A stretch of DNA of 64,000 bases. It comes from Rhizobium sp. C4 (GTDB lineage: Bacteria > Pseudomonadota > Alphaproteobacteria > Rhizobiales > Rhizobiaceae). Below the pieces are notes generated by a model that was not told the DNA's origin, did not search any database, and was given only the letters and a program-made list of their open reading frames with translations. A program made the position numbers and the translations under genes. This document shows positions 1-64,000 of the stretch, in pieces. The DNA lies in contig NZ_JAJNCX010000002.1 of assembly GCF_021026315.1 (NCBI RefSeq), positions 186,001 to 250,000 on the forward strand, in the 5' to 3' direction. Position 1 is the stretch's first letter. Each line of letters begins with the position of its first letter.

Positions 1-143
1 ACGCGAATTACAGCATTTTCGACGTGAGGGACAATGCGGAGTTGCACGAGGTGCTTTCGGGCCTGCCGCTGTTTCCGTTCATGAAAATCGAGGTGAAGCC
101 GCTGCTGCGGCACCCTTCCTCGATCCGCGAGGACGATGCCTGA
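1..143 (+). CDS. catC: Muconolactone delta-isomerase, C-terminal part (gene cut by window start)
   Basis: The first 143 bases encode the last 46 residues of a small protein in the frame starting at base 3. The visible tail contains SIFDV, LHEVLSGLPLFP and RHPSS, the conserved end of muconolactone isomerase. That enzyme converts (+)-muconolactone to 3-oxoadipate enol-lactone in the cytoplasm, in the catechol branch of the beta-ketoadipate pathway. Its stop codon lies 62 bases upstream of catA, so the two are probably cotranscribed as the end of a cat operon whose earlier genes lie outside the window. The N-terminal half is not visible, so its integrity cannot be judged. Confidence 0.9.
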   Translation, partial: ANYSIFDVRDNAELHEVLSGLPLFPFMKIEVKPLLRHPSSIREDDA

Positions 144-205
144 CATCAGCGCCGCCGGGAGGCAGCGCATCCAAGTTTCAAGATAACCCATGTGGAGGAA
201 GCACA

Positions 206-1144
206 ATGACCGTAAAAATCTTCAACCGGCCCGATATCCAGGACTTCCTGAAGACGCTGAGCGGCTTCGACCAGAGCGGCGGCAATCCGCGCGTCAAGGA
301 AATCACCCACCGCATCGTCTCCGACCTTTTCAAGGCCATCGACGACCTGAACATCACGCCGGACGAATACTGGGCCGGCATTGCCTGGCTCAACGAAATC
401 GGCGCGGCCGGGCAGGCGGGCCTCATCTCGCCCGGCCTTGGCATCGACCATTTCCTCGACGAGCGGCTTGACGCGATCGACGCCGAACTCGGCATCGAGA
501 ACCCGACGCCGCGCACCATCGAAGGTCCGCTTTATGTCGCCGGCGCTCCCGTTTCGACCGGGTTTGCCCGTCTCGATGACGGCGCTGACGAAAACGGCCA
601 CACGCTGATCATGCATGGCACGGTCTATGGTGCCGATGGCAAGCCGATGCCGGGTGCGAAGGTCGAGGTCTGGCACTGTGACACGCGCGGCTTCTATTCG
701 CATTTCGACCCGACCGGCAAACAGGCGCCGTTCAACATGCGCCGCACGATCATTGCCGACGACAAGGGTGGCTACAAGTTCCAGAGCATCCTGCCGAGCG
801 GCTACGGCGTGCCCCCGGGCAGCCCGACCGAACAGCTGCTGTCGGCGCTTGGCCGCCACGGCCAGCGCCCGGCGCATATCCACTTCTTCATCAGCGCAGA
901 CGGTCACCGCAAGCTGACGACGCAGATCAACATCGAAGGCGATCCGCTCATCAATGACGACTTCGCCTATGCGACCCGCGATGGTCTGGTGCCTTCGGTG
1001 ATCGAACGGACGGATGAAGCCAGCATCCATGCCAACAACCTGAACGGCCCGTTTGCCGAGATCGTCTTCGACATCCGCCTGACGGCGCTGATCGACGGCG
1101 TCGACAATCAGGTCAACGAGCTGCGCAAGCGCGCCGCCGCCTGA
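206..1144 (+). CDS. catA: Catechol 1,2-dioxygenase (intradiol)
   Basis: This 312-residue protein has the length and layout of catechol 1,2-dioxygenases: an N-terminal helical dimerisation region (about 1-100), then the intradiol beta-sandwich. The four ligands of the catalytic non-haem Fe(III) are visible: Y164 in GFYSHFD, Y200 in SGYGVPP, and H224 and H226 in RPAHIHFF. The reaction is O2-dependent ring opening of catechol to cis,cis-muconate. The start follows a GAGGAAG ribosome site (196-202). With the catC tail upstream it forms the end of a catechol ortho-cleavage operon. Chlorocatechol activity cannot be excluded from sequence, but the neighbouring muconolactone isomerase favours unsubstituted catechol. 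Confidence 0.96.
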   Translation: MTVKIFNRPDIQDFLKTLSGFDQSGGNPRVKEITHRIVSDLFKAIDDLNITPDEYWAGIAWLNEIGAAGQAGLISPGLGIDHFLDERLDAIDAELGIENPTPRTIEGPLYVAGAPVSTGFARLDDGADENGHTLIMHGTVYGADGKPMPGAKVEVWHCDTRGFYSHFDPTGKQAPFNMRRTIIADDKGGYKFQSILPSGYGVPPGSPTEQLLSALGRHGQRPAHIHFFISADGHRKLTTQINIEGDPLINDDFAYATRDGLVPSVIERTDEASIHANNLNGPFAEIVFDIRLTALIDGVDNQVNELRKRAAA

Positions 1145-1575
1145 CACCGCTGCGTTCCCTTCATGCCTCGGCGTGAAGGGTGCCCGATCAACAAGAAGCG
1201 CAACCGGGGACCCTGCAAGGCGTTGGGTCTTCGGTTGCGCAAATTGACTCCAGGACACCGGGTCAAGGCCCAGCTCCCGAGGAGTGACCTGCTGCGATCC
1301 GAACGAAATAGGTCGTAGAAACGGACTTCGGTCCCGACTGGCTAGTCACAGGTGGGGACTGCGGCTCTGCCGCTTTGACCTGACATTGCCGCATGCCTGC
1401 CGCCATGCCGGAAGGCGTCAGAAAACACGTCCTCGTTTTTTGCCGGCCGCCTGTCTCCATCCTTTTTTCTTCCTGTTAGGACCTGTCACAGTCGAGTGAA
1501 GGCGGGGCGACCTTATCGGTGCGCTGGCTGCAGCAGTTGGCTGCACAGATCAAAACAAGGAATTCAGGAGTTCAC
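1145..1575. other. Non-coding spacer between catA and the thiolase operon
   Basis: I see no convincing gene in these 431 bases. They contain three possible hairpins: 1157-1180 (10-bp stem, listed separately); 1198-1240, with outer arms GCGCAACCG/CGGTTGCGC and inner arms GACCC/GGGTC; and an imperfect stem at 1413-1433 followed by six T at 1436-1441. The last could be a weak intrinsic terminator on the plus strand. A promoter for the downstream operon is expected between about 1440 and 1560, but I could not pick a convincing -35/-10 pair. A small RNA or leader is possible and unproven. Confidence 0.5.
1157..1180 (+). terminator. Hairpin just after catA
   Basis: CCCTTCA (1157-1163) pairs with TGAAGGG (1174-1180). 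The stem continues through a T-G pair and GC/GC to a CTCG loop, giving about 10 pairs, 13 bases after the catA stop. There is no T tract, so it may be an mRNA 3'-end stabiliser or a Rho-assisted end, not a classical terminator. Confidence 0.4.
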
Positions 1576-2772
1576 ATGCGTCGAGCCGCGATCGTTTCTC
1601 CCAAGCGCACCCCAGTGGGAGCATTCGGTGGTGCAATGCGTTCTCTCAGTGTCGAGGCCATGGGTGCGGCCGTGGCAAAGGCTGTTGTCGCCGAGGCCGG
1701 CATTGATCCCGGTCTCATCGATGACGTGGTCTTTGCCCAGTCTTACGCCAATGGCGAGACACCGTGCGTTGGCCGGTGGATTGCGCTGGAGGCCGGATTT
1801 CCCATCGAGGTGCCGGGCATGCAGCTTGATCGCCGCTGTGGCGGTGGTCTGCAAGCTGTCATCACCGCGGCCATGATGGTGGAGACGGGTGCCGCGGACG
1901 TCGTGCTGGCAGGCGGCGTCGAGTCGATGAGCAACGTGGAATATTACACGACCGCCATGCGCTGGGGTGCGCGGGCCGGCACACAGGCTCTGCATGACCG
2001 GCTTGATCGTGGTCGCGAACGGTCGCAGCCGGTCCACAGGTTCGGCCAGATCTCCGGCATGATCGAGACGGCAGAAAATCTCGCAAAGGAATTTCAGATC
2101 TCCCGGGAGGAAGCCGACGCTTATGCCGCGCGTAGCCAGCAGCGGGCATCACAGGCCTGGGAAAATGGTGCTTTCGCCCGTGAAATCGTGCCCTTGAGCA
2201 TTCCGCAGAAAAAGGGAGAGGCGATCACGGTCGACCGCGATGAGGGCGTTCGGCCCGGAACGACTCTCGAGACGCTTGCGAAATTGCGCCCCGTGATGAA
2301 GGACGGCACTGTCACGGCCGGCAATGCGGCGCAGCAGAATGATGCCGCAGCCGTTTGCCTTGTCGTGGCCGAGGACAAGCTTGCGGAACTGGGACTTGAG
2401 CCGCTCGCCTATCTCAAGGGCTGGGCTGCCGCCGGCTGCCATCCGGCGACCATGGGCCTCGGGCCTGTGCCTGCGGTGAAAAAGCTGCTCAAGAGAACAG
2501 GTCTGAGCCTCGACCAGATGGATCTGGTTGAAATCAACGAGGCTTTTGCCTGCCAGGTGCTTTCGGTTCTGAAGGGGCTTGAGTGGAACGATCCGGACCG
2601 TCTGAACGTCAACGGCTCCGGCATCTCGCTCGGTCATCCTGTCGGGGCGACCGGAGTTCGAATTCTCGCCTCGCTGCTTTACGAACTGGACCGTCGCAAG
2701 GGGCGGTTCGGGCTGGAAACCATGTGCATTGGCGGGGGGCAGGGCCTCGCTGCCGTGTTCGAGCGGCCGTAA
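1576..2772 (+). CDS. Acetyl-CoA acetyltransferase / 3-ketoacyl-CoA thiolase
   Basis: This 398-residue thiolase has both catalytic cysteines and the histidine: C88 in DRRCGGGLQA, a GHPVGATG loop near residue 354, and C384 in MCIGGGQG. An NEAF motif is also present. It should cleave a 3-ketoacyl-CoA with CoA, or condense two acetyl-CoA. The ATG at 1576 was chosen because a CAGGAG ribosome site ends five bases before it; an in-frame ATG at 1519 lacks one. The N-terminus (RTPVGAFGG) and RRCGGG variant fit the general thiolase group better than dedicated beta-ketoadipyl-CoA thiolase, despite the nearby cat genes. The next gene starts two bases after its stop, so it heads a five-gene operon. Confidence 0.9.
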   Translation: MRRAAIVSPKRTPVGAFGGAMRSLSVEAMGAAVAKAVVAEAGIDPGLIDDVVFAQSYANGETPCVGRWIALEAGFPIEVPGMQLDRRCGGGLQAVITAAMMVETGAADVVLAGGVESMSNVEYYTTAMRWGARAGTQALHDRLDRGRERSQPVHRFGQISGMIETAENLAKEFQISREEADAYAARSQQRASQAWENGAFAREIVPLSIPQKKGEAITVDRDEGVRPGTTLETLAKLRPVMKDGTVTAGNAAQQNDAAAVCLVVAEDKLAELGLEPLAYLKGWAAAGCHPATMGLGPVPAVKKLLKRTGLSLDQMDLVEINEAFACQVLSVLKGLEWNDPDRLNVNGSGISLGHPVGATGVRILASLLYELDRRKGRFGLETMCIGGGQGLAAVFERP

Positions 2773-2774
2773 TC

Positions 2775-4013
2775 ATGGTGGAGGCGGAACTTTCCGATAT
2801 CGACTTTCGCCGTTTCGTGCCGCCGGGCGGGCTGGTCGCCTGGGGGCAGGGCTGTGCGGAGCCGGTCCCGGTGACGCAGGCCCTGATGGCGCAGCGGCGT
2901 CAGATCGGACGCTTTCGGGTCTTCATCGGCGGCAGTTTTGCCGACAGTGTCGATCCGGACCATGCGGACGACGTTGCCTACATGTCTTATATCGGGATGG
3001 GCCGGAATGCGGATCTGGCACGCGCCGGAAAGCTGGCCATCCTGCCTTGCGCCTATTCGCAGATTGCGGATGCGCTTTCGCCGGTCGACCTTCTGATCGT
3101 TCAGGCGGCGCAAGGCCCCGATGGCCGATTGCGCTATGCGATCGCCTGCGAATATCTCGGCGATCTGGAACGACGTGCCCGCGCGATCATCGTGGAGATC
3201 AATGCCGATGCGCCGTGGAGCCCGGATGCTCCGGAAATCGATAAGACCAGAATTGTTGCGGTCGTCCGCACGGCGCGCGCCCCCATTGAACTGCCCCCCA
3301 GCGAGCCGGACGATACGATGCAGCAGATCGGCGCGATTGTTGCCGGACTGGTCGAGGACGGCGCGACGTTGCAGATCGGGGTCGGCACCTTGCCCGAGGC
3401 CGTGTTGCGATCGCTCGGCTCCCATCGTGATCTCGGCATTCACTCAGGCGCCATCGGCGATGGCGTTGCGGCTCTGATCGAAGCCGGTGTGGTGAATAAT
3501 GCGCGCAAGACCGTCGACACGGGCGTCAGTGTCGCGGGCGTCTTCTTTGGCGGGGCGCGGCTGAACCGTCTCGCACACGCCAACCGCGCCATCCGATTGG
3601 CGCCGACCTCCTACACGCATGATCCAAGGGTCATTGCGGGAATTGACCGGTTCGTCTCGCTCAACAGCGCCATCGAGGTCGATCTCTACGGCGCGGTGAA
3701 TTCCGAGGTTGCGAATGGGGCCTATCTCGGCGGGGTCGGCGGGGCTGGCGAATTTACCCGCGCGGCCGCCCTCTCCCGGGGAGGCTGCCCGATCATCGCC
3801 ATGTCGTCGACCGCCGCGCGCGGCAAGGTCAGCCGGATCACGGCGAAATTGTCCGGACCAACAACCATATCGAGGTCTGATGCAGGCATTGTCGTGACCG
3901 AGTTCGGCGCGGCGGATCTGCGTGGCCGGTCGCTCGAAGAGCGACGCCGCCTGATGGTGAGCCTCGCCCATCCCGATTTTCGCGAGCAGCTGGACGCTGT
4001 CTCAATGATCTGA
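2775..4013 (+). CDS. Family I CoA-transferase / acetyl-CoA hydrolase family (4-hydroxybutyrate CoA-transferase-like)
   Basis: A 412-residue member of the acetyl-CoA hydrolase/transferase family, with the glycine-rich IGVGTLPEAV loop (201-210), the NSAIEVDLYGAVNSE region (297-311), a GGVGG segment and the C-terminal TEFGAADLRG and HPDFRE motifs. Such enzymes move CoA between acyl-CoA and a free carboxylate. The start is two bases after the thiolase stop. Odd point: in clostridial 4-hydroxybutyrate CoA-transferase the nucleophilic Glu sits, as I recall the family alignment, in a GIHTE motif; the matching stretch here is GIHSG (221-225). The protein may use another carboxylate, have another specificity, or act differently. 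The operon suggests activation of a C5 dicarboxylate. Confidence 0.8.
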   Translation: MVEAELSDIDFRRFVPPGGLVAWGQGCAEPVPVTQALMAQRRQIGRFRVFIGGSFADSVDPDHADDVAYMSYIGMGRNADLARAGKLAILPCAYSQIADALSPVDLLIVQAAQGPDGRLRYAIACEYLGDLERRARAIIVEINADAPWSPDAPEIDKTRIVAVVRTARAPIELPPSEPDDTMQQIGAIVAGLVEDGATLQIGVGTLPEAVLRSLGSHRDLGIHSGAIGDGVAALIEAGVVNNARKTVDTGVSVAGVFFGGARLNRLAHANRAIRLAPTSYTHDPRVIAGIDRFVSLNSAIEVDLYGAVNSEVANGAYLGGVGGAGEFTRAAALSRGGCPIIAMSSTAARGKVSRITAKLSGPTTISRSDAGIVVTEFGAADLRGRSLEERRRLMVSLAHPDFREQLDAVSMI

Positions 4014-4037
4014 ACCCTTCGTCAACCAGGTGACACC

Positions 4038-5207
4038 ATGAGCTTTGATAGTATTGGCGATCGTTATGCCCCCGAAATCCGCGAGGCTGTGCGGGCACTC
4101 TGTGCGGAATTTCCGCCGGAATATCATCGCAAGATCGATGAGGAGCGCGGCTATCCGGACGCATTTGTCGATGCCCTGACCAAGGCCGGCTGGATGGCAG
4201 CGCTGATACCCGAGGACTATGGCGGGTCGGGCCTCGGTCTGACGGAGGCCTCCGTCATCATGGAGGAGATCAACCGCTCCGGCGGCAATTCGGGCGCGAT
4301 GCATGGCCAGATGTACAACATGAACACGCTGATCCGCCACGGATCGGAGGAACAGCGCAAGCGCTATCTTCCGAAGATCGCGACGGGTGAATTGCGCCTG
4401 CAGGCCATGGGCGTCACCGAGCCAACCACGGGGACGGACACGACCAAGATCAAGACGATGGCGGTGAAGAAAGGCGATCGCTATGTGATCAACGGCCAGA
4501 AGGTCTGGATCTCCCGCGTGCTTCATTCCGATCTCATGATCCTACTTGCGCGCACCACGCCGCTCGATCAGGTGAAGAAGAAGTCGGAAGGCATGTCCAT
4601 TTTCCTGGTGGACATCAAGCAGGCCACCGGCAACGGCCTGACGATCAATCCGATCCGCAATATGGTCAATCACGAGACCAATGAACTCTTCTTCGACAAT
4701 CTGGAGATCCCGGAAGAAAACCTCATCGGCGAGGAGGGGCAGGGGTTCAAGTATATCCTGACAGGCCTCAATGCGGAACGCGTGCTGATTGCGGCCGAAT
4801 GCATCGGCGATAGCTATTGGTTCATCGACAAGGTCTCCAACTACGTCCGCGAGCGCGTGGTATTCGGCCGGCCGATCGGGCAGAACCAGGGCGTGCAGTT
4901 CCCGATCGCCGAGACCTATATCGAGACCGAGGCGGCCAATCTCATGCGTTTTGAAGCCTGCCGGCTTTATGACGAAGGTCTGCCCTGCGGGGCGCAGGCA
5001 AACATGGCGAAGTATCTCGCGGCCAAGGCCTCGTGGGAAGCGGCCAATGCCTGCATCCAGTTCCATGGCGGCTTCGGCTTTGCGGCAGAATACGATGTCG
5101 AGCGCAAGTTCCGCGAGACGCGTCTGTATCAGGTCGCACCGATTTCGACGAACCTCATTCTCTCCTATGTCGCAGAGCATGTGCTCGACCTGCCAAGGTC
5201 GTTCTGA
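4038..5207 (+). CDS. Acyl-CoA dehydrogenase
   Basis: A 389-residue FAD-dependent acyl-CoA dehydrogenase. It has the N-terminal helical domain, the substrate and flavin strand region (MGVTEPTTGTDTT, INGQKVWIS), and the C-terminal helical domain with FHGGFGFAAEYDVERKFRE. It should introduce a trans-2 double bond into an acyl-CoA and pass electrons to ETF. The usual C-terminal YEGT base is replaced by YQVAPIST, so the likely base is the Glu of AERVLIAAE, as in isovaleryl-CoA dehydrogenase-type members. It lies 24 bases after the CoA-transferase and before a hydratase and a lyase. In that context it could oxidise a methylsuccinyl-CoA-like or other short branched substrate (inference). Confidence 0.9.
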   Translation: MSFDSIGDRYAPEIREAVRALCAEFPPEYHRKIDEERGYPDAFVDALTKAGWMAALIPEDYGGSGLGLTEASVIMEEINRSGGNSGAMHGQMYNMNTLIRHGSEEQRKRYLPKIATGELRLQAMGVTEPTTGTDTTKIKTMAVKKGDRYVINGQKVWISRVLHSDLMILLARTTPLDQVKKKSEGMSIFLVDIKQATGNGLTINPIRNMVNHETNELFFDNLEIPEENLIGEEGQGFKYILTGLNAERVLIAAECIGDSYWFIDKVSNYVRERVVFGRPIGQNQGVQFPIAETYIETEAANLMRFEACRLYDEGLPCGAQANMAKYLAAKASWEAANACIQFHGGFGFAAEYDVERKFRETRLYQVAPISTNLILSYVAEHVLDLPRSF

Positions 5208-5249
5208 CGAGACCTGCGGGCGACTTGAGGGCGGGCTGAAAGGACAAAG

Positions 5250-6104
5250 ATGAGCGAAGACGACAGCACACTCGACGAGGCGTTCCTGCGCACCTGGATC
5301 GGACGCGAGCAGGTGATCGAGGACACGATCTCGGCCGATCTGGCAAACCGGTTCGCGGCAACGTTCGACCTGAACGAGGATTTCTCGTTTGGTGATATCG
5401 TTCCGCCGCTCCTGCATGTCTGCCTTGCCCAGCCCATAGCCCCGTCGCGGCAGATCGGAGCGGACGGGCATCCCAGGCGTGGCGATTTTCTGCCTCCGGT
5501 CCCCCTGCCAAGGCGCATGTGGGCGGCCGGCAGCATGCGATTTACCGGAGACCTGCATGTGGGCGAGACGGTCAGGCGTGTGTCCCGGATCGCCGATCTG
5601 ACGATCAAGGAGGGCCGATCCGGGACGCTTTGCTTCGTGGCCGTGGATCATCAGATCGAGGCGCGGGGTCGCGCCATCGTCACCGAGCGGCAGGATATCG
5701 TCTACCGAAGCGCGGAGACTGGGACGGCACCCCCGAAGGCCGCTCAACCCGCAGCCGAGGGCGCTTACCGCGAGACGTTCGATCCGTCTCCGGTTGTCCT
5801 CTTCCGATATTCGGCCGTCACCTTCAATGGCCACCGTATCCACTACGACAAGCCCTATGCGACGGACGTCGAGGGCTATCCCGGTCTCGTCGTCCACGGG
5901 CCGCTGCAGGCAACATTGCTGATGCATTTCGCCGCGAAGATCAGGGGCGGGCGGCCTGCACAATTTTCCTTCCGCAGCCAGTCCCCGCTTTTTGGCGATG
6001 GACCCATTGTCCTGCATGCTGAGGAGGCGGGCGATACCTTGAAGCTCTGGACGGCGGCCGAGGGCGGGCCTGTTGCCATGTCGGCGGAGGCCGGCTGGGC
6101 ATGA
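5250..6104 (+). CDS. Mesaconyl-C4-CoA hydratase / HTD2-like double hot-dog hydratase
   Basis: A 284-residue protein of the HTD2/mesaconyl-CoA hydratase type of MaoC-like double hot-dog enzymes. The N-terminal half contains GPDGHPRR-like and LPPVPLPRRMWA stretches (about 70-92). The C-terminal half has RYSAVTFNGHRIHYD and GYPGLVVHGPLQA, which carry the likely catalytic residues. The family adds water to mesaconyl-C4-CoA or related enoyl-CoAs to give citramalyl-CoA-type products. An AAAGGA site precedes the ATG. Its stop overlaps the next start (ATGA) of a CitE-like lyase, which would cleave exactly such a product. The substrate assignment is by family and neighbour only. Confidence 0.8.
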   Translation: MSEDDSTLDEAFLRTWIGREQVIEDTISADLANRFAATFDLNEDFSFGDIVPPLLHVCLAQPIAPSRQIGADGHPRRGDFLPPVPLPRRMWAAGSMRFTGDLHVGETVRRVSRIADLTIKEGRSGTLCFVAVDHQIEARGRAIVTERQDIVYRSAETGTAPPKAAQPAAEGAYRETFDPSPVVLFRYSAVTFNGHRIHYDKPYATDVEGYPGLVVHGPLQATLLMHFAAKIRGGRPAQFSFRSQSPLFGDGPIVLHAEEAGDTLKLWTAAEGGPVAMSAEAGWA

Positions 6105-6904
6105 AGACCTGGCTCGATTTCACCACCGCGCTTTTCGTTCCGGCGGATCGGCCGGAGCGATTTGCCAAGGCGGCCGCTGCCGGCGCAGATGCCGTGATCA
6201 TCGACCTGGAGGACGCCGTGGCTCCTTCCAGCAAGGCGAGTGCGCGTGAGACGCTTTCTCCCGGCCAATTGAATGTGCCGCTCATCCTTCGGATCAATGG
6301 AGCGGGCACGCAATGGCACGCGCAAGACATTGCCGTGGCCGCCCAACTCGACCTTGTGGCCATCATGCTCCCCAAGGCGGAGATGGACGGCACGCTGGAG
6401 GCGCTGCAGCAAGGCCCGGCGCGTCATCTGCCGGTGATTGCCCTGATCGAAACCGCGCGCGGGCTTGATGAGGCGCGTGCCATTGCCGCCAGCCCCGGCA
6501 TTGCCCGGCTGGCGTTCGGTTCCATCGACTTCTGCGCGGACCTTGGCTGCGCGCATCAGCGAAACGCCCTGCTGCTGGCGCGCTCCTCTCTGGTGCTGGC
6601 GTCGCGACTTGCCGGCCTTCCCGCGCCGATCGATGGCGTCACGACCGCGATCGATGATGACGGTCTGGTTGCGGACGACGCCCGTTATGGCCGCGCCCTC
6701 GGTTTCGGGGGCAAGCTCTGCATCCATCCCAGGCAGATCGGTCCGGTGAAAGCCGGCTACCATCCAGACGAAGCAGAGATCGCATGGGCCGAAAAGGTGT
6801 TGAACTCCGGCGATGCGGCGGTGGCTGTCGATGGGGCCATGGTTGACGAACCTGTGAGAATTCGAGCGCGGCGGATTCTGGCATTGGCGGCCGTCGGGCG
6901 CTGA
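6101..6904 (+). CDS. CitE-like CoA-ester lyase (HpcH/HpaI aldolase superfamily)
   Basis: A 267-residue CitE-type TIM-barrel lyase: LFVPADRPERF near the start, VIIDLEDAVAPSSK (about 31-44), the LPVIALIETARGL strand (about 108-120) with the metal-ligand Glu, FGSIDFCADLG, and the C-terminal GKLCIHPRQI. The family cleaves beta-hydroxyacyl-CoAs such as citramalyl-CoA or malyl-CoA in a Mg2+-dependent retro-Claisen reaction. It overlaps the hydratase gene by four bases, so the two are translationally coupled. With the CoA-transferase upstream it resembles the transferase-hydratase-lyase set (RipA, RipB, RipC) known for itaconate degradation, giving acetyl-CoA and pyruvate. Another beta-hydroxyacyl-CoA substrate is possible. 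Confidence 0.85.
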   Translation: MKTWLDFTTALFVPADRPERFAKAAAAGADAVIIDLEDAVAPSSKASARETLSPGQLNVPLILRINGAGTQWHAQDIAVAAQLDLVAIMLPKAEMDGTLEALQQGPARHLPVIALIETARGLDEARAIAASPGIARLAFGSIDFCADLGCAHQRNALLLARSSLVLASRLAGLPAPIDGVTTAIDDDGLVADDARYGRALGFGGKLCIHPRQIGPVKAGYHPDEAEIAWAEKVLNSGDAAVAVDGAMVDEPVRIRARRILALAAVGR

Positions 6905-6971
6905 CCCGCAGGATTCTTTCTGTAAGTTGATCGCTACGGATTGCGGTCGCAGACTGCCCTGTCCACTTCCG

Positions 6972-6993
6972 GGATCGCATGTATGTGCGATCC
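6972..6993 (+). terminator. Hairpin after the lyase operon
   Basis: GGATCGCA (6972-6979) and TGCGATCC (6986-6993) form an 8-bp perfect stem with a 6-base loop, 67 bases after the lyase stop and 130 bases before the ABC transporter. There is no T tract. It could be a terminator or a leader structure; the palindrome could also be an operator. Confidence 0.35.
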
Positions 6994-7122
6994 GGCAGCT
7001 TCCTCCGCCGCCGCGATTGATTGAATGCCTCCGCCCTGTTTTCAATTGCCCCGAGGCTCCGTACAGCGACGTTCATCTTGGCGCTGTTCGGGGATGGGAA
7101 CCAAAAACAGTGAGGAACCGCA

Positions 7123-7986
7123 ATGAAAAAAGCTGCAATGTGGCTGGGTCTGGCGTTGGGAGCGCTCGCCTCGTCGACAATCGCTCATGCCGGTGAGGTT
7201 GATCCCAAAATCAAGGCAGTGTTGCCTGACGACGTGAAGGCCAGCGGCGTCATCAATGGCGGCAGTTCGTTTACGACTCCCCCGATGTATATGTTCGAGG
7301 ATGACGGCAAGACGCCGACCGGTGTTCTGGTCAAGATCATCGAGAATGCTGCGACCTATGCCGGGGTCAAGATTGCATGGCAACAGACGCCCTATGCCGG
7401 GATCATCCCTGCGATGCAGGCCGGGCGCATTGACATCAGCGGCTCGCAATTCTCGGCGACCGAGGAAAATGTTCAGCGCACCGATATCGTTTCGGTCTAC
7501 CACAGCACCTCGTCCATCGTGATGCTCAAGGCGAATGCCGACAAGTTCAAGAAGCTGACCGACCTTTGCGGCAAGGCCATCGCGCATTCGCGCGGCGAGG
7601 CCCAGGGCCTTGCGAGCTTCCAGCTGCTCAATGAGAAATGCAAGGCCGCTGGCCTGCCGCTGGTCGAAATGCGGGACTTCGCCGGCAGTCCGGACAGCCT
7701 CACCTCCGTGCGGGCCGGCGTCACCGATGGTTACGTCTATTCCGTCGGACCTGCGTCTTACATCGCGGCCAAGAACCCTGAATTCACCTATGTCTATGGG
7801 GGCGAGTTCCAGATCTTTAACGCCGGCTTCGCTGTCGCCAAGGGCAGGGACGGCATTGCCCAGGCCCTGATCATGGGCATCGACAAGAGCATTGCCGATG
7901 GCAGCTATGACAAGATCATGCGCCAGTTCAACATGCCGAAGACGGTCTACGTGGACGCGGCGACCTTGAACCTGAAGCCGCTCTAA
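7123..7986 (+). CDS. ABC transporter periplasmic substrate-binding protein (polar amino acid type)
   Basis: A 287-residue family 3 solute-binding protein. A Sec signal peptide covers about residues 1-23, with a likely cut after AHA. The mature part has the typical type II lobes: an N-terminal segment leading to PMYMFEDDGKTPTG, then AGIIPAMQAGRIDISGSQFSATEENVQRTD, a hinge, and GSPDSLTSVRAGVTDGYVY. It should bind a small polar solute in the periplasm and deliver it to the permease and ATPase encoded next. A GTGAGGA site precedes the ATG. The ligand cannot be read from the sequence; location beside the dicarboxylate-type operon makes an organic acid or amino acid equally plausible. Confidence 0.88.
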   Translation: MKKAAMWLGLALGALASSTIAHAGEVDPKIKAVLPDDVKASGVINGGSSFTTPPMYMFEDDGKTPTGVLVKIIENAATYAGVKIAWQQTPYAGIIPAMQAGRIDISGSQFSATEENVQRTDIVSVYHSTSSIVMLKANADKFKKLTDLCGKAIAHSRGEAQGLASFQLLNEKCKAAGLPLVEMRDFAGSPDSLTSVRAGVTDGYVYSVGPASYIAAKNPEFTYVYGGEFQIFNAGFAVAKGRDGIAQALIMGIDKSIADGSYDKIMRQFNMPKTVYVDAATLNLKPL

Positions 7987-8011
7987 TCCTGCGAAAGGTG
8001 AGGTCGAGCCT

Positions 8012-8893
8012 GTGTCGGCAACGCATATCGAAGATCTTGCTATCAAACCCATCCGGGACTTGCCTGACGAGCACGCGCGCAAGCCGTGGCTCGGTCAGGC
8101 GGTCGGCTGGCTGGCGCTTGCCTTGTTCACAGTCTGGTTTCTGAGGCTGTTCCTGGCCAACCCGAAGCTGAAGCCCGAACTGATTTGGAAATATCTTTTC
8201 AATGAACGGATCCTGGAAGGGCTCTGGAGCACCTTGCTCCTTGCCTTCTACAGCATGATCGGTGCGCTGATATTCGGCACGGTCATCGGCTTTTGCCGGA
8301 TATCGGCCAACCCGGTGCTCCGCGCCACGGGCTGGCTTTACGTCTGGGTGTTTCGTAGTACGCCGCTGGTGGTTCAGGTCCTGCTCTGGGGCAATCTTGC
8401 CCTTTTGATGCCTGTTCTGGGTATCGGTCCGTTCACGGTGAAGACAAACGACGTCATGACCCCGTTCCTGGCTGGCGTCATCGCCCTGATGCTGCACGAG
8501 GCCTCGTATGTCGCGGAAATCGTGCGCTCAGGCGTTCAATCCGTGCCGCGTCCGCAACGCGAGGCCGCTGACGCCCTGGCGCTCAGCTGGTGGGAAACGC
8601 AACGCTACATCATCATGCCGCAGGCTCTGAAGGTGATGATCCCACCGCTGGGCGGCGTCTTCGTCCTTCTCCTCAAGTCCACCTCGCTGGTCATCGTGAT
8701 TTCAGGCGGCGATCTTCTGACGGAGGCGCAGAATATCGCATCGCTCAATCTCTACACGATCGAATTGCTTCTGGTTGCCACCGTGTGGTTCCTGATCATC
8801 ACCAGCATTGCCTATGCCGGACAACATTACCTGGAATGGCGGTTCAACCGCCAGAACCACGCACATGCCGGAGGCGTCAATGAGCACGGTTGA
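8012..8893 (+). CDS. ABC transporter permease (polar amino acid / HisM type)
   Basis: A 293-residue inner-membrane permease. After a short cytoplasmic N-terminus there is an early membrane segment (about 28-46), then the HisM-type core with several helices. The EAA-like loop [23 protein letters not shown], which docks with the ATPase, is clear, and [14 protein letters not shown] is the family signature before it. The GTG start at 8012 follows a GAAAGGTGAGG ribosome site. It lies 25 bases after the binding-protein gene, and its last 14 bases overlap the ATPase gene. Only one permease gene is present, so the transporter would be a permease homodimer. Confidence 0.9.
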
Positions 8894-9635
8894 ACTGTCG
8901 GGTGTCCGGCTGAGCTACGGCGCGCTGGAAGTGCTCAAGGGCATCGAGACGTCTATCCCATCGGGCCAGATCGTCGGCCTGATCGGAGCCTCGGGTTCGG
9001 GAAAGAGCACGCTTCTGCGGCTTGTCAACGGATTGCTGCTGCCGAGCTCTGGCCATGTCCTGGTTGACGGCGAACTGGTGGGCAGAAAAGCCAAGAACGG
9101 AAAACTGCATCCGATGACGCTGGCCGAAATCCGCCGCCAGCGTCGGAAGATCGGCATGGTCTTCCAGCATTTCGAGCTTTTCCCCCACATGACCGTCGAG
9201 GAAAATCTCTGTCTCGCCCCGATCCTGCACAAGGAAATGGACAAGTCCGAGGCACGCCAACGGGCGATGCGGCTTCTCAGCCGTGTTGCCTTGAGCGACA
9301 AGTCGCGGTCCTATCCCGGCCAGCTTTCCGGCGGGCAGCAACAGCGCGTCGCCATTGCACGCGCCCTGATGCTCCAGCCGAGCATCATGCTTTTCGATGA
9401 GCCGACATCCGCCCTCGACCCGGAACTGGTTGGGGAGGTCCTGACCGTCATGCGCGAACTTGCAAATGACGGGATGACGATGATCGTCGTCACGCATGAA
9501 CTTTCCTTCGTCCGCGAGGTCGCCGATCGGGTGATCTTCATGGACAAGGGCGTGATTGCCGAAGACGGCGCGCCCAAGGACGTCCTGGACAATCCCAAAA
9601 CCGAGAGAGCAAAGGCGTTTCTGGCGCGGGCCTGA
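8880..9635 (+). CDS. ABC transporter ATP-binding protein (polar amino acid type)
   Basis: A 251-residue ATPase with Walker [10 protein letters not shown] (about 39-47), Q-loop [18 protein letters not shown], signature [15 protein letters not shown], Walker [15 protein letters not shown] and the switch histidine in VVTHELSF. It powers import through the permease encoded immediately upstream. The ATG at 8880 overlaps the permease end; a longer in-frame start at 8808 would lie fully inside the permease gene and is unlikely. The family usually imports glutamate, glutamine, arginine or similar solutes. Confidence 0.93.
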
Positions 9636-9816
9636 TCGCGAAGATCGGACATCTCGACAGGGAGCGGCGTCGCCTTTGGTCGCATGCCCCCCGGAGCCAT
9701 GTCCTTCGCCACCGTCACGGCGAAGCTGATCGACAAATTCATGCATTCTTTTGTCCGTCATTCCAACAGGGGGCCGGGCAGGGAGATTCTTGACCAAACT
9801 AAAACAGGAGGGGGCA

Positions 9817-10527
9817 ATGAGCGAGCTGTCAGAGAAGCCAGAGGCCAGGAAGAAAGCGCTGCGTCCGCGTGATGCCGCGACGCTGATCGTCTACAGGCGC
9901 GATGCCGATGGCATTCGGCTTCTGATGGGCCGCCGGTCGATGAAGCATGTCTTCATGCCCGGCGCGCTGGTCTTTCCAGGCGGTGGTATCGAAAATCAGG
10001 ATCGGTTTGCACCGGCGGTCGATGGTCTCGATCCCGCCGTCGAAGCCACGCTTTGCCGTCGGTCCAAGGTCACGCCTTCCCGTGCCCGCGCTCTGGCGCT
10101 GGCCGCCATTCGGGAAACCTTCGAGGAAACCGGCTACCTGATTGGTGTCGAGCAGAAAGCGGTGAAGTCGCCGCCGGGTAGCTCCTGGCAGAGTTTCGTC
10201 GGGCATGGCGTACTGCCATCTCTCAACGGCATGCGGTTTCTGAGCCGCGCCATCACGCCGCCGACCCAGCCGCGCAGGTTTGACGCGCGCTTCTTCGTGG
10301 TAGAGGCCGGCGCCATCGCCAAGCAGGTGGATGTGCCTGACGAGGAGCTGGAGAACCCCGCCTGGGTGACGTTCAACGAGGCGCGTGACTTCAAGAAACT
10401 GCCCGCCGTGACACGGATGGTTCTGGATGAACTGGAGCAGAAGCTGGCCGAGGGCGCTCTGGCCGCCGACGCGCCGGCAGTCCTGCGGCGCATGCGCCAG
10501 GGCCGATTGCAGGGCGAGCCGCTCTGA
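9817..10527 (+). CDS. Nudix hydrolase, NUDT19/CoA-diphosphatase-like
   Basis: A 236-residue Nudix protein. The second half of the Nudix box is intact (RETFEETGYLIG, about 108-119), carrying the metal-binding glutamates. The first half is degenerate and follows an insertion, as in NUDT19-like members, some of which hydrolyse CoA or acyl-CoA to 3',5'-ADP and a phosphopantetheine product. GALVFPGGGIE precedes the box. The ATG at 9817 has a strong AGGAGGGG site; the longer in-frame start at 9751 does not. It stands alone between the importer and an acyl-CoA dehydrogenase operon, which makes a role in trimming the CoA pool sensible but unproven. Confidence 0.85.
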   Translation: MSELSEKPEARKKALRPRDAATLIVYRRDADGIRLLMGRRSMKHVFMPGALVFPGGGIENQDRFAPAVDGLDPAVEATLCRRSKVTPSRARALALAAIRETFEETGYLIGVEQKAVKSPPGSSWQSFVGHGVLPSLNGMRFLSRAITPPTQPRRFDARFFVVEAGAIAKQVDVPDEELENPAWVTFNEARDFKKLPAVTRMVLDELEQKLAEGALAADAPAVLRRMRQGRLQGEPL

Positions 10528-10741
10528 CGCTGGCGGAGGTGTGTGGTGTCGGGGCTTTGAAAACACATTCTTGCGGAAGGTTCGAATTCAACCGGCTCGC
10601 ATCTGATTTGGTTGGCCGAAGGCCCGTCGGGCCTGTTAGCTAGGGGAAATTGGCGGAGGTTGCGGCAAATGGCGATTGCCGGCGCTTATTTCGAGAATGG
10701 AACGAAGCGGCGTCGCGGTCCTCGTCTCCGGGAGGCAGAGC

Positions 10742-11950
10742 ATGAATTTTGAGCCGGACTATGTGGATACGCAGTTTCGTGAAGAGGTGCGTGCGTTTCT
10801 GAAGGCGAAGTTGCCGGCGGAGATGGCCGCACGCGGCAGAAGCGGGTTTCTGACCGGCAGGGACGATGCGCTTGCCTGGCAGAAGATCCTGGCGGAAAAG
10901 GGCTGGTCGGTTCCGCATTGGCCGGCCGAGTTCGGAGGGCCGAGCTGGACCGCGCGGCAGCGTTATATTTTCGACGAGGAATGCTATCTCGCCGGTGCGC
11001 CCGTCACCAATATCGGTGGTGTCGGCCTTGTCGGACCGGTGATCTTTACATTCGGCACGGCGGAACAGAAGGCGCGCTTCCTGCCGGGGATCCGCAACGG
11101 CGATACGTTCTGGGTTCAGGGCTTTTCCGAGCCGGGTGCGGGCTCCGATCTTGCGTCGCTCAGAACAAGCGCGGTGCGCGACGGCGACCACTATGTCGTC
11201 AACGGCCAGAAGATTTGGACATCCTTCGGGATATTCGGCGACTGGAACTTCCTGCTCGTTCGCACCGATCCGGACGCCAAGAAGCAGGCAGGCATTTCCT
11301 TCCTCCTCCTCGACATCAAGTCACCCGGTGTGACCGTCCGCCCACTCGACAGCCTCGAAGGCTCGCATCACCTGGCGGAAGTCTTTTACGACAACGTCCG
11401 CGTTCCGGTTGAAAACCTCGTCGGGGAAGAGAACAAGGGCTGGAGCTACACCAAGTTTCTCCTGTTCAACGAACGCGCCTTCTATGGCGCCGAAGCCCCG
11501 GCGCTCAAGCGCTACCTGCAGAAGATCAAGCACATCGCCTCGATTGAGCGCGCGGGTTCGGAACCCTTGATCAAGCGGCCGACATTTGCCGCGCGGCTCG
11601 CAGAAATGGAAATCGAGGTCGCGGCCATCGACATGACGGTTTCGCGCGTCATCGCGCATGGGCTCGACCCTCGCAATGGTGGCGATGCCGTCGGTTCGAT
11701 CCTGAAAGCGCGCGGCACGGAGCTGGCGCAGCGACTGACCGACATGCTGGTGGAGATCGTTGGCGACTACGGGGCCTATCATTACCCCGATACGAACGAA
11801 GAGCCGGACTTGCGCAATGATCCCTTCACCGGGCCCGATTACGCGCCGGGACTGATGGCCGAGCTCGTCTATCGGCGTGCTGCCTCCATCTATGGCGGCG
11901 CGAACGAAGTTCAGCGCAACATCGTCGCCAAGACACTTTTCGGCTTCTGA
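10742..11950 (+). CDS. Acyl-CoA dehydrogenase, likely catalytic subunit of a heteromeric pair
   Basis: A 402-residue acyl-CoA dehydrogenase with QGFSEPGAGSDLASL (127-140), VNGQKIWTSF and the C-terminal IYGGANEVQRNI. The usual C-terminal catalytic Glu is Gly (G385). A Glu in the NERAFYGAE segment (E244) matches the alternative base position of isovaleryl-CoA-type enzymes. GGAGG (10731-10735) supports the ATG at 10742 over a longer start at 10676. A second, shorter dehydrogenase begins 13 bases downstream and lacks either base, the arrangement of the alpha2beta2 acyl-CoA dehydrogenases of steroid side-chain degradation. Substrates of that class are bulky or branched; assignment here is by analogy. 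Confidence 0.88.
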   Translation: MNFEPDYVDTQFREEVRAFLKAKLPAEMAARGRSGFLTGRDDALAWQKILAEKGWSVPHWPAEFGGPSWTARQRYIFDEECYLAGAPVTNIGGVGLVGPVIFTFGTAEQKARFLPGIRNGDTFWVQGFSEPGAGSDLASLRTSAVRDGDHYVVNGQKIWTSFGIFGDWNFLLVRTDPDAKKQAGISFLLLDIKSPGVTVRPLDSLEGSHHLAEVFYDNVRVPVENLVGEENKGWSYTKFLLFNERAFYGAEAPALKRYLQKIKHIASIERAGSEPLIKRPTFAARLAEMEIEVAAIDMTVSRVIAHGLDPRNGGDAVGSILKARGTELAQRLTDMLVEIVGDYGAYHYPDTNEEPDLRNDPFTGPDYAPGLMAELVYRRAASIYGGANEVQRNIVAKTLFGF

Positions 11951-11963
11951 CAGGAAAATTCGC

Positions 11964-13106
11964 ATGGAACTGCAACTCAGTGACGAACAGAAGCTCATCC
12001 TGGAAAGCGCCGAGCGCTTCGCCTCGGAGAAATACACCTTTGCCGACCGACGCAGCCGTGTCACACGCGGGGAGACCTTCAACCGTGACACCTGGCGGCA
12101 GTTGGCCGACCTCGGCTGGTTTGGCATCGGCGTCCCGGAGGAAGCCGGCGGCTTTGGTGCTTCCACGATCGAAAATACGCTGATTGCCGAGGCACTGGCC
12201 AAGGCGCAGGCGCTCGAGCCCTACACGATGTGCGCGGTCCTGCCGGCGCGGATTCTGGCCGCCTGCCCGGAGGTCGAGTGCGCCCAGGCCGCGCTTGCCG
12301 CGCTCATTGCCGGCGAGCAGGTCTTTGCGCTCGCCTACTCGGAAACGATCTCTCGCGGCGATCCGGCAGCCATAACCACCCGGGCCTCGAAAACGGCTGA
12401 TGGATGGGCGATCTCCGGCCGCAAGACGCTGGTTGTTGGCGGCGACGTTGCCGATCAGGTTCTGGTGACCGCGTTGGACGCCGAGACCTCGGCATTGCAT
12501 CTGTTCCTGGTCGATGGTTCGGCTAAGGGCATCTCGCGCGAGGGCGACAAGCTGGTCGACTGGACCTCGGGTCTCGATCTCGTGTTCGATGGCGTTCAGG
12601 TCACGGAAGGCGAGCGGCTGGCATCGGGTGATGACGCTTTGGCCATCATTCGGGCAGCGCTCGATGACGCCGCTGTCGTTCTCTGCGCGGAGGCTGTCGG
12701 CGCCATCGAGGGCGCCATCGAGGTGACTGCGCCCTACATCAAGGAACGCCATCAATATGGTGTCTCCCTGTCGAGCTTTCAGGTTCTGCAGCATCGCATG
12801 GCCGACATGGCCATGGAACTGGTGCTGGCGCGCTCTGCGGTCATGTGCGCGCTGCACGCTCTTTCCAATGCCGAGCCGGTCGAACGCAGCGCCAGGGTGG
12901 CCGGCTGCAAGGCTTATGTCACCCGCATCGGAAAATGGGCCACCTCTCAGGGCATCCAGCTGCATGGCGGCTACGGTATTACCGAGGAATACAGCGTCGG
13001 CCAGTATTACAAGCGGCTGCTGGTGATCGATGCCCTGCTCGGGCGCCAGGATTTCCAGCTCGGCCGCTACACCGAGTGGATGACCGCGCAATTGCCGGCG
13101 GCATGA
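11964..13106 (+). CDS. Acyl-CoA dehydrogenase, likely non-catalytic or partner subunit
   Basis: A 380-residue acyl-CoA dehydrogenase-fold protein. It keeps the helical N-terminal domain and the QLHGGYGITEEYSVGQYYKR stretch near the C-terminus. It shows neither a C-terminal EGT motif nor the helix-G ER glutamate (the region reads IIRAALDDAAVVLCAE). It therefore probably pairs with the protein encoded 13 bases upstream, contributing FAD-site or structural residues. The ATG at 11964 is the first after the preceding stop; the longer ORF from 11877 overlaps its neighbour. The next gene overlaps its stop by four bases (ATGA), so the three genes are translationally coupled. Confidence 0.88.
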   Translation: MELQLSDEQKLILESAERFASEKYTFADRRSRVTRGETFNRDTWRQLADLGWFGIGVPEEAGGFGASTIENTLIAEALAKAQALEPYTMCAVLPARILAACPEVECAQAALAALIAGEQVFALAYSETISRGDPAAITTRASKTADGWAISGRKTLVVGGDVADQVLVTALDAETSALHLFLVDGSAKGISREGDKLVDWTSGLDLVFDGVQVTEGERLASGDDALAIIRAALDDAAVVLCAEAVGAIEGAIEVTAPYIKERHQYGVSLSSFQVLQHRMADMAMELVLARSAVMCALHALSNAEPVERSARVAGCKAYVTRIGKWATSQGIQLHGGYGITEEYSVGQYYKRLLVIDALLGRQDFQLGRYTEWMTAQLPAA

Positions 13107-13516
13107 GCGCGGCGTCTCATTTCGAGCCGGGCAGAGAGCTTCCGCCCCTGTCGACCGGCCCGATCCTGCGGCATCACCTCGTCGAGTGGTGTGCCGCTGA
13201 GAATGACTATTTTAACATCCATTACGATGACAAAGCAGCAACCGCCATGGGCCTTGCGGGGTGCCCGATCCAGGGCACCTACAAGTTCGCGCTGTTTTCG
13301 AAAATGATCGAAGTCTGGCTTGCCGGACGTGGCCGTATTGTCGGGCTTTCCGCGCGCTATCGGATGCCTGATTTCGAGGGTGCCAGCCTGAGGATCGAAG
13401 GAACGGTCCTTAAGCGGGAAGCGCGCAGGCTGACGGTTGAGCTTTCCCTCACGAACGAGGCGGGTCAGCGGACGACGGACGGTCTGGCGCAGATCGAGCT
13501 CTATGACGAGTTGTGA
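13103..13516 (+). CDS. MaoC-like hot-dog hydratase
   Basis: A 137-residue single hot-dog domain. CAAENDYFNIHYDD (about 30-43) resembles the hydratase 2 motif with Asp and His, and GCPIQGTYKFAL follows where family members have a G-x-x-x-H-G turn. It should add water to a trans-2-enoyl-CoA, the step after the paired acyl-CoA dehydrogenase encoded directly upstream with ATGA overlap. In steroid side-chain degradation such small MaoC proteins often work as heteromers; no obvious second half lies nearby, though the similar half-size protein at 30256-30672 is a candidate. Substrate unknown. Confidence 0.75.
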   Translation: MSAASHFEPGRELPPLSTGPILRHHLVEWCAAENDYFNIHYDDKAATAMGLAGCPIQGTYKFALFSKMIEVWLAGRGRIVGLSARYRMPDFEGASLRIEGTVLKREARRLTVELSLTNEAGQRTTDGLAQIELYDEL

Positions 13517-13529
13517 TTCAGGTGGATGA

Positions 13530-13547
13530 GGCGACAGCCCTGTCGCC
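13530..13547. terminator. Short hairpin between convergent operons
   Basis: GGCGACA (13530-13536) and TGTCGCC (13541-13547) form a 7-bp stem with a 4-base loop, 13 bases after the MaoC stop. A second weak stem, CCTCCG (13675-13680) with CGGAGG (13701-13706), lies next to the end of the opposing LivF gene. Neither has a T tract. The rest of the 199-base gap (13517-13715) shows nothing I can name. Confidence 0.3.
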
Positions 13548-13715
13548 GCCAAAGCCGGTACCCAATAATTGCAGAGACTGCCGAACGCTGCGCCTCAACG
13601 CGCCGCTGGGCCGTTTCTGCCGCTCGCCTATCCCGATCTTGCAACGACCGGAACGCTGGATTGACGAGATAGAGCCTCCGACGGTTGGGCTGCAACGCGC
13701 CGGAGGACTGTCTCT

Positions 13716-14408
13716 TCAGGCGTTCTTGTCGCCGCCGGTTCTGAATTCATCGGCCGTGCCATTGAAGACGATGCTGCCGCGTTCCATCAGCAAGGCACGG
13801 TCGGCAACCGTCAGGGCCAGGTCGACATGCTGCTCCACGATGACGATTGCTGTCCCGGTTTTTGCCCAGGTTCGCAGGAACTCCATGATGGGCGGCATGA
13901 GGGCGATGGCAAGGCCGAGCGAAGGTTCGTCGCAGAGCAGCACTTTCGGCTGCGACACGAAGGCTTGGGCCAGAGCGAGCATCTGCTGCTGACCGCCGCT
14001 GAGGCTTCTTGCCTTGTCGCGCGATTTCTCTTTCAGGATCGGGAACACCGAGAAGATCTGCTCGACAGCGCCATCGAACGTGGCCTTCGGCGTGTTGGAC
14101 GCGACCGCGCCGAGGCGAATGTTGTCGAAGACGGAAAGCTCCGGAAACACACGGTGGCCGTCGAGAACGAGCCTGAGCCCGGCAGGCACCAGCTTTTCGG
14201 GGATCGTTCCGGCAACGTCCTTGCCCTCAAACCGGATGTTCCCGGCCGTGGGTCTGATGAGGCCCCCGATGGTCTGCAGAAGCGTTGTCTTTCCGGCGCC
14301 GTTCTCTCCGGCAATCAGCACGATCTCGCCCGCAGACACGGAGAAACTGACGTCGCGAAGGACAGGAAGCTTGCCGTAGCCGGCGCAAAGTCCAGATATT
14401 TCAAGCAT
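13716..14408 (-). CDS. livF: Branched-chain amino acid-type ABC transporter ATPase
   Basis: A 230-residue LivF-type ATPase with Walker A GENGAGKTT (about 33-41), signature LSGGQQQMLALAQAF, Walker B VLLCDEPSLGL and a switch histidine in IVEQHVD. It drives uptake by a Liv-type importer together with the fused permease-ATPase encoded immediately upstream on the minus strand; the genes overlap by 8 bases. Liv-type systems carry branched-chain amino acids but also aromatic and alicyclic acids in catabolic clusters, and this location suggests the latter. Confidence is high for the family and low for the substrate. Confidence 0.93.
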   Translation of the reverse strand: MLEISGLCAGYGKLPVLRDVSFSVSAGEIVLIAGENGAGKTTLLQTIGGLIRPTAGNIRFEGKDVAGTIPEKLVPAGLRLVLDGHRVFPELSVFDNIRLGAVASNTPKATFDGAVEQIFSVFPILKEKSRDKARSLSGGQQQMLALAQAFVSQPKVLLCDEPSLGLAIALMPPIMEFLRTWAKTGTAIVIVEQHVDLALTVADRALLMERGSIVFNGTADEFRTGGDKNA

Positions 14409-16203
14409 GACGCACCGTTACGAAGAGGGGTTTCACTTTGGGGTCGTTCCAGACGCTGGCGACATCGCCGGACGCCACGACGCTGCCGCTTTCAAGCACC
14501 GTGACGCGATCGGCGACACGGGCCACCAGATCCAGGTCGTGCTCCACGAAGACGATCGTCAGGCCGAGCTTGTCGCGCAGGTCACGCAGCAGGGCCGCAA
14601 AGGCAATGCGTTCGTCGGGTGAAAGACCCGCGGCCGGTTCGTCAAGCAGCAGGATATCGGCATCCGTCAGGATGACGCGGATCACTTCGAGGAGACGGCG
14701 CTGCCCATGCGGGATCGATTCCGTCCGCAGACGGCTGAGCATGTCGCGCAGGTTGCCGACGAATGCAGGTGAAACAAGCGTCGGATTGTCGGAGAGCTTG
14801 GCATCCAGGCCGATCTGGACATTGTCCCAGGCCCCGAGCTGTTCGAAGATGCGCGGCGTCTGGAAGGTTCGGCCGACGCCAAGCTTTGCCACCTGGCGCG
14901 CATTCAGGCCGGTTATCTCCTTGCCATTGATCCTCGCCGTTCCCCCGTCGATGCGTGTGAAGCCGTTGAGCACGTTGAGCAGGCTTGTCTTCCCGGAACC
15001 GTTGGCACCAACCAGACCGTGGATCTCGCCACGGCGCACGTTCAGGGTCACATTGTTGATGGCAACGACGCTTCCGAAGGTCTTGCGAACGTCGACAAGC
15101 TCGATCGCGTTTTCATCTTTCACGCGTTCGACCGGCTTCACGTTGTCGACAATCTGCGAAAACTGCAGTGCCGGCATGGTTTGAGGCTTCTGGCGCAGGT
15201 TGATCCAGCGGACGATGCCGCCGACCACGCCGCTCGGCATCAGCAACATGACGACGAAGGCGACGATCCCGTAGACGAGTGCCCGATATTCGACGAGCTG
15301 CGCCAGGAAGACGTTCGGCACGAGATAGAGCAGGGTGATGCCGGCCATCGTGCCGAGCGGCTGTCCCTTGCCGCCGACGATCACGGCGAAGAAGAACAGG
15401 ATCGACATGTCGAGATGGAAGGCATTCGGGCTGACAAAGCCGACGGTCGGCGGATATAGAACCCCGGCCAGTCCTGTGCCGAAAGACGCGATGATGAAGG
15501 CCAGGAAGCGCATTTTTCCGGGGCTGATTCCGAGCGATTGCGCCGCCTCCGGGCTGGCCGCCGCGACGCGCATCCGCCGGCCGAGTGTCGTCTTCGGAAA
15601 GACGGCGGAGGTGATGAGCGCGGCAATGCCGAGGATCAGAACCAGAAGAGAGAGCGTTGAAATCCCGATCGGCAGGTCTTCGCTCATCCAGGCAAGCGGG
15701 ATCGAGATGCCGCTGATGCCCTTCGTATATTCGTTGAAGGCGAAGAGCATCTGCGGGAAGACCATGGCAGCGCTCAGCGTCACGAAGCCGAGATAGAACC
15801 ACTGCACCCGCAGCGCCGGAAGGGCGAAAAGAATGCCGATGAACAGTGCCGCAACGATGCCGCAGAGCACGCCGACCGGAAACGGCAGGCCGTGCATGCC
15901 GCAGGCGATGCCGACCGCATAGGCGGCGGCTCCGAAGACGGCGCCATGTCCGAACGAGACCTGGCCTGCATCAACAAGCAGTAGGCTCATGAAAACGCTG
16001 GCGACGATGTAGATGATCGCCAGATTGACGATGCCGATCCAGTAGGAAATGCCGAAAATGTGCGGCACGATCGTTGCGACCACCATGGCGGCGATGCCGA
16101 TGGCAAGTTGAACCACCGACGAGCGATCCAGAAGATGGCGAAGTTTGAATGTAGGGTTTGGTTCTGCAGTGTAAGCTGCGCTGGTCGATGTCCGGGTTGT
16201 CAT
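14401..16203 (-). CDS. Fused LivM permease and LivG ATPase of a branched-chain/aromatic-acid-type ABC importer
   Basis: A 600-residue fusion. Residues about 30-335 form a LivM-type permease with many hydrophobic helices and the EAA-like loop RRMRVAAASPEAAQSLGISP (209-228). Residues about 365-600 form a LivG ATPase with Walker A GANGSGKTS (399-407), the LivG-style signature IPHGQRRLLE and Walker B ILLLDEPAAGLSP. The linker, about 335-365, looks flexible. The reading frame is continuous, so the fusion is real in this sequence. It overlaps the livH stop by ATGA and livF by 8 bases, giving tight coupling. The complete importer would be binding protein, LivH, LivMG and LivF. Confidence 0.92.
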   Translation of the reverse strand: MTTRTSTSAAYTAEPNPTFKLRHLLDRSSVVQLAIGIAAMVVATIVPHIFGISYWIGIVNLAIIYIVASVFMSLLLVDAGQVSFGHGAVFGAAAYAVGIACGMHGLPFPVGVLCGIVAALFIGILFALPALRVQWFYLGFVTLSAAMVFPQMLFAFNEYTKGISGISIPLAWMSEDLPIGISTLSLLVLILGIAALITSAVFPKTTLGRRMRVAAASPEAAQSLGISPGKMRFLAFIIASFGTGLAGVLYPPTVGFVSPNAFHLDMSILFFFAVIVGGKGQPLGTMAGITLLYLVPNVFLAQLVEYRALVYGIVAFVVMLLMPSGVVGGIVRWINLRQKPQTMPALQFSQIVDNVKPVERVKDENAIELVDVRKTFGSVVAINNVTLNVRRGEIHGLVGANGSGKTSLLNVLNGFTRIDGGTARINGKEITGLNARQVAKLGVGRTFQTPRIFEQLGAWDNVQIGLDAKLSDNPTLVSPAFVGNLRDMLSRLRTESIPHGQRRLLEVIRVILTDADILLLDEPAAGLSPDERIAFAALLRDLRDKLGLTIVFVEHDLDLVARVADRVTVLESGSVVASGDVASVWNDPKVKPLFVTVRHA

Positions 16204-17087
16204 ACGCGCCTCGCTGCAGTGTCACCGAAAATACCCTGCGGACGAATGAGCAGGATCGCCACAAGCATCAGCATCGAAAACAGTCCCTGGAATTCACCGC
16301 CGATCTTGAACGTCGCCAGCATGGCGACGACGCCGACCAACGGACCGGCGATCAAGGCGCCGGTGTTGCTGGCAACGCCGCCGATGACGACGGCCACGAA
16401 GCCGTTCAGCACATAGGCAACGGCGGAATCCGAAGCGAGCGTGATGATCGGGGCGGCGACGAAGCCGGTCGATCCCACCACCAGTCCGGAAATGCCGAAG
16501 GCCAACAGCTGCAGGCGGCGCACCTTCAGGCCGGCGGCGCGCGCCGCAACGGGATCCTGCCAGAGTGCGCTGATCGCCAGGCCGACGAGCGTTTTAGACA
16601 TGAATAGCTGCAGCGCGAAATACCAGAAGATCGCCAGCCCGATCGCCAAGAGAAACGGCGCGGGAACCCGCATGCCGAAAAGCGGAATGTTCGGAAAGAT
16701 CGAACGGACCATCAGGGCATTGGGCCCCTGCGCCAGAAGAAGAACGGCGCCGATGATGATCGACACCGCCATCGTCGTAATCAGCCAAGACTGCTGGTCC
16801 TCGGAATGACTGAGGGGGAGAAGCGTCAGATAACCCTGGATCGTTACGACAACGCCGATGATCAGCGCGGATGCGATCATCACCAGAAACCAGATCACGG
16901 GCGAAAGCGCACCGAAATAGGCTGTTGCCGCATAGGCGATCATTCCACCAAGGACCAGCATGTTGCCTTGCGCGAAATTGAGGATCCCGCTCGACACCTT
17001 AACGATATTGAAGCTCATGGCCATGAGCGCATAGACCGATCCGAGGCCTATGCCGCGAACCAGAATAATGGCGTATTCCTGCCACAT
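16200..17087 (-). CDS. livH: Branched-chain amino acid-type ABC permease
   Basis: A 295-residue LivH-type inner-membrane permease with about eight hydrophobic segments. The start region GIGLGSVYALMAMSFNIV, the SSGILNFAQGNMLVLGG stretch and the cytoplasmic loop DPVAARAAGLKVRR are typical of the family. I place the start at the ATG at 17087, which has a GGGAGA site; the extra 25 residues of the longer frame are not membrane-like and would run into the hairpin upstream. It lies downstream of the binding-protein gene on the same strand, with a perfect hairpin in the 65-base gap. Confidence 0.93.
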   Translation of the reverse strand: MWQEYAIILVRGIGLGSVYALMAMSFNIVKVSSGILNFAQGNMLVLGGMIAYAATAYFGALSPVIWFLVMIASALIIGVVVTIQGYLTLLPLSHSEDQQSWLITTMAVSIIIGAVLLLAQGPNALMVRSIFPNIPLFGMRVPAPFLLAIGLAIFWYFALQLFMSKTLVGLAISALWQDPVAARAAGLKVRRLQLLAFGISGLVVGSTGFVAAPIITLASDSAVAYVLNGFVAVVIGGVASNTGALIAGPLVGVVAMLATFKIGGEFQGLFSMLMLVAILLIRPQGIFGDTAARRV

Positions 17088-17112
17088 AGACGTCTCCCGA
17101 ATTGAATAAAGG

Positions 17113-17138
17113 GCGGACCGGACGAAGCGCCGGTCCGC
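17113..17138 (-). promoter_or_regulatory. Intercistronic hairpin between binding protein and permease genes
   Basis: GCGGACCGG (17113-17121) and CCGGTCCGC (17130-17138) form a perfect 9-bp stem with an 8-base loop. It lies between the binding-protein gene and livH on the minus strand. In such operons a hairpin here usually protects the upstream message or attenuates read-through, so that binding protein exceeds permease. The minus-strand tail after the stem is CCTTTATTC, a weak U tract. Confidence 0.5.
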
Positions 17139-17152
17139 ATGCTGGCGAAAGC

Positions 17153-18379
17153 CTATTTGCAATCTGCCCGCTTGAAGAGGCCCTGCTCGTTTGTCATGAG
17201 CGGGTCCAGGATCGGGGTCATGACGTCGCGACCCGCGAGGAAGTGGCTTTCTGCCGAAGCCTTCATCGGACCGGACACCGTGGCGACCTTGTCGGCGTTG
17301 CCCTCGATCCAGGTCTTGAGCTTCTCGGGATCGGTGCCGCCGGTCGCCTCGATCGCAGCCTTCATGATCATGATGCCGTCATAGGCATAGCTGGAGATCG
17401 TCGGCAGGAGGTCCTTGTACTTGTCAGGGTTGGCGGCCTTCAGCCTTTCCTTGAACTTGACGTAAGGACTATTGGCGACATCCTCGCCGGGGCAATAGGT
17501 CCAGCCGCGATAGGCAACGCCTGCGACCTTCGTAAACAGCGCCTTGTCGGCGATCTTTGCCGCGCCGGCAGCCTGCATCACGGTCGCGTTCGGCCCCGAG
17601 ATCGGCAAGCCGTCCCAGCCCATGTCAGCCATGTTGTTGAGAACCACGCCGAGGTCTTCGGGCGTGTTGGTCCACAGGATCATCGCATCAGGGTTGCCGG
17701 CCTTGAGTGACAGGAGCTGTGCCGTCTTGTCTTCGGAGCGGAAGGGGAATTCCTGCGTGGCGGTAACAGTCGCACCGCCCTTTTCCAGTTCCTTCTTGAT
17801 ATAGGGAACGGCGGAAAGCGCCTGCGCGCCGTTGTCGGTCAGGATGCTGACTTTCTTGGCCTTCATCACATCCGTGAGGTAATGCGCCATGTGATAGCCC
17901 TGATCGGCGGCATTGCTCTGCGTCGAGAAGTTGTACGGACCGATCTTGGGATTGATGTCCAGCGAGCCACTGGTCGAAATCTGCGGGATTTTCGCAGCGG
18001 TCAGGACTGGCAGCACGGCGAGGGTACGCTGGCTGGCCTGTGGTCCGAAAATGAAATCGACCTTTTCCTGTGTTGCCAGACGGCGTGCTTCATTGACGGC
18101 TGCGGTCGGATCGCTCTGGTCGTCAGCGCTGACGATCACGATCTGGCGGCCAAGAACGCCGCCTGCCTTGTTGATCTCGTCGACAGCGAGGCGAACGCCT
18201 GCCCCCCCGTTCAAGCCGTTGATCGCATCGCCTCCCGTCAGCGCAATCAGCAGGCCCAGCTTGATGGGCTCCTTCGTCTGGGCCATCGACGGTGCTGCGG
18301 CCATCACCGCAGACAGCGCAACAGCGCTCATGAGTTTCACATGGCCAGCCTTGACCACACTTTTGTTTTTCAATCCCAT
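17153..18379 (-). CDS. ABC transporter periplasmic binding protein, Liv type
   Basis: A 408-residue Leu/Ile/Val-binding-type protein. The signal peptide occupies about residues 1-33, ending SMAQ. The mature protein starts KEPIKLGLLIALTGG and shows the type I two-lobe pattern (LAVDEINKAGGVLGRQIVIVSADDQSDP, VDFIFGPQASQ, later DGIMIMKAAIEATGG). It would capture the substrate in the periplasm for the LivH/LivMG/LivF proteins downstream. The start at 18379 follows an AGAGGAGG site; an upstream in-frame ATG at 18448 would add 23 residues before the signal peptide. It heads the minus-strand transporter operon and is divergent from an SDR gene. Confidence 0.92.
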   Translation of the reverse strand: MGLKNKSVVKAGHVKLMSAVALSAVMAAAPSMAQTKEPIKLGLLIALTGGDAINGLNGGAGVRLAVDEINKAGGVLGRQIVIVSADDQSDPTAAVNEARRLATQEKVDFIFGPQASQRTLAVLPVLTAAKIPQISTSGSLDINPKIGPYNFSTQSNAADQGYHMAHYLTDVMKAKKVSILTDNGAQALSAVPYIKKELEKGGATVTATQEFPFRSEDKTAQLLSLKAGNPDAMILWTNTPEDLGVVLNNMADMGWDGLPISGPNATVMQAAGAAKIADKALFTKVAGVAYRGWTYCPGEDVANSPYVKFKERLKAANPDKYKDLLPTISSYAYDGIMIMKAAIEATGGTDPEKLKTWIEGNADKVATVSGPMKASAESHFLAGRDVMTPILDPLMTNEQGLFKRADCK

Positions 18380-18621
18380 CACGTTCCATCCTCCTCTTGA
18401 ACTATGCGGATTGCTTGAGAGCACACATGAAGCGCGGATGATGTTCAACAGCCTCCCACCGCCTGAACCTCACACATCACATCCGTAGCGTTTGAAGCTC
18501 GGCAGGGCTTTGCCCGGCGACTGCGACATGTCCTGCATATCCGTGTTTTTCAATCGCACTTCTATGTTCCACCGCCGTCCTTGTCTTAAGGTGCCTTCAT
18601 CTGCGAGGAGGAGCCAGCAAC

Positions 18622-19359
18622 ATGACGACAGCTCAACTGTCCGGTAAACGCGTCATCGTGACGGGAGCGGCCTCCGGCATAGGTCTGGCCGCCGCGGCTC
18701 TCTTCGAAGCGGAAGGCGCCATCGTCGCCCGCTTTGACCGGGACGCCAAAGGCCTGGAAGCCGCCAAGGGGCAGGGGCCGTGCTTCGTCGTCGACCAGAC
18801 GGATGCCGAAGCGGTCAGACTGGGTGTTGCGCAGGCCGCCGAGGCCCTGGGCGGGCTGGATGGGCTGCTGAACGCCGCCGGGATTGCGGATACCACGCCG
18901 ACGGCCGCGTTGACGCTCGAGCGATGGAATACGGTTCTGGCCGTCAATCTGACGGGCCCGTTCCTGATGTCTCAGGCAGCGTTGCCATTCCTGTCGCAAT
19001 CGCCTGCGTCTGCCATTGTCAACATCGCGTCCGCAAGCGGGTTGCTACCCTCGGGTGCCGGTTCCGTCTACGGAACCTCCAAGGCTGGCGTGCTGATGCT
19101 GACCAAGAGCCTTGCTGCCGAGTGGGGACCTGCCATCCGTGTCAACGCCATCTGCCCCGGCACGGTCGATACGAACATGCTGAATGGCCTGTTCGAGAAG
19201 GATGAAGCCTTCTTCGAGCGGATCAAGAAGACCTATGCGCTGCAAAGGCTTGCCACGGCAGAGGAAATCGCCAAGGCTGCCCTCTTTCTCATCTCTGATC
19301 AGTCATCCTTCGTCACCGGCGTCAGTCTTGCGGTCGATGGCGGTCGGACCTTCCACTGA
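18622..19359 (+). CDS. Short-chain dehydrogenase/reductase
   Basis: A 245-residue classical SDR. The cofactor motif TGAASGIGLAAA (about 14-25) is followed by a DRD acidic end to strand 2, pointing to NAD(H). NAAG, the serine in NIASASG, and YGTSKAG with the catalytic Tyr and Lys are present. A C-terminal SSFVTGVSLAVDGG is typical. An AGGAGGAG site precedes the ATG. The downstream ligase gene begins one base after its stop, so both are in one operon with the MFS transporter. It could oxidise a 3-hydroxyacyl-CoA or a hydroxylated substrate; this cannot be separated from sequence alone. Confidence 0.88.
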   Translation: MTTAQLSGKRVIVTGAASGIGLAAAALFEAEGAIVARFDRDAKGLEAAKGQGPCFVVDQTDAEAVRLGVAQAAEALGGLDGLLNAAGIADTTPTAALTLERWNTVLAVNLTGPFLMSQAALPFLSQSPASAIVNIASASGLLPSGAGSVYGTSKAGVLMLTKSLAAEWGPAIRVNAICPGTVDTNMLNGLFEKDEAFFERIKKTYALQRLATAEEIAKAALFLISDQSSFVTGVSLAVDGGRTFH

Positions 19360-19360
19360 C

Positions 19361-21238
19361 ATGAACATGGAAACTCAAATGGACATCTCTGTTCGCGACG
19401 CAGCTCTCCGTCCCGTCCGTCTTGGCTCGACGGCTGCCACGGCCCGTGCGGGTGCGGACGGAAGCACGATCCTGTCGCTTGACCAGCCGCTTGACAGCTA
19501 TCCCGCCAACCTGACGGACCGTCTGGTCAAATGGGCCAATGAGAAGCCTGAACAGGTCTTTCTGTCCATGCGGTACGAAGACGGGTCCTTGGTGGAACTG
19601 ACCTATGCCGAGACCTTGAAACAGGTGGAAGCCATCGGCACCGCGTTGCTGGAGCGAAATCTTCCGCTTGATCGCCCCCTTGTCATCCTGTCCGAAAACG
19701 ACATCGAGAACGCGCTTCTTGTGCTGGCCGCTCTCCATGTCGGCATCCCCTACGCACCGGTCTCTCCGGCCTATTCCCTGCTTTCGACGGATTTTCTCAA
19801 GCTCAGGGGCGTCTTTCAGCTGCTTGATCCGCCGCTCATTTTTGCGTCAGACGGCGAGCGCTATGGCCGTGCCATTCGCGCGGTTGCTCCGGCCGGGGCC
19901 GAGATCATCACGGTCCGCAATCACCTTCAGGCCCCCGCCTCGACGCCGTTCGAGACCTTGCTGGGGAACACGGATCGGGCGGCGATCGAACGGGCGCATG
20001 CCGCGATCAGACCGGACACGCTCGCCAAGATTCTCTTCACATCGGGGACAACCGGTGCCCCCAAGGGCGTTGTGTATCCGCATCTGATGATCGCAAGCCA
20101 GCGCCAGCAGGTCGCACAGACATTTGCCTTCACGATGGACGAGCCTGCCGTCATGGTTGACTGGCTTCCCTGGCATCACACCTTCGGCGGCACCCAGAAT
20201 TTCGGGACGGCGCTTTACTCCGGTGGCAGCCTACGCATTGATATCGGCCGGCCGACACCGGAACTTGTCGGCCCGACCGTCCAGAATCTGCGCGAGGTCT
20301 CGCCCACGATCTATCTGAACACGCCCCAGGGTTTTGCGTCACTCCTGCCGCATTTCCGGCGCGACCCGGCCCTTCGCGAGAGCTTCTTCCGCCGGCTGAA
20401 ATTCATCTATTACGGCGGTGCCGTGTTGCACGAGCATATCTGGGATGAGCTTGATCGCTTGGCACTGGAAACCGTGGGCGCCCGGATCATGATTGCTTCA
20501 GGGCTTGGATGCACGGAGGCGGGACCGGTGCCCGCAAGTGCCAACTGGGATCCCCAGCGCAAGGCGGTTGTCGGCCTTCCCGTTCCGGGCATCGAAATCA
20601 AGGTGGCGCCTGTCCAGGGAAAGCTGGAATTCAGGCTGAAAGGTGCGTGTGTCACGCCGGGATATTGGAAGAACCCTGATCTGACGAAAGCGGCCTTCGA
20701 TGAAGATGGCTTCTACAAGACCGGCGATGCCGTCCAGTTCCTCGACCCGGATCATCCCGAGAAGGGCCTGCGCTTTGACGGCCGGATCGCCGAGAATTTC
20801 AAGATCGCCAACGGTACCTGGGTTCATGTCGGCGATCTTCGGGTTAAGATCGTGGATGCGCTTGCGCCGCTGATCGTCGATGCTGTGATCACGGCGCCGA
20901 ACAGGGACTATCTCGGCGCCATCCTTTTCCCGAATGCGGATGCCTGCCGGAATCTTGCAGGCCTTGGGGACGATGCCTCCGTCGAGGCGGTGCTGAGCGC
21001 GCCGGCCGTCGTGGACAAGCTGCAGTCGGGATTGGACGCTTTGGCCCGATCTGCCTCGGGCGCGGCCAACACGGTGCAGCGAATGATCGTGACCGCCGAA
21101 CCTGCCACGCTCGACACCGGTGAGCTGACCGACAAGCGATCGATCAGCCAGAGGGCGGTTCTCGAGCGCAGAGTGGATCTGGTCGAAAGCCTTTATCTTG
21201 AAGCAGCCGGAGCCGGTGTCCTTGTCGCCCGGATCTGA
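19361..21238 (+). CDS. Feruloyl-CoA synthase-like AMP-forming acyl-CoA ligase
   Basis: A 625-residue adenylating enzyme. The phosphate loop FTSGTTGAPKGV, the family motif VDWLPWHHTFGGTQNF, GLGCTEAGPV, and a C-terminal domain with FKIANGTWVHVGDLR and ELTDKRSISQRAVLERR match the feruloyl-CoA synthase branch. Such enzymes make CoA esters of hydroxycinnamates and other bulky carboxylic acids from acid, ATP and CoA. The ATG at 19361 is one base after the SDR stop; ATG 19379 is a possible alternative. No classical hydroxycinnamoyl-CoA hydratase-lyase was recognised in the window, so a non-ferulate acid is likely. Its end overlaps the following MFS gene. Confidence 0.82.
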   Translation: MNMETQMDISVRDAALRPVRLGSTAATARAGADGSTILSLDQPLDSYPANLTDRLVKWANEKPEQVFLSMRYEDGSLVELTYAETLKQVEAIGTALLERNLPLDRPLVILSENDIENALLVLAALHVGIPYAPVSPAYSLLSTDFLKLRGVFQLLDPPLIFASDGERYGRAIRAVAPAGAEIITVRNHLQAPASTPFETLLGNTDRAAIERAHAAIRPDTLAKILFTSGTTGAPKGVVYPHLMIASQRQQVAQTFAFTMDEPAVMVDWLPWHHTFGGTQNFGTALYSGGSLRIDIGRPTPELVGPTVQNLREVSPTIYLNTPQGFASLLPHFRRDPALRESFFRRLKFIYYGGAVLHEHIWDELDRLALETVGARIMIASGLGCTEAGPVPASANWDPQRKAVVGLPVPGIEIKVAPVQGKLEFRLKGACVTPGYWKNPDLTKAAFDEDGFYKTGDAVQFLDPDHPEKGLRFDGRIAENFKIANGTWVHVGDLRVKIVDALAPLIVDAVITAPNRDYLGAILFPNADACRNLAGLGDDASVEAVLSAPAVVDKLQSGLDALARSASGAANTVQRMIVTAEPATLDTGELTDKRSISQRAVLERRVDLVESLYLEAAGAGVLVARI

Positions 21239-22406
21239 AGGGGAAGACAGGTCTCGCCAGCCGCATTCGGTGCGCGCGCAATCCTATGCCATGGTGTTTG
21301 GCAATCTGGGCGTGCTGGCCGGCGGCTTCATGATCGTTGCGTTCCTGCCGGATGTGCGGCGGGAGCTGAACCTCTCGGCCACACAGGCCGGCCTTCTCAT
21401 GGCGATCTATGCGATCACCTATGCGTTGACGTCGCCGCTTCTGGGGTGGCTCGCAACAAGAGTGTCCTACGGTCTGGTTCTGCAACTTGCCACCCTCGTT
21501 GCCGCCGCCGGATGTTTCATGGCGGCCTATGTTGAAACACCTGCCTGGTTTCTGGCGAGCCGCATTGTCTCTGCGATGGGGGCTGCCGTCTTCACACCCA
21601 CGGCCGCTGCCTATGCGGTGGCAATCCACCCGCTGGACCAGCGCGGAAAGGCGCTGTCGACGGTTGCGCTTGGCGTATCGCTGTCGCAGGTGCTGGCACT
21701 TCCGGCGGCCGCATGGGCCAGCCACATCTGGGGCTGGCGCGCCACGTTCGTGATCGGTGGCGGCTTTCTGATCTTCATGACGATCATTCTTCGTCTGTTC
21801 ACCTCCGGTCGCGAGCGACCCGTGCCCCTGAAGTTTGACGTCCTGCGCGCCGCCCTGCTCGACAGGTGGCTGATGACCAATGCCAGCCTGACCATCCTGT
21901 TCAGCAGCGTTGCCAACATGATCTATGTTTTCCAGGCGGAGATCTTCATCCAGCGGGCCGCCCTGTCAGCATCGGTGCTGGGCTTCGTCCTGTTGGCTGT
22001 CGGGATCGGAACGATGGCCGGGACCTGGGCGACAGGCCGGGCGATCGACAAGATCGGGCCCTCGGCCACTCTGGTCGCACAGGAGACCATCGCCATCTGC
22101 ACCGTGCTTCCGATGACGATGTTGCACTATGATTTTGCGGTTGCCTGCGTTCTGGCCATCATCGCGGGAGCGGCGCTCTTCAACCACATTCCGCCCCTGC
22201 AGATGCGACTGATGCGACTGATGCCGTCTTCCGTCGGCATGATCTTCTCGATCAACGCGTCATGTGTCTATGTCGGCGCGGCGATCGGGTCTTTCCTGTC
22301 CGGCTGTATCGTTGACCTGTTGGGCCTGTTCTGGCTTGGTCCAGCAACCGCGGTCATGGCGCTTTGCGCAATGCTGTTTCTCAGGCTGCTGGACCGGGAG
22401 CCTTAA
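21198..22406 (+). CDS. MFS transporter
   Basis: A 402-residue major facilitator with about 12 membrane segments. The loop between helices 2 and 3 reads GWLATRVSYG, and LDQRGKALSTVALGVSLSQVLALP is typical of helices 4-5 in drug/sugar-efflux type MFS proteins. The listed TTG start at 21198 overlaps the ligase gene by 41 bases; a GTG at 21216 or a later codon near 21285 is possible. It could import the acid activated by the upstream ligase or export a product. The stop codon shares the palindrome TTAA (22403-22406) with the stop of the opposing SDR gene. Confidence 0.85.
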   Translation: MKQPEPVSLSPGSEGEDRSRQPHSVRAQSYAMVFGNLGVLAGGFMIVAFLPDVRRELNLSATQAGLLMAIYAITYALTSPLLGWLATRVSYGLVLQLATLVAAAGCFMAAYVETPAWFLASRIVSAMGAAVFTPTAAAYAVAIHPLDQRGKALSTVALGVSLSQVLALPAAAWASHIWGWRATFVIGGGFLIFMTIILRLFTSGRERPVPLKFDVLRAALLDRWLMTNASLTILFSSVANMIYVFQAEIFIQRAALSASVLGFVLLAVGIGTMAGTWATGRAIDKIGPSATLVAQETIAICTVLPMTMLHYDFAVACVLAIIAGAALFNHIPPLQMRLMRLMPSSVGMIFSINASCVYVGAAIGSFLSGCIVDLLGLFWLGPATAVMALCAMLFLRLLDREP

Positions 22407-23185
22407 AACGAGATGGTGTAGCCACCGTCCACGTTGATGACCTGGCCATTCACATAGGCACCCGCCGGCGAGCAGAGCATCACGGCAACGCCGGCAATTT
22501 CGTCGGGCTCGCCAAGCCGCTGCACGGTGTTCCGCCGCATTTCCTGCGCCATGAACTCTTCGTTTTCGGTCATGTTGCGTGCCATGTCGGTCAGGACCGT
22601 GCCCGGCGCGATCGTGTTGACGCGAATGCCGTTCCGGCCGTGCTCGACAGCAAGGGCGCGCGCCATCTGCATGTCGGCCGCCTTGGTCATCGAGTAGGAA
22701 TAGAATTTGTCCGAACCGAAGTGACCGGCAATGGAGGCGATCAACACGATCCGTCCGAACCCCCGCTCCAGCATGCCGGGCAGCGCCTGCTGGATCAGCC
22801 AGTGATTGCCCATGATGTTGGCGTCGATCACCTTGCGCATCGCCTCGTCGCTCGTGCCCATGGCAGGGCCGACATAGGGATGGATGGCTGCATTGCAGAC
22901 GAGGATGTCGATTTTGCCGAGCGCCGCAGCGCTCTTGGCATAGAGATCCACCAGATCCTCACGCCGCGAAACGTTTGCGGCAATCGGAACTGCGGCATCG
23001 GGTCTGCCCCGGCGCCGGTTGATGTCCGCGGCGGTGGCTTCGCAGGCTTCCAGCTTGCGGCTGGAGATGATCACGCGCGCCCCGTGCTGCACGAAGCGAT
23101 CGGCGATCGCCCGGCCGATCCCGCGACTGGAACCTGTCACGAGGGCGTTGAGACCGGTGAGATCGAAAAGCGAATCCGTCGTCAT
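22403..23185 (-). CDS. Short-chain dehydrogenase/reductase
   Basis: A 260-residue SDR with TGSSRGIGRAIA (about 17-28), NAAIHPY, IASIAG, and YSMTK carrying the catalytic Tyr and Lys. GAYVNGQVINVDGG is near the C-terminus. ISSRKLEA after strand 2 suggests NADP(H) preference. I take the ATG at 23185, which overlaps the upstream stop as TGATG; a GTG one codon earlier is equally possible. It is the last gene of the minus-strand operon starting at 28919. Likely role: oxidation or reduction of a hydroxy/keto acyl-CoA in the same pathway. Confidence 0.87.
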   Translation of the reverse strand: MTTDSLFDLTGLNALVTGSSRGIGRAIADRFVQHGARVIISSRKLEACEATAADINRRRGRPDAAVPIAANVSRREDLVDLYAKSAAALGKIDILVCNAAIHPYVGPAMGTSDEAMRKVIDANIMGNHWLIQQALPGMLERGFGRIVLIASIAGHFGSDKFYSYSMTKAADMQMARALAVEHGRNGIRVNTIAPGTVLTDMARNMTENEEFMAQEMRRNTVQRLGEPDEIAGVAVMLCSPAGAYVNGQVINVDGGYTISF

Positions 23186-24171
23186 CACGCAACCTCGTCA
23201 AGGATGAGCTTTGCCCTGCTGCGCATGATGTCGCGTGCTTCGGCGACCATGCGATCGAGGAGCTCGGCGCAGGACGGGATGTCCTTGATCAGGGAGGCCG
23301 CGAGACCCGCCGTCCAGACACCGGCTTCCATGTCGCCGTCTTCGTAGACCTTCCGGCCACGCTGTCCGTTCACCAGCGGTGCGATATCCGCGATATTCAG
23401 GGCAGCGCCCTTTTCCTGCTCGATCTGCCGGGCCTGCTCGGCGATCGAATTGCGGAAATAGCGGGATGTGTTCTTCAGCGTCCGGTAGAGATGGATCGTG
23501 TCCAGTTCGTTGGCTTCCACCAGGCGGTTCTTCACGTTTTCGTGGATGGGCGCTTCCTTGGTCGCCATGAAGCGCGTTCCCATGTTGACGCCATCGGCAC
23601 CCAGGATCAGGGCCGCTGCCAGCCCTCTGCCGTCACCGATGCCGCCGGAGGCAATGATCGGGATGGTGAGCGCATCGGCTGCACGCGGCAGCAGGATGAG
23701 ATTGGGAATATCGTCTTCGCCCGGGTGGCCGGCGCATTCGAAACCGTCGACGCTGACAGCCGCGCAGCCGATCTTCTCCGCCTTCAACGAATGGCGCACC
23801 GAGGTGCATTTGTGGATGACCTTGGCACCCACCTCGTTGAAGATCGGCATCAGTGCCTCGGGGCTCCGGCCTGCCGTTTCGATGATCCGGACGCCGCTTT
23901 CCATCGCTGCGCGGGCATATTCGTCATGGGCGATCGGCCGCAGGGACGGCATGATCGTGATGTTCACGCCAAAGGGCTTGTCGGTCATGTCGCGGCAGCG
24001 CGCGATTTCCTTTGCAAGGTCTTCCGGTGTCGGCTGCGTCAGCGCAGTCAGGATGCCGAGGCCTCCGGCATTGGAAACGGCTGCCGCAAGTTCTGCGCGG
24101 CCGACCCATTGCATGCCCCCCTGAATGATGGGGTAACGAATGCCGAGGAGTTCCGTGATGCGCGTTTTCAT
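23185..24171 (-). CDS. Nitronate monooxygenase-like FMN flavoprotein (2-nitropropane dioxygenase family)
   Basis: A 328-residue TIM-barrel flavoprotein. It shows IRYPIIQGGMQW near the N-terminus, GGLGILTALTQPTP, the active-site stretch DGFECAGHPGEDD with the conserved His, the FMN phosphate site ASGGIGDGRGLAAAL, and GVNMGTRFMATKEA. Family members include nitronate monooxygenase, FabK-type enoyl reductases and many uncharacterised oxidoreductases. Being inside an operon of crotonases, an SDR and a CoA-transferase, a reductase or oxidase acting on an acyl-CoA looks more likely than nitronate chemistry. It overlaps the downstream SDR. Confidence 0.82.
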   Translation of the reverse strand: MKTRITELLGIRYPIIQGGMQWVGRAELAAAVSNAGGLGILTALTQPTPEDLAKEIARCRDMTDKPFGVNITIMPSLRPIAHDEYARAAMESGVRIIETAGRSPEALMPIFNEVGAKVIHKCTSVRHSLKAEKIGCAAVSVDGFECAGHPGEDDIPNLILLPRAADALTIPIIASGGIGDGRGLAAALILGADGVNMGTRFMATKEAPIHENVKNRLVEANELDTIHLYRTLKNTSRYFRNSIAEQARQIEQEKGAALNIADIAPLVNGQRGRKVYEDGDMEAGVWTAGLAASLIKDIPSCAELLDRMVAEARDIMRSRAKLILDEVA

Positions 24172-24255
24172 TTCAGTGCCTTTCTTTAAAATTCAAAATG
24201 CGGTGACCTTGCTTGGAATGCGTAAGGGCGGCGCCAAGCGATCTCCAGGACTGGC

Positions 24256-24990
24256 TCAGCCCTGGGCGGTGCCGTTGAAAGACGACAGCTGTGTCTCGAC
24301 GCGGATGGTTTCGTGGAATGTGTTCATGCCGGTCACGAGCGCGCCGCGCAGAAGGGCAAGCGTGGTGGCCGGGGTTGCAGCCAGATCGCGCGCGCGGGCG
24401 ATTGCGGTCGTCAGCGCTTCGCCTTCCGGGACTTCTTCGTCGACGACTCCGAGTTGCACCGCCTCGCTGGCGGTCATCATTCGGCCGGACAACATGAGTT
24501 CGCGTGCCCGGCCGGCGCCGGCGCGTTGCGAGAGCGTCCACATGACGCCGGTATCCGGAATGAGGCCCATCTTGACGAAGGTGCAGCCGAGCTTGCTGCC
24601 TGTTCCGACAATGGCAATGTCGGCAACACAGGCCATTGAGAGACCGGCACCGATACAGGATCCTTCGACTGCCGCCAGCAACGGCTTGCGGCCGGCGCAG
24701 ATGATGCGGACGAGGTCACTGGCGACCGCGATCTGCGCGCGTTGCTGCAGAAAGGTCGGCGTTGCCGCCATGCCGGAAATATCGCCGCCGGCGCAGAAAT
24801 GGCCACCCTTGCCGGTCAGCACGATGGCGCGGCTCGTCGTGTCCTGATCGAAGAGATAGCGAAACGCATCGGTCAGCGCATGGCGCATATGCACCGAGAA
24901 CGGATTGCGTCGCTTCGGTTCGTTCATGGTGAGGATGGCGACGTCACCGTCGTGCTCGATCGTCACGAGATCTGTGGGGTGCTTGTACAT
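24256..24990 (-). CDS. Enoyl-CoA hydratase/isomerase family, PaaG-like
   Basis: A 244-residue crotonase. The oxyanion-hole regions are HFCAGGDISG (about 64-73) and EGSCIGAGLSMA (109-120). Both classical hydratase glutamates are missing: their positions read S and F. Instead D146 in MGLIPDTG matches the catalytic Asp of PaaG-type isomerases (1,2-epoxyphenylacetyl-CoA or 3,2-enoyl-CoA isomerase). It is therefore more likely to shift a double bond or rearrange a ring than to hydrate. It is one of three adjacent crotonase genes of the same type in the operon running from 28919 down to 22403. Confidence 0.85.
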   Translation of the reverse strand: MYKHPTDLVTIEHDGDVAILTMNEPKRRNPFSVHMRHALTDAFRYLFDQDTTSRAIVLTGKGGHFCAGGDISGMAATPTFLQQRAQIAVASDLVRIICAGRKPLLAAVEGSCIGAGLSMACVADIAIVGTGSKLGCTFVKMGLIPDTGVMWTLSQRAGAGRARELMLSGRMMTASEAVQLGVVDEEVPEGEALTTAIARARDLAATPATTLALLRGALVTGMNTFHETIRVETQLSSFNGTAQG

Positions 24991-25025
24991 GGGTCAGTTT
25001 CTCCGTTCAGTTCGACACGCTGCTT

Positions 25026-25811
25026 TCACTGGGCGGAAAAGCGGGGCGGGCGCTTTTCCAGGAAAGCATTCACGGCTTCCTTGTGGTCGGCCGTCGCGCG
25101 CAGCACGGACTGATATTCAATCTCGATATTGAGCGACTCGTTCAGCGAGTGGTTGAAGTTCGTCAGCGCCGACTTGATGAGCGCGGTCGATATCGGCGGG
25201 TTCGCCGACAGGCTCTGCGCCAGCGCCAGCGCATCATCCAGCGCCCGGCCTGTCTCCGAGAGCTGTGAAACAAGACCCATATGCATGGCCTCTTCCGCAC
25301 TGAACTCGGTTGCCAGCGAAAGCAGTTCCGTCGCCTTTGCCCGGCCCACCTTCTGCGGCAGGGTCCACAGGATACCGATATCGGGGAGCAGGCCGATCTT
25401 CATGAAGGCGGCGCAGAAGCGTGCCGTGCGGGCGGCGACCACGAAATCGGCGGCACAGGCGAGCGACAGGCCGCCGCCGAAGGCAACACCCTCGACCGCT
25501 GCAATCACCGGCTTCCGGCCGGATGTCATCTGCAGGATCGGCAGGCTCGATTCGACATGAAGTTCGCGATATTCGGGAATGACGCGCTCGCGCATTTCCG
25601 AAATATCGGCCCCGGCGCTGAAATGCTCTCCGGCGCCGGTCAGGACAATCGCCCCGACCTCTTCGTTCTCCATCGAGGCTTTCAAAGCCTGATGCAGCCC
25701 CTGACGCAGGCTGCGCCCAATGGCATTGCGGCGGCTTGGATTGTCGATCGTGATGATGGCGACGCGGTTGAGGGTCTCGACCTTGATGCCCGGCTTGGTC
25801 GTGTCGGTCAT
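25026..25811 (-). CDS. Enoyl-CoA hydratase/isomerase family, PaaG-like
   Basis: A 261-residue crotonase with HFSAGADISEM (64-74), VEGVAFGGGLSLACA (107-121) and D144 in KIGLLPDIG. It lacks the first classical hydratase Glu (Ser after GGGL) and the second, and like its neighbour looks like an Asp-dependent isomerase. The start at 25811 follows AGGAGGATCAC; the longer frame to 25877 would overlap the upstream gene. It ends EKRPPRF, the usual crotonase tail. It lies 10 bases after the upstream crotonase gene, so cotranscription is near certain. Confidence 0.86.
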   Translation of the reverse strand: MTDTTKPGIKVETLNRVAIITIDNPSRRNAIGRSLRQGLHQALKASMENEEVGAIVLTGAGEHFSAGADISEMRERVIPEYRELHVESSLPILQMTSGRKPVIAAVEGVAFGGGLSLACAADFVVAARTARFCAAFMKIGLLPDIGILWTLPQKVGRAKATELLSLATEFSAEEAMHMGLVSQLSETGRALDDALALAQSLSANPPISTALIKSALTNFNHSLNESLNIEIEYQSVLRATADHKEAVNAFLEKRPPRFSAQ

Positions 25812-25821
25812 GTGATCCTCC

Positions 25822-26580
25822 TTACTGGCCCACGAAATGGGGAGCGCGCTTCTGCAGGAAGGCCTGCACAGCTTCATTATGGTCCCTGGTGAAACGCAGG
25901 AGCGGCTGAACGTTTGTCTCGGTCTCGATCGCCTGGTCGAGCGTGTCGCTGCCTGTTGCCATGGCGGCCTTCAGTGCGGCCATGGCGACGGGTGGCATGA
26001 CCGCATATCGGGCGGCAACGCCCGCGGCCTTCTCCAGTGCCTCTCCGGGCGCGGCCAGCTCATTGGCAAGTCCGATCTGCAGCGCATGTTCGCCGCTGAT
26101 CAATCGGCCGGAGAGCAGGGCCTGCCGGGCACGCCCCGCGCCAATCCGCCGTGCAAGCGACCAGTAAATCCCGCCCTCGGGAAGCAGACCGGCGGTGCCG
26201 AAAGAGCAGGAGAACTGCGTCCTCTGCGTGGCGATCACATAGTCGCAGGCGGCGGCAAGCGACAGGCCCGGCCCGGCGGCAAGTCCTTCGACTGCCGCAA
26301 CAACCGGTCTCCTGCCGGCTGCGAGGGCTCTGAACAGGCTGAGGGCAAGCGGCCCCGCACTTTCCTCTTCGTGGCCACCGGCACAGAATGTGCCGCCTGC
26401 GGAGGTGAGAACGATCGCCCGGCAACGGCTTGTTTCGCTGTCGAGGTCACGGAGCGTGGAAAGCAAAGCCTCACGCGTCGCGTTCGTCAGTCTCTGCGTC
26501 GTGGCCGTCATCGTGACGATAGCGACATGGCCCCGCCATTCGATGCCAATGGGGTCTGCGGCCGATTGCGGTTTGCTCAT
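25822..26580 (-). CDS. Enoyl-CoA hydratase/isomerase family
   Basis: A 252-residue crotonase with FCAGGHEEES (65-74), EGLAAGPGLSLAAACD and GLLPEGG, where E135 takes the place of the PaaG-type Asp. The classical first Glu is Ser. The tail KRAPHF is normal. The oxyanion loop is slightly unusual (AGGH in place of AGGD). The start was set at the ATG at 26580, preceded by GAGGA; the frame extends to 26604. It follows the CoA-transferase gene by 32 bases. Function: double-bond isomerisation or related crotonase chemistry; the substitution argues for a distinct step from its two paralogues. Confidence 0.85.
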   Translation of the reverse strand: MSKPQSAADPIGIEWRGHVAIVTMTATTQRLTNATREALLSTLRDLDSETSRCRAIVLTSAGGTFCAGGHEEESAGPLALSLFRALAAGRRPVVAAVEGLAAGPGLSLAAACDYVIATQRTQFSCSFGTAGLLPEGGIYWSLARRIGAGRARQALLSGRLISGEHALQIGLANELAAPGEALEKAAGVAARYAVMPPVAMAALKAAMATGSDTLDQAIETETNVQPLLRFTRDHNEAVQAFLQKRAPHFVGQ

Positions 26581-26612
26581 GGGGTCCTCAACAAGGTTCA
26601 TCATCGAATGTG

Positions 26613-28919
26613 TCAGGGTTCGCTCTGGAGGGGTGGAACGACCACCACCGCCTTTGATTCAAGCAGCGGCTCCGGCTTGATGCCGAGTTCCGACAGGATG
26701 TCCGGCCCCTCCATGGAAGGTCTCAGCGGCTGTCCGGGAACGAGCGGCGTCCGCGACATGTTCGGAATGGGGCCGATTGTGATGCTGCGGCCACCGTCCG
26801 GATGGGGTCGGTCGAGATAGATGCCCCGCATCGCGGCGCTCGGGTCTGCCATCACCTGCTGCACGGTCTGAACACGATGGACGCCGATCTGGTGCGGCAG
26901 GAGACGCGCCGACCATTCATCGACTGTCGCGTGCTGCAAGCGATCCTCGAGGCATGTTTCAAGCGCGCCGGCTTCCAGCGCGCTCACACCTTCCAACCCC
27001 TCAATGTGTTTGAGCGCTGGAAGCTTTTCCGGACGCGCGGCCACGAACATCCAGCCGTCCGATGCCTTGTAGCAACGGTGCAGCGGGCTGCTGCCAAGGC
27101 TTTCCTGCCCGCGCGGCTCGCTCCAGCTTTTGCCGTCATAGGTGTTCATGACGATGGACTGGAGCAGCGAGGCCGTGAAGACGAGGCCGGTCGAGACCTG
27201 CTGGGCAGGTGCCGTCTTTCCCTCGGCTCTCAAGCTGTTGCGATGATAGACGGCGAGCGCGACCCCGAACGAGCCGGTGAGCGCCGTGCCATAATCGTTG
27301 ACGGGGAAGGGTTCCATGGCCGGAACGCCGTCGCCGAAGCGTTCCATCATTCCGGTTGCCGCCTGCGCCTGGTTTTCATAGCCCGGACGCCAGGCCCAAG
27401 GGCCATCAAGCCCGTAGAGCGAATAGGAGATGTAGATCACATGCGGATTGAGCTCCCGCAGCTTGTCGAAGCTGATCCCCATCTTGTCGGCAACGCCAAG
27501 CCGAAAATTCTGCAGGAAGAGATCACAATTCCCGGCCAGCGCTTCCAGCACCGGCTGCGTGCCGGGTTTCTTCAGGTCGAGAAACATGCTGCGCTTGCCG
27601 CGATTGACATCGGGACCGGCGCCAACACCGTTTGGATCGTCTATCTTGATGACGTCAGCACCAAACTCGGCGAGTGTTCGCCCGCAGGCAGGGCCGACAA
27701 GCACGGAGCCAAGATCGACGAGCCGCAGCCCGGCCAGCGGCGGCCGGTTGTCCGGTTCAGTGGCAAGCGGAAGCGAGAGCGGCGGCCGTGTCTCGAGTTC
27801 AGACAGGATTTCATCGCGATGTTGATCGGGAAAGGGCGCCGGCCGCGTGATCGCTCCGGGCGTCTCACTCAGGCGCGCCTGAATGCCGGGTTGTAGCATC
27901 GGACCCAGCTCGGGGTCGTTGATCTCCACGATGCAGCCCGACTCGCGTGCCTCCTGAAGTTCCATCCACTCCTGACTGGTGCGAACCATGGCGATCGGGA
28001 CGCCGGCGCGGTTCAGGGTCTCTTCCCACTCCACAGCCGGGCGCGCGGCGAAAAGGGCTTCCATGCGGGAAAGAAGTTCCCGGACCTTTACGGGGTCGGT
28101 GCGGAAGACCTTGTTGATATCGTTCATGAAGGGCTGGCCGAGCCAGTCTTCGACCCCGGCCCCCTTCAGGAAGGCGCGGACATGCTTGCCGTGATAGCAG
28201 AGCATATCGACCCAGCGGCCGTCAGCGCATTGGTAGCTTCGAACCCAGGGCGTTCCCGGCAGGCCTTTCCATTTCGGGCTGCCGATCGCCATGAATGTCG
28301 CGTCGTGGAGCGGAACCTCGATATGCTGCCCGCGCCCGTCTCTCTGACGCGCCACCAGGGCCATTGCGATACTGAGCGCGCCCATGCAACCGGCATATAC
28401 GGAGGAAACGGGCGTCATCGTATAGATCGGACGCCCGTCATCGGCGGGGAGTTCACGCCTGCCGCCATCGGTGCGCAGCCGCTGGGCCTTGAGCAGGAAA
28501 TTGCCGGTCGCCGCACCAAGCATGCCCTCCCACCCCGGCATGGCGGCGCGCGCGTCGCTGCTCGCGAATCCCGGCAGGCTGCACCAGACGAGATGGGGGT
28601 GAAGGCGCGTCAACTGATGCGGGTCGAGGCCGAGCCGGGTCATGACACCCGGCCGGAAGTTCTCGATGACGACATCGGCGCCTGCGATGAGGCGTCTTGC
28701 GATATGAAGATCGGCGACCTGTTTGAGATCGAGCACGATGGAGCGCTTGCCCCGGTTCCACATGGCGTTGCCGGGGCCTTTCATGAAAGGCCCGCCCGGC
28801 GGCTCGACGCGGATGACATCGGCACCGTGATCGGCAAGCTGCATCGCCGCCAGCGGTCCGGCGATATATTGGCCGAAATCGATGACCCGCAGGCCCTGAA
28901 GCGCTCCTGTCCCAACCAT
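26613..28919 (-). CDS. Two-domain family III CoA-transferase (CaiB/BaiF tandem fusion)
   Basis: A 768-residue protein made of two CaiB/BaiF units, about 1-375 and 390-768. Each begins with the typical start (GLRVIDFGQYIAGPLAAMQL and GLRLVDLGSVLVGPACGRTL) and repeats NRGKRSIVLDLK or NRGKRSMFLDLK. Family III enzymes move CoA through an aspartyl intermediate. The C-terminal half has a candidate Asp in NDYGTALTG, while the matching N-terminal stretch reads PVSSVYAG, without Asp. The N-half may be structural, so the fused chain mimics the interlocked homodimer with one active site. It heads the minus-strand operon, divergent from a flavoprotein gene. Confidence 0.87.
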   Translation of the reverse strand: MVGTGALQGLRVIDFGQYIAGPLAAMQLADHGADVIRVEPPGGPFMKGPGNAMWNRGKRSIVLDLKQVADLHIARRLIAGADVVIENFRPGVMTRLGLDPHQLTRLHPHLVWCSLPGFASSDARAAMPGWEGMLGAATGNFLLKAQRLRTDGGRRELPADDGRPIYTMTPVSSVYAGCMGALSIAMALVARQRDGRGQHIEVPLHDATFMAIGSPKWKGLPGTPWVRSYQCADGRWVDMLCYHGKHVRAFLKGAGVEDWLGQPFMNDINKVFRTDPVKVRELLSRMEALFAARPAVEWEETLNRAGVPIAMVRTSQEWMELQEARESGCIVEINDPELGPMLQPGIQARLSETPGAITRPAPFPDQHRDEILSELETRPPLSLPLATEPDNRPPLAGLRLVDLGSVLVGPACGRTLAEFGADVIKIDDPNGVGAGPDVNRGKRSMFLDLKKPGTQPVLEALAGNCDLFLQNFRLGVADKMGISFDKLRELNPHVIYISYSLYGLDGPWAWRPGYENQAQAATGMMERFGDGVPAMEPFPVNDYGTALTGSFGVALAVYHRNSLRAEGKTAPAQQVSTGLVFTASLLQSIVMNTYDGKSWSEPRGQESLGSSPLHRCYKASDGWMFVAARPEKLPALKHIEGLEGVSALEAGALETCLEDRLQHATVDEWSARLLPHQIGVHRVQTVQQVMADPSAAMRGIYLDRPHPDGGRSITIGPIPNMSRTPLVPGQPLRPSMEGPDILSELGIKPEPLLESKAVVVVPPLQSEP

Positions 28920-29155
28920 GGATTATCGATCATCCCCTGAAAGCTCGTGAGCAAAGATTAGTTGCTTCGTGAAGCGTGGCCAGTTCTTTGCGGGCGGGGC
29001 CTCCAACACGTCACATACATGTTGAAAGGCAGGATGCAGGCCTTCGAAGGTCGATTTGAGCAGCGTCCCGTCGCGCGCGTGATTAAGTCGGTAGCCAATG
29101 CGAAGCCGCTGCGAATGACGCCACGGCCGCCATGGTCATGACGAAAGGGTGACGG

Positions 29156-30226
29156 ATGCCTGTGACATCGCGAGGACCGGATTTTTCTCTCAATACCGAC
29201 TTTACCCGGCTCGTGGGTGTCCGCTTTCCCATCATGAACGCGGGAATGGGCTGGGTTTCGCTGCCGAAAATGGTAGCCGCCGTCTCGAATGCAGGCGGGC
29301 TCGGGATGCTGGGGGCGGGCGTTCAGCCGCCGTCGGTCGTCGCCGAGCAAATCCGCGAGATCCGCGCGCTGACCGACAAACCGTTCGGCATCAATTGCCC
29401 GCTTGCCCTGCCGAACGCGGTCGAAAACGCCAGGCTGGCGCTTCTTGAAGAGGTGCCGGTGATCAACTACTCAATGGGACGCGGCGACTGGATTGCCGAA
29501 GCGGCGGCGCGCTATGGCGGCAAGACGATTGCATCGGTCAACTCCGTCAAGCTTGCGCAGAGTGCCGAGCAGCGCGGGGCTGATGCCGTGATTGCAACGG
29601 GGTTTGAAGCCGCAGGTCATGCCGGCGAAATCGGCACCTTCGTGCTTCTTCAGAGGCTTCGCGAAGTGCTGACCATCCCGATTGTCGCCGCCGGCGGGGT
29701 CGCCAGCGGTGCGGGGCTCGTTGGCGCTCTGGCGCTGGGGGCAAGCGCCGTTTCTCTCGGAACCCGCTTTGCCGTGTCGGCGGAAAGCACCTGGCACGAC
29801 AATTTCAAGCAGACCGCCCTTGGCAAGGATGTTCATGACACGCTTGTTTCGGAGAAGTTCGGCGGCTCGCCCAACCGTCTGATGCGCACGCCGCAGGCAG
29901 AGAAGATCCTTGCCTCGCAACTCAACCCGATCTCGGCCTTTCTCTATTCCTTCAAGATCGCCCGGCAGATGGATGTCTCCTATCTCAAGCTTGCCGCCGA
30001 CACGTTGCGCCAGGGGCCGAAGCGGGCTTTCGACATGCTGAGCATGGCGTCCATGCAACGTTACAATCGCCTCAGTTTCGAGGGCGATGTGACGAAGGGG
30101 ACGATCCATGCAGGCCAGAGCGTCGGCCTTCTGCATGACGTTCCGGACAGCGCCGACATCATTCGCCGGATCCTGTCCGAGGCAGAGGAAACGATGGCAC
30201 GTCTCAACAGGACGTTTGCAGGTTGA
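29156..30226 (+). CDS. Nitronate monooxygenase-like FMN flavoprotein
   Basis: A 356-residue member of the 2-nitropropane dioxygenase family: VRFPIMNAGMGWVS, NAGGLGMLGAGVQPP, TGFEAAGHAGEIGTF with the conserved His, AAGGVASGAGLVGAL for FMN phosphate, and VSLGTRFAVSAEST. It is longer at the C-terminus than its relative at 23185. An AAAGGG site precedes the ATG. A hot-dog protein gene follows, with its start 29 bases after this stop. It is divergently transcribed from the CoA-transferase/crotonase operon. Likely an FMN-dependent oxidoreductase of an acyl-CoA intermediate; nitronate activity is not excluded. Confidence 0.83.
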   Translation: MPVTSRGPDFSLNTDFTRLVGVRFPIMNAGMGWVSLPKMVAAVSNAGGLGMLGAGVQPPSVVAEQIREIRALTDKPFGINCPLALPNAVENARLALLEEVPVINYSMGRGDWIAEAAARYGGKTIASVNSVKLAQSAEQRGADAVIATGFEAAGHAGEIGTFVLLQRLREVLTIPIVAAGGVASGAGLVGALALGASAVSLGTRFAVSAESTWHDNFKQTALGKDVHDTLVSEKFGGSPNRLMRTPQAEKILASQLNPISAFLYSFKIARQMDVSYLKLAADTLRQGPKRAFDMLSMASMQRYNRLSFEGDVTKGTIHAGQSVGLLHDVPDSADIIRRILSEAEETMARLNRTFAG

Positions 30227-30255
30227 AACGCGCTGCAGGTCAAAGGGGGGCGATC

Positions 30256-30672
30256 ATGACCGATGTGATTGGGGAACGGTTTCTTTCCGAGCAGGAGAAG
30301 CGCCATGGCGCGCCGAAGACCGAGCGGGTCGAGGCCGGACGTGTCCGTGACTTTCTGGCGGCGATCGAAGCCGGACCATTCGATCCGGCCCTGCCTGTCC
30401 CGCCGCTTTTCCTGCTGACGCTCGGCCGAACGCGGCGACCCCATCTTGACCGTCTTCCGGGCGGAACGGTCAACGCCAATGATGCGTTCGAGTTTTACGA
30501 GGACGTCTTCGTCGGAGACGAAATCACGATCGAAACGAGAATGGTTTCGGTCGAGAAAAAGGCCGGCAGCAAGGGCGACCTCTATCTCATTACCGCAGAG
30601 AAACTCTATCGCAGAACGCCGAAAGGCGAGCTGGTTGCCAAACGCACCAACAGCGTTCTGCGCTGGGAATAG
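30256..30672 (+). CDS. MaoC-like half hot-dog protein (FAS1-like dehydratase N-terminal domain)
   Basis: A 138-residue protein resembling the N-terminal hot-dog domain of MaoC-type hydratases: EAGRVRDFLAAIEAGP at the start, VPPLFLLTLGR, GTVNANDAFEFYEDVFVGDEITIETRM and KGDLYLITAEKLYR. The catalytic D-x-N-x-x-H motif of hydratase 2 is not present, so it may be a structural partner of a separate catalytic half, as in heteromeric MaoC hydratases. The ATG at 30256 has AAAGGGGGG upstream; a TTG at 30223 overlapping the previous gene is the alternative. A good catalytic partner candidate is encoded at 13103-13516 or 56192-56665. Confidence 0.7.
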   Translation: MTDVIGERFLSEQEKRHGAPKTERVEAGRVRDFLAAIEAGPFDPALPVPPLFLLTLGRTRRPHLDRLPGGTVNANDAFEFYEDVFVGDEITIETRMVSVEKKAGSKGDLYLITAEKLYRRTPKGELVAKRTNSVLRWE

Positions 30673-30703
30673 TGGCGGCAGCTCTTATCTGCTCTGCCGC
30701 CAC
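30672..30703. terminator. Bidirectional terminator-like hairpin
   Basis: GTGGCGGCAG (30672-30681) and CTGCCGCCAC (30694-30703) form a perfect 10-bp stem with a 12-base loop between two convergent genes. The stem starts at the last base of the upstream stop codon. There is no strong T tract on the plus strand, though CTTATTTTCC follows. Confidence 0.55.
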
Positions 30704-30708
30704 CTGCC

Positions 30709-31512
30709 TTATTTTCCGGTGAAGACCGGCTTGCGCTTCTCGAGAAAGGCATGTGCCGCCTCTGCATGGTCCGCCGAGAAGTGGGACATCAGCTCAAGTC
30801 CGCTATGGGCCTCGATGACCGCTTCGAACTGGCTGCGCAACACCATGTTGATCGCCTGCTTGGTCGAATTGATTGCGAAGCTCGCGCCCGAGGCCAGGCG
30901 CTCGGCCATGCCATAGGCGGTTTCATCAAGCTTGTCGGCAGGCACCGCACGCGTGATCAGGCCGATTTCGGCTGCATCCTTGGCGATGATCGGATCGCCT
31001 GTCAGCAGATACTCGCGGGCCCGCTGGTAGCCGATCAATTGCGGCCATATCAGCGCGCCGCCATCGCCTGCGGTATAGCCGACAGCGACATGGGGATCGC
31101 CGAGCTTGGCGGTTTCGACGGCATAGGTCAGATCGCAGAAGAGTGCCAGGGTCGCGCCAAGGCCGATGGCATGGCCGTTGATCCGCGCGATGATGGGCTT
31201 TTCAAGCCGCAGCAGTCCGTAGAGCATGTCGGAGGCTTCGCGCATGGCAAGGACTGCAGCCATGGGCTGGTCGAGCAACCGGACCATCTCGTTGACATCG
31301 CCGCCGGCCGAAAACGCCCGGTCGCCGGCGCCGGTGACGACCACGACCTTGGTGTCCGGATCCTGGTTGATCGTGATGAAAACCGTCTTCAGGTCTTCAT
31401 GCATGCCGGCGGTGACGGCATTGGTCGGTGGTGCGTCCAGGGTGATGGTCAGGACACTGCCGCGCGATGAGAACTTAAGGTGCTTGTATCTGTCGTAAAC
31501 GCTCATGCTCAT
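30709..31512 (-). CDS. Enoyl-CoA hydratase/isomerase family
   Basis: A 267-residue crotonase with AFSAGGDVNEM, NGHAIGLGATLALFCD and DPHVAVGYTAGDGG. The first classical Glu position is Thr and the second is His, with a possible acidic residue in GDGG. It is therefore not a standard hydratase. The protein at 45255-46055 shares the same odd pattern (EPHINIGLVVGDG), so these two form a subgroup, as possibly does 63226-64000. The start ATG overlaps the upstream stop (ATGA); a second ATG two codons later is possible. It is the last gene of the operon that begins at 35879. Confidence 0.85.
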   Translation of the reverse strand: MSMSVYDRYKHLKFSSRGSVLTITLDAPPTNAVTAGMHEDLKTVFITINQDPDTKVVVVTGAGDRAFSAGGDVNEMVRLLDQPMAAVLAMREASDMLYGLLRLEKPIIARINGHAIGLGATLALFCDLTYAVETAKLGDPHVAVGYTAGDGGALIWPQLIGYQRAREYLLTGDPIIAKDAAEIGLITRAVPADKLDETAYGMAERLASGASFAINSTKQAINMVLRSQFEAVIEAHSGLELMSHFSADHAEAAHAFLEKRKPVFTGK

Positions 31513-32279
31513 TTTCCGGTAAAGACCGGCCTCCTCTTTTCGATGAATGCCATCGACGCTTCCCTGTGGTCTTGCGAGCGCGTCAAAATGCGGCTGCCTT
31601 CCCGCTCCAGCGTCAGTGCCGCGGCGAGCGGCGCTTCGGCGCCATGGTTGACGACATCCTTGATCTGGCGAACGGAAAGCGGTGGTTGTTCTGCAATGCG
31701 CTGCGCCACGGCAAGAGCTGCGGCGAGGGCTGTTCCCGCTTCAACAACCTCGCTCACCAGCCCCATGTCGGCAGCCTCCCGCGCGGAGAAGCGGTCTCCG
31801 GTCAGCAGATAGCGCATGGCCTTGAATTTGCCGACCGCGCGCGGGAAGCGTTGCGTTCCTCCATTGCCGGGCAGGATGCCGAGCCGCACTTCCGGGAAGG
31901 CGAACTCGGCCTTCTCTCCGGCAATGATGATGTCGCAGAGCATTGCGAATTCGGCGCCGCCGCCAAGCGCGATACCGTCGACCGCCGCGATCAGCGGAAC
32001 CCGGCAGCTTGAAAGCGGCGCCCAGATCCGTTGCGAGACAAAGGCGCTGTCCTCGCGGTTGGCCGATTCCGGAAACTCCTTGATATCGCCACCGGCCGAA
32101 AAGCAGGTCTCGTTTCCCGTGATCACGATTGCCCTTGTGTTGGGATCGCCATCGCTTTCCAGGATGGCCGCCGCGATCGCCTTGCGCAGTGCCAGGCTGA
32201 GCGCGTTGCGGGCCTGCGGTCGGTTCATCCGCAGGATGCGAACGTGGCCGACAATGTCCGTAATCAGGTCTTGCGTCAT
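31509..32279 (-). CDS. Enoyl-CoA hydratase (both catalytic glutamates present)
   Basis: A 256-residue crotonase that keeps the complete hydratase active site: oxyanion loops CFSAGGDIKEF (59-69) and GIALGGGAEF (102-111), E110 and E130 (FPEVRLG), exactly 20 residues apart as in rat mitochondrial enoyl-CoA hydratase, and GILPGNGGTQRF. It should hydrate trans-2-enoyl-CoA to 3-hydroxyacyl-CoA. The ATG at 32279 overlaps the upstream transporter stop by ATGA; the longer frame to 32549 is inside that gene. It is coupled to the next crotonase gene by another ATGA overlap. Confidence 0.9.
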   Translation of the reverse strand: MTQDLITDIVGHVRILRMNRPQARNALSLALRKAIAAAILESDGDPNTRAIVITGNETCFSAGGDIKEFPESANREDSAFVSQRIWAPLSSCRVPLIAAVDGIALGGGAEFAMLCDIIIAGEKAEFAFPEVRLGILPGNGGTQRFPRAVGKFKAMRYLLTGDRFSAREAADMGLVSEVVEAGTALAAALAVAQRIAEQPPLSVRQIKDVVNHGAEAPLAAALTLEREGSRILTRSQDHREASMAFIEKRRPVFTGK

Positions 32280-33196
32280 GGCGTCGGTGTCTCCTCCGCG
32301 AGGCGTTGGCGTCCAAGCCGGTGCTCGCGACGTGCGACCACGATGCCGGCTGCAATGATGAGCGCTGCGCCCGCGAATGTCGAAGCGCTTGGATGTTCCC
32401 CGAAGAAGAACATGCCGATCAGCGTGGCCCAGAGCAGGGTTGAATATTCGAAGGGTGCGATCAGTGAGATCGGCGCATATTTGTAACATGCCGTCAGCAG
32501 CAGCTGCCCGAGACCGCCCAACGCACCGATGCCGATGAGCATGAGCCACTGCAGCGGATCAGGCCAGAGCCAGCCGAAGGGCATGGTCGCAAGCGCCATG
32601 AGCGACGAGAAGAACGAGAAATAGAAAACGATTGAGGTCGGGGATTCCGTGCCGGACAATTGCCGGATCTGGATGAGCGAAAAGGAGAAACAGATGGCAT
32701 TGCCGAGGCAGCAGGCGATGCCGATCAGGGCTGCGGTGTCATAGCTGCCGCTGAGCTTCGGCAGCATGATGATGAGAACGCCGACGATGCCGACAATGAC
32801 GGCCGTGCCTCTCCAGATGCCGACAGTCTCTTTCAGAACCAGCATTGCGAGGATGACATTGAGGATCGGCGTCAGATAGAGAATGGCTGTCACATCGGTG
32901 AGCGGCAGGTAACGCAGCGCAACGAACCAGAAACCGAGCGCGCCGCAGCCGAGTATCGAGCGAACGAGATGGCCGTCTGGCCGTTTCGTCTTCAGGCTTT
33001 GCAGTTGGCCTCGAAACGCCAGTGACACGAAAAGAACCGGAACGATGACGAAGGAGCGGGCGAACAGGATCTGTCCGGTGGGCAGCGCATCGGCTGCTTT
33101 GACGAGGCCCGCCATGGCGACGAAACACAAGGCAGCCATCATGCGCATGCCGATGCCCAGATAGACACGGCCGGCCAGTTCGTGTCGCGTATTCAT
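32276..33196 (-). CDS. DMT-family (EamA) membrane transporter
   Basis: A 306-residue integral membrane protein with about ten hydrophobic helices in two EamA repeats (about 10-145 and 155-290). Motifs such as GALGFWFVALRYLPLTDVTAILYLTPIL in repeat 1 and PFEYSTLLWATLIGMFFFGEHPS in repeat 2 are typical. DMT proteins usually export metabolites or amino acids. Its position among crotonase genes, with overlaps or short gaps, suggests release or uptake of a pathway intermediate. The ATG at 33196 was chosen because membrane sequence starts soon after; the longer frame to 33424 overlaps the upstream crotonase. Confidence 0.86.
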   Translation of the reverse strand: MNTRHELAGRVYLGIGMRMMAALCFVAMAGLVKAADALPTGQILFARSFVIVPVLFVSLAFRGQLQSLKTKRPDGHLVRSILGCGALGFWFVALRYLPLTDVTAILYLTPILNVILAMLVLKETVGIWRGTAVIVGIVGVLIIMLPKLSGSYDTAALIGIACCLGNAICFSFSLIQIRQLSGTESPTSIVFYFSFFSSLMALATMPFGWLWPDPLQWLMLIGIGALGGLGQLLLTACYKYAPISLIAPFEYSTLLWATLIGMFFFGEHPSASTFAGAALIIAAGIVVARREHRLGRQRLAEETPTP

Positions 33197-33245
33197 GCCA
33201 CCAGTCGCTTCCACGCTGCGTGCCTCTCTTGATTGCCGGGGTCGA

Positions 33246-34043
33246 CTAGCGCCCCTTGAAGCGGGGTGGGCGCTTCTCCCGGAAGCTGTCGACGCCTTCC
33301 CTGGCGTCTTCGCTCCCACGCAGCCGCACTCGAATATCGTCAAAGCCCGCGATAGCGGCCGCCGGTCCGTCTTCCAGTGCCGCGCGCGCGTTGGCCATGG
33401 TGGCTTCCACGGCAAGCGGTGCAACGGTGTGTGCGATCTTCAATGCGATCTCGCGGGCGCGATCGAATTCCTGCCCGGCGGGGACGACTTCCTGCACGAA
33501 ATTGAACCGCAGCGCCGTTTCGGCGTCCCATTCGTCGCCGGTCAGGAGATAGCGCATGGCATTGCCCCAACCGGCCCGCTCGACCATCCGGATCGTCGCG
33601 CCGCCTGCCGCCATGATGCCGCGCTTCACCTCCATCTGGGTGAAGCGGCAGTTGTCTGCGGCAATCACGATATCGGCGGAGAGCATCATTTCCACGCCGA
33701 CTGTGTAGCAGATGCCCTTGACCGCGACCACGAGCGGCTTCTTGCGGAAAGGCGGGCGCAGGTTCCAGACATCAAGCGCATCAGAAGGGTAGGGGGATTC
33801 TCCGCGCGCCCACACCTCGGCGAGCTTCGGAAGATCAAGCCCTGCGGTGAAATTGGCGCCTTCCGCGTAGACGAGCCCACAGCGCGCTTCAGGGTCCTGG
33901 TCGAACGCGGTGAGGGCGTAAGCATATTCGCGCAGCATTTTCGGCGTGAAGCCGTTGAGCTTTGCGGGACGGTCTATGCCGATCAGCCGCAGCGCACCTT
34001 CGCTGCACACATTGATCCGGCCATCGCTATTGTCATCGGTCAT
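33246..34043 (-). CDS. Enoyl-CoA hydratase family (both catalytic glutamates present)
   Basis: A 265-residue crotonase with NFTAGLDLPKL (64-74), VKGICYTVGVEMMLSADI and both hydratase glutamates, E118 and E138, 20 residues apart. The usual GGTQR after the second Glu is AGGATIRM. The oxyanion loop TAGLD differs from the common SAGGD. It should hydrate an enoyl-CoA or carry out related chemistry with two acidic residues. The start at 34043 overlaps the upstream oxidoreductase gene by 11 bases; the longer frame to 34403 lies within that gene and is rejected. Confidence 0.85.
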   Translation of the reverse strand: MTDDNSDGRINVCSEGALRLIGIDRPAKLNGFTPKMLREYAYALTAFDQDPEARCGLVYAEGANFTAGLDLPKLAEVWARGESPYPSDALDVWNLRPPFRKKPLVVAVKGICYTVGVEMMLSADIVIAADNCRFTQMEVKRGIMAAGGATIRMVERAGWGNAMRYLLTGDEWDAETALRFNFVQEVVPAGQEFDRAREIALKIAHTVAPLAVEATMANARAALEDGPAAAIAGFDDIRVRLRGSEDAREGVDSFREKRPPRFKGR

Positions 34044-35061
34044 CAGATACCTCCCCAAATCCCTGCAAGACGATTTTTCCAACTGCCCGACGGGAGGCGA
34101 TCTTTTCGGCTCCCTCGGCAAACTTCGAGAACGGCAGCACGCTGTCGATCTCTGCTTCCATTTTGCCGGCGGCCAGCGCCTCGAATGCGTCTTCAATGCC
34201 GGCGGCAAGTTCGGGGTCGCGCAGGCGGAAGAGCCGATCAAGGGTTGAGCCGAGCACGACGAGATCCTTGACCAGAACATAGTTGGCCGGAATTTGAGGG
34301 ATTTGGCCCGACGCGAAGCCGACAACCACATATCTGCCGCCGGGCACGAGGCAGCGGATTGCACCTTCGAAGGCATCTCCACCCACGACATCCACCACGG
34401 CATCGACGCCCCTGAGCCCCTGCTCCAAAAGCGCCTCCTTCATGCCGTTGCGCGAAGGCTCCAGCTTGTCCGAGCGCAGCACGATTTCGGCCCCCAATCT
34501 CCTGGCGGCCGCCTCTTTCTGGTCGGACGAGACGAGTGCGACGACGCGGGCGCCGAGATGGCGGGCGTACTGAATGCCAGCCGATCCGACGCCCCCGGTT
34601 GCTCCCGTCAGCAGGACCCATTCGCCCGGTTTCAGCCTGGCGCGCAGGCGCATTGCGCCGACGACCGTCGCGATGACCGTGCCGCATGCCGCCCCGTCGG
34701 CGAAGCCGATCCTGTCCGGCAGGCGAATGCAGCTCCAGTCCGGTGCAGCAACATATTCGGCAAAGGCACCGAACTGAGGCTGCGCCGCGACGCGGTCTCC
34801 GACCTTGAAGCCCCGAACGTCGGCACCCGTGGCTATGATCGTACCGGCCACGTCGCGGCCCGGCACGAAGGGAAGGGCCGGCTTGACCTGATATTTGCCC
34901 TCGATCATCAGCAGATCGGGAAAGTTGATCGCGGCGGCCTCGGTGCGGATCAGGACCTGATCGGCCATGGGCTGCGGTCGGGCGCTGCGGCCGAAATGCG
35001 CCTCTCGCCAGTCGCCATAGGCCGAGACGATGACGGCGCGCATGTCTTCTTCGTCTGCCAT
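34033..35061 (-). CDS. Zinc-less quinone oxidoreductase-like MDR protein
   Basis: A 342-residue medium-chain reductase without the zinc-ligand cysteines of alcohol dehydrogenases. It has NFPDLLMIEGKYQ and PFVPGRDVAGTI in the N-terminal domain and GATGGVGSAGIQYARHLGA as the NADPH-binding motif (about 147-165), then LVSSDQKEAAARRLGAE. Related enzymes are NADPH:quinone reductase and some enoyl-CoA reductases, so reduction of an enoyl-CoA is plausible here. The ATG at 35061 lies three bases after the upstream stop; a GTG at 35067 overlapping it is possible. It is sandwiched between two crotonase genes. Confidence 0.86.
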   Translation of the reverse strand: MADEEDMRAVIVSAYGDWREAHFGRSARPQPMADQVLIRTEAAAINFPDLLMIEGKYQVKPALPFVPGRDVAGTIIATGADVRGFKVGDRVAAQPQFGAFAEYVAAPDWSCIRLPDRIGFADGAACGTVIATVVGAMRLRARLKPGEWVLLTGATGGVGSAGIQYARHLGARVVALVSSDQKEAAARRLGAEIVLRSDKLEPSRNGMKEALLEQGLRGVDAVVDVVGGDAFEGAIRCLVPGGRYVVVGFASGQIPQIPANYVLVKDLVVLGSTLDRLFRLRDPELAAGIEDAFEALAAGKMEAEIDSVLPFSKFAEGAEKIASRRAVGKIVLQGFGEVSDDR

Positions 35062-35063
35062 GA

Positions 35064-35879
35064 TCACTCAGCCTCGCCGGAAAAATTCGGCGCGCGCTTT
35101 TCCTTGAAACTGGCCGTGCCTTCCTTGAAGTCGGCGCTGACATTGCTGATCATCATGTCCTGATTGGCCATGCGGACCGCTTCGGCGAGGTCCTGGAAGG
35201 GCGCCTCGTAAACCTGTTCCTTCAGCACGCGCAGCGAACGAGGCGAGCACCAGACGGCCATTTCCTTCGCATAGGCATAGGTCTCTTCCGCCAGTTTTTC
35301 AGCGGGAAAAATGCGATTGACGAGGCCAAGTTCCTTTGCCTCCGGGGCGTGAAACTTGCGGGCGGAAAGGAGCAGTTCCAGCGCATTCGCGTGACCGACG
35401 ATCAGCGGCAGCATCCATGACATTCCATACTCGCCGGAAAGGCCGCGGCGCGCGAAGGCTGTGGTGAAGACGGCGCTGTCGGCTGCAAAGCGGATGTCGC
35501 AGCAAAGTGCGTAGACGAGGCCGAGACCGGCGGTCGCGCCGTTCAGCATGCCGATCACCGGCTTGCTCAGCCTCGGGAAATAGGTGTGGCGGGTCTGGTA
35601 GTCCGGCCGCTTGTTCATGTCGAAAGGCCGGGGCAGTTTTGTAATCAGCTGCTTCGGCGTCTGGCCGCCGAAGCCGGAAATGTCGCCGCCGGCGCAAAAG
35701 GCACGACCGGCGCCCGTCAGCACGATGACGCGCGTGCCGCGGTCTGCATCCGCCTGCCACATCGCGTCATACAGTTCGGCGACAATCTCATCGTTGAGAC
35801 TGTTCATCTGCTCGGGCCGGTTCAGGGTGATCGTCGTCACGCCGTCAGCGGTGTCGTAAAGAATTGTCTTGAAGCTCAC
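35064..35879 (-). CDS. Enoyl-CoA hydratase/isomerase family
   Basis: A 271-residue crotonase with AFCAGGDISGFGG, NGATAGLGLVYALCCDI and FARRGLSGEYG. The first classical Glu position is Val and the second is missing; a Glu in SGEYG sits where PaaG-like proteins have Asp. It may be an isomerase or handle a bulky substrate, as the PYQTRHTYFPRL-type insert region is long. I place the start at the GTG at 35879, which has GGGAGG six bases before it; another GTG at 35933 lacks a site. It heads the six-gene minus-strand operon, divergent from a flavoprotein gene. Confidence 0.84.
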   Translation of the reverse strand: MSFKTILYDTADGVTTITLNRPEQMNSLNDEIVAELYDAMWQADADRGTRVIVLTGAGRAFCAGGDISGFGGQTPKQLITKLPRPFDMNKRPDYQTRHTYFPRLSKPVIGMLNGATAGLGLVYALCCDIRFAADSAVFTTAFARRGLSGEYGMSWMLPLIVGHANALELLLSARKFHAPEAKELGLVNRIFPAEKLAEETYAYAKEMAVWCSPRSLRVLKEQVYEAPFQDLAEAVRMANQDMMISNVSADFKEGTASFKEKRAPNFSGEAE

Positions 35880-36041
35880 AGTCTGCCTCCCGTCTTCGGA
35901 CCCTTTATCGCTGCCCTTTGCGGAAACCGCCACCGGGTCGAGAGGTGGCCAACCGTCAAATTACATATGTGCAGCTTGGAAGGTCCGGATTTGCCGTCGC
36001 GGCAAAGCAATCCACTGTTGGGGGAAAGATACGAGGACATC

Positions 36042-37013
36042 ATGCTTTCCACATCCATGACCGACATGTTCGGGATCGATTATCCGATCATGCAGAGCGG
36101 GTTTCGTTACATCTCCCGTGCGCCCTTTGTCGCCGCCGTTGCCAATGCGGGCGCGCTCGGCACACTTTCGGCGCATACGCAGCCGACGGGCGAGGCGCTG
36201 CGAGAAGAAATCCACGAGACGCGGCGTCTGACGGAACGCCCGTTCGCCGTGAACCTCACTCTGCTGCCGGCCAACATCGCCTCCTATCCCTATGACGATT
36301 ATGTCGCGGTGATCATTTCCGAGGGTATCGGCATCGTCGAAACGTCCGGCGCAAAGCCGGCCGCCTATATCGAGCGATTGAAGAAGGCTGGCGTGAAGGT
36401 CATCCACAAATGCACTTCCGTGCGTCATGCGCTGTCAGCCGAGAAATATGGTGCCGATGCGGTCTGCGTGACGGGCTTCGAGTCGGCCGGTCATCCCGGT
36501 GAGGATGATGTTCCGAGCCTGGTCCTCGTTCCCCGCGTCGTCGACGAGGTGAAGATCCCGGTGATTGCTTCGGGGGGATTTGCCGATGGGCGCGGGCTTG
36601 CCTCCGCATTGGCGCTTGGCGCGGTCGGCGTGAACATGGGGACGCGTTTCCTCGTCACCCAGGAAAGCCCGATCCATGCGGATGCAAAGGCCGGTCTTGC
36701 CGCAGCCAGCGAACGAGACACGACACTGATTGCCCGATCGCTCGGCGATTCCGTCAGGGTGCTGAAGACCCCGGCGACTGAAGAGGTGCTGGAGCTTGAG
36801 CGCGCCGGTGCAGACAAGACCGCGCTCTTCCCATTGATCGCGGCGGACGTTTGGCATCAGGCGCTCACATCAGGGCGGCTCGCCGATGCGCCCGTGCCTT
36901 CCGGTATTGCGCTTGGGCTCATCCACGACGTCCCGACCTGCAAGGACCTCGTTCAGCGCATGATGGCGCAGACCGTTGCAACCATCGACCGGCTCGGCAA
37001 TCTCAAAATCTGA
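36042..37013 (+). CDS. Nitronate monooxygenase-like FMN flavoprotein
   Basis: A 323-residue 2-nitropropane dioxygenase family member: IDYPIMQSGFRYIS, NAGALGTLSAHTQPTG, CVTGFESAGHPGEDD with the conserved His, ASGGFADGRGLASAL and GVNMGTRFLVTQES. It is the closest visible relative of the protein at 23185 (same CTSVRHAL and AGHPGEDD stretches), so these two are paralogues within one island. GAGG precedes the ATG at 36042; a later ATG at 36057 is possible. It stands divergent from the crotonase operon beginning at 35879 and convergent with the ligase gene, 28 bases away. Confidence 0.83.
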   Translation: MLSTSMTDMFGIDYPIMQSGFRYISRAPFVAAVANAGALGTLSAHTQPTGEALREEIHETRRLTERPFAVNLTLLPANIASYPYDDYVAVIISEGIGIVETSGAKPAAYIERLKKAGVKVIHKCTSVRHALSAEKYGADAVCVTGFESAGHPGEDDVPSLVLVPRVVDEVKIPVIASGGFADGRGLASALALGAVGVNMGTRFLVTQESPIHADAKAGLAAASERDTTLIARSLGDSVRVLKTPATEEVLELERAGADKTALFPLIAADVWHQALTSGRLADAPVPSGIALGLIHDVPTCKDLVQRMMAQTVATIDRLGNLKI

Positions 37014-37041
37014 AAGACGTTTTCGGTGCTGGAGCTGGATA

Positions 37042-38580
37042 TTACAATCCGGCGCCGTAGCGCTCGCGCAGGATCACCTTGCTGACCTTGCCGCTCGGCA
37101 GTCGCGGAAGCTCTTCGACAAAGATAACCGACTTGGGGCATTTGTAGCGGGCGATCAGGCTGCGTGCGTGTTCGATCATCTCCTGCTCGGTCGCCTGCTG
37201 GCCGGGGGCCAGGACGGCGATTGCCTTGACGGATTCGCCCCATTTTTCGTCCGGAACGCCGATCACGGCGACATCCGACAAAGCCGGATGGGTGATCAGC
37301 GCTTCCTCGACCTCGCGGCAGTAGATGTTCTCGCCACCCGAGATGATCATGTCCTTCTTCCGGTCGACCAGAAAGATGAACTTCTCCTCGTCCATGTAGC
37401 CGATGTCGCCCATGTGGAACCAGCCGTCGCGCAGCGTTTCCGCCGTCGCCTTGTCGTTGTTCCAGTATCGCATGAGCGCCGTGTCGGACCGGACGACCAC
37501 TTCACCGGCGACGCCCACAGGGCATTCATGGCCTTTTTCGTCGAGGATGCGGATGTCCGCGTCGGTTGCCGGCTGCCCGACGGAACCAAGCCGCCTGATG
37601 TCGTCTTCCGTGCCGTCGATCTTGTGCTGATGGGGATAATGACAGGAGCAATTCGTCTCGGTGGAGCCGTAGCCATTGGCAAAGACCGGCCCGAAAACCG
37701 CAAGCCCGCGCTTGAGAACCGGAACGGGCATGGGGGCGGCCGCATAAAGGATTGTGCGGACGCTCGACAGGTCGTGGTTGCCGATTTCCGGAGCGTCGAG
37801 CACGTTCTGGACCATGACGGGTGCCAGATGCAGATGCGTGATCCGCTCCGCCTCGATGGTTCTGAGGATACGCTGGGGATCGAAGCTGCGGTGCATGTAG
37901 ACCGCGCCGCCTTTCCAGAAGGCGCCGACATATTGGCTTCTCGAGCCGGCGTGAAAGAACGGCATCATCAGCAGTTGCCGGCTTGCGCTGGTCGTCCCCA
38001 GCTGTCCCGCCATCACTTCGGCAAGCCGCGCCTCGCCCCATTGGGAGCGCAAGACGCCCTTCGGCCTGCCGGTTGTGCCGCTCGTATACATGATGAGCGC
38101 GCCATCGTCCTGCCTTGCGCGGAAGGGCGGACCGTCCGGCGATCCGGCGGCAATGACGTCTTCATAGGAGGCAGCCCAGGCCGGGATGTCCGGGCCGAGG
38201 CAGATATACTGCTCGATGGTGAGGCTGTCGCGCAAACCGTCGATCATCCCGGCATATTGCGCCTCGAAAATCAGCGCCTGCGGCGCGGCGTCGTTCAGAA
38301 CGTAGAGGATTTCGGGGGCGGCGAGCCTGAAGTTGACGGTCGTCGTGATGTAACCAGCCCGCTCGCAGGCGCTGTAGACCTCGATATATTCCGGCGTGTT
38401 CATCGCCAGGATGGCAACGCGATCCTGCCGCTTTGCGCCACCTTGATGCAGCCCATGCGCCAGCCGGTTGATCCTGTCCCAATGCTGGCCGAAGGTCTTG
38501 ACCTGATCGTCAAAGACGATGGCGGGTGCATTCGGAAACAGAGAGGCGTTTCGCTCGTGAACGTCGGCAAGTAGTTTCAT
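37042..38580 (-). CDS. AMP-forming acyl-CoA synthetase
   Basis: A 512-residue adenylating ligase with MYTSGTTGRPKGV (about 167-179), NGYGSTETNC, the hinge region GDIGYMDEEKFIFLVDRKKDMIISGGENIY, and LPSGKVSK carrying the catalytic C-terminal Lys. It activates a carboxylic acid to acyl-CoA with ATP. The family includes medium-chain, aromatic and cyclic acid ligases, and the specificity is not readable. It is divergent from a flavoprotein gene, with a possible operator at 38658-38676 between them. No terminator is visible in the 28 bases to the convergent gene. Confidence 0.9.
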   Translation of the reverse strand: MKLLADVHERNASLFPNAPAIVFDDQVKTFGQHWDRINRLAHGLHQGGAKRQDRVAILAMNTPEYIEVYSACERAGYITTTVNFRLAAPEILYVLNDAAPQALIFEAQYAGMIDGLRDSLTIEQYICLGPDIPAWAASYEDVIAAGSPDGPPFRARQDDGALIMYTSGTTGRPKGVLRSQWGEARLAEVMAGQLGTTSASRQLLMMPFFHAGSRSQYVGAFWKGGAVYMHRSFDPQRILRTIEAERITHLHLAPVMVQNVLDAPEIGNHDLSSVRTILYAAAPMPVPVLKRGLAVFGPVFANGYGSTETNCSCHYPHQHKIDGTEDDIRRLGSVGQPATDADIRILDEKGHECPVGVAGEVVVRSDTALMRYWNNDKATAETLRDGWFHMGDIGYMDEEKFIFLVDRKKDMIISGGENIYCREVEEALITHPALSDVAVIGVPDEKWGESVKAIAVLAPGQQATEQEMIEHARSLIARYKCPKSVIFVEELPRLPSGKVSKVILRERYGAGL

Positions 38581-38657
38581 GAAATCCTCCGGATCGCCCT
38601 TCTAGCATCGAAACGAAGGCTGGAATCCAGAAGTGCAGGCCGCTCTCCCGGCAGACA

Positions 38658-38676
38658 ACACAAATGTAATGTGTTT
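38658..38676. promoter_or_regulatory. Inverted repeat in a divergent promoter region
   Basis: AACACA (38658-38663) and TGTGTT (38671-38676) are perfect 6-bp arms around a 7-base AT-rich centre, 78 bases upstream of the ligase start and 69 bases before the flavoprotein start. The symmetry and placement suggest a repressor operator controlling both. No regulator is encoded adjacent. Confidence 0.3.
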
Positions 38677-38744
38677 GGGCGGGGTACTGGCTGCCGCCGC
38701 GGGACCGGCGGAAAACTGAGCCTCATCGACATGACGAGGGTGCC

Positions 38745-39791
38745 ATGAGGCCGCAGATTTTCCAGACTTCCATCACCGAGCTTCTCGGGATCCGCCATCC
38801 ATTGCTGTGCGGAGGGCTCGGACCCGGTGTCTCCGACGGCCGCTATGTCGCCGCCGCGGTCAATGCGGGCGGAATGGGGTTCATCGTTGCCACGGGCCAT
38901 GACGACCCGGCCCAGTTCGAGGAAGAACTGAAAATCTGCCGCGATCTGACGGGTGGAAAGCCTTTCGGCGTCAACCTCTACATTTCCCGCTTTGCCGGCG
39001 GCGCGGACCGGGTCAGCAAGCAGCTTCCGCTTCTGGAAAAATACGGAGTGACCTGCGTGGAAACGGCGGGCGCAAGTCCTGAACCCATCATTCCGATGCT
39101 CAAGGACATGAACATCAAGGTGCTGCACAAGGTTCCAGCCGTCCGATACGTCCAGACGGCCGTGCGCGCGGGCGCCGATGCGGTCATCATCGTCGGCTCG
39201 GAATGTGGCGGCCATCCCGGCATCTACCAGATCGGTTCGATCGTGCAGGCGACGCGCGCCGCCGAGATCGCCGGCATTCCCGTCATCGCGGCCGGTGGTT
39301 TCGGCACGGGCCGCCAGCTGGTGGCGGCGCTTTCCATGGGATGCGATGCCATCCTCATGGGCTCGCGCATGATGGTCTCGTCGGATCTCTGGGTCCATGA
39401 CGACTACAAGCGCCGCGTGGTCGCCGGAGACGGCACGGAAAGCAAGATCGTCAAGCAGCTCCTGGGCGATCACCACCGGGTCCTCGACAATGACAGCGCC
39501 AAAGCCGTGCTGGCACTTGAAGATGCCAAGGTCACCGATTTCGAGCAATATCGCCCGCATGTCTCGGGATCTCTCACCCGCGAGGCCTACCACACCGGCG
39601 ATTTTTCGAAGGGCATGCTCGACTATGGTCCGGCGGTGGTGTTCGCCGACGAGATCAAGTCCACGGAGGCGATCTTCGACGAGATCCTCGACGACGCCGT
39701 GACGGCGCTTGATCGCGTCAATACGCTGCGCCTGCCGGCGGCGAACGCCGCGACGGCAGCAGAGCGGCACGCATGGCGCCTGCGAAACTGA
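38745..39791 (+). CDS. Nitronate monooxygenase-like FMN flavoprotein
   Basis: A 348-residue family member, more divergent than the other three: IRHPLLCGGLGPGVSDGRYVAAAVNAGG, FGVNLYISRFAGGADRV, VGSECGGHPGIYQIG with the conserved His, AAGGFGTGRQLVAAL and AILMGSRMMVSSD. The insert after the first strand (GPGVSDGR) is unlike the others. It may oxidise or reduce a different intermediate. The gene is divergent from the ligase at 37042-38580 and is followed 74 bases later by another ligase, so an acyl-CoA substrate is a reasonable inference. Start chosen at the first ATG; a GAGG-like site is weak. Confidence 0.8.
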   Translation: MRPQIFQTSITELLGIRHPLLCGGLGPGVSDGRYVAAAVNAGGMGFIVATGHDDPAQFEEELKICRDLTGGKPFGVNLYISRFAGGADRVSKQLPLLEKYGVTCVETAGASPEPIIPMLKDMNIKVLHKVPAVRYVQTAVRAGADAVIIVGSECGGHPGIYQIGSIVQATRAAEIAGIPVIAAGGFGTGRQLVAALSMGCDAILMGSRMMVSSDLWVHDDYKRRVVAGDGTESKIVKQLLGDHHRVLDNDSAKAVLALEDAKVTDFEQYRPHVSGSLTREAYHTGDFSKGMLDYGPAVVFADEIKSTEAIFDEILDDAVTALDRVNTLRLPAANAATAAERHAWRLRN

Positions 39792-39865
39792 CGATGGGGC
39801 TCGCCTCAAGGGGTGAACCAGCAAAGTCGAGACCAATGGCAACCCAGATACGGAGCGGCAACGAT

Positions 39866-41401
39866 ATGAGCGCCATGCCAAACTTAACAACAACGACGGG
39901 CGAGCGCGCTTTCGATCTGGTTCGCCGCTGGGCACAAGACACACCTGACGCAGCGGCGCTTCTCAGCGGATCGAGCAGCCTGAGCTATGCCGATCTGGAG
40001 CGGGCTGTCGGAGAAACGGCGCGGTTTCTGACAGAGCAGGGGGCAAGGGCAGGCGACCGGATCTTCATCGTTGCGGAAAACGATCTCGTCGCACCTTTGA
40101 TGATGTTCGCAGCCCAGGTGCTGGATGCCTGGCCCTGTATCGTCAATGCACGGGTGGCGGCCACGGAAATGGAGGCGCTGCTTCCGGTCGTCGATCCGCG
40201 CTTGGTCATCATCGCGCCGACGCCGTCCAGGGAAGCAGCCACGTTCAGTGGACGTGTCGGCACGACAGTGGTGGATGCCGGTGCTGCCGGCGAGGTTTCG
40301 GTGGCGACCCTGCGATGTGGGGAGCCCGAGCCGGTCAAGCAGGACCCTGCGGAGCAGACGGCGCTGATCCTTTTCACCTCGGGCACGACCGGCCTGCCGA
40401 AGGCGGTCATGCTCAGCCATGCGGCGCTCGTCGGCATTGGCAGGACACTGGCGCAAGTCCGACAGGTCCGGGCCGGCGGACGCTATGACGGCGGATCGCC
40501 GCTTTCGCATGTGATGGGGATCAGCACGCTGATGTCCTCAATGGCCGGAGGTGCCAGCCTGTCCTTCACCGGCAGGGTCAATGTGCCGGACGTGGTGCAG
40601 CGGATTGCCGACGGTTCGCTGACGCATCTGTCCTTCGTGCCAACGGTCTATGCGCGCATCGTCGATCACATCCTGACCGAGGGGGTCGACATTTCGCGCT
40701 CGCGCCTTGAATATATATCATCCGGCGGCGCACCCCTCGACCCGACCCTGAAGGCCGCAATCGAGCGGCTTTTCCGTGTCCGGCTGGTCAACGGATACGG
40801 CATGACCGAATGCTGCCCGGTAGCACGAACGAAACCCGATCGAGACTATGATCATGACAGTATCGGCTATGCGGAACCCGGCGCGGCGGTCCGCGTCGTC
40901 CGTGAGGATGGCAGTGACGCGGCAGCCGGGGAAACAGGCGAATTGTGGGCGCAGGCGCTTGGCATGATGCAAGGCTATTACCGCAATCCGCAGGCCACGT
41001 CGGAAGCGCTGCGCGATGGCGGCTGGATCGCGACGGGCGACCTTGCCACCCTCGCCGAGGACGGCGAAATCCGCATCGTCGGGCGCAAGAAGGAAATGAT
41101 CATCCGCTCCGGCTTCAATGTCTATCCCGCCGAAGTCGAGGCCGCGATCAACCGGCATGCCGGTGTGCTGCAGTCGGCAGTGCTTGGCGTCAAGCGGCCT
41201 GATGGCAACGAGGAAGTGGTCGCGTTCGTCCAGCCCCGGCAAGATCTTGAGGTCGCGGAAGATGACCTGCTGCGCCACTTGCGCGCTGAACTCGCGCCTT
41301 ACAAGATCCCGACGCGCGTCTTCATGCGTGAGGCGCTGCCGCTCGGGTCGACGGGCAAGATCCTGAAGCGCCAGCTGCTTGATGAATTGCTGGCGGGCTG
41401 A
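39866..41401 (+). CDS. AMP-forming acyl-CoA synthetase
   Basis: A 511-residue ligase with LFTSGTTGLPKAVMLSH (about 163-179), NGYGMTECCP, TGDLATLAEDGEIRIVGRKKEMIIRSGFNVYP and GSTGKILKRQ with the catalytic Lys. It makes an acyl-CoA from acid, ATP and CoA. The ATG at 39866 follows CGGAGCGG; earlier in-frame ATGs at 39773 and 39836 overlap or lack a site. It lies downstream of a flavoprotein gene on the same strand and ends at a strong hairpin. It differs clearly from the ligase at 37042 in the C-terminal region, so probably activates a different acid. Confidence 0.89.
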   Translation: MSAMPNLTTTTGERAFDLVRRWAQDTPDAAALLSGSSSLSYADLERAVGETARFLTEQGARAGDRIFIVAENDLVAPLMMFAAQVLDAWPCIVNARVAATEMEALLPVVDPRLVIIAPTPSREAATFSGRVGTTVVDAGAAGEVSVATLRCGEPEPVKQDPAEQTALILFTSGTTGLPKAVMLSHAALVGIGRTLAQVRQVRAGGRYDGGSPLSHVMGISTLMSSMAGGASLSFTGRVNVPDVVQRIADGSLTHLSFVPTVYARIVDHILTEGVDISRSRLEYISSGGAPLDPTLKAAIERLFRVRLVNGYGMTECCPVARTKPDRDYDHDSIGYAEPGAAVRVVREDGSDAAAGETGELWAQALGMMQGYYRNPQATSEALRDGGWIATGDLATLAEDGEIRIVGRKKEMIIRSGFNVYPAEVEAAINRHAGVLQSAVLGVKRPDGNEEVVAFVQPRQDLEVAEDDLLRHLRAELAPYKIPTRVFMREALPLGSTGKILKRQLLDELLAG

Positions 41402-41411
41402 CCTCGAAAGA

Positions 41412-41454
41412 AAACCGCCCGCCACGGCCTTTAAGGGCTCTGGGCGGGCGGTTT
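41412..41454. terminator. Bidirectional terminator between ligase and aldehyde dehydrogenase genes
   Basis: AAACCGCCCGCC (41412-41423) pairs perfectly with GGCGGGCGGTTT (41443-41454), a 12-bp stem whose T and A ends serve both strands. It lies 10 bases after one stop codon and 16 bases before the other, between convergent genes. Confidence 0.75.
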
Positions 41455-41470
41455 GATTCCTGGCAGGCTT

Positions 41471-42889
41471 TCAGAATTGCAGGGACTTTGTCTCGACGAA
41501 TTCCTCGATGCCGAATTCACCCAATTCGCGGCCATAGCCTGATTGCTTGAAGCCACCGAAGGGCGCGAGTGCATTGAAGCGGCCGCCATTGATCTCGATC
41601 TGGCCCGTCCGGATGCGCCGTGCCGCTGCCGTTGCCCGTTCTTCGCTTCCAGCCCAGACCGAACCCGAAAGCCCGTAACGGGAATTATTGGCAATCGCCA
41701 CCGCATCATCGTCGTCTCTGGCCGTCAGGATCGCGAGCACGGGACCGAACACCTCCTCCTGCGCCAGGGTTGCATCGGGGGAGACATCGGCGAAGATGGT
41801 GGGCTTGACGTAGTAGCCGCCGTCCAGTCCCTCCGGCGCGTCTGCCCCTCCCGTCACCAGCGTCCCGCCTTCATTCTGCGCTGTCTGGATCAGATGCCGG
41901 ATACCTTCCCGCTGCTTGTGGGAAATCACCGGGCCGAGGCGGGTTGCCGGATCGAGCGGATTGCCAAGCACGAAGGCGCGCGTGGCCTCACGCGCGATTT
42001 CGACTGCTTCGTCTTTTCTGGCCTGCGGGACGATCAGGCGCGTCAACGCCGAGCAGGTCTGCCCGGAATTGAGGAAGCAGGCGTTCACGGTGGCTTTCAC
42101 CGCTTTGGCAAGATCGGCATCCTCCAGCACCACGGCTGCGGACTTGCCGCCGAGTTCCAGCGAAATTCGCTTGATCTGGCTGGCCGCCTCGCGGGCGAGC
42201 ATGGCGCCGGTCTTGGTCGAGCCGGTAAAGGAGATCATGTCGACATCGGGGTGCGTGGCCAGATGCAGGCCGATTTTCGCGCCGGGGCCGGTCACGACGT
42301 TGAAGATGCCGGCAGGCGCACCAGCCGCCTCGAAGAGATCGGCCAGAAGAAGGGCATTGAGGGGCGCGAGGTCGGCTGGCTTCAGGACCACCGTGCAGCC
42401 GGCGGCAAGGGCAGGGGCCACTTTCGCGGCGATCTGATGAAGAGGATAGTTCCACGGCGTGATCGCCGCAACGACGCCAACGGCTTCCTGGATGACGGTG
42501 GAATTGCCGACCTTTCGTTCGAAGGGAAACGCATCCGCGATCCGCGCCGTGTTCTGAAAACTCTGCAGCGGAAGACCGACCTGGATCATCTTGGCGAGCT
42601 TTAAAGGCATGCCGACTTCCAGCGTGATGGCCTTCGCAAAATCGTCCTGACGCTCTTCAAGCATCGCCCCAACCTTGGCAAGGACAGCCGCGCGCTCGGC
42701 GACTGACGTCGCCATCCAGCCGGCCAAAGCGGCCTTTGCCGCGGCAACGGCCGCATTGACTTCGGTGGTCGTGCCTGCAGAGATTGTTGCGACCGTTGAT
42801 CGGTCGGCGGGGTTTTCGACGGATGTACCACCCATGGCGCCGGTCCAGACACCATTGATGAAATGGCCTTTATCGTTCCAGATGTTCAT
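41471..42889 (-). CDS. NAD(P)-dependent aldehyde dehydrogenase
   Basis: A 472-residue aldehyde dehydrogenase with N147 in TPWNYP, FTGSTKTG in the cofactor site, E245 in LELGGKS and the nucleophile C279 in NSGQTCSA. It oxidises an aldehyde to a carboxylic acid. ISLELGGKSA and the C-terminal NGGRFNALAPFGGFKQSGYGRE place it in the broad NAD+ ALDH group, and the substrate is open. A link is suggestive: a retro-aldol step (see 47820) would release an aldehyde or ketone, and this enzyme could oxidise it. It is divergent from the NDP-forming acyl-CoA synthetase gene. Confidence 0.92.
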   Translation of the reverse strand: MNIWNDKGHFINGVWTGAMGGTSVENPADRSTVATISAGTTTEVNAAVAAAKAALAGWMATSVAERAAVLAKVGAMLEERQDDFAKAITLEVGMPLKLAKMIQVGLPLQSFQNTARIADAFPFERKVGNSTVIQEAVGVVAAITPWNYPLHQIAAKVAPALAAGCTVVLKPADLAPLNALLLADLFEAAGAPAGIFNVVTGPGAKIGLHLATHPDVDMISFTGSTKTGAMLAREAASQIKRISLELGGKSAAVVLEDADLAKAVKATVNACFLNSGQTCSALTRLIVPQARKDEAVEIAREATRAFVLGNPLDPATRLGPVISHKQREGIRHLIQTAQNEGGTLVTGGADAPEGLDGGYYVKPTIFADVSPDATLAQEEVFGPVLAILTARDDDDAVAIANNSRYGLSGSVWAGSEERATAAARRIRTGQIEINGGRFNALAPFGGFKQSGYGRELGEFGIEEFVETKSLQF

Positions 42890-43065
42890 AATTGCCTCTT
42901 CCGCTTTTCTGCATTCGAAGCTTCATAGCGGATACACGCTTTCGCGTGAGCACGCGGCAGTCTCTGATCACATATGAGCTTTGAGCGGGGGCCGAACCGA
43001 TTTACCAATGACTTCGGCGCCGGCGGCGGCAAGAAATGAGATGCATTATCATCTCGAGGCAAGAC

Positions 43066-45189
43066 ATGACATTTCAGACGTTCCGGCCGGATCCCCGGCT
43101 CGACAAGCTCCTCAATCCGCGTTCCGTCGCCGTCGTTGGTGCATCCGATGATCCGGTGCGGATTTCCGGCCGGCCGCTTGCCTATCTGAAGAAACATGGT
43201 TTTGCCGGGGCGATCTATCCGATCAATCCGAACCGCGAGACCGTTCAGGGCGTCAAGGCCTATCCGTCCCTGATGGACCTGCCGGAAGCGCCGGATGTGG
43301 CCATCATTGCGATCCCGTCGCAACATGTTCTCGCGGCCGTCGCCGACGCGGGCCGAAAAGGCGTGGCGTCCGCCATCATCATGTCCTCCGGATTTGCGGA
43401 AGCAGGCGGCGACGGTACCGCCGCGCAGCAGGAGCTGGCTCGGCTCGGTCGGGAAGGCGGCGTCCGGCTACTTGGACCGAACTGTGTCGGCCTGTTCAAT
43501 GCCACAAGCCGCTTCTATGGAACGTTCACCCAGTCGCTCGATGGCGGTGTGCCGCCTGCGGGTGGCGTTGCGGTCGTCTCGCAAAGCGGTGCCTATGGCG
43601 GCTATATTGCCTATCTCGCCCGTGAACGCGGCCTTGGGGTCAACTACTGGATCACCACGGGCAACGAGGTGGACGTCGATGCAGCCGATGCGATCGGCTG
43701 GCTGGCCCTGCGCGACGACGTGAAGGTCATTGCGGTCTATCTGGAGGGTGTCCGCAACGGGCCAGCCTTCATTCAGGCATTGGCAACCGCACGCGCCGCG
43801 AAAAAGCCGGTTGTCGTGATGAAGGTCGGCCGGTCCGAGGCCGGCGCCATTGCCGCATCGTCCCACACAGCCTCCTTGGCGGGCACCGATGCGGTATATG
43901 ATGCCGTGTTCCGCGAATATGGCGCATTCCGTGCCCGCACGACGGAAGAGCAACTGGATATTGCCGAGGCCTGCCTTGCCGGCAAGTTCCCGGCTGGCAA
44001 CCGGCTGGGCATTGTCACGCTCTCCGGTGGCGTTGGCGTGCAGATGTGCGATGCGGCGGAAACCTACGGGCTCGATGTCGCGCCGATGCCCAAACCGGCG
44101 CAGGAGAAACTTCGCGCGCTGCTGCCTTATGCAGCGGTTGCCAATCCCATCGACACGACGGCGCAGGTCATGAATGACATGTCGCTCGTGTCGAAGAACC
44201 TGGAGATCGTGCTGCGGGATGGGGGCTACGATTCACTGATCAGCTTCCTCACCACGGTGCCGGCGGCACAGGCCTATGGAACCAAGCTTCGCGACGCGAT
44301 CCTGGCGGGCGTGGCAGCCGGCGGTGGCGACAGGCTGGCCGTCTTGTGCATGGCTGCGCCCCAGAATGTGGTGAAGTCCTATCAGGAGGCCGGCTTCCTC
44401 GTTTATCAGGATGCCGACCGTGCGGTTCAGGTCGCAGGTGCACTGACCCATTTCGGCCGGTCTTTTGAGGTCGAGCAGAAGCACATCGATGTCGCGGCGG
44501 CGCCGCGCTTCCAAACGGAAGCCGATGCGCTGTCGGAACATGAGGCCAAGGCGGTGCTTGCCAAGGCTGGAATTCCCTTCCTGCCGGAGCGGCTTGCGGC
44601 AACGCGCGATGCCGCGGTTGCGGCTGCCCGCGAGGTGGGGTTTCCGCTCGCGATGAAGATCGTGTCCGGCGACATTCAGCACAAGTCGGATATCGGGGGT
44701 GTCGTTCTGAACATCGCCGATCCCGAAGCTGCAGCGGTTGCCTTCGAGACGATCATGGCCAATGCGCGCAGGCATATGCCGGACGCTCAAATCGACGGCG
44801 TGCTTGTCGCGCCCATGGCGCCGCAGGGAATAGAAACGATCATCGGGGTGATGCGCGATCCGGTCTTCGGTCCGGTTGTCATGTTCGGACTTGGCGGGGT
44901 GCTGGTCGAGGTCCTCAAGGACGTGACCTTCAGTGTCGCGCCCTTCGATGAGGTTGAAGCCCTGGCCATGATCCGCCGGATCAAGAGCTATCCGTTGCTG
45001 GAAGGCGTGCGAGGCGCCGGTCGCTCCGACATCGAGGCGCTGGCAAAGGTTCTTTCGGCAGTTTCGCATTTCGCGGCCAGAAATAGCGACACGATCGAAA
45101 GTCTCGATCTGAACCCCCTGCGGGTCTTGCCCGGCACGCAAGGGACCGTCGCGCTTGACGCGGTCATCGTGCCGAGGAAGTCGGTATAG
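43066..45189 (+). CDS. NDP-forming acyl-CoA synthetase (acetate-CoA ligase, ADP-forming type)
   Basis: A 707-residue fused acyl-CoA synthetase. The N-terminal CoA-binding domain has RSVAVVGASDDP (20-30); the middle ligase domain contains the phospho-acceptor H267 in SSHTASLAGTD and SQSGAYGG; the C-terminal ATP-grasp domain (about 485-707) has FPLAMKIVSGDIQHKSDIGGV. It interconverts acyl-CoA plus ADP and phosphate with acid plus ATP and CoA. The ATG at 43066 has GAGG six bases upstream; an earlier ATG at 43036 lacks a site. It could activate an acid or recover ATP from a product acyl-CoA. It ends at a perfect hairpin. Confidence 0.92.
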   Translation: MTFQTFRPDPRLDKLLNPRSVAVVGASDDPVRISGRPLAYLKKHGFAGAIYPINPNRETVQGVKAYPSLMDLPEAPDVAIIAIPSQHVLAAVADAGRKGVASAIIMSSGFAEAGGDGTAAQQELARLGREGGVRLLGPNCVGLFNATSRFYGTFTQSLDGGVPPAGGVAVVSQSGAYGGYIAYLARERGLGVNYWITTGNEVDVDAADAIGWLALRDDVKVIAVYLEGVRNGPAFIQALATARAAKKPVVVMKVGRSEAGAIAASSHTASLAGTDAVYDAVFREYGAFRARTTEEQLDIAEACLAGKFPAGNRLGIVTLSGGVGVQMCDAAETYGLDVAPMPKPAQEKLRALLPYAAVANPIDTTAQVMNDMSLVSKNLEIVLRDGGYDSLISFLTTVPAAQAYGTKLRDAILAGVAAGGGDRLAVLCMAAPQNVVKSYQEAGFLVYQDADRAVQVAGALTHFGRSFEVEQKHIDVAAAPRFQTEADALSEHEAKAVLAKAGIPFLPERLAATRDAAVAAAREVGFPLAMKIVSGDIQHKSDIGGVVLNIADPEAAAVAFETIMANARRHMPDAQIDGVLVAPMAPQGIETIIGVMRDPVFGPVVMFGLGGVLVEVLKDVTFSVAPFDEVEALAMIRRIKSYPLLEGVRGAGRSDIEALAKVLSAVSHFAARNSDTIESLDLNPLRVLPGTQGTVALDAVIVPRKSV

Positions 45190-45202
45190 AGAGCAAGTTA
45201 AA

Positions 45203-45235
45203 GCGAAGGCGACGCCTGGAATGCGTCGCCTTCGC
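45203..45235. terminator. Strong bidirectional hairpin terminator
   Basis: GCGAAGGCGACGC (45203-45215) pairs perfectly with GCGTCGCCTTCGC (45223-45235), a 13-bp stem with a 7-base loop, between the convergent synthetase and crotonase genes. A run of four A follows on the plus strand, that is, U on the opposite strand's upstream side; there is no long T tract. Confidence 0.75.
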
Positions 45236-45254
45236 CAAAAGAGAGTTTGCCTCT

Positions 45255-46055
45255 TCAGGGTTTCGGCTGCTTGCGCCGTTGCTTTGCAATGAACTCGGAG
45301 GCGATGGCGTGATGTTCCTCGCTGAGCGTGGCGGCCAGCTGGCGTCCGAGTGTTGCGTCCAGCATCTCGGCGGCGTTTCGGTGCAGATAGAGGTTCATCA
45401 GCTTCTTCGTCTCGCGCAGCGCATTGGCCGGCTGAGCCAGCATCTTGTCTGCGAGAGCCCGCGCCTCTTCCATCAGGAGCTCCGGCTTCACCACCCGGTT
45501 GGCCAGGCCGAACTCGACGGCCTGTTGCGGCGTGATCCGATCCCCCGTGAAGATCAGCTCCTTCGCTTTCAGGAGACTCGTATAGAGCGGCCAGGAGATG
45601 GAGATCCCGTCGCCGACTACCAGTCCGATATTGATATGCGGTTCCGCCATGAACGCGTTTTCAGACATGAGGACGATATCGCTGAGTGTTGCCAGCGTCG
45701 CGCCCCAGCCGACAGCCGGCCCGTTGACCGCTGCGATGATCGGGATGGGCACGTCGATAAAGCTATGGATCGTCCGGCGGGCGTTTTCCTGGACACGGCG
45801 TGCAAAGCCTTCGTCTTCCAGCGTCTTGACGAAATGCCCCATGTCCCCGCCGGCGCTGAAGGCCCGGCCGGCTCCGGTCATGATGGCGACGCGGGCGTCC
45901 GTGTCTTCCGCCAGGGTTTGAAACAGCCTGGGAAAGGCAAACAGCATCTCCGTCGTGGATGCGTTCATATCGGCCGGACGATCGAGCGTGATCAGGCGCA
46001 ACGGCCCTTCAATCTCCACTTTGAGCCCGTCCGGCAGGTCATAGGCGTTTTCCAT
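45255..46055 (-). CDS. Enoyl-CoA hydratase/isomerase family
   Basis: A 266-residue crotonase with AFSAGGDMGHF, NGPAVGWGATLATLSDI and EPHINIGLVVGDG. Like the protein at 30709, the first classical Glu is Thr and the second position is His, so standard hydration is unlikely. The C-terminal tail QRRKQPKP departs from the usual EKRxPxF ending. An AGAGGAAG site precedes the ATG. It lies 52 bases downstream of an iron alcohol dehydrogenase gene on the same strand and is likely cotranscribed with it. Confidence 0.84.
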   Translation of the reverse strand: MENAYDLPDGLKVEIEGPLRLITLDRPADMNASTTEMLFAFPRLFQTLAEDTDARVAIMTGAGRAFSAGGDMGHFVKTLEDEGFARRVQENARRTIHSFIDVPIPIIAAVNGPAVGWGATLATLSDIVLMSENAFMAEPHINIGLVVGDGISISWPLYTSLLKAKELIFTGDRITPQQAVEFGLANRVVKPELLMEEARALADKMLAQPANALRETKKLMNLYLHRNAAEMLDATLGRQLAATLSEEHHAIASEFIAKQRRKQPKP

Positions 46056-46107
46056 TCTTCCTCTCCATCAAACCAAAACCGCGGCCGCATTTTCACGAGC
46101 AGTTCGA

Positions 46108-47247
46108 TCAGCCGGAAAGGGATGATTGCAGCAGCATCCGGTAGTCTTCGGCAGACGGTCTGATGGGGTTGGTCAGCGTCGAGACGTCGTCCACGGCATA
46201 AGCCACCATCTCTTCGACATCGTCGGCGGAGACGCCCATGGCGCCCAGATTTGCGGGAATCCCCAGCCGTTGGTTCAGCGCGACAATCGCATCGGCGATG
46301 TCGGCGCCGGATTTCAATCCCATCGCCGAAGCGAGCACGTCCAGCTTAGCCGTCACATGCGGTGCGTTGAACCGGAGGACCGGCGGCAGGAGCACGGCAT
46401 TCAACGTGCCGTGATGAAGCTTTAGCCGCTCGATACGGCCGGCGGCGTGGCTCATGGAATGGACGGCGCCAAGGCCCTTGGTAAAGGCCAGCGCACCCTC
46501 GATCGCGGCCATCATCATGTCGCCACGCGCTGCCAGGTCGCTGCCGTCGGCAACCGCTCGCTCCAATGCGCCATCGCCGATGGCCCGCTTGAGGCCGTCG
46601 AGACCGATCGCATCGGCGATCGGGTTGAAGAGCGGGGAGAGGTAGGCCTCGATGCAGTGGGTGACGGCATCCATCCCTGTCGCGGCGGTCAAGGACCGGG
46701 GCAGTTTGAGTGTCAGCTCGGGGTCGCAGATCGCCACATCGGGGATAAGGTAGGGACTGGCAATCGTGGATTTCCGACCGTCCGCTGTCACGATGACCGT
46801 GCCGACGCTGACTTCCGTTCCCGTCCCTGCCGTCGTCGGGATCGCGATCAGCGGTCCAACCTTGCCGATCTTGCCCTGACCCTTGCGTGCCGTTTCGTAC
46901 TGGGCGAGTGGTTCGGGATGGCTCGCCAGAAGATTGACGGCCTTGCCGAGATCGATCGGCGACCCGCCGCCGATGGCAACAATGCCGTCGCAGCTCTCCG
47001 CGCGATAGGTCTCCAGCGCCGCCTTCACAGCGGCTTCGGTCGGGTTGGGCGGCGTGCCGTCATAGACGATCCAGGCCAGGCCCTCCGGCCAATGCGCCTT
47101 AACCTGATCGAGAATCCCCGCGGCGGCAATGCCCTGATCCGTGCAGATCAGCGGACGCTTCACGCCCAGTTTCTGCAGTTCTGCGCCTATTCTTTTGATG
47201 GCGCCGGCCTCGTACCACACTCGATTGACGAACTGGAGCAGCGGCAT
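46108..47247 (-). CDS. Iron-containing alcohol dehydrogenase
   Basis: A 379-residue group III (iron-type) alcohol dehydrogenase. The dinucleotide motif GGGSPIDLGK (93-102), PTTAGTGTEVS (138-147), and metal ligands D193 and H197 (GMDAVTHCIEAY), H263 (VHSMSHAAG) and H279 (KLHHGTLNAVLL) are all present. It interconverts an alcohol and an aldehyde or ketone with NAD(P)H. The start at 47247 follows GCGAGGATCACC; the frame reads on to 47997 but that part overlaps an opposing gene region and does not resemble the family. It is divergent from the DUF35/aldolase operon, so carbonyl products from that operon are candidate substrates. Confidence 0.92.
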   Translation of the reverse strand: MPLLQFVNRVWYEAGAIKRIGAELQKLGVKRPLICTDQGIAAAGILDQVKAHWPEGLAWIVYDGTPPNPTEAAVKAALETYRAESCDGIVAIGGGSPIDLGKAVNLLASHPEPLAQYETARKGQGKIGKVGPLIAIPTTAGTGTEVSVGTVIVTADGRKSTIASPYLIPDVAICDPELTLKLPRSLTAATGMDAVTHCIEAYLSPLFNPIADAIGLDGLKRAIGDGALERAVADGSDLAARGDMMMAAIEGALAFTKGLGAVHSMSHAAGRIERLKLHHGTLNAVLLPPVLRFNAPHVTAKLDVLASAMGLKSGADIADAIVALNQRLGIPANLGAMGVSADDVEEMVAYAVDDVSTLTNPIRPSAEDYRMLLQSSLSG

Positions 47248-47436
47248 GGTGATCCTCGCATGTAGATTGATTGGGGGGCATCGACTTGGCCCGTAGCCCA
47301 AATTAAGGGGCCGATCAGCGTTCTGGATAGAAAAGAGTGCGCCTGCCTTTGCGGCAACGCATATATGCTTTCGGCAGCGACCGGACTCCCCAGGGAGACC
47401 GCTTTCAGACATTGAAAAGCGAGAGCAATCAGAACC

Positions 47437-47823
47437 GTGGACGTCATGGACCAGATCAGACCAGAACGCGACTACGAAGCCTTCCTCGCCGAGGGGCGCT
47501 TCATGATCCAACGCAGCCGCTCGAGCGGTGCCTATGTGTTTTATCCGCGGGTAGCCGAGCCGCGCACGGGTGCCAGAGACCTGGAATGGGTCGAAGCCAG
47601 TGGCGACGGCATCGTCTATTCCGTGACCGTCGTGCGCAAACGCCCCCCGGAGCAGGATTACAATGTCGTCCTCATCGATCTTGCCGAAGGGCCGCGCATG
47701 ATGTCGCGCGTGGTTGATATCGAGCCTTCCGCCGTCAAGATCGGCATGAAGGTGAAGGCGAAAATAGCCTCGGAAGACGGCAAGCCGCTCGTCGTCTTCG
47801 CACCCGTGGGAGATCAGGCATGA
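47437..47823 (+). CDS. DUF35 OB-fold protein lacking the zinc-ribbon cysteines
   Basis: A 128-residue DUF35 protein. The C-terminal OB fold is clear: DLEWVEASGDGIVYSVTVV, then NVVLIDLAEGPRMMSRVV and KIGMKVKAKI. The N-terminal part, where most relatives have a CxxC...CxxC zinc ribbon, reads MIQRSRSSGAYVFYPRVAE and has no cysteine at all. DUF35 proteins are partners of thiolase-fold enzymes, notably the Ltp2 retro-aldolase of steroid side-chain degradation. The next gene encodes such a protein and overlaps this stop by four bases. The GTG at 47437 is taken as start because of spacing to GAGAG; an ATG at 47446 is possible. Confidence 0.85.
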   Translation: MDVMDQIRPERDYEAFLAEGRFMIQRSRSSGAYVFYPRVAEPRTGARDLEWVEASGDGIVYSVTVVRKRPPEQDYNVVLIDLAEGPRMMSRVVDIEPSAVKIGMKVKAKIASEDGKPLVVFAPVGDQA

Positions 47824-48977
47824 GCAGTGGTGCATTTCCGCGCGGTGGTACCGCGTTCGTCGCCGGTGCGACCTATGGCATGGGCGAAGCCCCCGGCTAT
47901 GATTCGCTGGACCTTGCCGTTCATGCCAGCCTGAAGGCGCTGGACATGGCGGGCATGACGCCTGCCGATGTTGACGGTCTTTTCGTTGCACTTCCATCCG
48001 ACATGATGTCCCAGCTGTCGATGGCGCAATATCTCGGCATCCAGCCCCGGGTCATGAGCAACAATCGGGTCGGCGGATCGTCATTCCAGACCTACGCGCA
48101 TATGGCCGCTCTGGCGCTTGAGGCCGGTGAGTGTGACGTCGCGCTGATCGCCTATGGCAGCAACCAGCGCACGGCTTCCGGCAAGCTGGTTGCCAGCACA
48201 AGGCCCTCCATCTATCAGGGCCCCTACAAACCGCTGTTGCCGATCTCGGCCTATGCGCTTGCCGCCTCCCGGCACATGCACGAATACGGCACGACGCGGG
48301 AGCAACTGGCGGAAGTCGCTGTTGCCGCACGCAAATGGGCCAATCTCAATCCGGATGCCTTCATGCATGGTGATCTGACGATCGAGGATTGCCTGAATGC
48401 CCGCATGGTCTCGGATCCTTTCACCAAGAATGATTGCTGCCTTGTCACCGATGGTGCCGCGGCCGTCGTGATGACGCGCGCTGATCGCGCCAAGGATCAC
48501 GCGGCCCGCCCGGCCTATCTGCTGGGCGCGGCATCGGCGACGACGCATATGGAGATTGCGTCCATGCCGGATCTGACCGTCACGGCTGCCGTCGAATCCG
48601 GCCGTCGTGCCTATGCCCATGCAGGCGTCGGGCCGAAGGATATCGATGTGGCGGAGGTCTACGACGCGTTTACGATCAATACGATCCTGTTTCTCGAAGA
48701 CCTCGGTTTCTGCCCGAAGGGCGAGGGGGGACGGTTCGTTGAAGGTGGTGCGATTGCGCCGGGCGGAAAGCTTGCCGTCAACACCAATGGCGGTGGTCTG
48801 TCCTGTGTCCATCCCGGCATGTATGGCCTCTTCACCATGGTCGAGGCGATGGAACAGGTCATGGGGATTGCCGGCGATCGTCAGGTCAAGGATGTCAACC
48901 TTGCCTTGTCGCATGGCAATGGTGGAACATTGTCGAGCCAGGCCACGCTTATTCTCGGATCGGAGGCAACATTGTGA
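47820..48977 (+). CDS. Thiolase-fold lipid-transfer-protein family enzyme, Ltp2-like retro-aldolase candidate
   Basis: A 385-residue SCP-x/Ltp-type thiolase-fold protein. It lacks both thiolase cysteines: the nucleophile region reads NNRVGGSSFQ (81-90) and the second-cysteine region reads SHGNGGTLSSQ (364-374). Instead Y281 in EVYDAFT and Y335 in CVHPGMYG sit where Ltp2-type aldolases have functional tyrosines (by memory of the family). The likely reaction is retro-aldol cleavage of a branched 3-hydroxyacyl-CoA, giving acetyl- or propionyl-CoA plus a ketone or aldehyde. A DUF35 partner gene overlaps upstream and a crotonase gene overlaps downstream (GTGA). Ordinary thiolase activity is unlikely. 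Confidence 0.8.
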   Translation: MSSGAFPRGGTAFVAGATYGMGEAPGYDSLDLAVHASLKALDMAGMTPADVDGLFVALPSDMMSQLSMAQYLGIQPRVMSNNRVGGSSFQTYAHMAALALEAGECDVALIAYGSNQRTASGKLVASTRPSIYQGPYKPLLPISAYALAASRHMHEYGTTREQLAEVAVAARKWANLNPDAFMHGDLTIEDCLNARMVSDPFTKNDCCLVTDGAAAVVMTRADRAKDHAARPAYLLGAASATTHMEIASMPDLTVTAAVESGRRAYAHAGVGPKDIDVAEVYDAFTINTILFLEDLGFCPKGEGGRFVEGGAIAPGGKLAVNTNGGGLSCVHPGMYGLFTMVEAMEQVMGIAGDRQVKDVNLALSHGNGGTLSSQATLILGSEATL

Positions 48978-49762
48978 GTGAAGATACCGACGCGCCCGTC
49001 AGGATAGAGTTCAAAGGTCCCATCGCGATCGTGACGATGGACAATGCAAAGACGAAGAATGCACTGTCTCCGGAAATGATCCGCGATCTTGGCGATCGGT
49101 TCGAGCAGTTGATGGGCGACTGGAACTGCCGCGCCATCGTGCTCACCGGCGCCAATGGAGCCTTTTGCTCAGGCGGCGACGTCTCGCGCATGCAGCGGGA
49201 CCGGCAGGTTCTCGACACGCGCACCTATATCGGCGGCGCGCATCGCATCTTGCGCGCCATGGTCAATGGGGCCAAGCCTGTGATTGCGGCCGTTGAAGGC
49301 GCGGCCATCGGGGCGGGCATGTCCTTGGTGGCAGCCTGCGATTATGCGGTAGCGTCACAGAGATCGAAGTTCTGCGCGGCCTTTGCCAAGGTAGGCCTTG
49401 CCCCCGATTCAGGGCTTTACTGGACATTGCCGCAGAGGGTCGGCCTCGGTCGCGCCAAGAAGCTGATCATGCTGGCAAACACCTTTGCCGCAGCAGAGGC
49501 GGAGCGCATTGGCCTGGTTGACGAAGCGGTCGACGACGGAACGGCGCTGACGCGCGCCATCGTAGTGGCGGAAGAATTTGCCGCTGCCGCGCCGTTGTCG
49601 ATTGCCGTGACCAAGGCCGTTTACGCCGATGGCGTGCTGACGCTGGATGACGCGTTCCGTGCCGAGCGGGATCATCACCCCATGCTGGTGCGCAGTGCCG
49701 ACCACCTGAACGCAATCGACGCATTCCGTGAAAAGCGCCAGCCGAAATTTGAAGGAAAATAG
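48974..49762 (+). CDS. Enoyl-CoA hydratase/isomerase family, PaaG-like
   Basis: A 262-residue crotonase with AFCSGGDVSRM (63-73), VEGAAIGAGMSLVAACD and D145 in KVGLAPDSG, the PaaG-type Asp. Both classical hydratase glutamates are missing. The GTG start overlaps the upstream stop by four bases, so it is translationally coupled to the aldolase-like gene. It belongs to the same subgroup as 24256, 25026 and 25822. It is likely an isomerase preparing or rearranging the substrate of the aldolase step, but direct evidence is lacking. The gene ends at a classical terminator. Confidence 0.86.
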   Translation: MSEDTDAPVRIEFKGPIAIVTMDNAKTKNALSPEMIRDLGDRFEQLMGDWNCRAIVLTGANGAFCSGGDVSRMQRDRQVLDTRTYIGGAHRILRAMVNGAKPVIAAVEGAAIGAGMSLVAACDYAVASQRSKFCAAFAKVGLAPDSGLYWTLPQRVGLGRAKKLIMLANTFAAAEAERIGLVDEAVDDGTALTRAIVVAEEFAAAAPLSIAVTKAVYADGVLTLDDAFRAERDHHPMLVRSADHLNAIDAFREKRQPKFEGK

Positions 49763-49797
49763 CCGGGCGACAGACCTCCCAAGACTTGACCGGCAGA

Positions 49798-49827
49798 CCC
49801 CGGCGCCTCAGCTGCGCCGGGGTTTTT
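49798..49827 (+). terminator. Intrinsic terminator of the DUF35/aldolase operon
   Basis: CCCCGGCGC (49798-49806) and GCGCCGGGG (49814-49822) form a perfect 9-bp GC-rich stem with a 7-base loop, followed directly by TTTTT (49823-49827). It lies 35 bases after the crotonase stop and just before the end of an opposing gene. Confidence 0.88.
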
Positions 49828-49833
49828 CATGTC

Positions 49834-50976
49834 TTAGCCGATCGCGCCCTTGGCAGCCCAATCCGTCGCCTGGCCGGCGATGGCCCAGCCGGAGAGCGCC
49901 TCGTCGATCGGGGTCGCAGTCGCAGCTTTCGCCGCAAACGGGTTTTCAGGGATGGTGCGACTGAAGCGCGGGGCGGGCGCTGGCTGCACGACGCCATCGA
50001 TCTCGACATAGACGCCACGCGCTTTCATGTGCGGGTGCTCGGGCGCCTCGTCCATCGTCAGGACCGGTGCAAAGCAGACATCGGTTCCTTCCAGGAGGTC
50101 CGTCCATTCGTCTGCTGTCTTCTGCTTGAACCGTTCGGCGAAGCGTTCTCTCATGGCCGGCCACTGGCTGCGATCATTCTGAGGCGGCAGGTCCGCGAGC
50201 GAAAGCCCGATCTTTTCAACGAGCAGTTCGAAGAATTTCTCCTCGATCGGTGCGATCGAAATGTAGCGCCCATCGGCGCATTCGTAGACGTCGTAAAAGG
50301 GGGCGCCGGAATCCGAATAGTTGGTTCCGCGCTCGAGCGACATCAGTCCTGCCGCGCGCATGCCGTGGAAATTGGTCATGAGGTGCGCGGTGCCATCGGA
50401 AATAGCCGCATCGACGACCTGGCCCTTGCCGGAGCTGCGCGCTTCGATCATCGCGGCCAGCATCCCGAATGCCAGGTAGAGCGCGCCGCCGCCGAGGTCG
50501 CCGACAAGGCTCAAGGGCGGGGTCGGTGGCTGGTCCTTGCGGCCGATGGCAGCCAGCGCGCCGGTGATGGCGATATAGTTGAGATCGTGGGCAGCCGCCT
50601 GGGCCAGAGGTCCTGTCTGTCCCCAGCCTGTCATGCGGCCATAGACGAGGCGCGGGTTGCGGGCGAGGCATTCGTCAGGCCCCAGTCCCAGGCGCTCGGT
50701 GACGCCCGGGCGGAACCCCTCGATCAGGCCGTCGGCTTCCTCGATCAGCGAGAGCACGAAATCAACGCCCGCCTTGCTCTTCAGATCCACGGCGATCTGC
50801 TTGCGTCCGCGAAGCAGGAGATTGTACTTCAGCGGTCGGGCAATGCCGAGCCCGGACTCCACCTTCCGCTCCACGCGCAGGACGGTCGCGCCGAGATCGG
50901 CGAGCAGCATCGCACACATCGGACCCGGGCCGATGCCCGCGAGTTCAACGATTTTCACACCAGCAAGTGGCCCCAT
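49834..50976 (-). CDS. Alpha-methylacyl-CoA racemase-like family III CoA-transferase protein
   Basis: A 380-residue CaiB/BaiF protein of the racemase branch. The start MGPLAGVKIVELAGIGPGP is typical of alpha-methylacyl-CoA racemase. The two catalytic features are visible: a His in AAHDLNYIAITGAL (about residue 126) and an Asp in SLVGDLGGGALYLAFG (about residue 156). The enzyme interconverts (2R)- and (2S)-methylacyl-CoA, needed when degrading isoprenoids or sterol and bile-acid side chains. It lies downstream of an IclR regulator gene on the minus strand. This is one of the more specific clues that the island handles alpha-methyl-branched acids. Confidence 0.9.
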   Translation of the reverse strand: MGPLAGVKIVELAGIGPGPMCAMLLADLGATVLRVERKVESGLGIARPLKYNLLLRGRKQIAVDLKSKAGVDFVLSLIEEADGLIEGFRPGVTERLGLGPDECLARNPRLVYGRMTGWGQTGPLAQAAAHDLNYIAITGALAAIGRKDQPPTPPLSLVGDLGGGALYLAFGMLAAMIEARSSGKGQVVDAAISDGTAHLMTNFHGMRAAGLMSLERGTNYSDSGAPFYDVYECADGRYISIAPIEEKFFELLVEKIGLSLADLPPQNDRSQWPAMRERFAERFKQKTADEWTDLLEGTDVCFAPVLTMDEAPEHPHMKARGVYVEIDGVVQPAPAPRFSRTIPENPFAAKAATATPIDEALSGWAIAGQATDWAAKGAIG

Positions 50977-51029
50977 GACATTTCCTCAGCTCAGGATCAT
51001 TGACGACCATGGTTTCCTGCCAAAATGAA

Positions 51030-51056
51030 ATGGCCGCCGCCATCGGCGCCGGCCAT
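51030..51056 (-). terminator. Terminator-like hairpin after the IclR gene
   Basis: ATGGCC (51030-51035) and GGCCAT (51051-51056) are the arms of a GC-rich hairpin between the IclR gene and the racemase gene. On the minus strand the stem is followed by TTTCATTTTGG. It may partly separate expression of the two genes. Confidence 0.45.
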
Positions 51057-51084
51057 ACAACATGGTTCTGTGCTTTTCGGAAAA

Positions 51085-51996
51085 TCAGGCCGTGTGCTCT
51101 TCTTTCCAGATCGAGGTATAGGCCCGCTTTTCCGCCGTCGTCTGCGATGACGTCACCGGCTTGAGGCCGCCGAACGCATTGCGATTGGCAGCTTTCGGCT
51201 CTTTCGGGTCATGCATGTATTCGCCGAAGAACCGCTTCATCTCCTCACGCATGATCTGAACCAGTTCTTCCTCGCGGGCGAGGATCGTCGAGGTCGGAGC
51301 GCCGATGCCGATGGCAAGCGGGCGGTCGGTGCATTCGGACGGCATCAGCATCGCGATGAGGCCGGAACCACTCACCACCTGGTCGATCGACACGAAATAG
51401 CCCTTGCGGCGGACTTCGCCGAGAGAGGCCAGCAGCTCCGGAATCCTGATCGCCTCTTCGCCCTCTTCGCGATAGGCGTTGATCCGGTGAAAGATCCGCT
51501 TGACCTCATTGTCGTCATGGGCGCTCAAGAGCGCCTTGCCGACGCCGGAGGTTGCCAGCGGGCGCTTTGTTCCGAGACGAATATGGTGATCGACCGCATG
51601 ATTGGGGTCCATGACCTGGATGTATTGCGCGTGGTCACCGTTGCGGGCGCCCAGAAGCACCAGCTGACCGCTGCGCTCGACGATGGCGCGAAGCAGCCGC
51701 AAAAGCGAAGCCTCGGCAAAAAGGGTCGGATTGAGCCAGCTCCCGAGCAGGGGAACCCGGTCGGTCGGCATGTAGGTCCGCTGGGCGCGGTCGAATTTAA
51801 GATAACCCATGGCGACCATGCTGCGCAGAAGCGCGGATGTGCTTGATTGCGGATAACCAAGTGCCACGGATACCGAGATCACGTTTTGCGGCTGGCGGAC
51901 TTCATCGAAGAATTCCAGAATTTCCAGCGTGCGTGCCACAGACTTTACAATATGCGCATCGTCTCCCGCCGACGCGCTCTTCTCTACAGAAGTCAT
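51085..51996 (-). CDS. IclR-family transcriptional regulator
   Basis: A 303-residue IclR-type regulator. The N-terminal winged helix-turn-helix covers about 15-80 (VKSVARTLEILEFFDEV, GYPQSSTSALLRSMVAMGYL). The effector domain (about 95-265) contains HIRLGTKRPLATSGVGKALL, EVRRKGYFVSIDQVV and GSGLIAMLMP, plus a longer than usual C-terminal tail. IclR proteins respond to small aromatic or aliphatic acids and control nearby catabolic genes. It is divergent from the SDR/MFE2-type operon at 52204 and upstream of the racemase gene; a palindrome at 52140-52154 is a possible binding site. Confidence 0.92.
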   Translation of the reverse strand: MTSVEKSASAGDDAHIVKSVARTLEILEFFDEVRQPQNVISVSVALGYPQSSTSALLRSMVAMGYLKFDRAQRTYMPTDRVPLLGSWLNPTLFAEASLLRLLRAIVERSGQLVLLGARNGDHAQYIQVMDPNHAVDHHIRLGTKRPLATSGVGKALLSAHDDNEVKRIFHRINAYREEGEEAIRIPELLASLGEVRRKGYFVSIDQVVSGSGLIAMLMPSECTDRPLAIGIGAPTSTILAREEELVQIMREEMKRFFGEYMHDPKEPKAANRNAFGGLKPVTSSQTTAEKRAYTSIWKEEHTA

Positions 51997-52139
51997 GCAA
52001 TCCTCCCGATCACATTCGCATATTTATTGAATAGCGTTCGGTATTCTGAACAGAGGGAACATTCGCTGTCAATCAAATTATGACGGCCTTACGATCCCGA
52101 AAAAGCAGATACGTGTGAAATCCGATGCGGCCGCAGGAG

Positions 52140-52154
52140 GTGTTTTGGAAACAC
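52140..52154. promoter_or_regulatory. Palindrome upstream of the SDR/hydratase operon
   Basis: GTGTTT (52140-52145) and AAACAC (52149-52154) are perfect arms around TGG, 50 bases upstream of the SDR start and 143 bases from the divergent IclR gene. It is a plausible operator for that regulator. The rest of the 207-base gap is AT-richer than its surroundings and should hold two promoters that I could not fix. Confidence 0.33.
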
Positions 52155-52203
52155 GGCTGCTCGCGGTTACGAGCATTGCAGATCGTTTCGAAGGAGTGCA
52201 GCA

Positions 52204-52971
52204 ATGCGAGGATTGAAGGACAGGCGCGTTATCATCACCGGCGGGGCGAGCGGCATCGGGCGGGCGACCGCGTTGCGGCTTGCTGAGGAAGGGTGTGTCG
52301 TCGGGATATTTGATCTCAACGGCAAGGCCGCTCAGGAATTGGCGGCGGAGGCAAAGTCAGCAGGCCGGACCGTATTCGGATATGCCGTCGACATTACCGA
52401 CCGGGATGCGATCGAGCGTGCCGTCGATGCGTTCGAGGCTGAAGCGGGGCCGGTTGAACTTCTGGCAAACGTTGCCGGCTGGGACCTTCCCGTCCCGTTT
52501 CTCGATACGGACCGGGCCTTCTGGGACAAGGTCATCCAGATCAATCTCTATGGGCCGCTCAACATGCACCACGTCGTTGTGAAGCGCATGGCCGAGCGTC
52601 GTTTCGGCAGGGTGGTCAACATCGCGTCGGACGCCGGCCGTGTCGGCTCCTCGGGCGAGGCGGTCTATTCTGCCTGCAAGGGCGGCATCATCGCCTTCAC
52701 CAAGACGGTGGCGCGTGAACTCGCACGCAGCGGCGTTGTCCTGAACGTCGTGGCACCCGGGCCGACCGACACGCCGCTCTTTGATGGTTTCAAGGCTGCC
52801 TCGCCAACGGGGGGCAAGATTGCCGAAGGTCTTGCCCGCGCCATTCCGCTCGGGCGGCTGGGTGACCCAAGTGACTATCCGGGCATGATCGCGTTTCTTC
52901 TCAGCGACGACGCCGCCTTCATCACCGGCCAGACCATCAGTGTCTCCGGTGGCCTGACAATGCACGGCTGA
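52204..52971 (+). CDS. Short-chain dehydrogenase/reductase
   Basis: A 255-residue SDR with TGGASGIGRATA (about 13-24), FDLNG at the end of strand 2 (NAD preference), NVAGWD, the serine in NIASDAG, and YSACKGG with the catalytic Tyr and Lys. The C-terminus has AAFITGQTISVSGG. Related proteins oxidise 2- or 3-hydroxyacyl-CoAs in alicyclic acid degradation. GAAGGAG stands upstream of the ATG. It is the first gene of a three-gene operon with an MFE2-type dehydrogenase and hydratase, spaced 14 bases from the next start. Confidence 0.89.
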   Translation: MRGLKDRRVIITGGASGIGRATALRLAEEGCVVGIFDLNGKAAQELAAEAKSAGRTVFGYAVDITDRDAIERAVDAFEAEAGPVELLANVAGWDLPVPFLDTDRAFWDKVIQINLYGPLNMHHVVVKRMAERRFGRVVNIASDAGRVGSSGEAVYSACKGGIIAFTKTVARELARSGVVLNVVAPGPTDTPLFDGFKAASPTGGKIAEGLARAIPLGRLGDPSDYPGMIAFLLSDDAAFITGQTISVSGGLTMHG

Positions 52972-52985
52972 AAGAGGAGCAAGCA

Positions 52986-53897
52986 ATGGGAATGGTTGAA
53001 GGAAAGGTCGCGATCGTGACCGGAGCAGGGCGCGGCATCGGCCGATCGGTCGCGCTGCAGCTTGCCGCCGAGGGCGCGCATGTCGTGGTCAACGATATCG
53101 GGGTCGCCCTTGATGGCTCCGGCGCGGACACGGGGCTTGCCGCCACGGTGGTGAAGGAAATCGAGGCTGCCGGCGGGAGTGCCGTTGCCAGTACGCTGTC
53201 GATCTCGGAACCGCAGAACGCGCAAGGGATCATCGACACGGCGCTGGACGCTTTCGGGCGCGTCGACATCGTCGTCAACAATGCCGGGATCATCCGGGAC
53301 GCAATCTTCCACAAGATGTCATGGTCCGACTGGATGGATGTGATTCAAGTCCATCTTCACGGCAGCTTCGGCCTGAGCCGTGCGGCGGCCACCTGCTTCC
53401 GCGAGCAGAACAGCGGCAGTTTCGTTCACATGACATCCACCTCCGGCCTGATCGGGCAGGTGGGGCAGGCCAATTACATGGCGGCCAAGATGGCAATTGT
53501 CGGCCTGTCGCGCGGCATCGCACTCGACATGCGGCGCTATAACGTCCGCTCGAACTGCGTCGCGCCTTTCGCTTGGAGCCGCATGACCAGTTCCGTTCCG
53601 AGCGAGACCGAGGTGGAGAAGGCGCGTGTTGCGCGCTTTCAGCAAATGGATCCGGACAAGGTTGCGCCGCTCGTCGCCTTCCTGGGGTCGGATGAGGCAA
53701 AGGATATTTCCGGGCAGATTTTCTGCGTCCGGAAGAACGAGGTCATGCTGTTCAGCCAGCCGCGGCCGTTGCGCACCATTCACACGGCGGAAGGCTGGAC
53801 GCCCTCGTCGCTCGGGCAGATGATCAATTCCGCCTTCAAAGGCTCTCTCGTTCCGCTCGAAGTCTCGGGCGATGTCATCATGTGGGATCCGGTCTGA
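52986..53897 (+). CDS. HSD17B4/MFE2-type 3-hydroxyacyl-CoA dehydrogenase (SDR)
   Basis: A 303-residue SDR longer than the classical type. It starts GKVAIVTGAGRGIGRSVAL, then VVVNDIGVALDGSGADTG, a stretch typical of the dehydrogenase part of peroxisomal multifunctional enzyme 2. NNAGIIRDAIFHKMSWSDW, HMTSTSGLIGQVGQANYMAAKMA with Tyr and Lys, and a C-terminal extension of about 60 residues are present. It should oxidise a (3R)-hydroxyacyl-CoA with NAD+. The next gene encodes the matching hydratase part, so the pair is a split MFE2. The pair resembles SDR and hydratase proteins of actinobacterial sterol side-chain degradation. Confidence 0.88.
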   Translation: MGMVEGKVAIVTGAGRGIGRSVALQLAAEGAHVVVNDIGVALDGSGADTGLAATVVKEIEAAGGSAVASTLSISEPQNAQGIIDTALDAFGRVDIVVNNAGIIRDAIFHKMSWSDWMDVIQVHLHGSFGLSRAAATCFREQNSGSFVHMTSTSGLIGQVGQANYMAAKMAIVGLSRGIALDMRRYNVRSNCVAPFAWSRMTSSVPSETEVEKARVARFQQMDPDKVAPLVAFLGSDEAKDISGQIFCVRKNEVMLFSQPRPLRTIHTAEGWTPSSLGQMINSAFKGSLVPLEVSGDVIMWDPV

Positions 53898-53899
53898 TC

Positions 53900-54760
53900 A
53901 TGGCTATCATCTACGAAAAACTGATGAATCTCGAAATCCCGACCATCGAGCAGACCTATACCCAAAAGGACACGATGCTCTATGCGCTGGGCGTGGGTCT
54001 CGGGCAGGATCCGACGGATCGCGAGCAGCTGCGTTTCGTCTACGAGCAGAACCTGAAGGCGCTGCCGACCCAGGCCGTCGTGCTTGCCCATCCGGGTCTC
54101 TGGGTTCGCGATCTGGATACTGGCATTGACTATGTGAAGGTGGTTCACGGCGAGCAGGGCCTTGTCCTGCACAAGCCGCTTCCGCCTTCAGGCACCGTCC
54201 TTGGCATCTCCCGGGTGACGGGCGTGTTCGACAAGGGAGAAGGGAAGGGAGCTCTCGTTCTCTCCGAACGCAAGATCGTCGACAAATCGACCGGCGATCT
54301 GCTGGCGACCATCACCCAGAACACATTTTGCCGTGGCGACGGTGGCTTTGGCGGCCCGAGCGGACCGACGCCTGCCCCGCATGTCCTGCCTGAGCGTGAA
54401 GCGGATATGGTCTGCGATCTGGCGACAGTGCCGCAGGCGGCCCTGATCTACCGTCTGAACGCCGATATGAATCCGCTGCATGCCGATCCGGATATTGCGG
54501 CAAAGGCCGGCTTTGCGCAGCCCATTCTCCATGGGCTGGCGACATATGGCGTCTCCGGCCACGCGGTGCTGAAATCCGTCTGCGGCTATGATCCGGCGCG
54601 GTTGAAGTCGCTGAATTGCCGTTTCACCGCACCGGTCTATCCGGGCGAAACGTTCCGTACGGAAATCTGGATCGACGGCACGATCGTCAGCTTCAGAACA
54701 CGGTCTCTGGAGCGTGATATCGTTGCAATATCAAACGGTCGGGCTGAAATCGCGGGCTGA
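53900..54760 (+). CDS. MFE2-type enoyl-CoA hydratase 2 (MaoC double hot-dog)
   Basis: A 286-residue double hot-dog hydratase. The N-terminal half ends with the typical CRGDGGFGGPSGP (about 147-160). The C-terminal half carries the hydratase 2 motif in YRLNADMNPLHADPDIAAKAGFAQPILHGLATYG, with catalytic Asp and His. It forms (3R)-hydroxyacyl-CoA from trans-2-enoyl-CoA, the substrate of the dehydrogenase encoded just upstream. The ATG at 53900 is two bases after the upstream stop; an earlier in-frame start at 53882 overlaps that gene. It is followed by a classical terminator, closing the operon. Confidence 0.92.
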   Translation: MAIIYEKLMNLEIPTIEQTYTQKDTMLYALGVGLGQDPTDREQLRFVYEQNLKALPTQAVVLAHPGLWVRDLDTGIDYVKVVHGEQGLVLHKPLPPSGTVLGISRVTGVFDKGEGKGALVLSERKIVDKSTGDLLATITQNTFCRGDGGFGGPSGPTPAPHVLPEREADMVCDLATVPQAALIYRLNADMNPLHADPDIAAKAGFAQPILHGLATYGVSGHAVLKSVCGYDPARLKSLNCRFTAPVYPGETFRTEIWIDGTIVSFRTRSLERDIVAISNGRAEIAG

Positions 54761-54786
54761 GCCAAGACCGGAATACCCGAACCCAG

Positions 54787-54821
54787 GGGTGTGGATTTGC
54801 GCAAGCATCCACGCCCTTTTT
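54787..54821 (+). terminator. Intrinsic terminator of the MFE2-type operon
   Basis: GGGTGTGGAT (54787-54796) pairs with ATCCACGCCC (54807-54816), 10 pairs including one T-G, and is followed directly by TTTTT (54817-54821). It lies 26 bases after the hydratase stop. Confidence 0.85.
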
Positions 54822-54885
54822 CTTGGATGAAATATCGAACTCCCCGTCATTCGAAGGGGCTCAAACAGCGTTGGAAATCGCCTTT

Positions 54886-54903
54886 TCAACATATGCATGT
54901 TGA
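54886..54903. promoter_or_regulatory. Palindromic operator candidate upstream of the dehydrogenase operon
   Basis: TCAACAT (54886-54892) and ATGTTGA (54897-54903) are perfect 7-bp arms around ATGC, between the preceding terminator and the acyl-CoA dehydrogenase gene 117 bases downstream. The length and symmetry fit a dimeric repressor site. A looser CAACA...TGTTG pair with a wider centre occurs at 29004-29024, in another divergent region. Confidence 0.4.
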
Positions 54904-55019
54904 GGTTGGCCCTGGAGCCTCCCGGATCGGCCTCCGGAATTGACCCTCTCGCGCATTCGGCAATACGACTGAAGTCAAGAAGCGCGGCGCGGATGCCGCG
55001 CGTGTGAGGCAGATGGGGT

Positions 55020-56168
55020 TTGATCTTGGCGCTCGAACTGAACGAAGACCAATTGCAAATTCAGGATCTCGTGCGGCGCGTGGCGCGCGAGAAGGTGGCA
55101 GCGCGTGCGCAGGAAATCGACCTGACGGCAGAATACCCCCACGACATGTTCGAGCTGGTCAAGGAACTCGGATTGTTCACGCTGCCGTTTCCGCCGGAAT
55201 ATGGCGGTACGGGCAGCATGCTTTCGGCCTGTGTCGCGGTCGAGGAACTGGGGCGCGTCTGCTACAACACGGCCTATCTGCTTGTCGTGCAGTGGGTGCC
55301 GATCGGCGCAATCCTGGCCGGTGGCAGTCCCGAGCAGAAGCAGAAATATCTCCCCGGCCTTGCATCCGGCGACCTGCGCGGCGCGCTGTCGCTGACTGAG
55401 CCGCAAAGCGGCTCCGATGTGGCGGGCATCAAGACGCGTGCGCGGCGCGACGGCAACGGCTTCCGGCTCAACGGCTCGAAGATCTGGTGCACGAATGCCG
55501 GCATGGCGGACTTCGTTCTCGTCGCCGCCAAGACGGGCGAGGACGACGAACGCGGCAAGATCAACCTGTTCATCGTCGACAAGGGAACCCCCGGCTTCGT
55601 TGTCGGCCGCAAGGAAGACAAGATCGGCGCGCGGGGCGTACCGTCCCATTCGCTCTTCTTCGACAACGCCTATGTGCCTGCCGAAAATATGCTCGGTGAC
55701 GAGCAGACCGGGTTCCGCGTTGCCATGGCGGCCCTCAACGATTCGCGCCCGATCATTGGCGCGCGCGGTGTCGGGCTTGCGCAAGGCGCGCTCGATCACG
55801 CCATCGAATTCATCAAGAGCCGGCGGGCCTTCGGCCAGGCGGTTTCGGATTTCCAGGGCGTGCGCTGGATGGTCGCCGACATGGCGATCCAGATCGAGGC
55901 GTCCCGCAGGCTGGTCTACCAGGCGGCTGCGGCCGTCGATGCGGGCATCAAGGGCAAGGAGCTGGCGCAGCTGGCAGCGATCGCCAAATGCCATGCGACC
56001 GATACCGCCATGTCCGTCGCCACGGACGCTGTGCAGCTTTTCGGGGCAGCCGGCATTTCCAATGAATACCCCATCAACCGCTATTTCCGCGACGCGAAGG
56101 TGCTCCAGATCATCGAGGGCACCAACCAGATCCAGCGGAACATCATCTCACGCAATCTTCTCGACTGA
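55020..56168 (+). CDS. Acyl-CoA dehydrogenase (classical, with C-terminal catalytic Glu)
   Basis: A 382-residue acyl-CoA dehydrogenase of the short/medium-chain type. It has LSLTEPQSGSDVAGIKT, NGSKIWCTNAG, FGQAVSDFQGVRWMVADM and the canonical IIEGTNQIQRNI with the catalytic Glu. It oxidises an acyl-CoA to trans-2-enoyl-CoA and passes electrons to ETF. The start is uncertain: TTG at 55020 or TTG at 55026; a GAGG at 55006 and GGGG at 55015 are possible ribosome sites. It is the first gene of a six-gene operon. Unlike the pair later in the same operon it is self-sufficient, so it likely acts on a simpler intermediate. Confidence 0.9.
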   Translation: MILALELNEDQLQIQDLVRRVAREKVAARAQEIDLTAEYPHDMFELVKELGLFTLPFPPEYGGTGSMLSACVAVEELGRVCYNTAYLLVVQWVPIGAILAGGSPEQKQKYLPGLASGDLRGALSLTEPQSGSDVAGIKTRARRDGNGFRLNGSKIWCTNAGMADFVLVAAKTGEDDERGKINLFIVDKGTPGFVVGRKEDKIGARGVPSHSLFFDNAYVPAENMLGDEQTGFRVAMAALNDSRPIIGARGVGLAQGALDHAIEFIKSRRAFGQAVSDFQGVRWMVADMAIQIEASRRLVYQAAAAVDAGIKGKELAQLAAIAKCHATDTAMSVATDAVQLFGAAGISNEYPINRYFRDAKVLQIIEGTNQIQRNIISRNLLD

Positions 56169-56191
56169 TACCGGCATTGGAGGAAATGACT

Positions 56192-56665
56192 ATGGACGTA
56201 CTGGGACTTGGCCTTTTTTACGAAGATTTGCCGGTTGGCCGCTCCTTCAAGACGATTGGGCGCACCATCACCGAGACAGACATCATCAACTTCACGACCT
56301 GTACCGGCATGACCGAGGTCCTGTTCACCAATCATGAATTTCAGGATAGCGAGTCCGATATCCAGGGGCGGGTGTCGCCGGGCGCGCTGGTCTTCACCTT
56401 CTCGGAAGGTCTGCTTGTCCATGCCAGCATGCAGCATACCGGCTTTGCATTCCTCAGCATGGACCTCGAAATCAAGGGACCGACGGTGGCCGGCGATACG
56501 ATCCATGTCGAGGTGGAAGTCATCGAATCGCGGCGCTCCGCCAGCCGGCCGACCCGCGGCCTTGTCCGCACGCGCAACAAGGTCGTGAACCAGAAGGGCG
56601 AAACGATCATGGTCTACACCCCGCTTCGCATGGTGAAGGCCCGCACCGACGGAAAGGCCGCCTGA
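56192..56665 (+). CDS. MaoC-like hot-dog dehydratase
   Basis: A 157-residue single hot-dog protein: YEDLPVGRSFKTIGRTITETDIINFTTCTGM, then GALVFTFSEGLLVH, KGPTVAGDTIHVEVEV and TRGLVRTRNKVVNQKGE. It resembles MaoC dehydratases of the mesaconyl-CoA hydratase-like group in which the Asp-His motif is modified (here TTCTGMTEVLF). The ATG at 56192 has GGAGG eight bases upstream; ATG 56186 and TTG 56177 are too close or lack a site. The next gene starts inside the stop (TGATG). Hydration of a branched or cyclic enoyl-CoA in this operon is the inferred role. Confidence 0.8.
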   Translation: MDVLGLGLFYEDLPVGRSFKTIGRTITETDIINFTTCTGMTEVLFTNHEFQDSESDIQGRVSPGALVFTFSEGLLVHASMQHTGFAFLSMDLEIKGPTVAGDTIHVEVEVIESRRSASRPTRGLVRTRNKVVNQKGETIMVYTPLRMVKARTDGKAA

Positions 56666-57897
56666 TGACCGAGCGTGCGCCACAGCCCGGAAATGCCGGG
56701 CCGCTGTCCGGATTTCGCATCATTGATCTGACGACCAATGTGCTCGGGCCCGTGGCCACGCAGATCCTCGGCGACATGGGCGCCGATGTGGTCAAGATAG
56801 AAGCGCCTGAGGGCGATCATACCCGCCATGTCGGTCCTTCGCGCAGCGAGGCCATGGGCGTCTTCTTTCTGAACATCAACCGGAACAAGCGCAGCGTTGT
56901 CCTCGATCTGAAGAAGCCCAAGGCGCGCGAGGCTCTTTCCCGGCTGATTGAAACGGCGGATGTCTTCGTCCACAGCATGCGCCCGGATGCGGCCAAGCGT
57001 CTCGGCATCGACTATCAAACGCTCACGCGGCTCAATCCGAAGCTCGTCTATGCCTCGGCGAGCGGTTATCGACCGGCGAGTTCGCGCCGGAACTGGCCGG
57101 CCTTTGACGACGTGATCCAGGGCTTGAGCGGTATCGCTTCCATGAACGGCCGCAACATCGGTGAGCCGCGCTACTTTCCGACGGTGATTGCCGACAAGCA
57201 TTGTGGCTATGTGCTGTCTTCGGCCATTTCCATGGCGCTCCTCTGGCGCGAGCGCACGGGCGAGGGGCAGGAGGTTCATGTGCCGATGATGGAAAGCATG
57301 GTGACGTTCAACATGCTTGAGCATCTGTGGGGCGGGGTGCTGGACGAACCGGAGCTGGGTCTTGGCTACAGCCGCATGTTCACACCCCATCGCCGGCCTT
57401 ACCGGACCATCGACGGATATATCTGCCTGCTCGCCAATACCGATGAACAATGGCACCGGCTTTTCAACGTCATCGGTTGCCCGGAGATGGGAAAAGACCC
57501 GCGCTATGCCAAGGTGAATGCGCGGTCCAGGAACATCGATGCTGTCTATGCGATCCTGGCCGACCGGATGGCGCAGGAAACGACGGACGAATGGCGCCGG
57601 CGGCTCGATGAGGCCGACATTCCGAACGGCCCCGTTCAGGATTTCGACGATCTCCTCAACGACCCCTATCTTGAGGAGACGCACTTCTTCCAGAAGGTGA
57701 GCCATCCGACGGAGGGACGGTACATGACGACCGCCATTCCTGTCGAATTTTCCAAATCCGGCGGGACGATCCGCCGGCTCGCCCCCAGGCTCGGCGAACA
57801 CACGCAGGAAGTTCTGCGCGGTTGCGGCCTTTCAGACACGGAAATTGATGCTCTGACGCAAACGAGGTCGGCAGAGAAGGTCCTGGTGAACACGTGA
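56665..57897 (+). CDS. Family III CoA-transferase (CaiB/BaiF)
   Basis: A 410-residue CaiB/BaiF protein: FRIIDLTTNVLGPVATQILGDMGADVVKIE (14-43), NRNKRSVVLDLK, VHSMRPDAAKRLGID, and a candidate catalytic Asp in VIADKHCGYVLSSA, followed by RTGEGQEVHVPMMESM. It moves CoA from an acyl-CoA to an incoming acid. It overlaps the upstream stop as TGATG and the downstream start by GTGA. A second transferase of the family ends this operon, so one may activate the substrate and the other release a product, or they act on different acids. Confidence 0.9.
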   Translation: MTERAPQPGNAGPLSGFRIIDLTTNVLGPVATQILGDMGADVVKIEAPEGDHTRHVGPSRSEAMGVFFLNINRNKRSVVLDLKKPKAREALSRLIETADVFVHSMRPDAAKRLGIDYQTLTRLNPKLVYASASGYRPASSRRNWPAFDDVIQGLSGIASMNGRNIGEPRYFPTVIADKHCGYVLSSAISMALLWRERTGEGQEVHVPMMESMVTFNMLEHLWGGVLDEPELGLGYSRMFTPHRRPYRTIDGYICLLANTDEQWHRLFNVIGCPEMGKDPRYAKVNARSRNIDAVYAILADRMAQETTDEWRRRLDEADIPNGPVQDFDDLLNDPYLEETHFFQKVSHPTEGRYMTTAIPVEFSKSGGTIRRLAPRLGEHTQEVLRGCGLSDTEIDALTQTRSAEKVLVNT

Positions 57898-59018
57898 CAA
57901 ACAACAATGACAATGCAGAGCGGCGAGCGCAGCAGCAACTCATTACCGATGCTGTAACCGCCTTCGCACGACGCGAGCTTTCTCCCGCCGCGATGCGACC
58001 CGGCACGATCAGTCGCAAGCGATGGCAGGGGCTGGCGGAACTGGGATTGATGGCGATGCTTCTCCCGGACGAGGCGGGTGGATTGGGCCTCAAGATCGGT
58101 GATCTTGTTCCCGCTCTCGAAGCGCTCGGCAAGCCCTTGCTCAGAGAGCCGCTGGTCGCATCTTCGGTGCTCGCCGGTTCGCTTCTCGTGGGTGTCGCGC
58201 GCAATGCCAAGGCGGCAGACCTGCTCGAGCAACTGGCCGCAGGCGCGCTCTTGGCCGGCGTTGCCTGGCAGGAGACCTATCGTCTGGAGGGTGACCATAT
58301 CAAGACGACACTGGCGAGCGATGCTCACGGCCATGTCCTGAGCGGGCGCAAGGTTCTGGTGGTTCCGGGCTCCGAGGCAGACGGGCTGCTGGTGTCGGCC
58401 AATGCCGATGGCAAGACGGCACTTGTCTGGGTTTCTGTCGATGCGGAAGGGGTGCGGGCCGAAAACGGCAGGACTGCCGATGGCGGCGCTGTCGCGACCT
58501 TCCATTTCGACAATGTCAAAATCGACGCCGCAGACATTCTGTCGACCGATGCTGCCGATGTTCTCGCGCAAAGCCTGCAGGTTGCGACGATTGCTGCGAG
58601 TGCGGAGCTTCTCGGCCTTATTCGCGGTGCGATGGATATCACCATGGACTATCTGCGCACCCGCAAGCAGTTCAACAAGACCATTGGATCATTCCAGTCG
58701 CTCCAGCATCGCGCCGCCGACCTGTTCATCCAGCAGGAACTGTCGGCCGTCGCCATCAGCCGGGCGGCCGCCGATTTCGAAGCGGCAGCCACTGCGCAAG
58801 AGCGCGCGACGGCTGCGAGCCGGGCAAAGGCGCGGCTGTCGTCGGCCGCTCTGATCGTCACCAAGGAAGCGATCCAGATGCATGGCGGCATCGGCTATAC
58901 CGATGAGCATGATATCGGACTTTATCTCAAGCGTACGCTGACCCTGTCCGCCTGGCTTGGCAATGCGGCGGAGCATCGTGCTCGGTTCGCCGAACTGACG
59001 ATGGACGAAGCAGCATGA
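57894..59018 (+). CDS. Acyl-CoA dehydrogenase, likely non-catalytic partner subunit
   Basis: A 374-residue acyl-CoA dehydrogenase-fold protein. It has MLLPDEAGGLGLKIGDLVPALEALG in the N-terminal domain and QMHGGIGYTDEHDIGLYLKRTL near the end. No C-terminal EGT motif and no helix-G ER glutamate are present (the region reads QVATIAASAELLGLI). As with the protein at 11964 it probably pairs with the neighbouring dehydrogenase. The GTG start overlaps the upstream stop (GTGA) and its own stop overlaps the next start (ATGA), giving tight coupling of presumed subunits. Confidence 0.87.
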   Translation: MTNNNDNAERRAQQQLITDAVTAFARRELSPAAMRPGTISRKRWQGLAELGLMAMLLPDEAGGLGLKIGDLVPALEALGKPLLREPLVASSVLAGSLLVGVARNAKAADLLEQLAAGALLAGVAWQETYRLEGDHIKTTLASDAHGHVLSGRKVLVVPGSEADGLLVSANADGKTALVWVSVDAEGVRAENGRTADGGAVATFHFDNVKIDAADILSTDAADVLAQSLQVATIAASAELLGLIRGAMDITMDYLRTRKQFNKTIGSFQSLQHRAADLFIQQELSAVAISRAAADFEAAATAQERATAASRAKARLSSAALIVTKEAIQMHGGIGYTDEHDIGLYLKRTLTLSAWLGNAAEHRARFAELTMDEAA

Positions 59019-60178
59019 CCGTCGAACACCAGAACTGGAACGCCATGTCGGACGACGCGTTTCGTGCGCTCGTTCGCAACTTCTTCGCCACGCATTATCC
59101 GGAGCACCTGCGCTATTCGCCGAGCCGGCGCCGTCTTTCGGAAATGCGCGGCTGGTACGACACGCTGTCGGAACATGGCTGGATCGCACCGGCATGGCCC
59201 GCGGAATATGGCGGCATGGGGCTTGATCCGGGCAAGCTGGTCATCTTCATCGAGGAACAGGAGGCCCACGGCGTGGCGCGTGTTCCCGACCACGGCATCA
59301 TCATGGTGGGACCGCTGCTGATCCAGCAGGGCTCGCCGGAGCAGAAGAAGCGCTACCTGCCGAAGATATTGACCGGTGAGGAAATCTGGTGCCAGGGCTA
59401 TTCCGAGCCCAACGCAGGCTCCGATCTCGCCAGCCTGCGCACGGAGGCCGTGCTCGATGGCGATCATTTCGTGGTCAACGGGCAGAAGACCTGGTCGACG
59501 CTGGCGCAGGACGGAACCCATATGTTCATGCTGGTGCGCACCAACAAGGAAGCGCGCAAGCAGGAGGGCATCAGCTTTCTCCTGGTCGACATGAAGACGC
59601 CGGGCATTACGGTGCGGCCGATGCGGACACTGTCGGGCCACGAGGAATTCTGCGAGGTCTTCTTCGATGATGTCCGCGTGCCGAAGGAGAATATCGTCGG
59701 CGAGATCGACAAGGGCTGGGGCGTTGCAAAGGCGCTTTTGAGCTTCGAACGGCTTTTTCTCGGCAGTCCGAAGCTTGCGCAAAGCGCGCTGGCGCGTCTG
59801 GCGACGCTCTCCGTGCTGACGGGTCGTGATCGCGATCCGATTTTCCGCGACCGCTTCGCCGCGCTGCAGATGGATGTCGATGATCTGAACGGTCTTTACC
59901 GGCGCTTCACCGCACAGGTGCGTGACGGCGAGCGACTGGGGCCGGATGTTTCGATCCTGAAAATCTGGGGCACCGAGACGTTTTCGCGGATCGGCGACCT
60001 GATCGTCGAGATCGCCGGCGGTGCTGGGATGATGGACGGGCCATCGGCCTTCGATGGCGGCAATTTCGACACTCTCTCGACCTTCTACAATGCACGCCCT
60101 TCGACCATTTACGGTGGCACGAACGAGATCCAGCGAAACATCATCTCGGGTAACGTTCTGAACCTGCCGTCTGCCTGA
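59015..60178 (+). CDS. Acyl-CoA dehydrogenase, likely catalytic subunit of a heteromeric pair
   Basis: A 387-residue acyl-CoA dehydrogenase with WCQGYSEPNAGSDLASL (125-141), VNGQKTWSTLA and IYGGTNEIQRNI at the C-terminus, where the usual Glu is Gly. E245 in LLSFERLFLG is the alternative base. It is strikingly similar in layout to the protein at 10742, and its partner to that at 11964, so the window has two heteromeric pairs, in opposite gene order. Heteromeric enzymes of this kind act on bulky CoA esters such as those of sterol side chains. The start overlaps the upstream stop by ATGA. Confidence 0.9.
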   Translation: MTVEHQNWNAMSDDAFRALVRNFFATHYPEHLRYSPSRRRLSEMRGWYDTLSEHGWIAPAWPAEYGGMGLDPGKLVIFIEEQEAHGVARVPDHGIIMVGPLLIQQGSPEQKKRYLPKILTGEEIWCQGYSEPNAGSDLASLRTEAVLDGDHFVVNGQKTWSTLAQDGTHMFMLVRTNKEARKQEGISFLLVDMKTPGITVRPMRTLSGHEEFCEVFFDDVRVPKENIVGEIDKGWGVAKALLSFERLFLGSPKLAQSALARLATLSVLTGRDRDPIFRDRFAALQMDVDDLNGLYRRFTAQVRDGERLGPDVSILKIWGTETFSRIGDLIVEIAGGAGMMDGPSAFDGGNFDTLSTFYNARPSTIYGGTNEIQRNIISGNVLNLPSA

Positions 60179-60191
60179 CATGGAGTTTCCA

Positions 60192-61418
60192 ATGGCCAAC
60201 AGACCACTTTCCAATATCCGCGTGCTTGACCTGTCACGCATCCTGGCCGGGCCATGGGCGGCGCAATATCTCGCCGATCTCGGCGCCGAAGTCATCAAGG
60301 TCGAGCGGCCGGGCGTCGGTGACGACGCGCGGCATTACGGTGCACCCTATGTCAAGGATGCGGCCGGCAATCCGACCAGCGAGAATTTCTTCCATCTCTC
60401 CTGCAACCGCGGAAAGATGTCGATCACGGTCGATATGGCCAAGCCCGAAGGGCAGGAGATCATTCGCAAGATCGCCAGCGAAAGCGACGTGCTGGTCGAG
60501 AATTTCAAGGTCGGCGATCTGGCGCGCTACGGACTGGACTACGAGTCGCTGCGCAAGATCAATCCGAAGCTCATCTATTGCTCGATCACGGGCTTCGGCC
60601 AGACCGGCCCATACCGGAAGCGGCCGGGCTATGACGCCGTTTTCCAGGGCATGAGCGGTCTCATGAGCGTGACGGGTTATCCGGATAGCATTCCCGGTGG
60701 CGGACCGATGAAGGTCGGTCCCTCGATCGTGGACATCATCACAGGTCTCAACGCTGTCGTGGGTATCGTCTCGGCGCTTTACAACCGGGACCATAACGGA
60801 GGCCAGGGGCAGCATGTCGAACTGGCGCTGTTCGACTCGGCCGTCGCGGCGCTCTCTCATTACGTTCAGATCTACCTGTCGTCCGGCACGCCTCCGGGAC
60901 GGCGCGGCACGCAGGGCAATGGTGGCGTTCCGTCCCAGATGTTCCTCTGCCGGGAAGGCGGCCTGATGCTGACGGCCGGCAATGACAAGCAGTTCCGCTG
61001 CCTTTGCGAAGCCATCGGACACCCGGAAATGATCACCGATCCGCGCTTCAAGGACGGCCCGACCCGCATCCAGCATCGCGATGCGCTTTCGGCCGAGCTG
61101 CAGGAGATCTTTCTTCAAAAACTGCCGGAGGAATGGCTGCCGGCGCTGGAGGCGGCGGGCGTTCCCTCAGGCCCGATCTACAATTTCGAACAGGTCTTCA
61201 ACGATCCGCAGATCAAGGAACGCGGCATGAAGGTCACGGTGAAGCATCCGCATAACGATGCCGTCGATCTGGTCGGCAATCCGCTCAAGTTCTCGGAGAC
61301 CCCGATCACCGACTATGTGGCGCCGCCGCTGCTGGGCGAGCACACGGAAGACATTCTTGCCCGCTTCGGGTTCGATGCGCAAAAGCAGGCGGAGCTCAGA
61401 TCCAAGGGCGTTATCTGA
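60192..61418 (+). CDS. Family III CoA-transferase (CaiB/BaiF)
   Basis: A 408-residue CaiB/BaiF protein, closest of the set to succinyl-CoA-dependent transferases: LSNIRVLDLSRILAGPWAAQYLADLGAEVIKVE, NRGKMSITVDMAKPEGQ, NFKVGDLARYGLDYESL, GFGQTGPYRKRPGYD and a catalytic Asp candidate in PSIVDIITGLNAVVG. GGAG six bases upstream supports the ATG at 60192; an ATG at 60180 is possible. It is the last gene of the operon, followed by a perfect hairpin. Likely role: activation of a carboxylate with succinyl-CoA or another CoA donor. Confidence 0.92.
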   Translation: MANRPLSNIRVLDLSRILAGPWAAQYLADLGAEVIKVERPGVGDDARHYGAPYVKDAAGNPTSENFFHLSCNRGKMSITVDMAKPEGQEIIRKIASESDVLVENFKVGDLARYGLDYESLRKINPKLIYCSITGFGQTGPYRKRPGYDAVFQGMSGLMSVTGYPDSIPGGGPMKVGPSIVDIITGLNAVVGIVSALYNRDHNGGQGQHVELALFDSAVAALSHYVQIYLSSGTPPGRRGTQGNGGVPSQMFLCREGGLMLTAGNDKQFRCLCEAIGHPEMITDPRFKDGPTRIQHRDALSAELQEIFLQKLPEEWLPALEAAGVPSGPIYNFEQVFNDPQIKERGMKVTVKHPHNDAVDLVGNPLKFSETPITDYVAPPLLGEHTEDILARFGFDAQKQAELRSKGVI

Positions 61419-61428
61419 GGTTGCAAAG

Positions 61429-61462
61429 GCGATAGCCCGAGGCGCGATGCCCGGGCTATCGC
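61429..61462. terminator. Bidirectional hairpin terminator
   Basis: GCGATAGCCCG (61429-61439) and CGGGCTATCGC (61452-61462) form a perfect 11-bp stem with a 12-base loop between convergent genes. The T tract is lacking on both sides. Confidence 0.7.
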
Positions 61463-61470
61463 GTGCGTGC

Positions 61471-62256
61471 TCAGCCGAAGTTCGGCTGACGCTTTTCCTC
61501 GAAGGCCGCGATGCCTTCGCCGACCGGGCCGGAGCGCAGCGGCGCATTGACCTCTTCAATCTCGAATTTCAAGGCGTCATCCATCGTCTTGTCCAGCCCT
61601 TCGATGGCGAGCTTTTTCATGAGGGCGAGACCTTCCTGGCTGCGGGTCGCGAGCTTGCCGCAATAGGCGAGCGCTTCGGCTCGGAGCTCACTATCCGGCA
61701 CGACATAATTGACGAGACCCCATTGTTCGGCTTTGGCGGCTTCGATCCAGCGGACGCTGAGGAACATGTCCATTGCCCGGCGCAGGCCGATTGCGCGCGG
61801 CAGGCGCTGTGAGGAGCCCCATCCTGGCACGAGTCCGAACTGGGCATGCTGGTCGCCGAACTTGGCGCCTTCGGCGGCAAAAACCACGTCGCAGGCGAGC
61901 ATCAGTTCAAGGCCGCCGGCAAGGCACAGACCCTGGACAGCGCAAATCACGGGAAGACGGCTGGTTTCAAGCGCCCGCAACGTGTCGTGTCCACAGCGGA
62001 GAAATGCGTCGATACCGGCTTCGGTCTGACGTTTCGTCTTGACCTCACCCAATTCGGCACCGGTGCAGAAATGCTTGCCTTCGCCGCAGATCAGCACGGA
62101 GCGAATGGACGGATCGCTTTCGAAGTCCCGCAAGGCGCGAAGGATGCTTGCATGAACCTCCATCGACAGGCAATTGAAAACGGCGGGTCGCGCCAGTTCC
62201 AACACACCTGTGGGGCCGTCTTTCCACACGTTCAACAATTCCTTGATATCAGCCAT
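61471..62256 (-). CDS. Enoyl-CoA hydratase/isomerase family
   Basis: A 261-residue crotonase with HFCTGAELGEVK, VQGLCLAGGLELMLACD and GDQHAQFGLVPGWGSSQRL. It keeps the first hydratase Glu (GGLEL) but has His at the second position, so it may be a hydratase with altered chemistry, a hydrolase or a lyase. The tail EKRQPNFG is normal. The start at 62256 follows AGGAAATGG; the frame extends to 62340. It is a single gene, divergent from an IclR regulator gene with only 90 bases between, so it is probably a direct target of that regulator. Confidence 0.85.
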   Translation of the reverse strand: MADIKELLNVWKDGPTGVLELARPAVFNCLSMEVHASILRALRDFESDPSIRSVLICGEGKHFCTGAELGEVKTKRQTEAGIDAFLRCGHDTLRALETSRLPVICAVQGLCLAGGLELMLACDVVFAAEGAKFGDQHAQFGLVPGWGSSQRLPRAIGLRRAMDMFLSVRWIEAAKAEQWGLVNYVVPDSELRAEALAYCGKLATRSQEGLALMKKLAIEGLDKTMDDALKFEIEEVNAPLRSGPVGEGIAAFEEKRQPNFG

Positions 62257-62346
62257 GGTCCATTTCCTGCCCTCATTCGTTGCACTATGGTTTTTTGTGC
62301 GTTTGGTGTAGGACAAGATCAATGAAGGAGCCTTCGGCATCCCGCG

Positions 62347-63168
62347 ATGAACACGGACGCGATTTCTTCGCTACAAAAAGTTGACCCGTCGGACGAGGTT
62401 TCGTCTCCCCGCTGGATGAACAGGCTGTTGGGGCTTTTCGAGGCTGTCGCGCATGAGCCCGACGGCATTTCCCTCGCTCGGCTCGCGGTGGTTCTGGCAT
62501 CGCCGAAGAGCAGTCTCCTGACGCTGCTGCGGCCGCTCGTGGCGCAAGGGTATCTCACCCACAAGGCAGGCAAATACAGCCTCGGTTCGGAAACCTACAG
62601 GTTTGCAACCACGATCCTGATGACGCGCAAGTTCAGCAGCCTGATGCGACCCATCATGGAAGATCTGATGAAGGCCTCCGGGGAGACGGTCATTCTGGCC
62701 ACCCTCGACAGGTCGGCCGGGGTCATCATTTATCAGGACGTCATCGAAAGTGTTCAATCCATTCGCTACGTGGTTCCCGCCGGAGAAGCGCGGGCGCTCT
62801 ATGCGTCAGCCGGCGGACGCCTGATGCTGGCCTACCAGGATGAAGCCTGGCGAGAGGCCTATCTCACGCGAACCGAACTCGTGCCCCTGACCGATCGCAC
62901 GCTCACGGACGTGGACGAATTGCGAAAGCTCGTCCTGGATATTCGAAAGACAGGGTACTCGTTCAGTGCCGGTCACGCGGTCTCGGGTGCCGCAGGGGTC
63001 GCCGCACCCATCTTTGACGCCGATGGAACGATTATTGCCGCGCTGTTGCTGGGCGCCCCGGAAGCCCGCGGTCAGGATAACAAGGACGAACTGATCAGGC
63101 TGACGACACTTGCGGCAGCGAGGGCGTCCCGATCGATGGGCTATTCCGAGGAGTTGACGGCGAAATAG
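62347..63168 (+). CDS. IclR-family transcriptional regulator
   Basis: A 273-residue IclR-type regulator. The winged helix-turn-helix covers about 22-85 (MNRLLGLFEAVAHEPDGISLARLAVVLASPKSSLLTLLRPL). The effector domain contains IRYVVPAGEARALYASAGGRLMLAYQ, LDIRKTGYSFSAGHAVSGAAGVAAPIF and ALLLGAPEAR. It is shorter than the IclR protein at 51085 and not a close copy. It probably controls the divergent crotonase and perhaps the neighbouring operon; the 90-base gap contains TTGCACTATGGTTTTTTGTGC-like sequence, but I could not define an operator. Confidence 0.92.
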   Translation: MNTDAISSLQKVDPSDEVSSPRWMNRLLGLFEAVAHEPDGISLARLAVVLASPKSSLLTLLRPLVAQGYLTHKAGKYSLGSETYRFATTILMTRKFSSLMRPIMEDLMKASGETVILATLDRSAGVIIYQDVIESVQSIRYVVPAGEARALYASAGGRLMLAYQDEAWREAYLTRTELVPLTDRTLTDVDELRKLVLDIRKTGYSFSAGHAVSGAAGVAAPIFDADGTIIAALLLGAPEARGQDNKDELIRLTTLAAARASRSMGYSEELTAK

Positions 63169-63181
63169 CTGCACATGTGTA

Positions 63182-63213
63182 GCCGATGCCTTGCCTTCCG
63201 GCATGGCATCGGC
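63182..63213. terminator. Bidirectional hairpin terminator
   Basis: GCCGATGCC (63182-63190) pairs with GGCATCGGC (63205-63213), and after one mismatch TGCC pairs with GGCA inside the loop, giving a long near-perfect stem between the IclR gene and the convergent crotonase gene. Confidence 0.6.
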
Positions 63214-63225
63214 GGTTCTCGATGA

Positions 63226-64000
63226 TCAGATCGGCGACTGCGTCGGGAACTGAGGCCTGCGCTTCTCATTGAACGACGCCACGCCTTCACGAACTTCCGG
63301 TCCCGTGAATCCGAGGAATTCGAGCGCCAGGGACGCGTCGAAGATCGGGCCGGCCTGACGGAGCCAGTTGTTCAGCGAATACTTCGTCCAGCGGATCGCG
63401 CTGGGCGCCATGTTGGCAAGCTTGGTTGCCGTCTTCAGCGCCGTCTCGTCCAGCACTTCGTCGTCGACAGCAAGCGAGATCAGACCGATCCGTTCGGCCT
63501 CTTCGCCCGACAGCGGGTCGCACAAAAGCAGATAGTATTTTGCCTTGGCAAGGCCGCAAAGCAGCGGCCAGACGATCGCCGCGTGGTCGCCTGCGGCAAC
63601 GCCGAGCTTGGTGTGCCCATCGATGATGCGGGCGGTCTTCGCCGCGATCGAGATATCCGCCAGCATGCCGCAGACGAGACCTGCGCCGACCGCCGGCCCG
63701 CGGATCGCGCTCACGACCGGCTTGGAGCAGTTGATGATATTGTAGACGATGTCGCGCGCTTCTTTCCAGTTCTGCGCCCGCACCTGAAAATCATTCATGA
63801 TGCCGTCGATCATGCTCATTTCACCGCCTGCCGAAAATGCGTCGCCGGCACCGGTGATGATGACGGCGGACACATTGGGGTCGGTGTCCACATCGCGCCA
63901 GATTTCGCCCAGTTCGGCATGCATGAACTGATCGGCGGCATTGAGCTTGCCGGGATTGTTCATGCGGATGCGCAGCACTCTTTCAGCCGGCATGTCGAAA
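63226..64000 (-). CDS. Enoyl-CoA hydratase/isomerase family (N-terminus cut by window end)
   Basis: The visible part has at least 257 residues. The open frame runs past base 64000 through two further residues (F, D) before an internal ATG at 63993, and crotonases usually have several residues before the VLRIRMNNP strand, so the true start is probably outside the window. It has [30 protein letters not shown] and [15 protein letters not shown]. Both classical hydratase glutamates are missing; the [10 protein letters not shown] stretch resembles the subgroup at 30709 and 45255. Function within crotonase chemistry is open. Confidence 0.83.

Follow-up and report, generated by a model that had tools for sequence, protein, structure and literature searches.

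A predicted Tyr/His-type retro-aldolase of the thiolase fold with a zinc-free DUF35 partner in Rhizobium sp. C4

In a stretch of 64,000 nucleotides from Rhizobium sp. C4 (the window in the following), a gene for a DUF35 protein (P0001) is directly followed by a gene for a thiolase-fold protein (P0002), and the ORF coordinates (47437-47823 and 47820-48977) confirmed the overlap of 4 bp that had been recorded in the initial annotation of this DNA. P0001 was read from a GTG at 47437, with an in-frame ATG at 47446 as another possible start. It passed the cut-off for the Pfam OB domain PF01796 (OB_ChsH2_C; 72.2 bits, cut-off 27.1), and the zinc ribbon PF12172 (zf-ChsH2) gave no Pfam match in it at E 0.1. 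P0002 passed the cut-off of NCBIfam PRK06158 (NF004811, "acetyl-CoA acetyltransferase") with 631.7 bits (cut-off 421) and matched Pfam Thiolase_C_1 with 229.9 bits. Among the surrounding genes (Table 1), those at 55020-56168 and 60222-61418 were named solely by similarity to other loci, and the second MaoC-like protein scored 26.3 bits at a cut-off of 27. NCBIfam scans of eight crotonases of the window returned no pathway-specific name, and one of the eight (35064-35933) scored above a cut-off (PRK06210, enoyl-CoA hydratase). The window scans identified one canonical thiolase, located at 1636-2772 and thus about 45 kb away from the pair.

Table 1. Position of the gene pair, its active-site and zinc-site features, and neighbouring genes in the window
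Feature	Position	Strand	Remark
P0001, DUF35 / ChsH2-type OB-fold protein without zinc ligands	47437..47823	+	128 aa
Zinc-ribbon remnant, codons 27/30/41/44 = Ser, Ser, Glu, Thr (zinc-type relatives: four Cys)	47515..47568	+	alignment
P0002, thiolase-fold protein, NCBIfam PRK06158, predicted retro-aldolase	47820..48977	+	385 aa
V84-G85-G86 replacing the nucleophilic Cys loop	48069..48077	+	alignment
Y281-D-A-F motif (Ltp2: YDHF; Sal: YDCY; Cys-bearing relatives: HD..)	48660..48671	+	alignment
His331, column of TcLtp2 Tyr344 / CtSal Gln352 / thiolase GHP His	48810..48812	+	alignment
H365-G366-N367 replacing the second catalytic Cys	48912..48920	+	alignment
Crotonase-family protein (ECH), third gene of the run, 4-bp overlap with the P0002 gene	48974..49762	+	
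Divergent iron-type alcohol dehydrogenase	46108..47247	-	491.1 bits, 4-hydroxybutyrate dehydrogenase model, just under cut-off 500
Second crotonase-family protein	45255..46055	-	
ADP-forming acyl-CoA ligase type protein	43036..45189	+	
Aldehyde dehydrogenase	41471..42889	-	
Two SDR dehydrogenases	52204..53897	+	first: 337.6 bits, BadH model, below cut-off 431
MaoC / hydratase-2 type protein	53882..54760	+	
Acyl-CoA dehydrogenases, second MaoC-like protein, class III CoA-transferases, one direction	55020..61418	+	

The AF2 model of P0002 (pLDDT 92.2) was weakest at the loop around His331 (pLDDT 60 for residues 321-330 and 81 for residues 331-340). Foldseek ranked 4u4e first, followed by the aldolases 9myr (Sal) and 6ok1 (Ltp2) with TMq 0.88 each, and its E-values placed both aldolases ahead of thiolases, so that by predicted model and Foldseek P0002 has the thiolase fold of the Ltp2/Sal group. 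The same three were the closest solved chains by HMMER (4u4e 339 bits, 9myr 164, 6ok1 158). The rank-one structure 4u4e, a 'putative thiolase' from Sphaerobacter thermophilus with 47% identity to P0002, carries YDSF and a His in its HPGMYG motif. For P0001 (pLDDT 91.7; 87 for residues 31-40 and 90 for residues 41-50), the best folds were the DUF35 chains of 6ok1 and 9myr over 121-128 columns.

HMMER alignments, whose numbering was checked against the residues named in the available part of PMC12329534, showed VGG and HGN in P0002 at the places of both catalytic cysteines, exactly as initially annotated. The description of the protein as cysteine-less did not hold, as P0002 contains six cysteines (105, 191, 206, 207, 298 and 329); none of them lies in the nucleophile column, which is occupied by Gly86, and P0002 therefore does not qualify as an SCP2-type thiolase. 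Tyr281 aligned with TcLtp2 Tyr294 and CtSal Tyr302. Both tyrosines pointed out earlier, Y281 and Y335, are indeed present, but Y335 as the second catalytic Tyr of Ltp2 was ruled out: it shares its column with TcLtp2 His346, and it is His331 that aligns with TcLtp2 Tyr344 and with CtSal Gln352.

Conservation was assessed in 92 members with a known partner, namely the window, 20 loci from genomes of its family and phylum, and 71 of the best 80 of at least 588 relatives (two same-genome pairs, L014/L059 and L031/L136, are apparent in this set). G85, G86, Y281, D282, A283, F284 and H331 were invariant in 92/92, as were Cys207 and Cys298, whereas Asn323 and Y335 were each kept in 91/92 and Cys329, two residues ahead of His331, was replaced by Phe or Trp in 5/92. 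No Cys was found at columns 84-89 in any of these 92 members; among ten other members, for which a partner was not initially found, one (L045) has Cys87. In the outgroup, the A283 column held Ser or Cys in 10 of 14 rows. Because the contig scan that delivered the relatives used the peptides FLEDLGFC and NTNGGGLS[CF], conservation of these stretches is partly due to selection; residues 281-285 and 331-335 fall outside them. To judge from these alignments, conservation of the active-site residues exceeds chance.

To compare P0002 with its Cys-bearing relatives, 60 phylum-wide and 76 class-wide genomes (overlapping sets) were searched with PF22691, and 40 further stretches from these hits were added together with 11 earlier loci (L002-L004, L022-L029), eight of which came from the PRK06158 search. 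The aligned set comprised part of all hits, with 93 different proteins of sufficient length and the window once (as L190). Cys was missing at column 86 in 49 of the 93, and all 49 had Tyr at column 281; in the 44 members with Cys86, column 281 held His (42) or Gln (2). A DUF35 gene lay within the fetched stretch for 48/49 Cys-less vs 4/44 Cys-bearing members. The strict count at column 86 was used since columns 84-88 gave 13 cases of Cys together with Tyr, all reflecting a GGC motif with the Cys one column past the nucleophile. At column 331 the Cys-less members had His (36), Gln (6), Tyr (6) or Gly (1), so that His is the commonest state, Tyr and Gln being those of the two characterised enzymes. 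In a quick tree of the superfamily the Cys state switched once, at a branch (SH-aLRT 98) that separated all Cys-less members from the rest. When 61 rows, including four PDB fragments taken from the HMMER alignments, were used for a careful tree, a 52-row clade (100/98) apart from the Cys-bearing thiolases contained the window together with 4u4e, CtSal and TcLtp2, which groups P0002 phylogenetically with Ltp2 and Sal. Within this clade the window belongs to a 28-row subclade with 4u4e (99/98), although the two lie in different subclades of it, and stands apart from Sal (7-row subclade, 96/96) and from TcLtp2 (another 7-row subclade, 96/94); P0002 is thus no member of the Ltp2 clade. According to this tree, the Cys-less clade contains both structurally characterised aldolases, in different branches.

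The closest characterised systems are the Ltp2-ChsH2(DUF35) steroid aldolase of Thermomonospora curvata (6ok1), with the same thiolase fold, no nucleophilic Cys, the tyrosine of a YDxF motif and a DUF35 partner, and the Sal-Shy(DUF35) bile acid aldolase of Comamonas testosteroni (9myr), which likewise combines a thiolase fold, a Gly in place of the Cys and a DUF35 partner. For Sal, the available part of PMC12329534 reports Gly at the position of the thiolase nucleophile, an essential Tyr302 in the YDCY motif and complete loss of activity upon exchange of Cys304 for Ala. P0002 has its Tyr281 in the column of Tyr302, but it differs from Ltp2 in having His331 for Tyr344 (92/92) and YDAF for YDHF, and from Sal in having Ala283 for the catalytic Cys304 and His331 for Gln352. 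P0002 thus lacks the second catalytic residue that each of the two known aldolases has, and as it differs from each at this point, it is a member of neither the Ltp2 nor the Sal type. Since Ala283 is the very residue that inactivates Sal, a YDAF motif would be dead in the Sal background, and the acid in P0002 must come from elsewhere; the pair of Tyr281 and His331 is a natural candidate for the catalytic residues. A thiolase fold with a DUF35 partner also occurs in the BbsAB benzoylsuccinyl-CoA thiolase (7pxp) and in the archaeal thiolase/HMG-CoA synthase complex (6esq), but these thiolases have an HD motif, and 6esq keeps the nucleophilic Cys in the HMMER alignment.

P0001 contains no Cys at all, and its zinc-ligand positions are occupied by S27, S30, E41 and T44, in agreement with the initial annotation and with the missing PF12172 match. 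In this it differs from the partners of both aldolases, as a four-Cys zinc site is described for the DUF35 partner of Ltp2, and a Cys3His1 site for Shy, a DUF35 protein fused to a MaoC hydratase, in the part of PMC12329534 that was available. Among the 92 pairs, 67 partners had no Cys at the ligand positions, 23 had four and 2 had one (65, 23 and 2 of 90 when the apparent duplicates L014 and L031, equal to L059 and L136, were left out). The PF12172 cut-off of 23.2 was passed by 4/4 four-Cys partners (44-54 bits) and by the one-Cys partner L082 (25.6 bits), but by 0/5 partners without ligand Cys. A zinc-free partner, as proposed before, is therefore supported by sequence, whereas its reading as a peculiarity or accident of this one genome was ruled out, since it is the commoner form (67/92). 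In a thiolase tree of 112 rows, which was quickly built and contains some long branches, the zinc state changed four times; three of these changes were forced by well-supported branches and one lay in an outgroup (L050). As nine of the ten outgroup rows have a four-Cys partner, losses of the zinc site are the simpler reading, and P0001 probably binds no metal.

PRK06158 was found above its cut-off in 14/151 genomes of the family of the window, in 17/398 genomes of its phylum and in 0/14 control genomes. A tblastn scan of named genome contigs (E <= 1e-3) yielded at least 588 relatives, of which the best 80 were kept, not each being scored against the PRK06158 cut-off. These best 80 of at least 588 comprised 36 Alpha-, 31 Beta- and 11 Gammaproteobacteria, 1 member of the Verrucomicrobiia and 1 unassigned, and the system is thus not specifically alphaproteobacterial as suggested initially. 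In 70 of these 80 loci a DUF35 gene lay directly upstream of the thiolase-fold gene, in 34 of the 70 with the 4-bp overlap, and in 9/80 none lay within 3 kb; in one locus (L123) the DUF35 gene adjoins another thiolase-like gene. Loss of the partner could be ruled out for the ten loci without a DUF35 gene found within 3 kb (nine of the 80, plus L045), as a DUF35 gene was present in 10/10 of the genomes, the best-scoring one lacking Cys at the ligand positions when read by eye. In L045 a diverged Cys-less DUF35 gene, missed by tblastn, lies directly upstream. One assembly (L032) contains a single ORF of 537 aa with a DUF35 and a thiolase-fold part, and together with the gene overlap this natural fusion is an indirect hint that P0001 and P0002 may form a complex.

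Gene neighbourhoods were compared between 65 loci of at least 15 kb (from the best 80 of at least 588 relatives) and 39 hand-picked control stretches of 20 kb from eight genomes in which PRK06158-type hits are present as well. A MaoC/hydratase-2 homologue occurred in 38/65 loci vs 0/39 controls, a crotonase in 54/65 vs 2/39, an acyl-CoA dehydrogenase in 49/65 vs 1/39, a class III CoA-transferase in 48/65 vs 4/39, an SDR in 49/65 vs 6/39, an ADP-forming ligase in 16/65 vs 0/39 and an Fe-ADH in 8/65 vs 0/39, differences whose P values overstate the case because the case loci themselves supplied the models and are related to one another. The association with a hydratase is therefore frequent, but not universal. 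Neighbourhoods vary from lineage to lineage; several Rhodobacterales and Pseudomonas loci share the gene order DUF35, thiolase-fold, ligase and MaoC. The alcohol and aldehyde dehydrogenases near the pair, to which processing of the released carbonyl had been ascribed, do exist, but Fe-ADH homologues in only 8/65 loci tie them weakly to the reaction. A canonical thiolase (query: window 1636-2772) was found in 1/65 loci and 4/80 of the best 80 of at least 588; as the controls also gave 0/39, this rarity is no evidence of depletion and was dropped as support for an aldolase. For a steroid substrate, KshA_C had no match in the genome of Rhizobium sp. C4, which argues weakly against it as 0/14 control genomes passed the cut-off either.

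Judging from the Cys-less clade shared with two characterised aldolases, the loss of the nucleophilic Cys and the frequent hydratase neighbour, the pair is most likely a retro-aldolase that acts on a 3-hydroxyacyl-CoA in the manner of Ltp2 and Sal. We give a probability of roughly 0.68 to P0001 and P0002 being a two-protein retro-aldolase of Tyr/His type with a zinc-free DUF35 partner. Phylogeny, covarying residues, predicted folds and gene context support the core of the initial annotation, a thiolase-fold retro-aldolase with such a partner, but its Tyr/Tyr active site had to be abandoned, and the branched substrate proposed there is no more than a candidate. In the proposed reaction, a hydratase would turn a 2-enoyl-CoA into the 3-hydroxyacyl-CoA, which would bind to the old thiolase site of P0002, vacated by the nucleophilic Cys. 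Tyr281 may then deprotonate the 3-hydroxyl, upon which the C2-C3 bond would break, an aldehyde or ketone would be released and the enolate of acetyl- or propionyl-CoA would be reprotonated, most likely by His331 as the retained histidine of the thiolase GHP motif. The zinc-free DUF35 protein would sit beside this site, in the way that ChsH2-DUF35 accompanies Ltp2, and may shape the acyl pocket. A catabolic pathway could thus bypass 3-hydroxyacyl-CoA dehydrogenase and thiolase, as would be needed where the 3-carbon is tertiary or otherwise not oxidisable.

IpfE of the ibuprofen pathway is a DUF35 protein. The substrate of IpfD and IpfE is a ring dihydrodiol acyl-CoA. For a sphingomonad degrading ibuprofen, the available part of PMC9195938 describes the two as the retro-aldolase/thiolase step, which makes them a parallel by description. 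By analogy, the pair could be a retro-aldolase that detaches the whole side chain from a ring-hydroxylated aryl- or cycloalkyl-acyl-CoA and does not take part in chain beta-oxidation. The BadH-like SDR and the many crotonase-family genes of the window would be compatible with such a role, but no aromatic ring dioxygenase was seen among the subset of window genes that was scanned, and the hydratase in 38/65 loci fits hydration followed by cleavage better, which makes this substrate class improbable. Still less probable is a decarboxylase or other non-thiolytic C-C lyase, in which the vacant thiolase site would act on malonyl- or 3-ketoacyl-type CoA esters. Such an enzyme could use the conserved His331 (92/92) and Asn323 (91/92), and the trypanosome protein TbSLP decarboxylates malonyl-CoA slowly, but Sal had no malonyl-CoA decarboxylase activity (both according to the available part of PMC12329534), the hydratase neighbour would serve no purpose, and the two aldolases in different branches of the Cys-less clade do not fit it.

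That P0002 is non-catalytic, as a scaffold or substrate carrier, or is an enzyme with another role such as acyl transfer, is about as unlikely. PhlA offers a precedent for a thiolase-superfamily protein as an inactive partner (available part of PMC2954200); the active-site residues of P0002, however, are invariant across three proteobacterial classes, and as a second match to the family model is absent in 72/80 loci (best 80 of at least 588), there would be no active thiolase of the same type to assist. That P0002 is a true thiolase whose nucleophilic Cys has moved to another position, finally, is very improbable. Candidates could be sought among the six cysteines of P0002, with Cys207 and Cys298 invariant and Cys329 near His331, and the GGC motif of 13 Cys-less superfamily members points to the same idea. 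Yet a displaced nucleophile was ruled out at columns 84-89, which are free of Cys in 92/92, and for all three candidates: Cys329 is Phe or Trp in 5/92, Cys298 can be no substitute as TcLtp2, CtSal and thiolases have a Cys at the same position, and Tyr instead of His stands at column 281 in 49/49 members without Cys86.

While DUF35-dependent thiolase-fold aldolases are already known, the Tyr/His clade variant with a zinc-free partner is most likely new, and a search of the open-access literature, covering part of the DUF35 papers, found no paper on PRK06158, on 4u4e or on a zinc-free DUF35 protein. Whether the retro-aldolase proposed here also represents a third catalytic type of thiolase-fold aldolase is, in our view, evenly balanced: Tyr281/His331 would then stand beside Tyr/Tyr in Ltp2 and Tyr/Cys in Sal, the DUF35 zinc site would have been lost repeatedly, the pair would provide a common proteobacterial route, reaching well beyond steroids, for 3-hydroxyacyl-CoAs that are closed to thiolysis, and PRK06158 members would be misnamed, as this name implies a thiolase and none of the 92 relatives examined has the nucleophilic Cys. 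If the proposed retro-aldolase is right, the annotation of a widespread and little-studied family (at least 588 relatives), which carries the name acetyl-CoA acetyltransferase, would be corrected, a new set of catalytic residues would be added to the few known for thiolase-fold aldolases, and the DUF35 zinc site would prove dispensable, although the homologous complexes that the available part of PMC12329534 compares have it. Run in the aldol direction, retro-aldolases for CoA esters are also attractive catalysts, and the switch from Cys/His to Gly/Tyr offers a simple sequence rule by which likely aldolases may be told from thiolases in this superfamily.

The genome of Rhizobium sp. C4 carries a second thiolase-fold/DUF35 pair (loci L002 and L139; C7), and its thiolase-fold protein also lacks the nucleophilic Cys. 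This protein shows the YDCY motif and a Gln at the position of Gln352 in CtSal, the Sal aldolase of Comamonas testosteroni, and falls into the tree group of CtSal; the DUF35 protein of this pair has all four zinc-ligand cysteines. The DUF35 protein of L050, from an outgroup subfamily, has lost three of the four zinc cysteines, separately from the losses within the family of the window pair.

Active-site variants were also found among the relatives. In a sister clade with YDAF (L023, L024, L193, L216, L217, L219, L220 and L236) a GGCSF motif places a Cys one position past the old nucleophile column, and this residue could be an active or a relic Cys. At L233, one short stretch holds two thiolase-like reading frames, with the nucleophilic Cys retained, QDTE replacing HDxF and GEP replacing GHP.

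The arrangement of the two genes varies as well. L032 encodes a natural DUF35-thiolase fusion of 537 aa with retained zinc cysteines, and in one clade (L085, L094, L098, L100, L102, L106, L111, L120 and L123) the thiolase-fold gene no longer adjoins its DUF35 gene. In five of these loci a crotonase gene comes next, together with a putative epoxide hydrolase gene.

By gene content, nearly the entire window looks like an island of acyl-CoA catabolism, and several of its genes are common to the neighbourhoods of L062, L067, L068 and L075 (Paraburkholderia/Trinickia) and of L065. Both AMP-forming and ADP-forming ligases are encoded, together with a branched-chain type ABC transporter and at least three NMO-like genes, one of which was subjected to a Pfam scan.

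Acyl-CoA-related features by window position
Position	Feature	Observation
1-64000	Crotonase genes	Numerous
1-64000	Acyl-CoA dehydrogenases and class III CoA-transferases	Present
26613-28919	768-aa protein	Carries a tandem pair of class III CoA-transferase stretches
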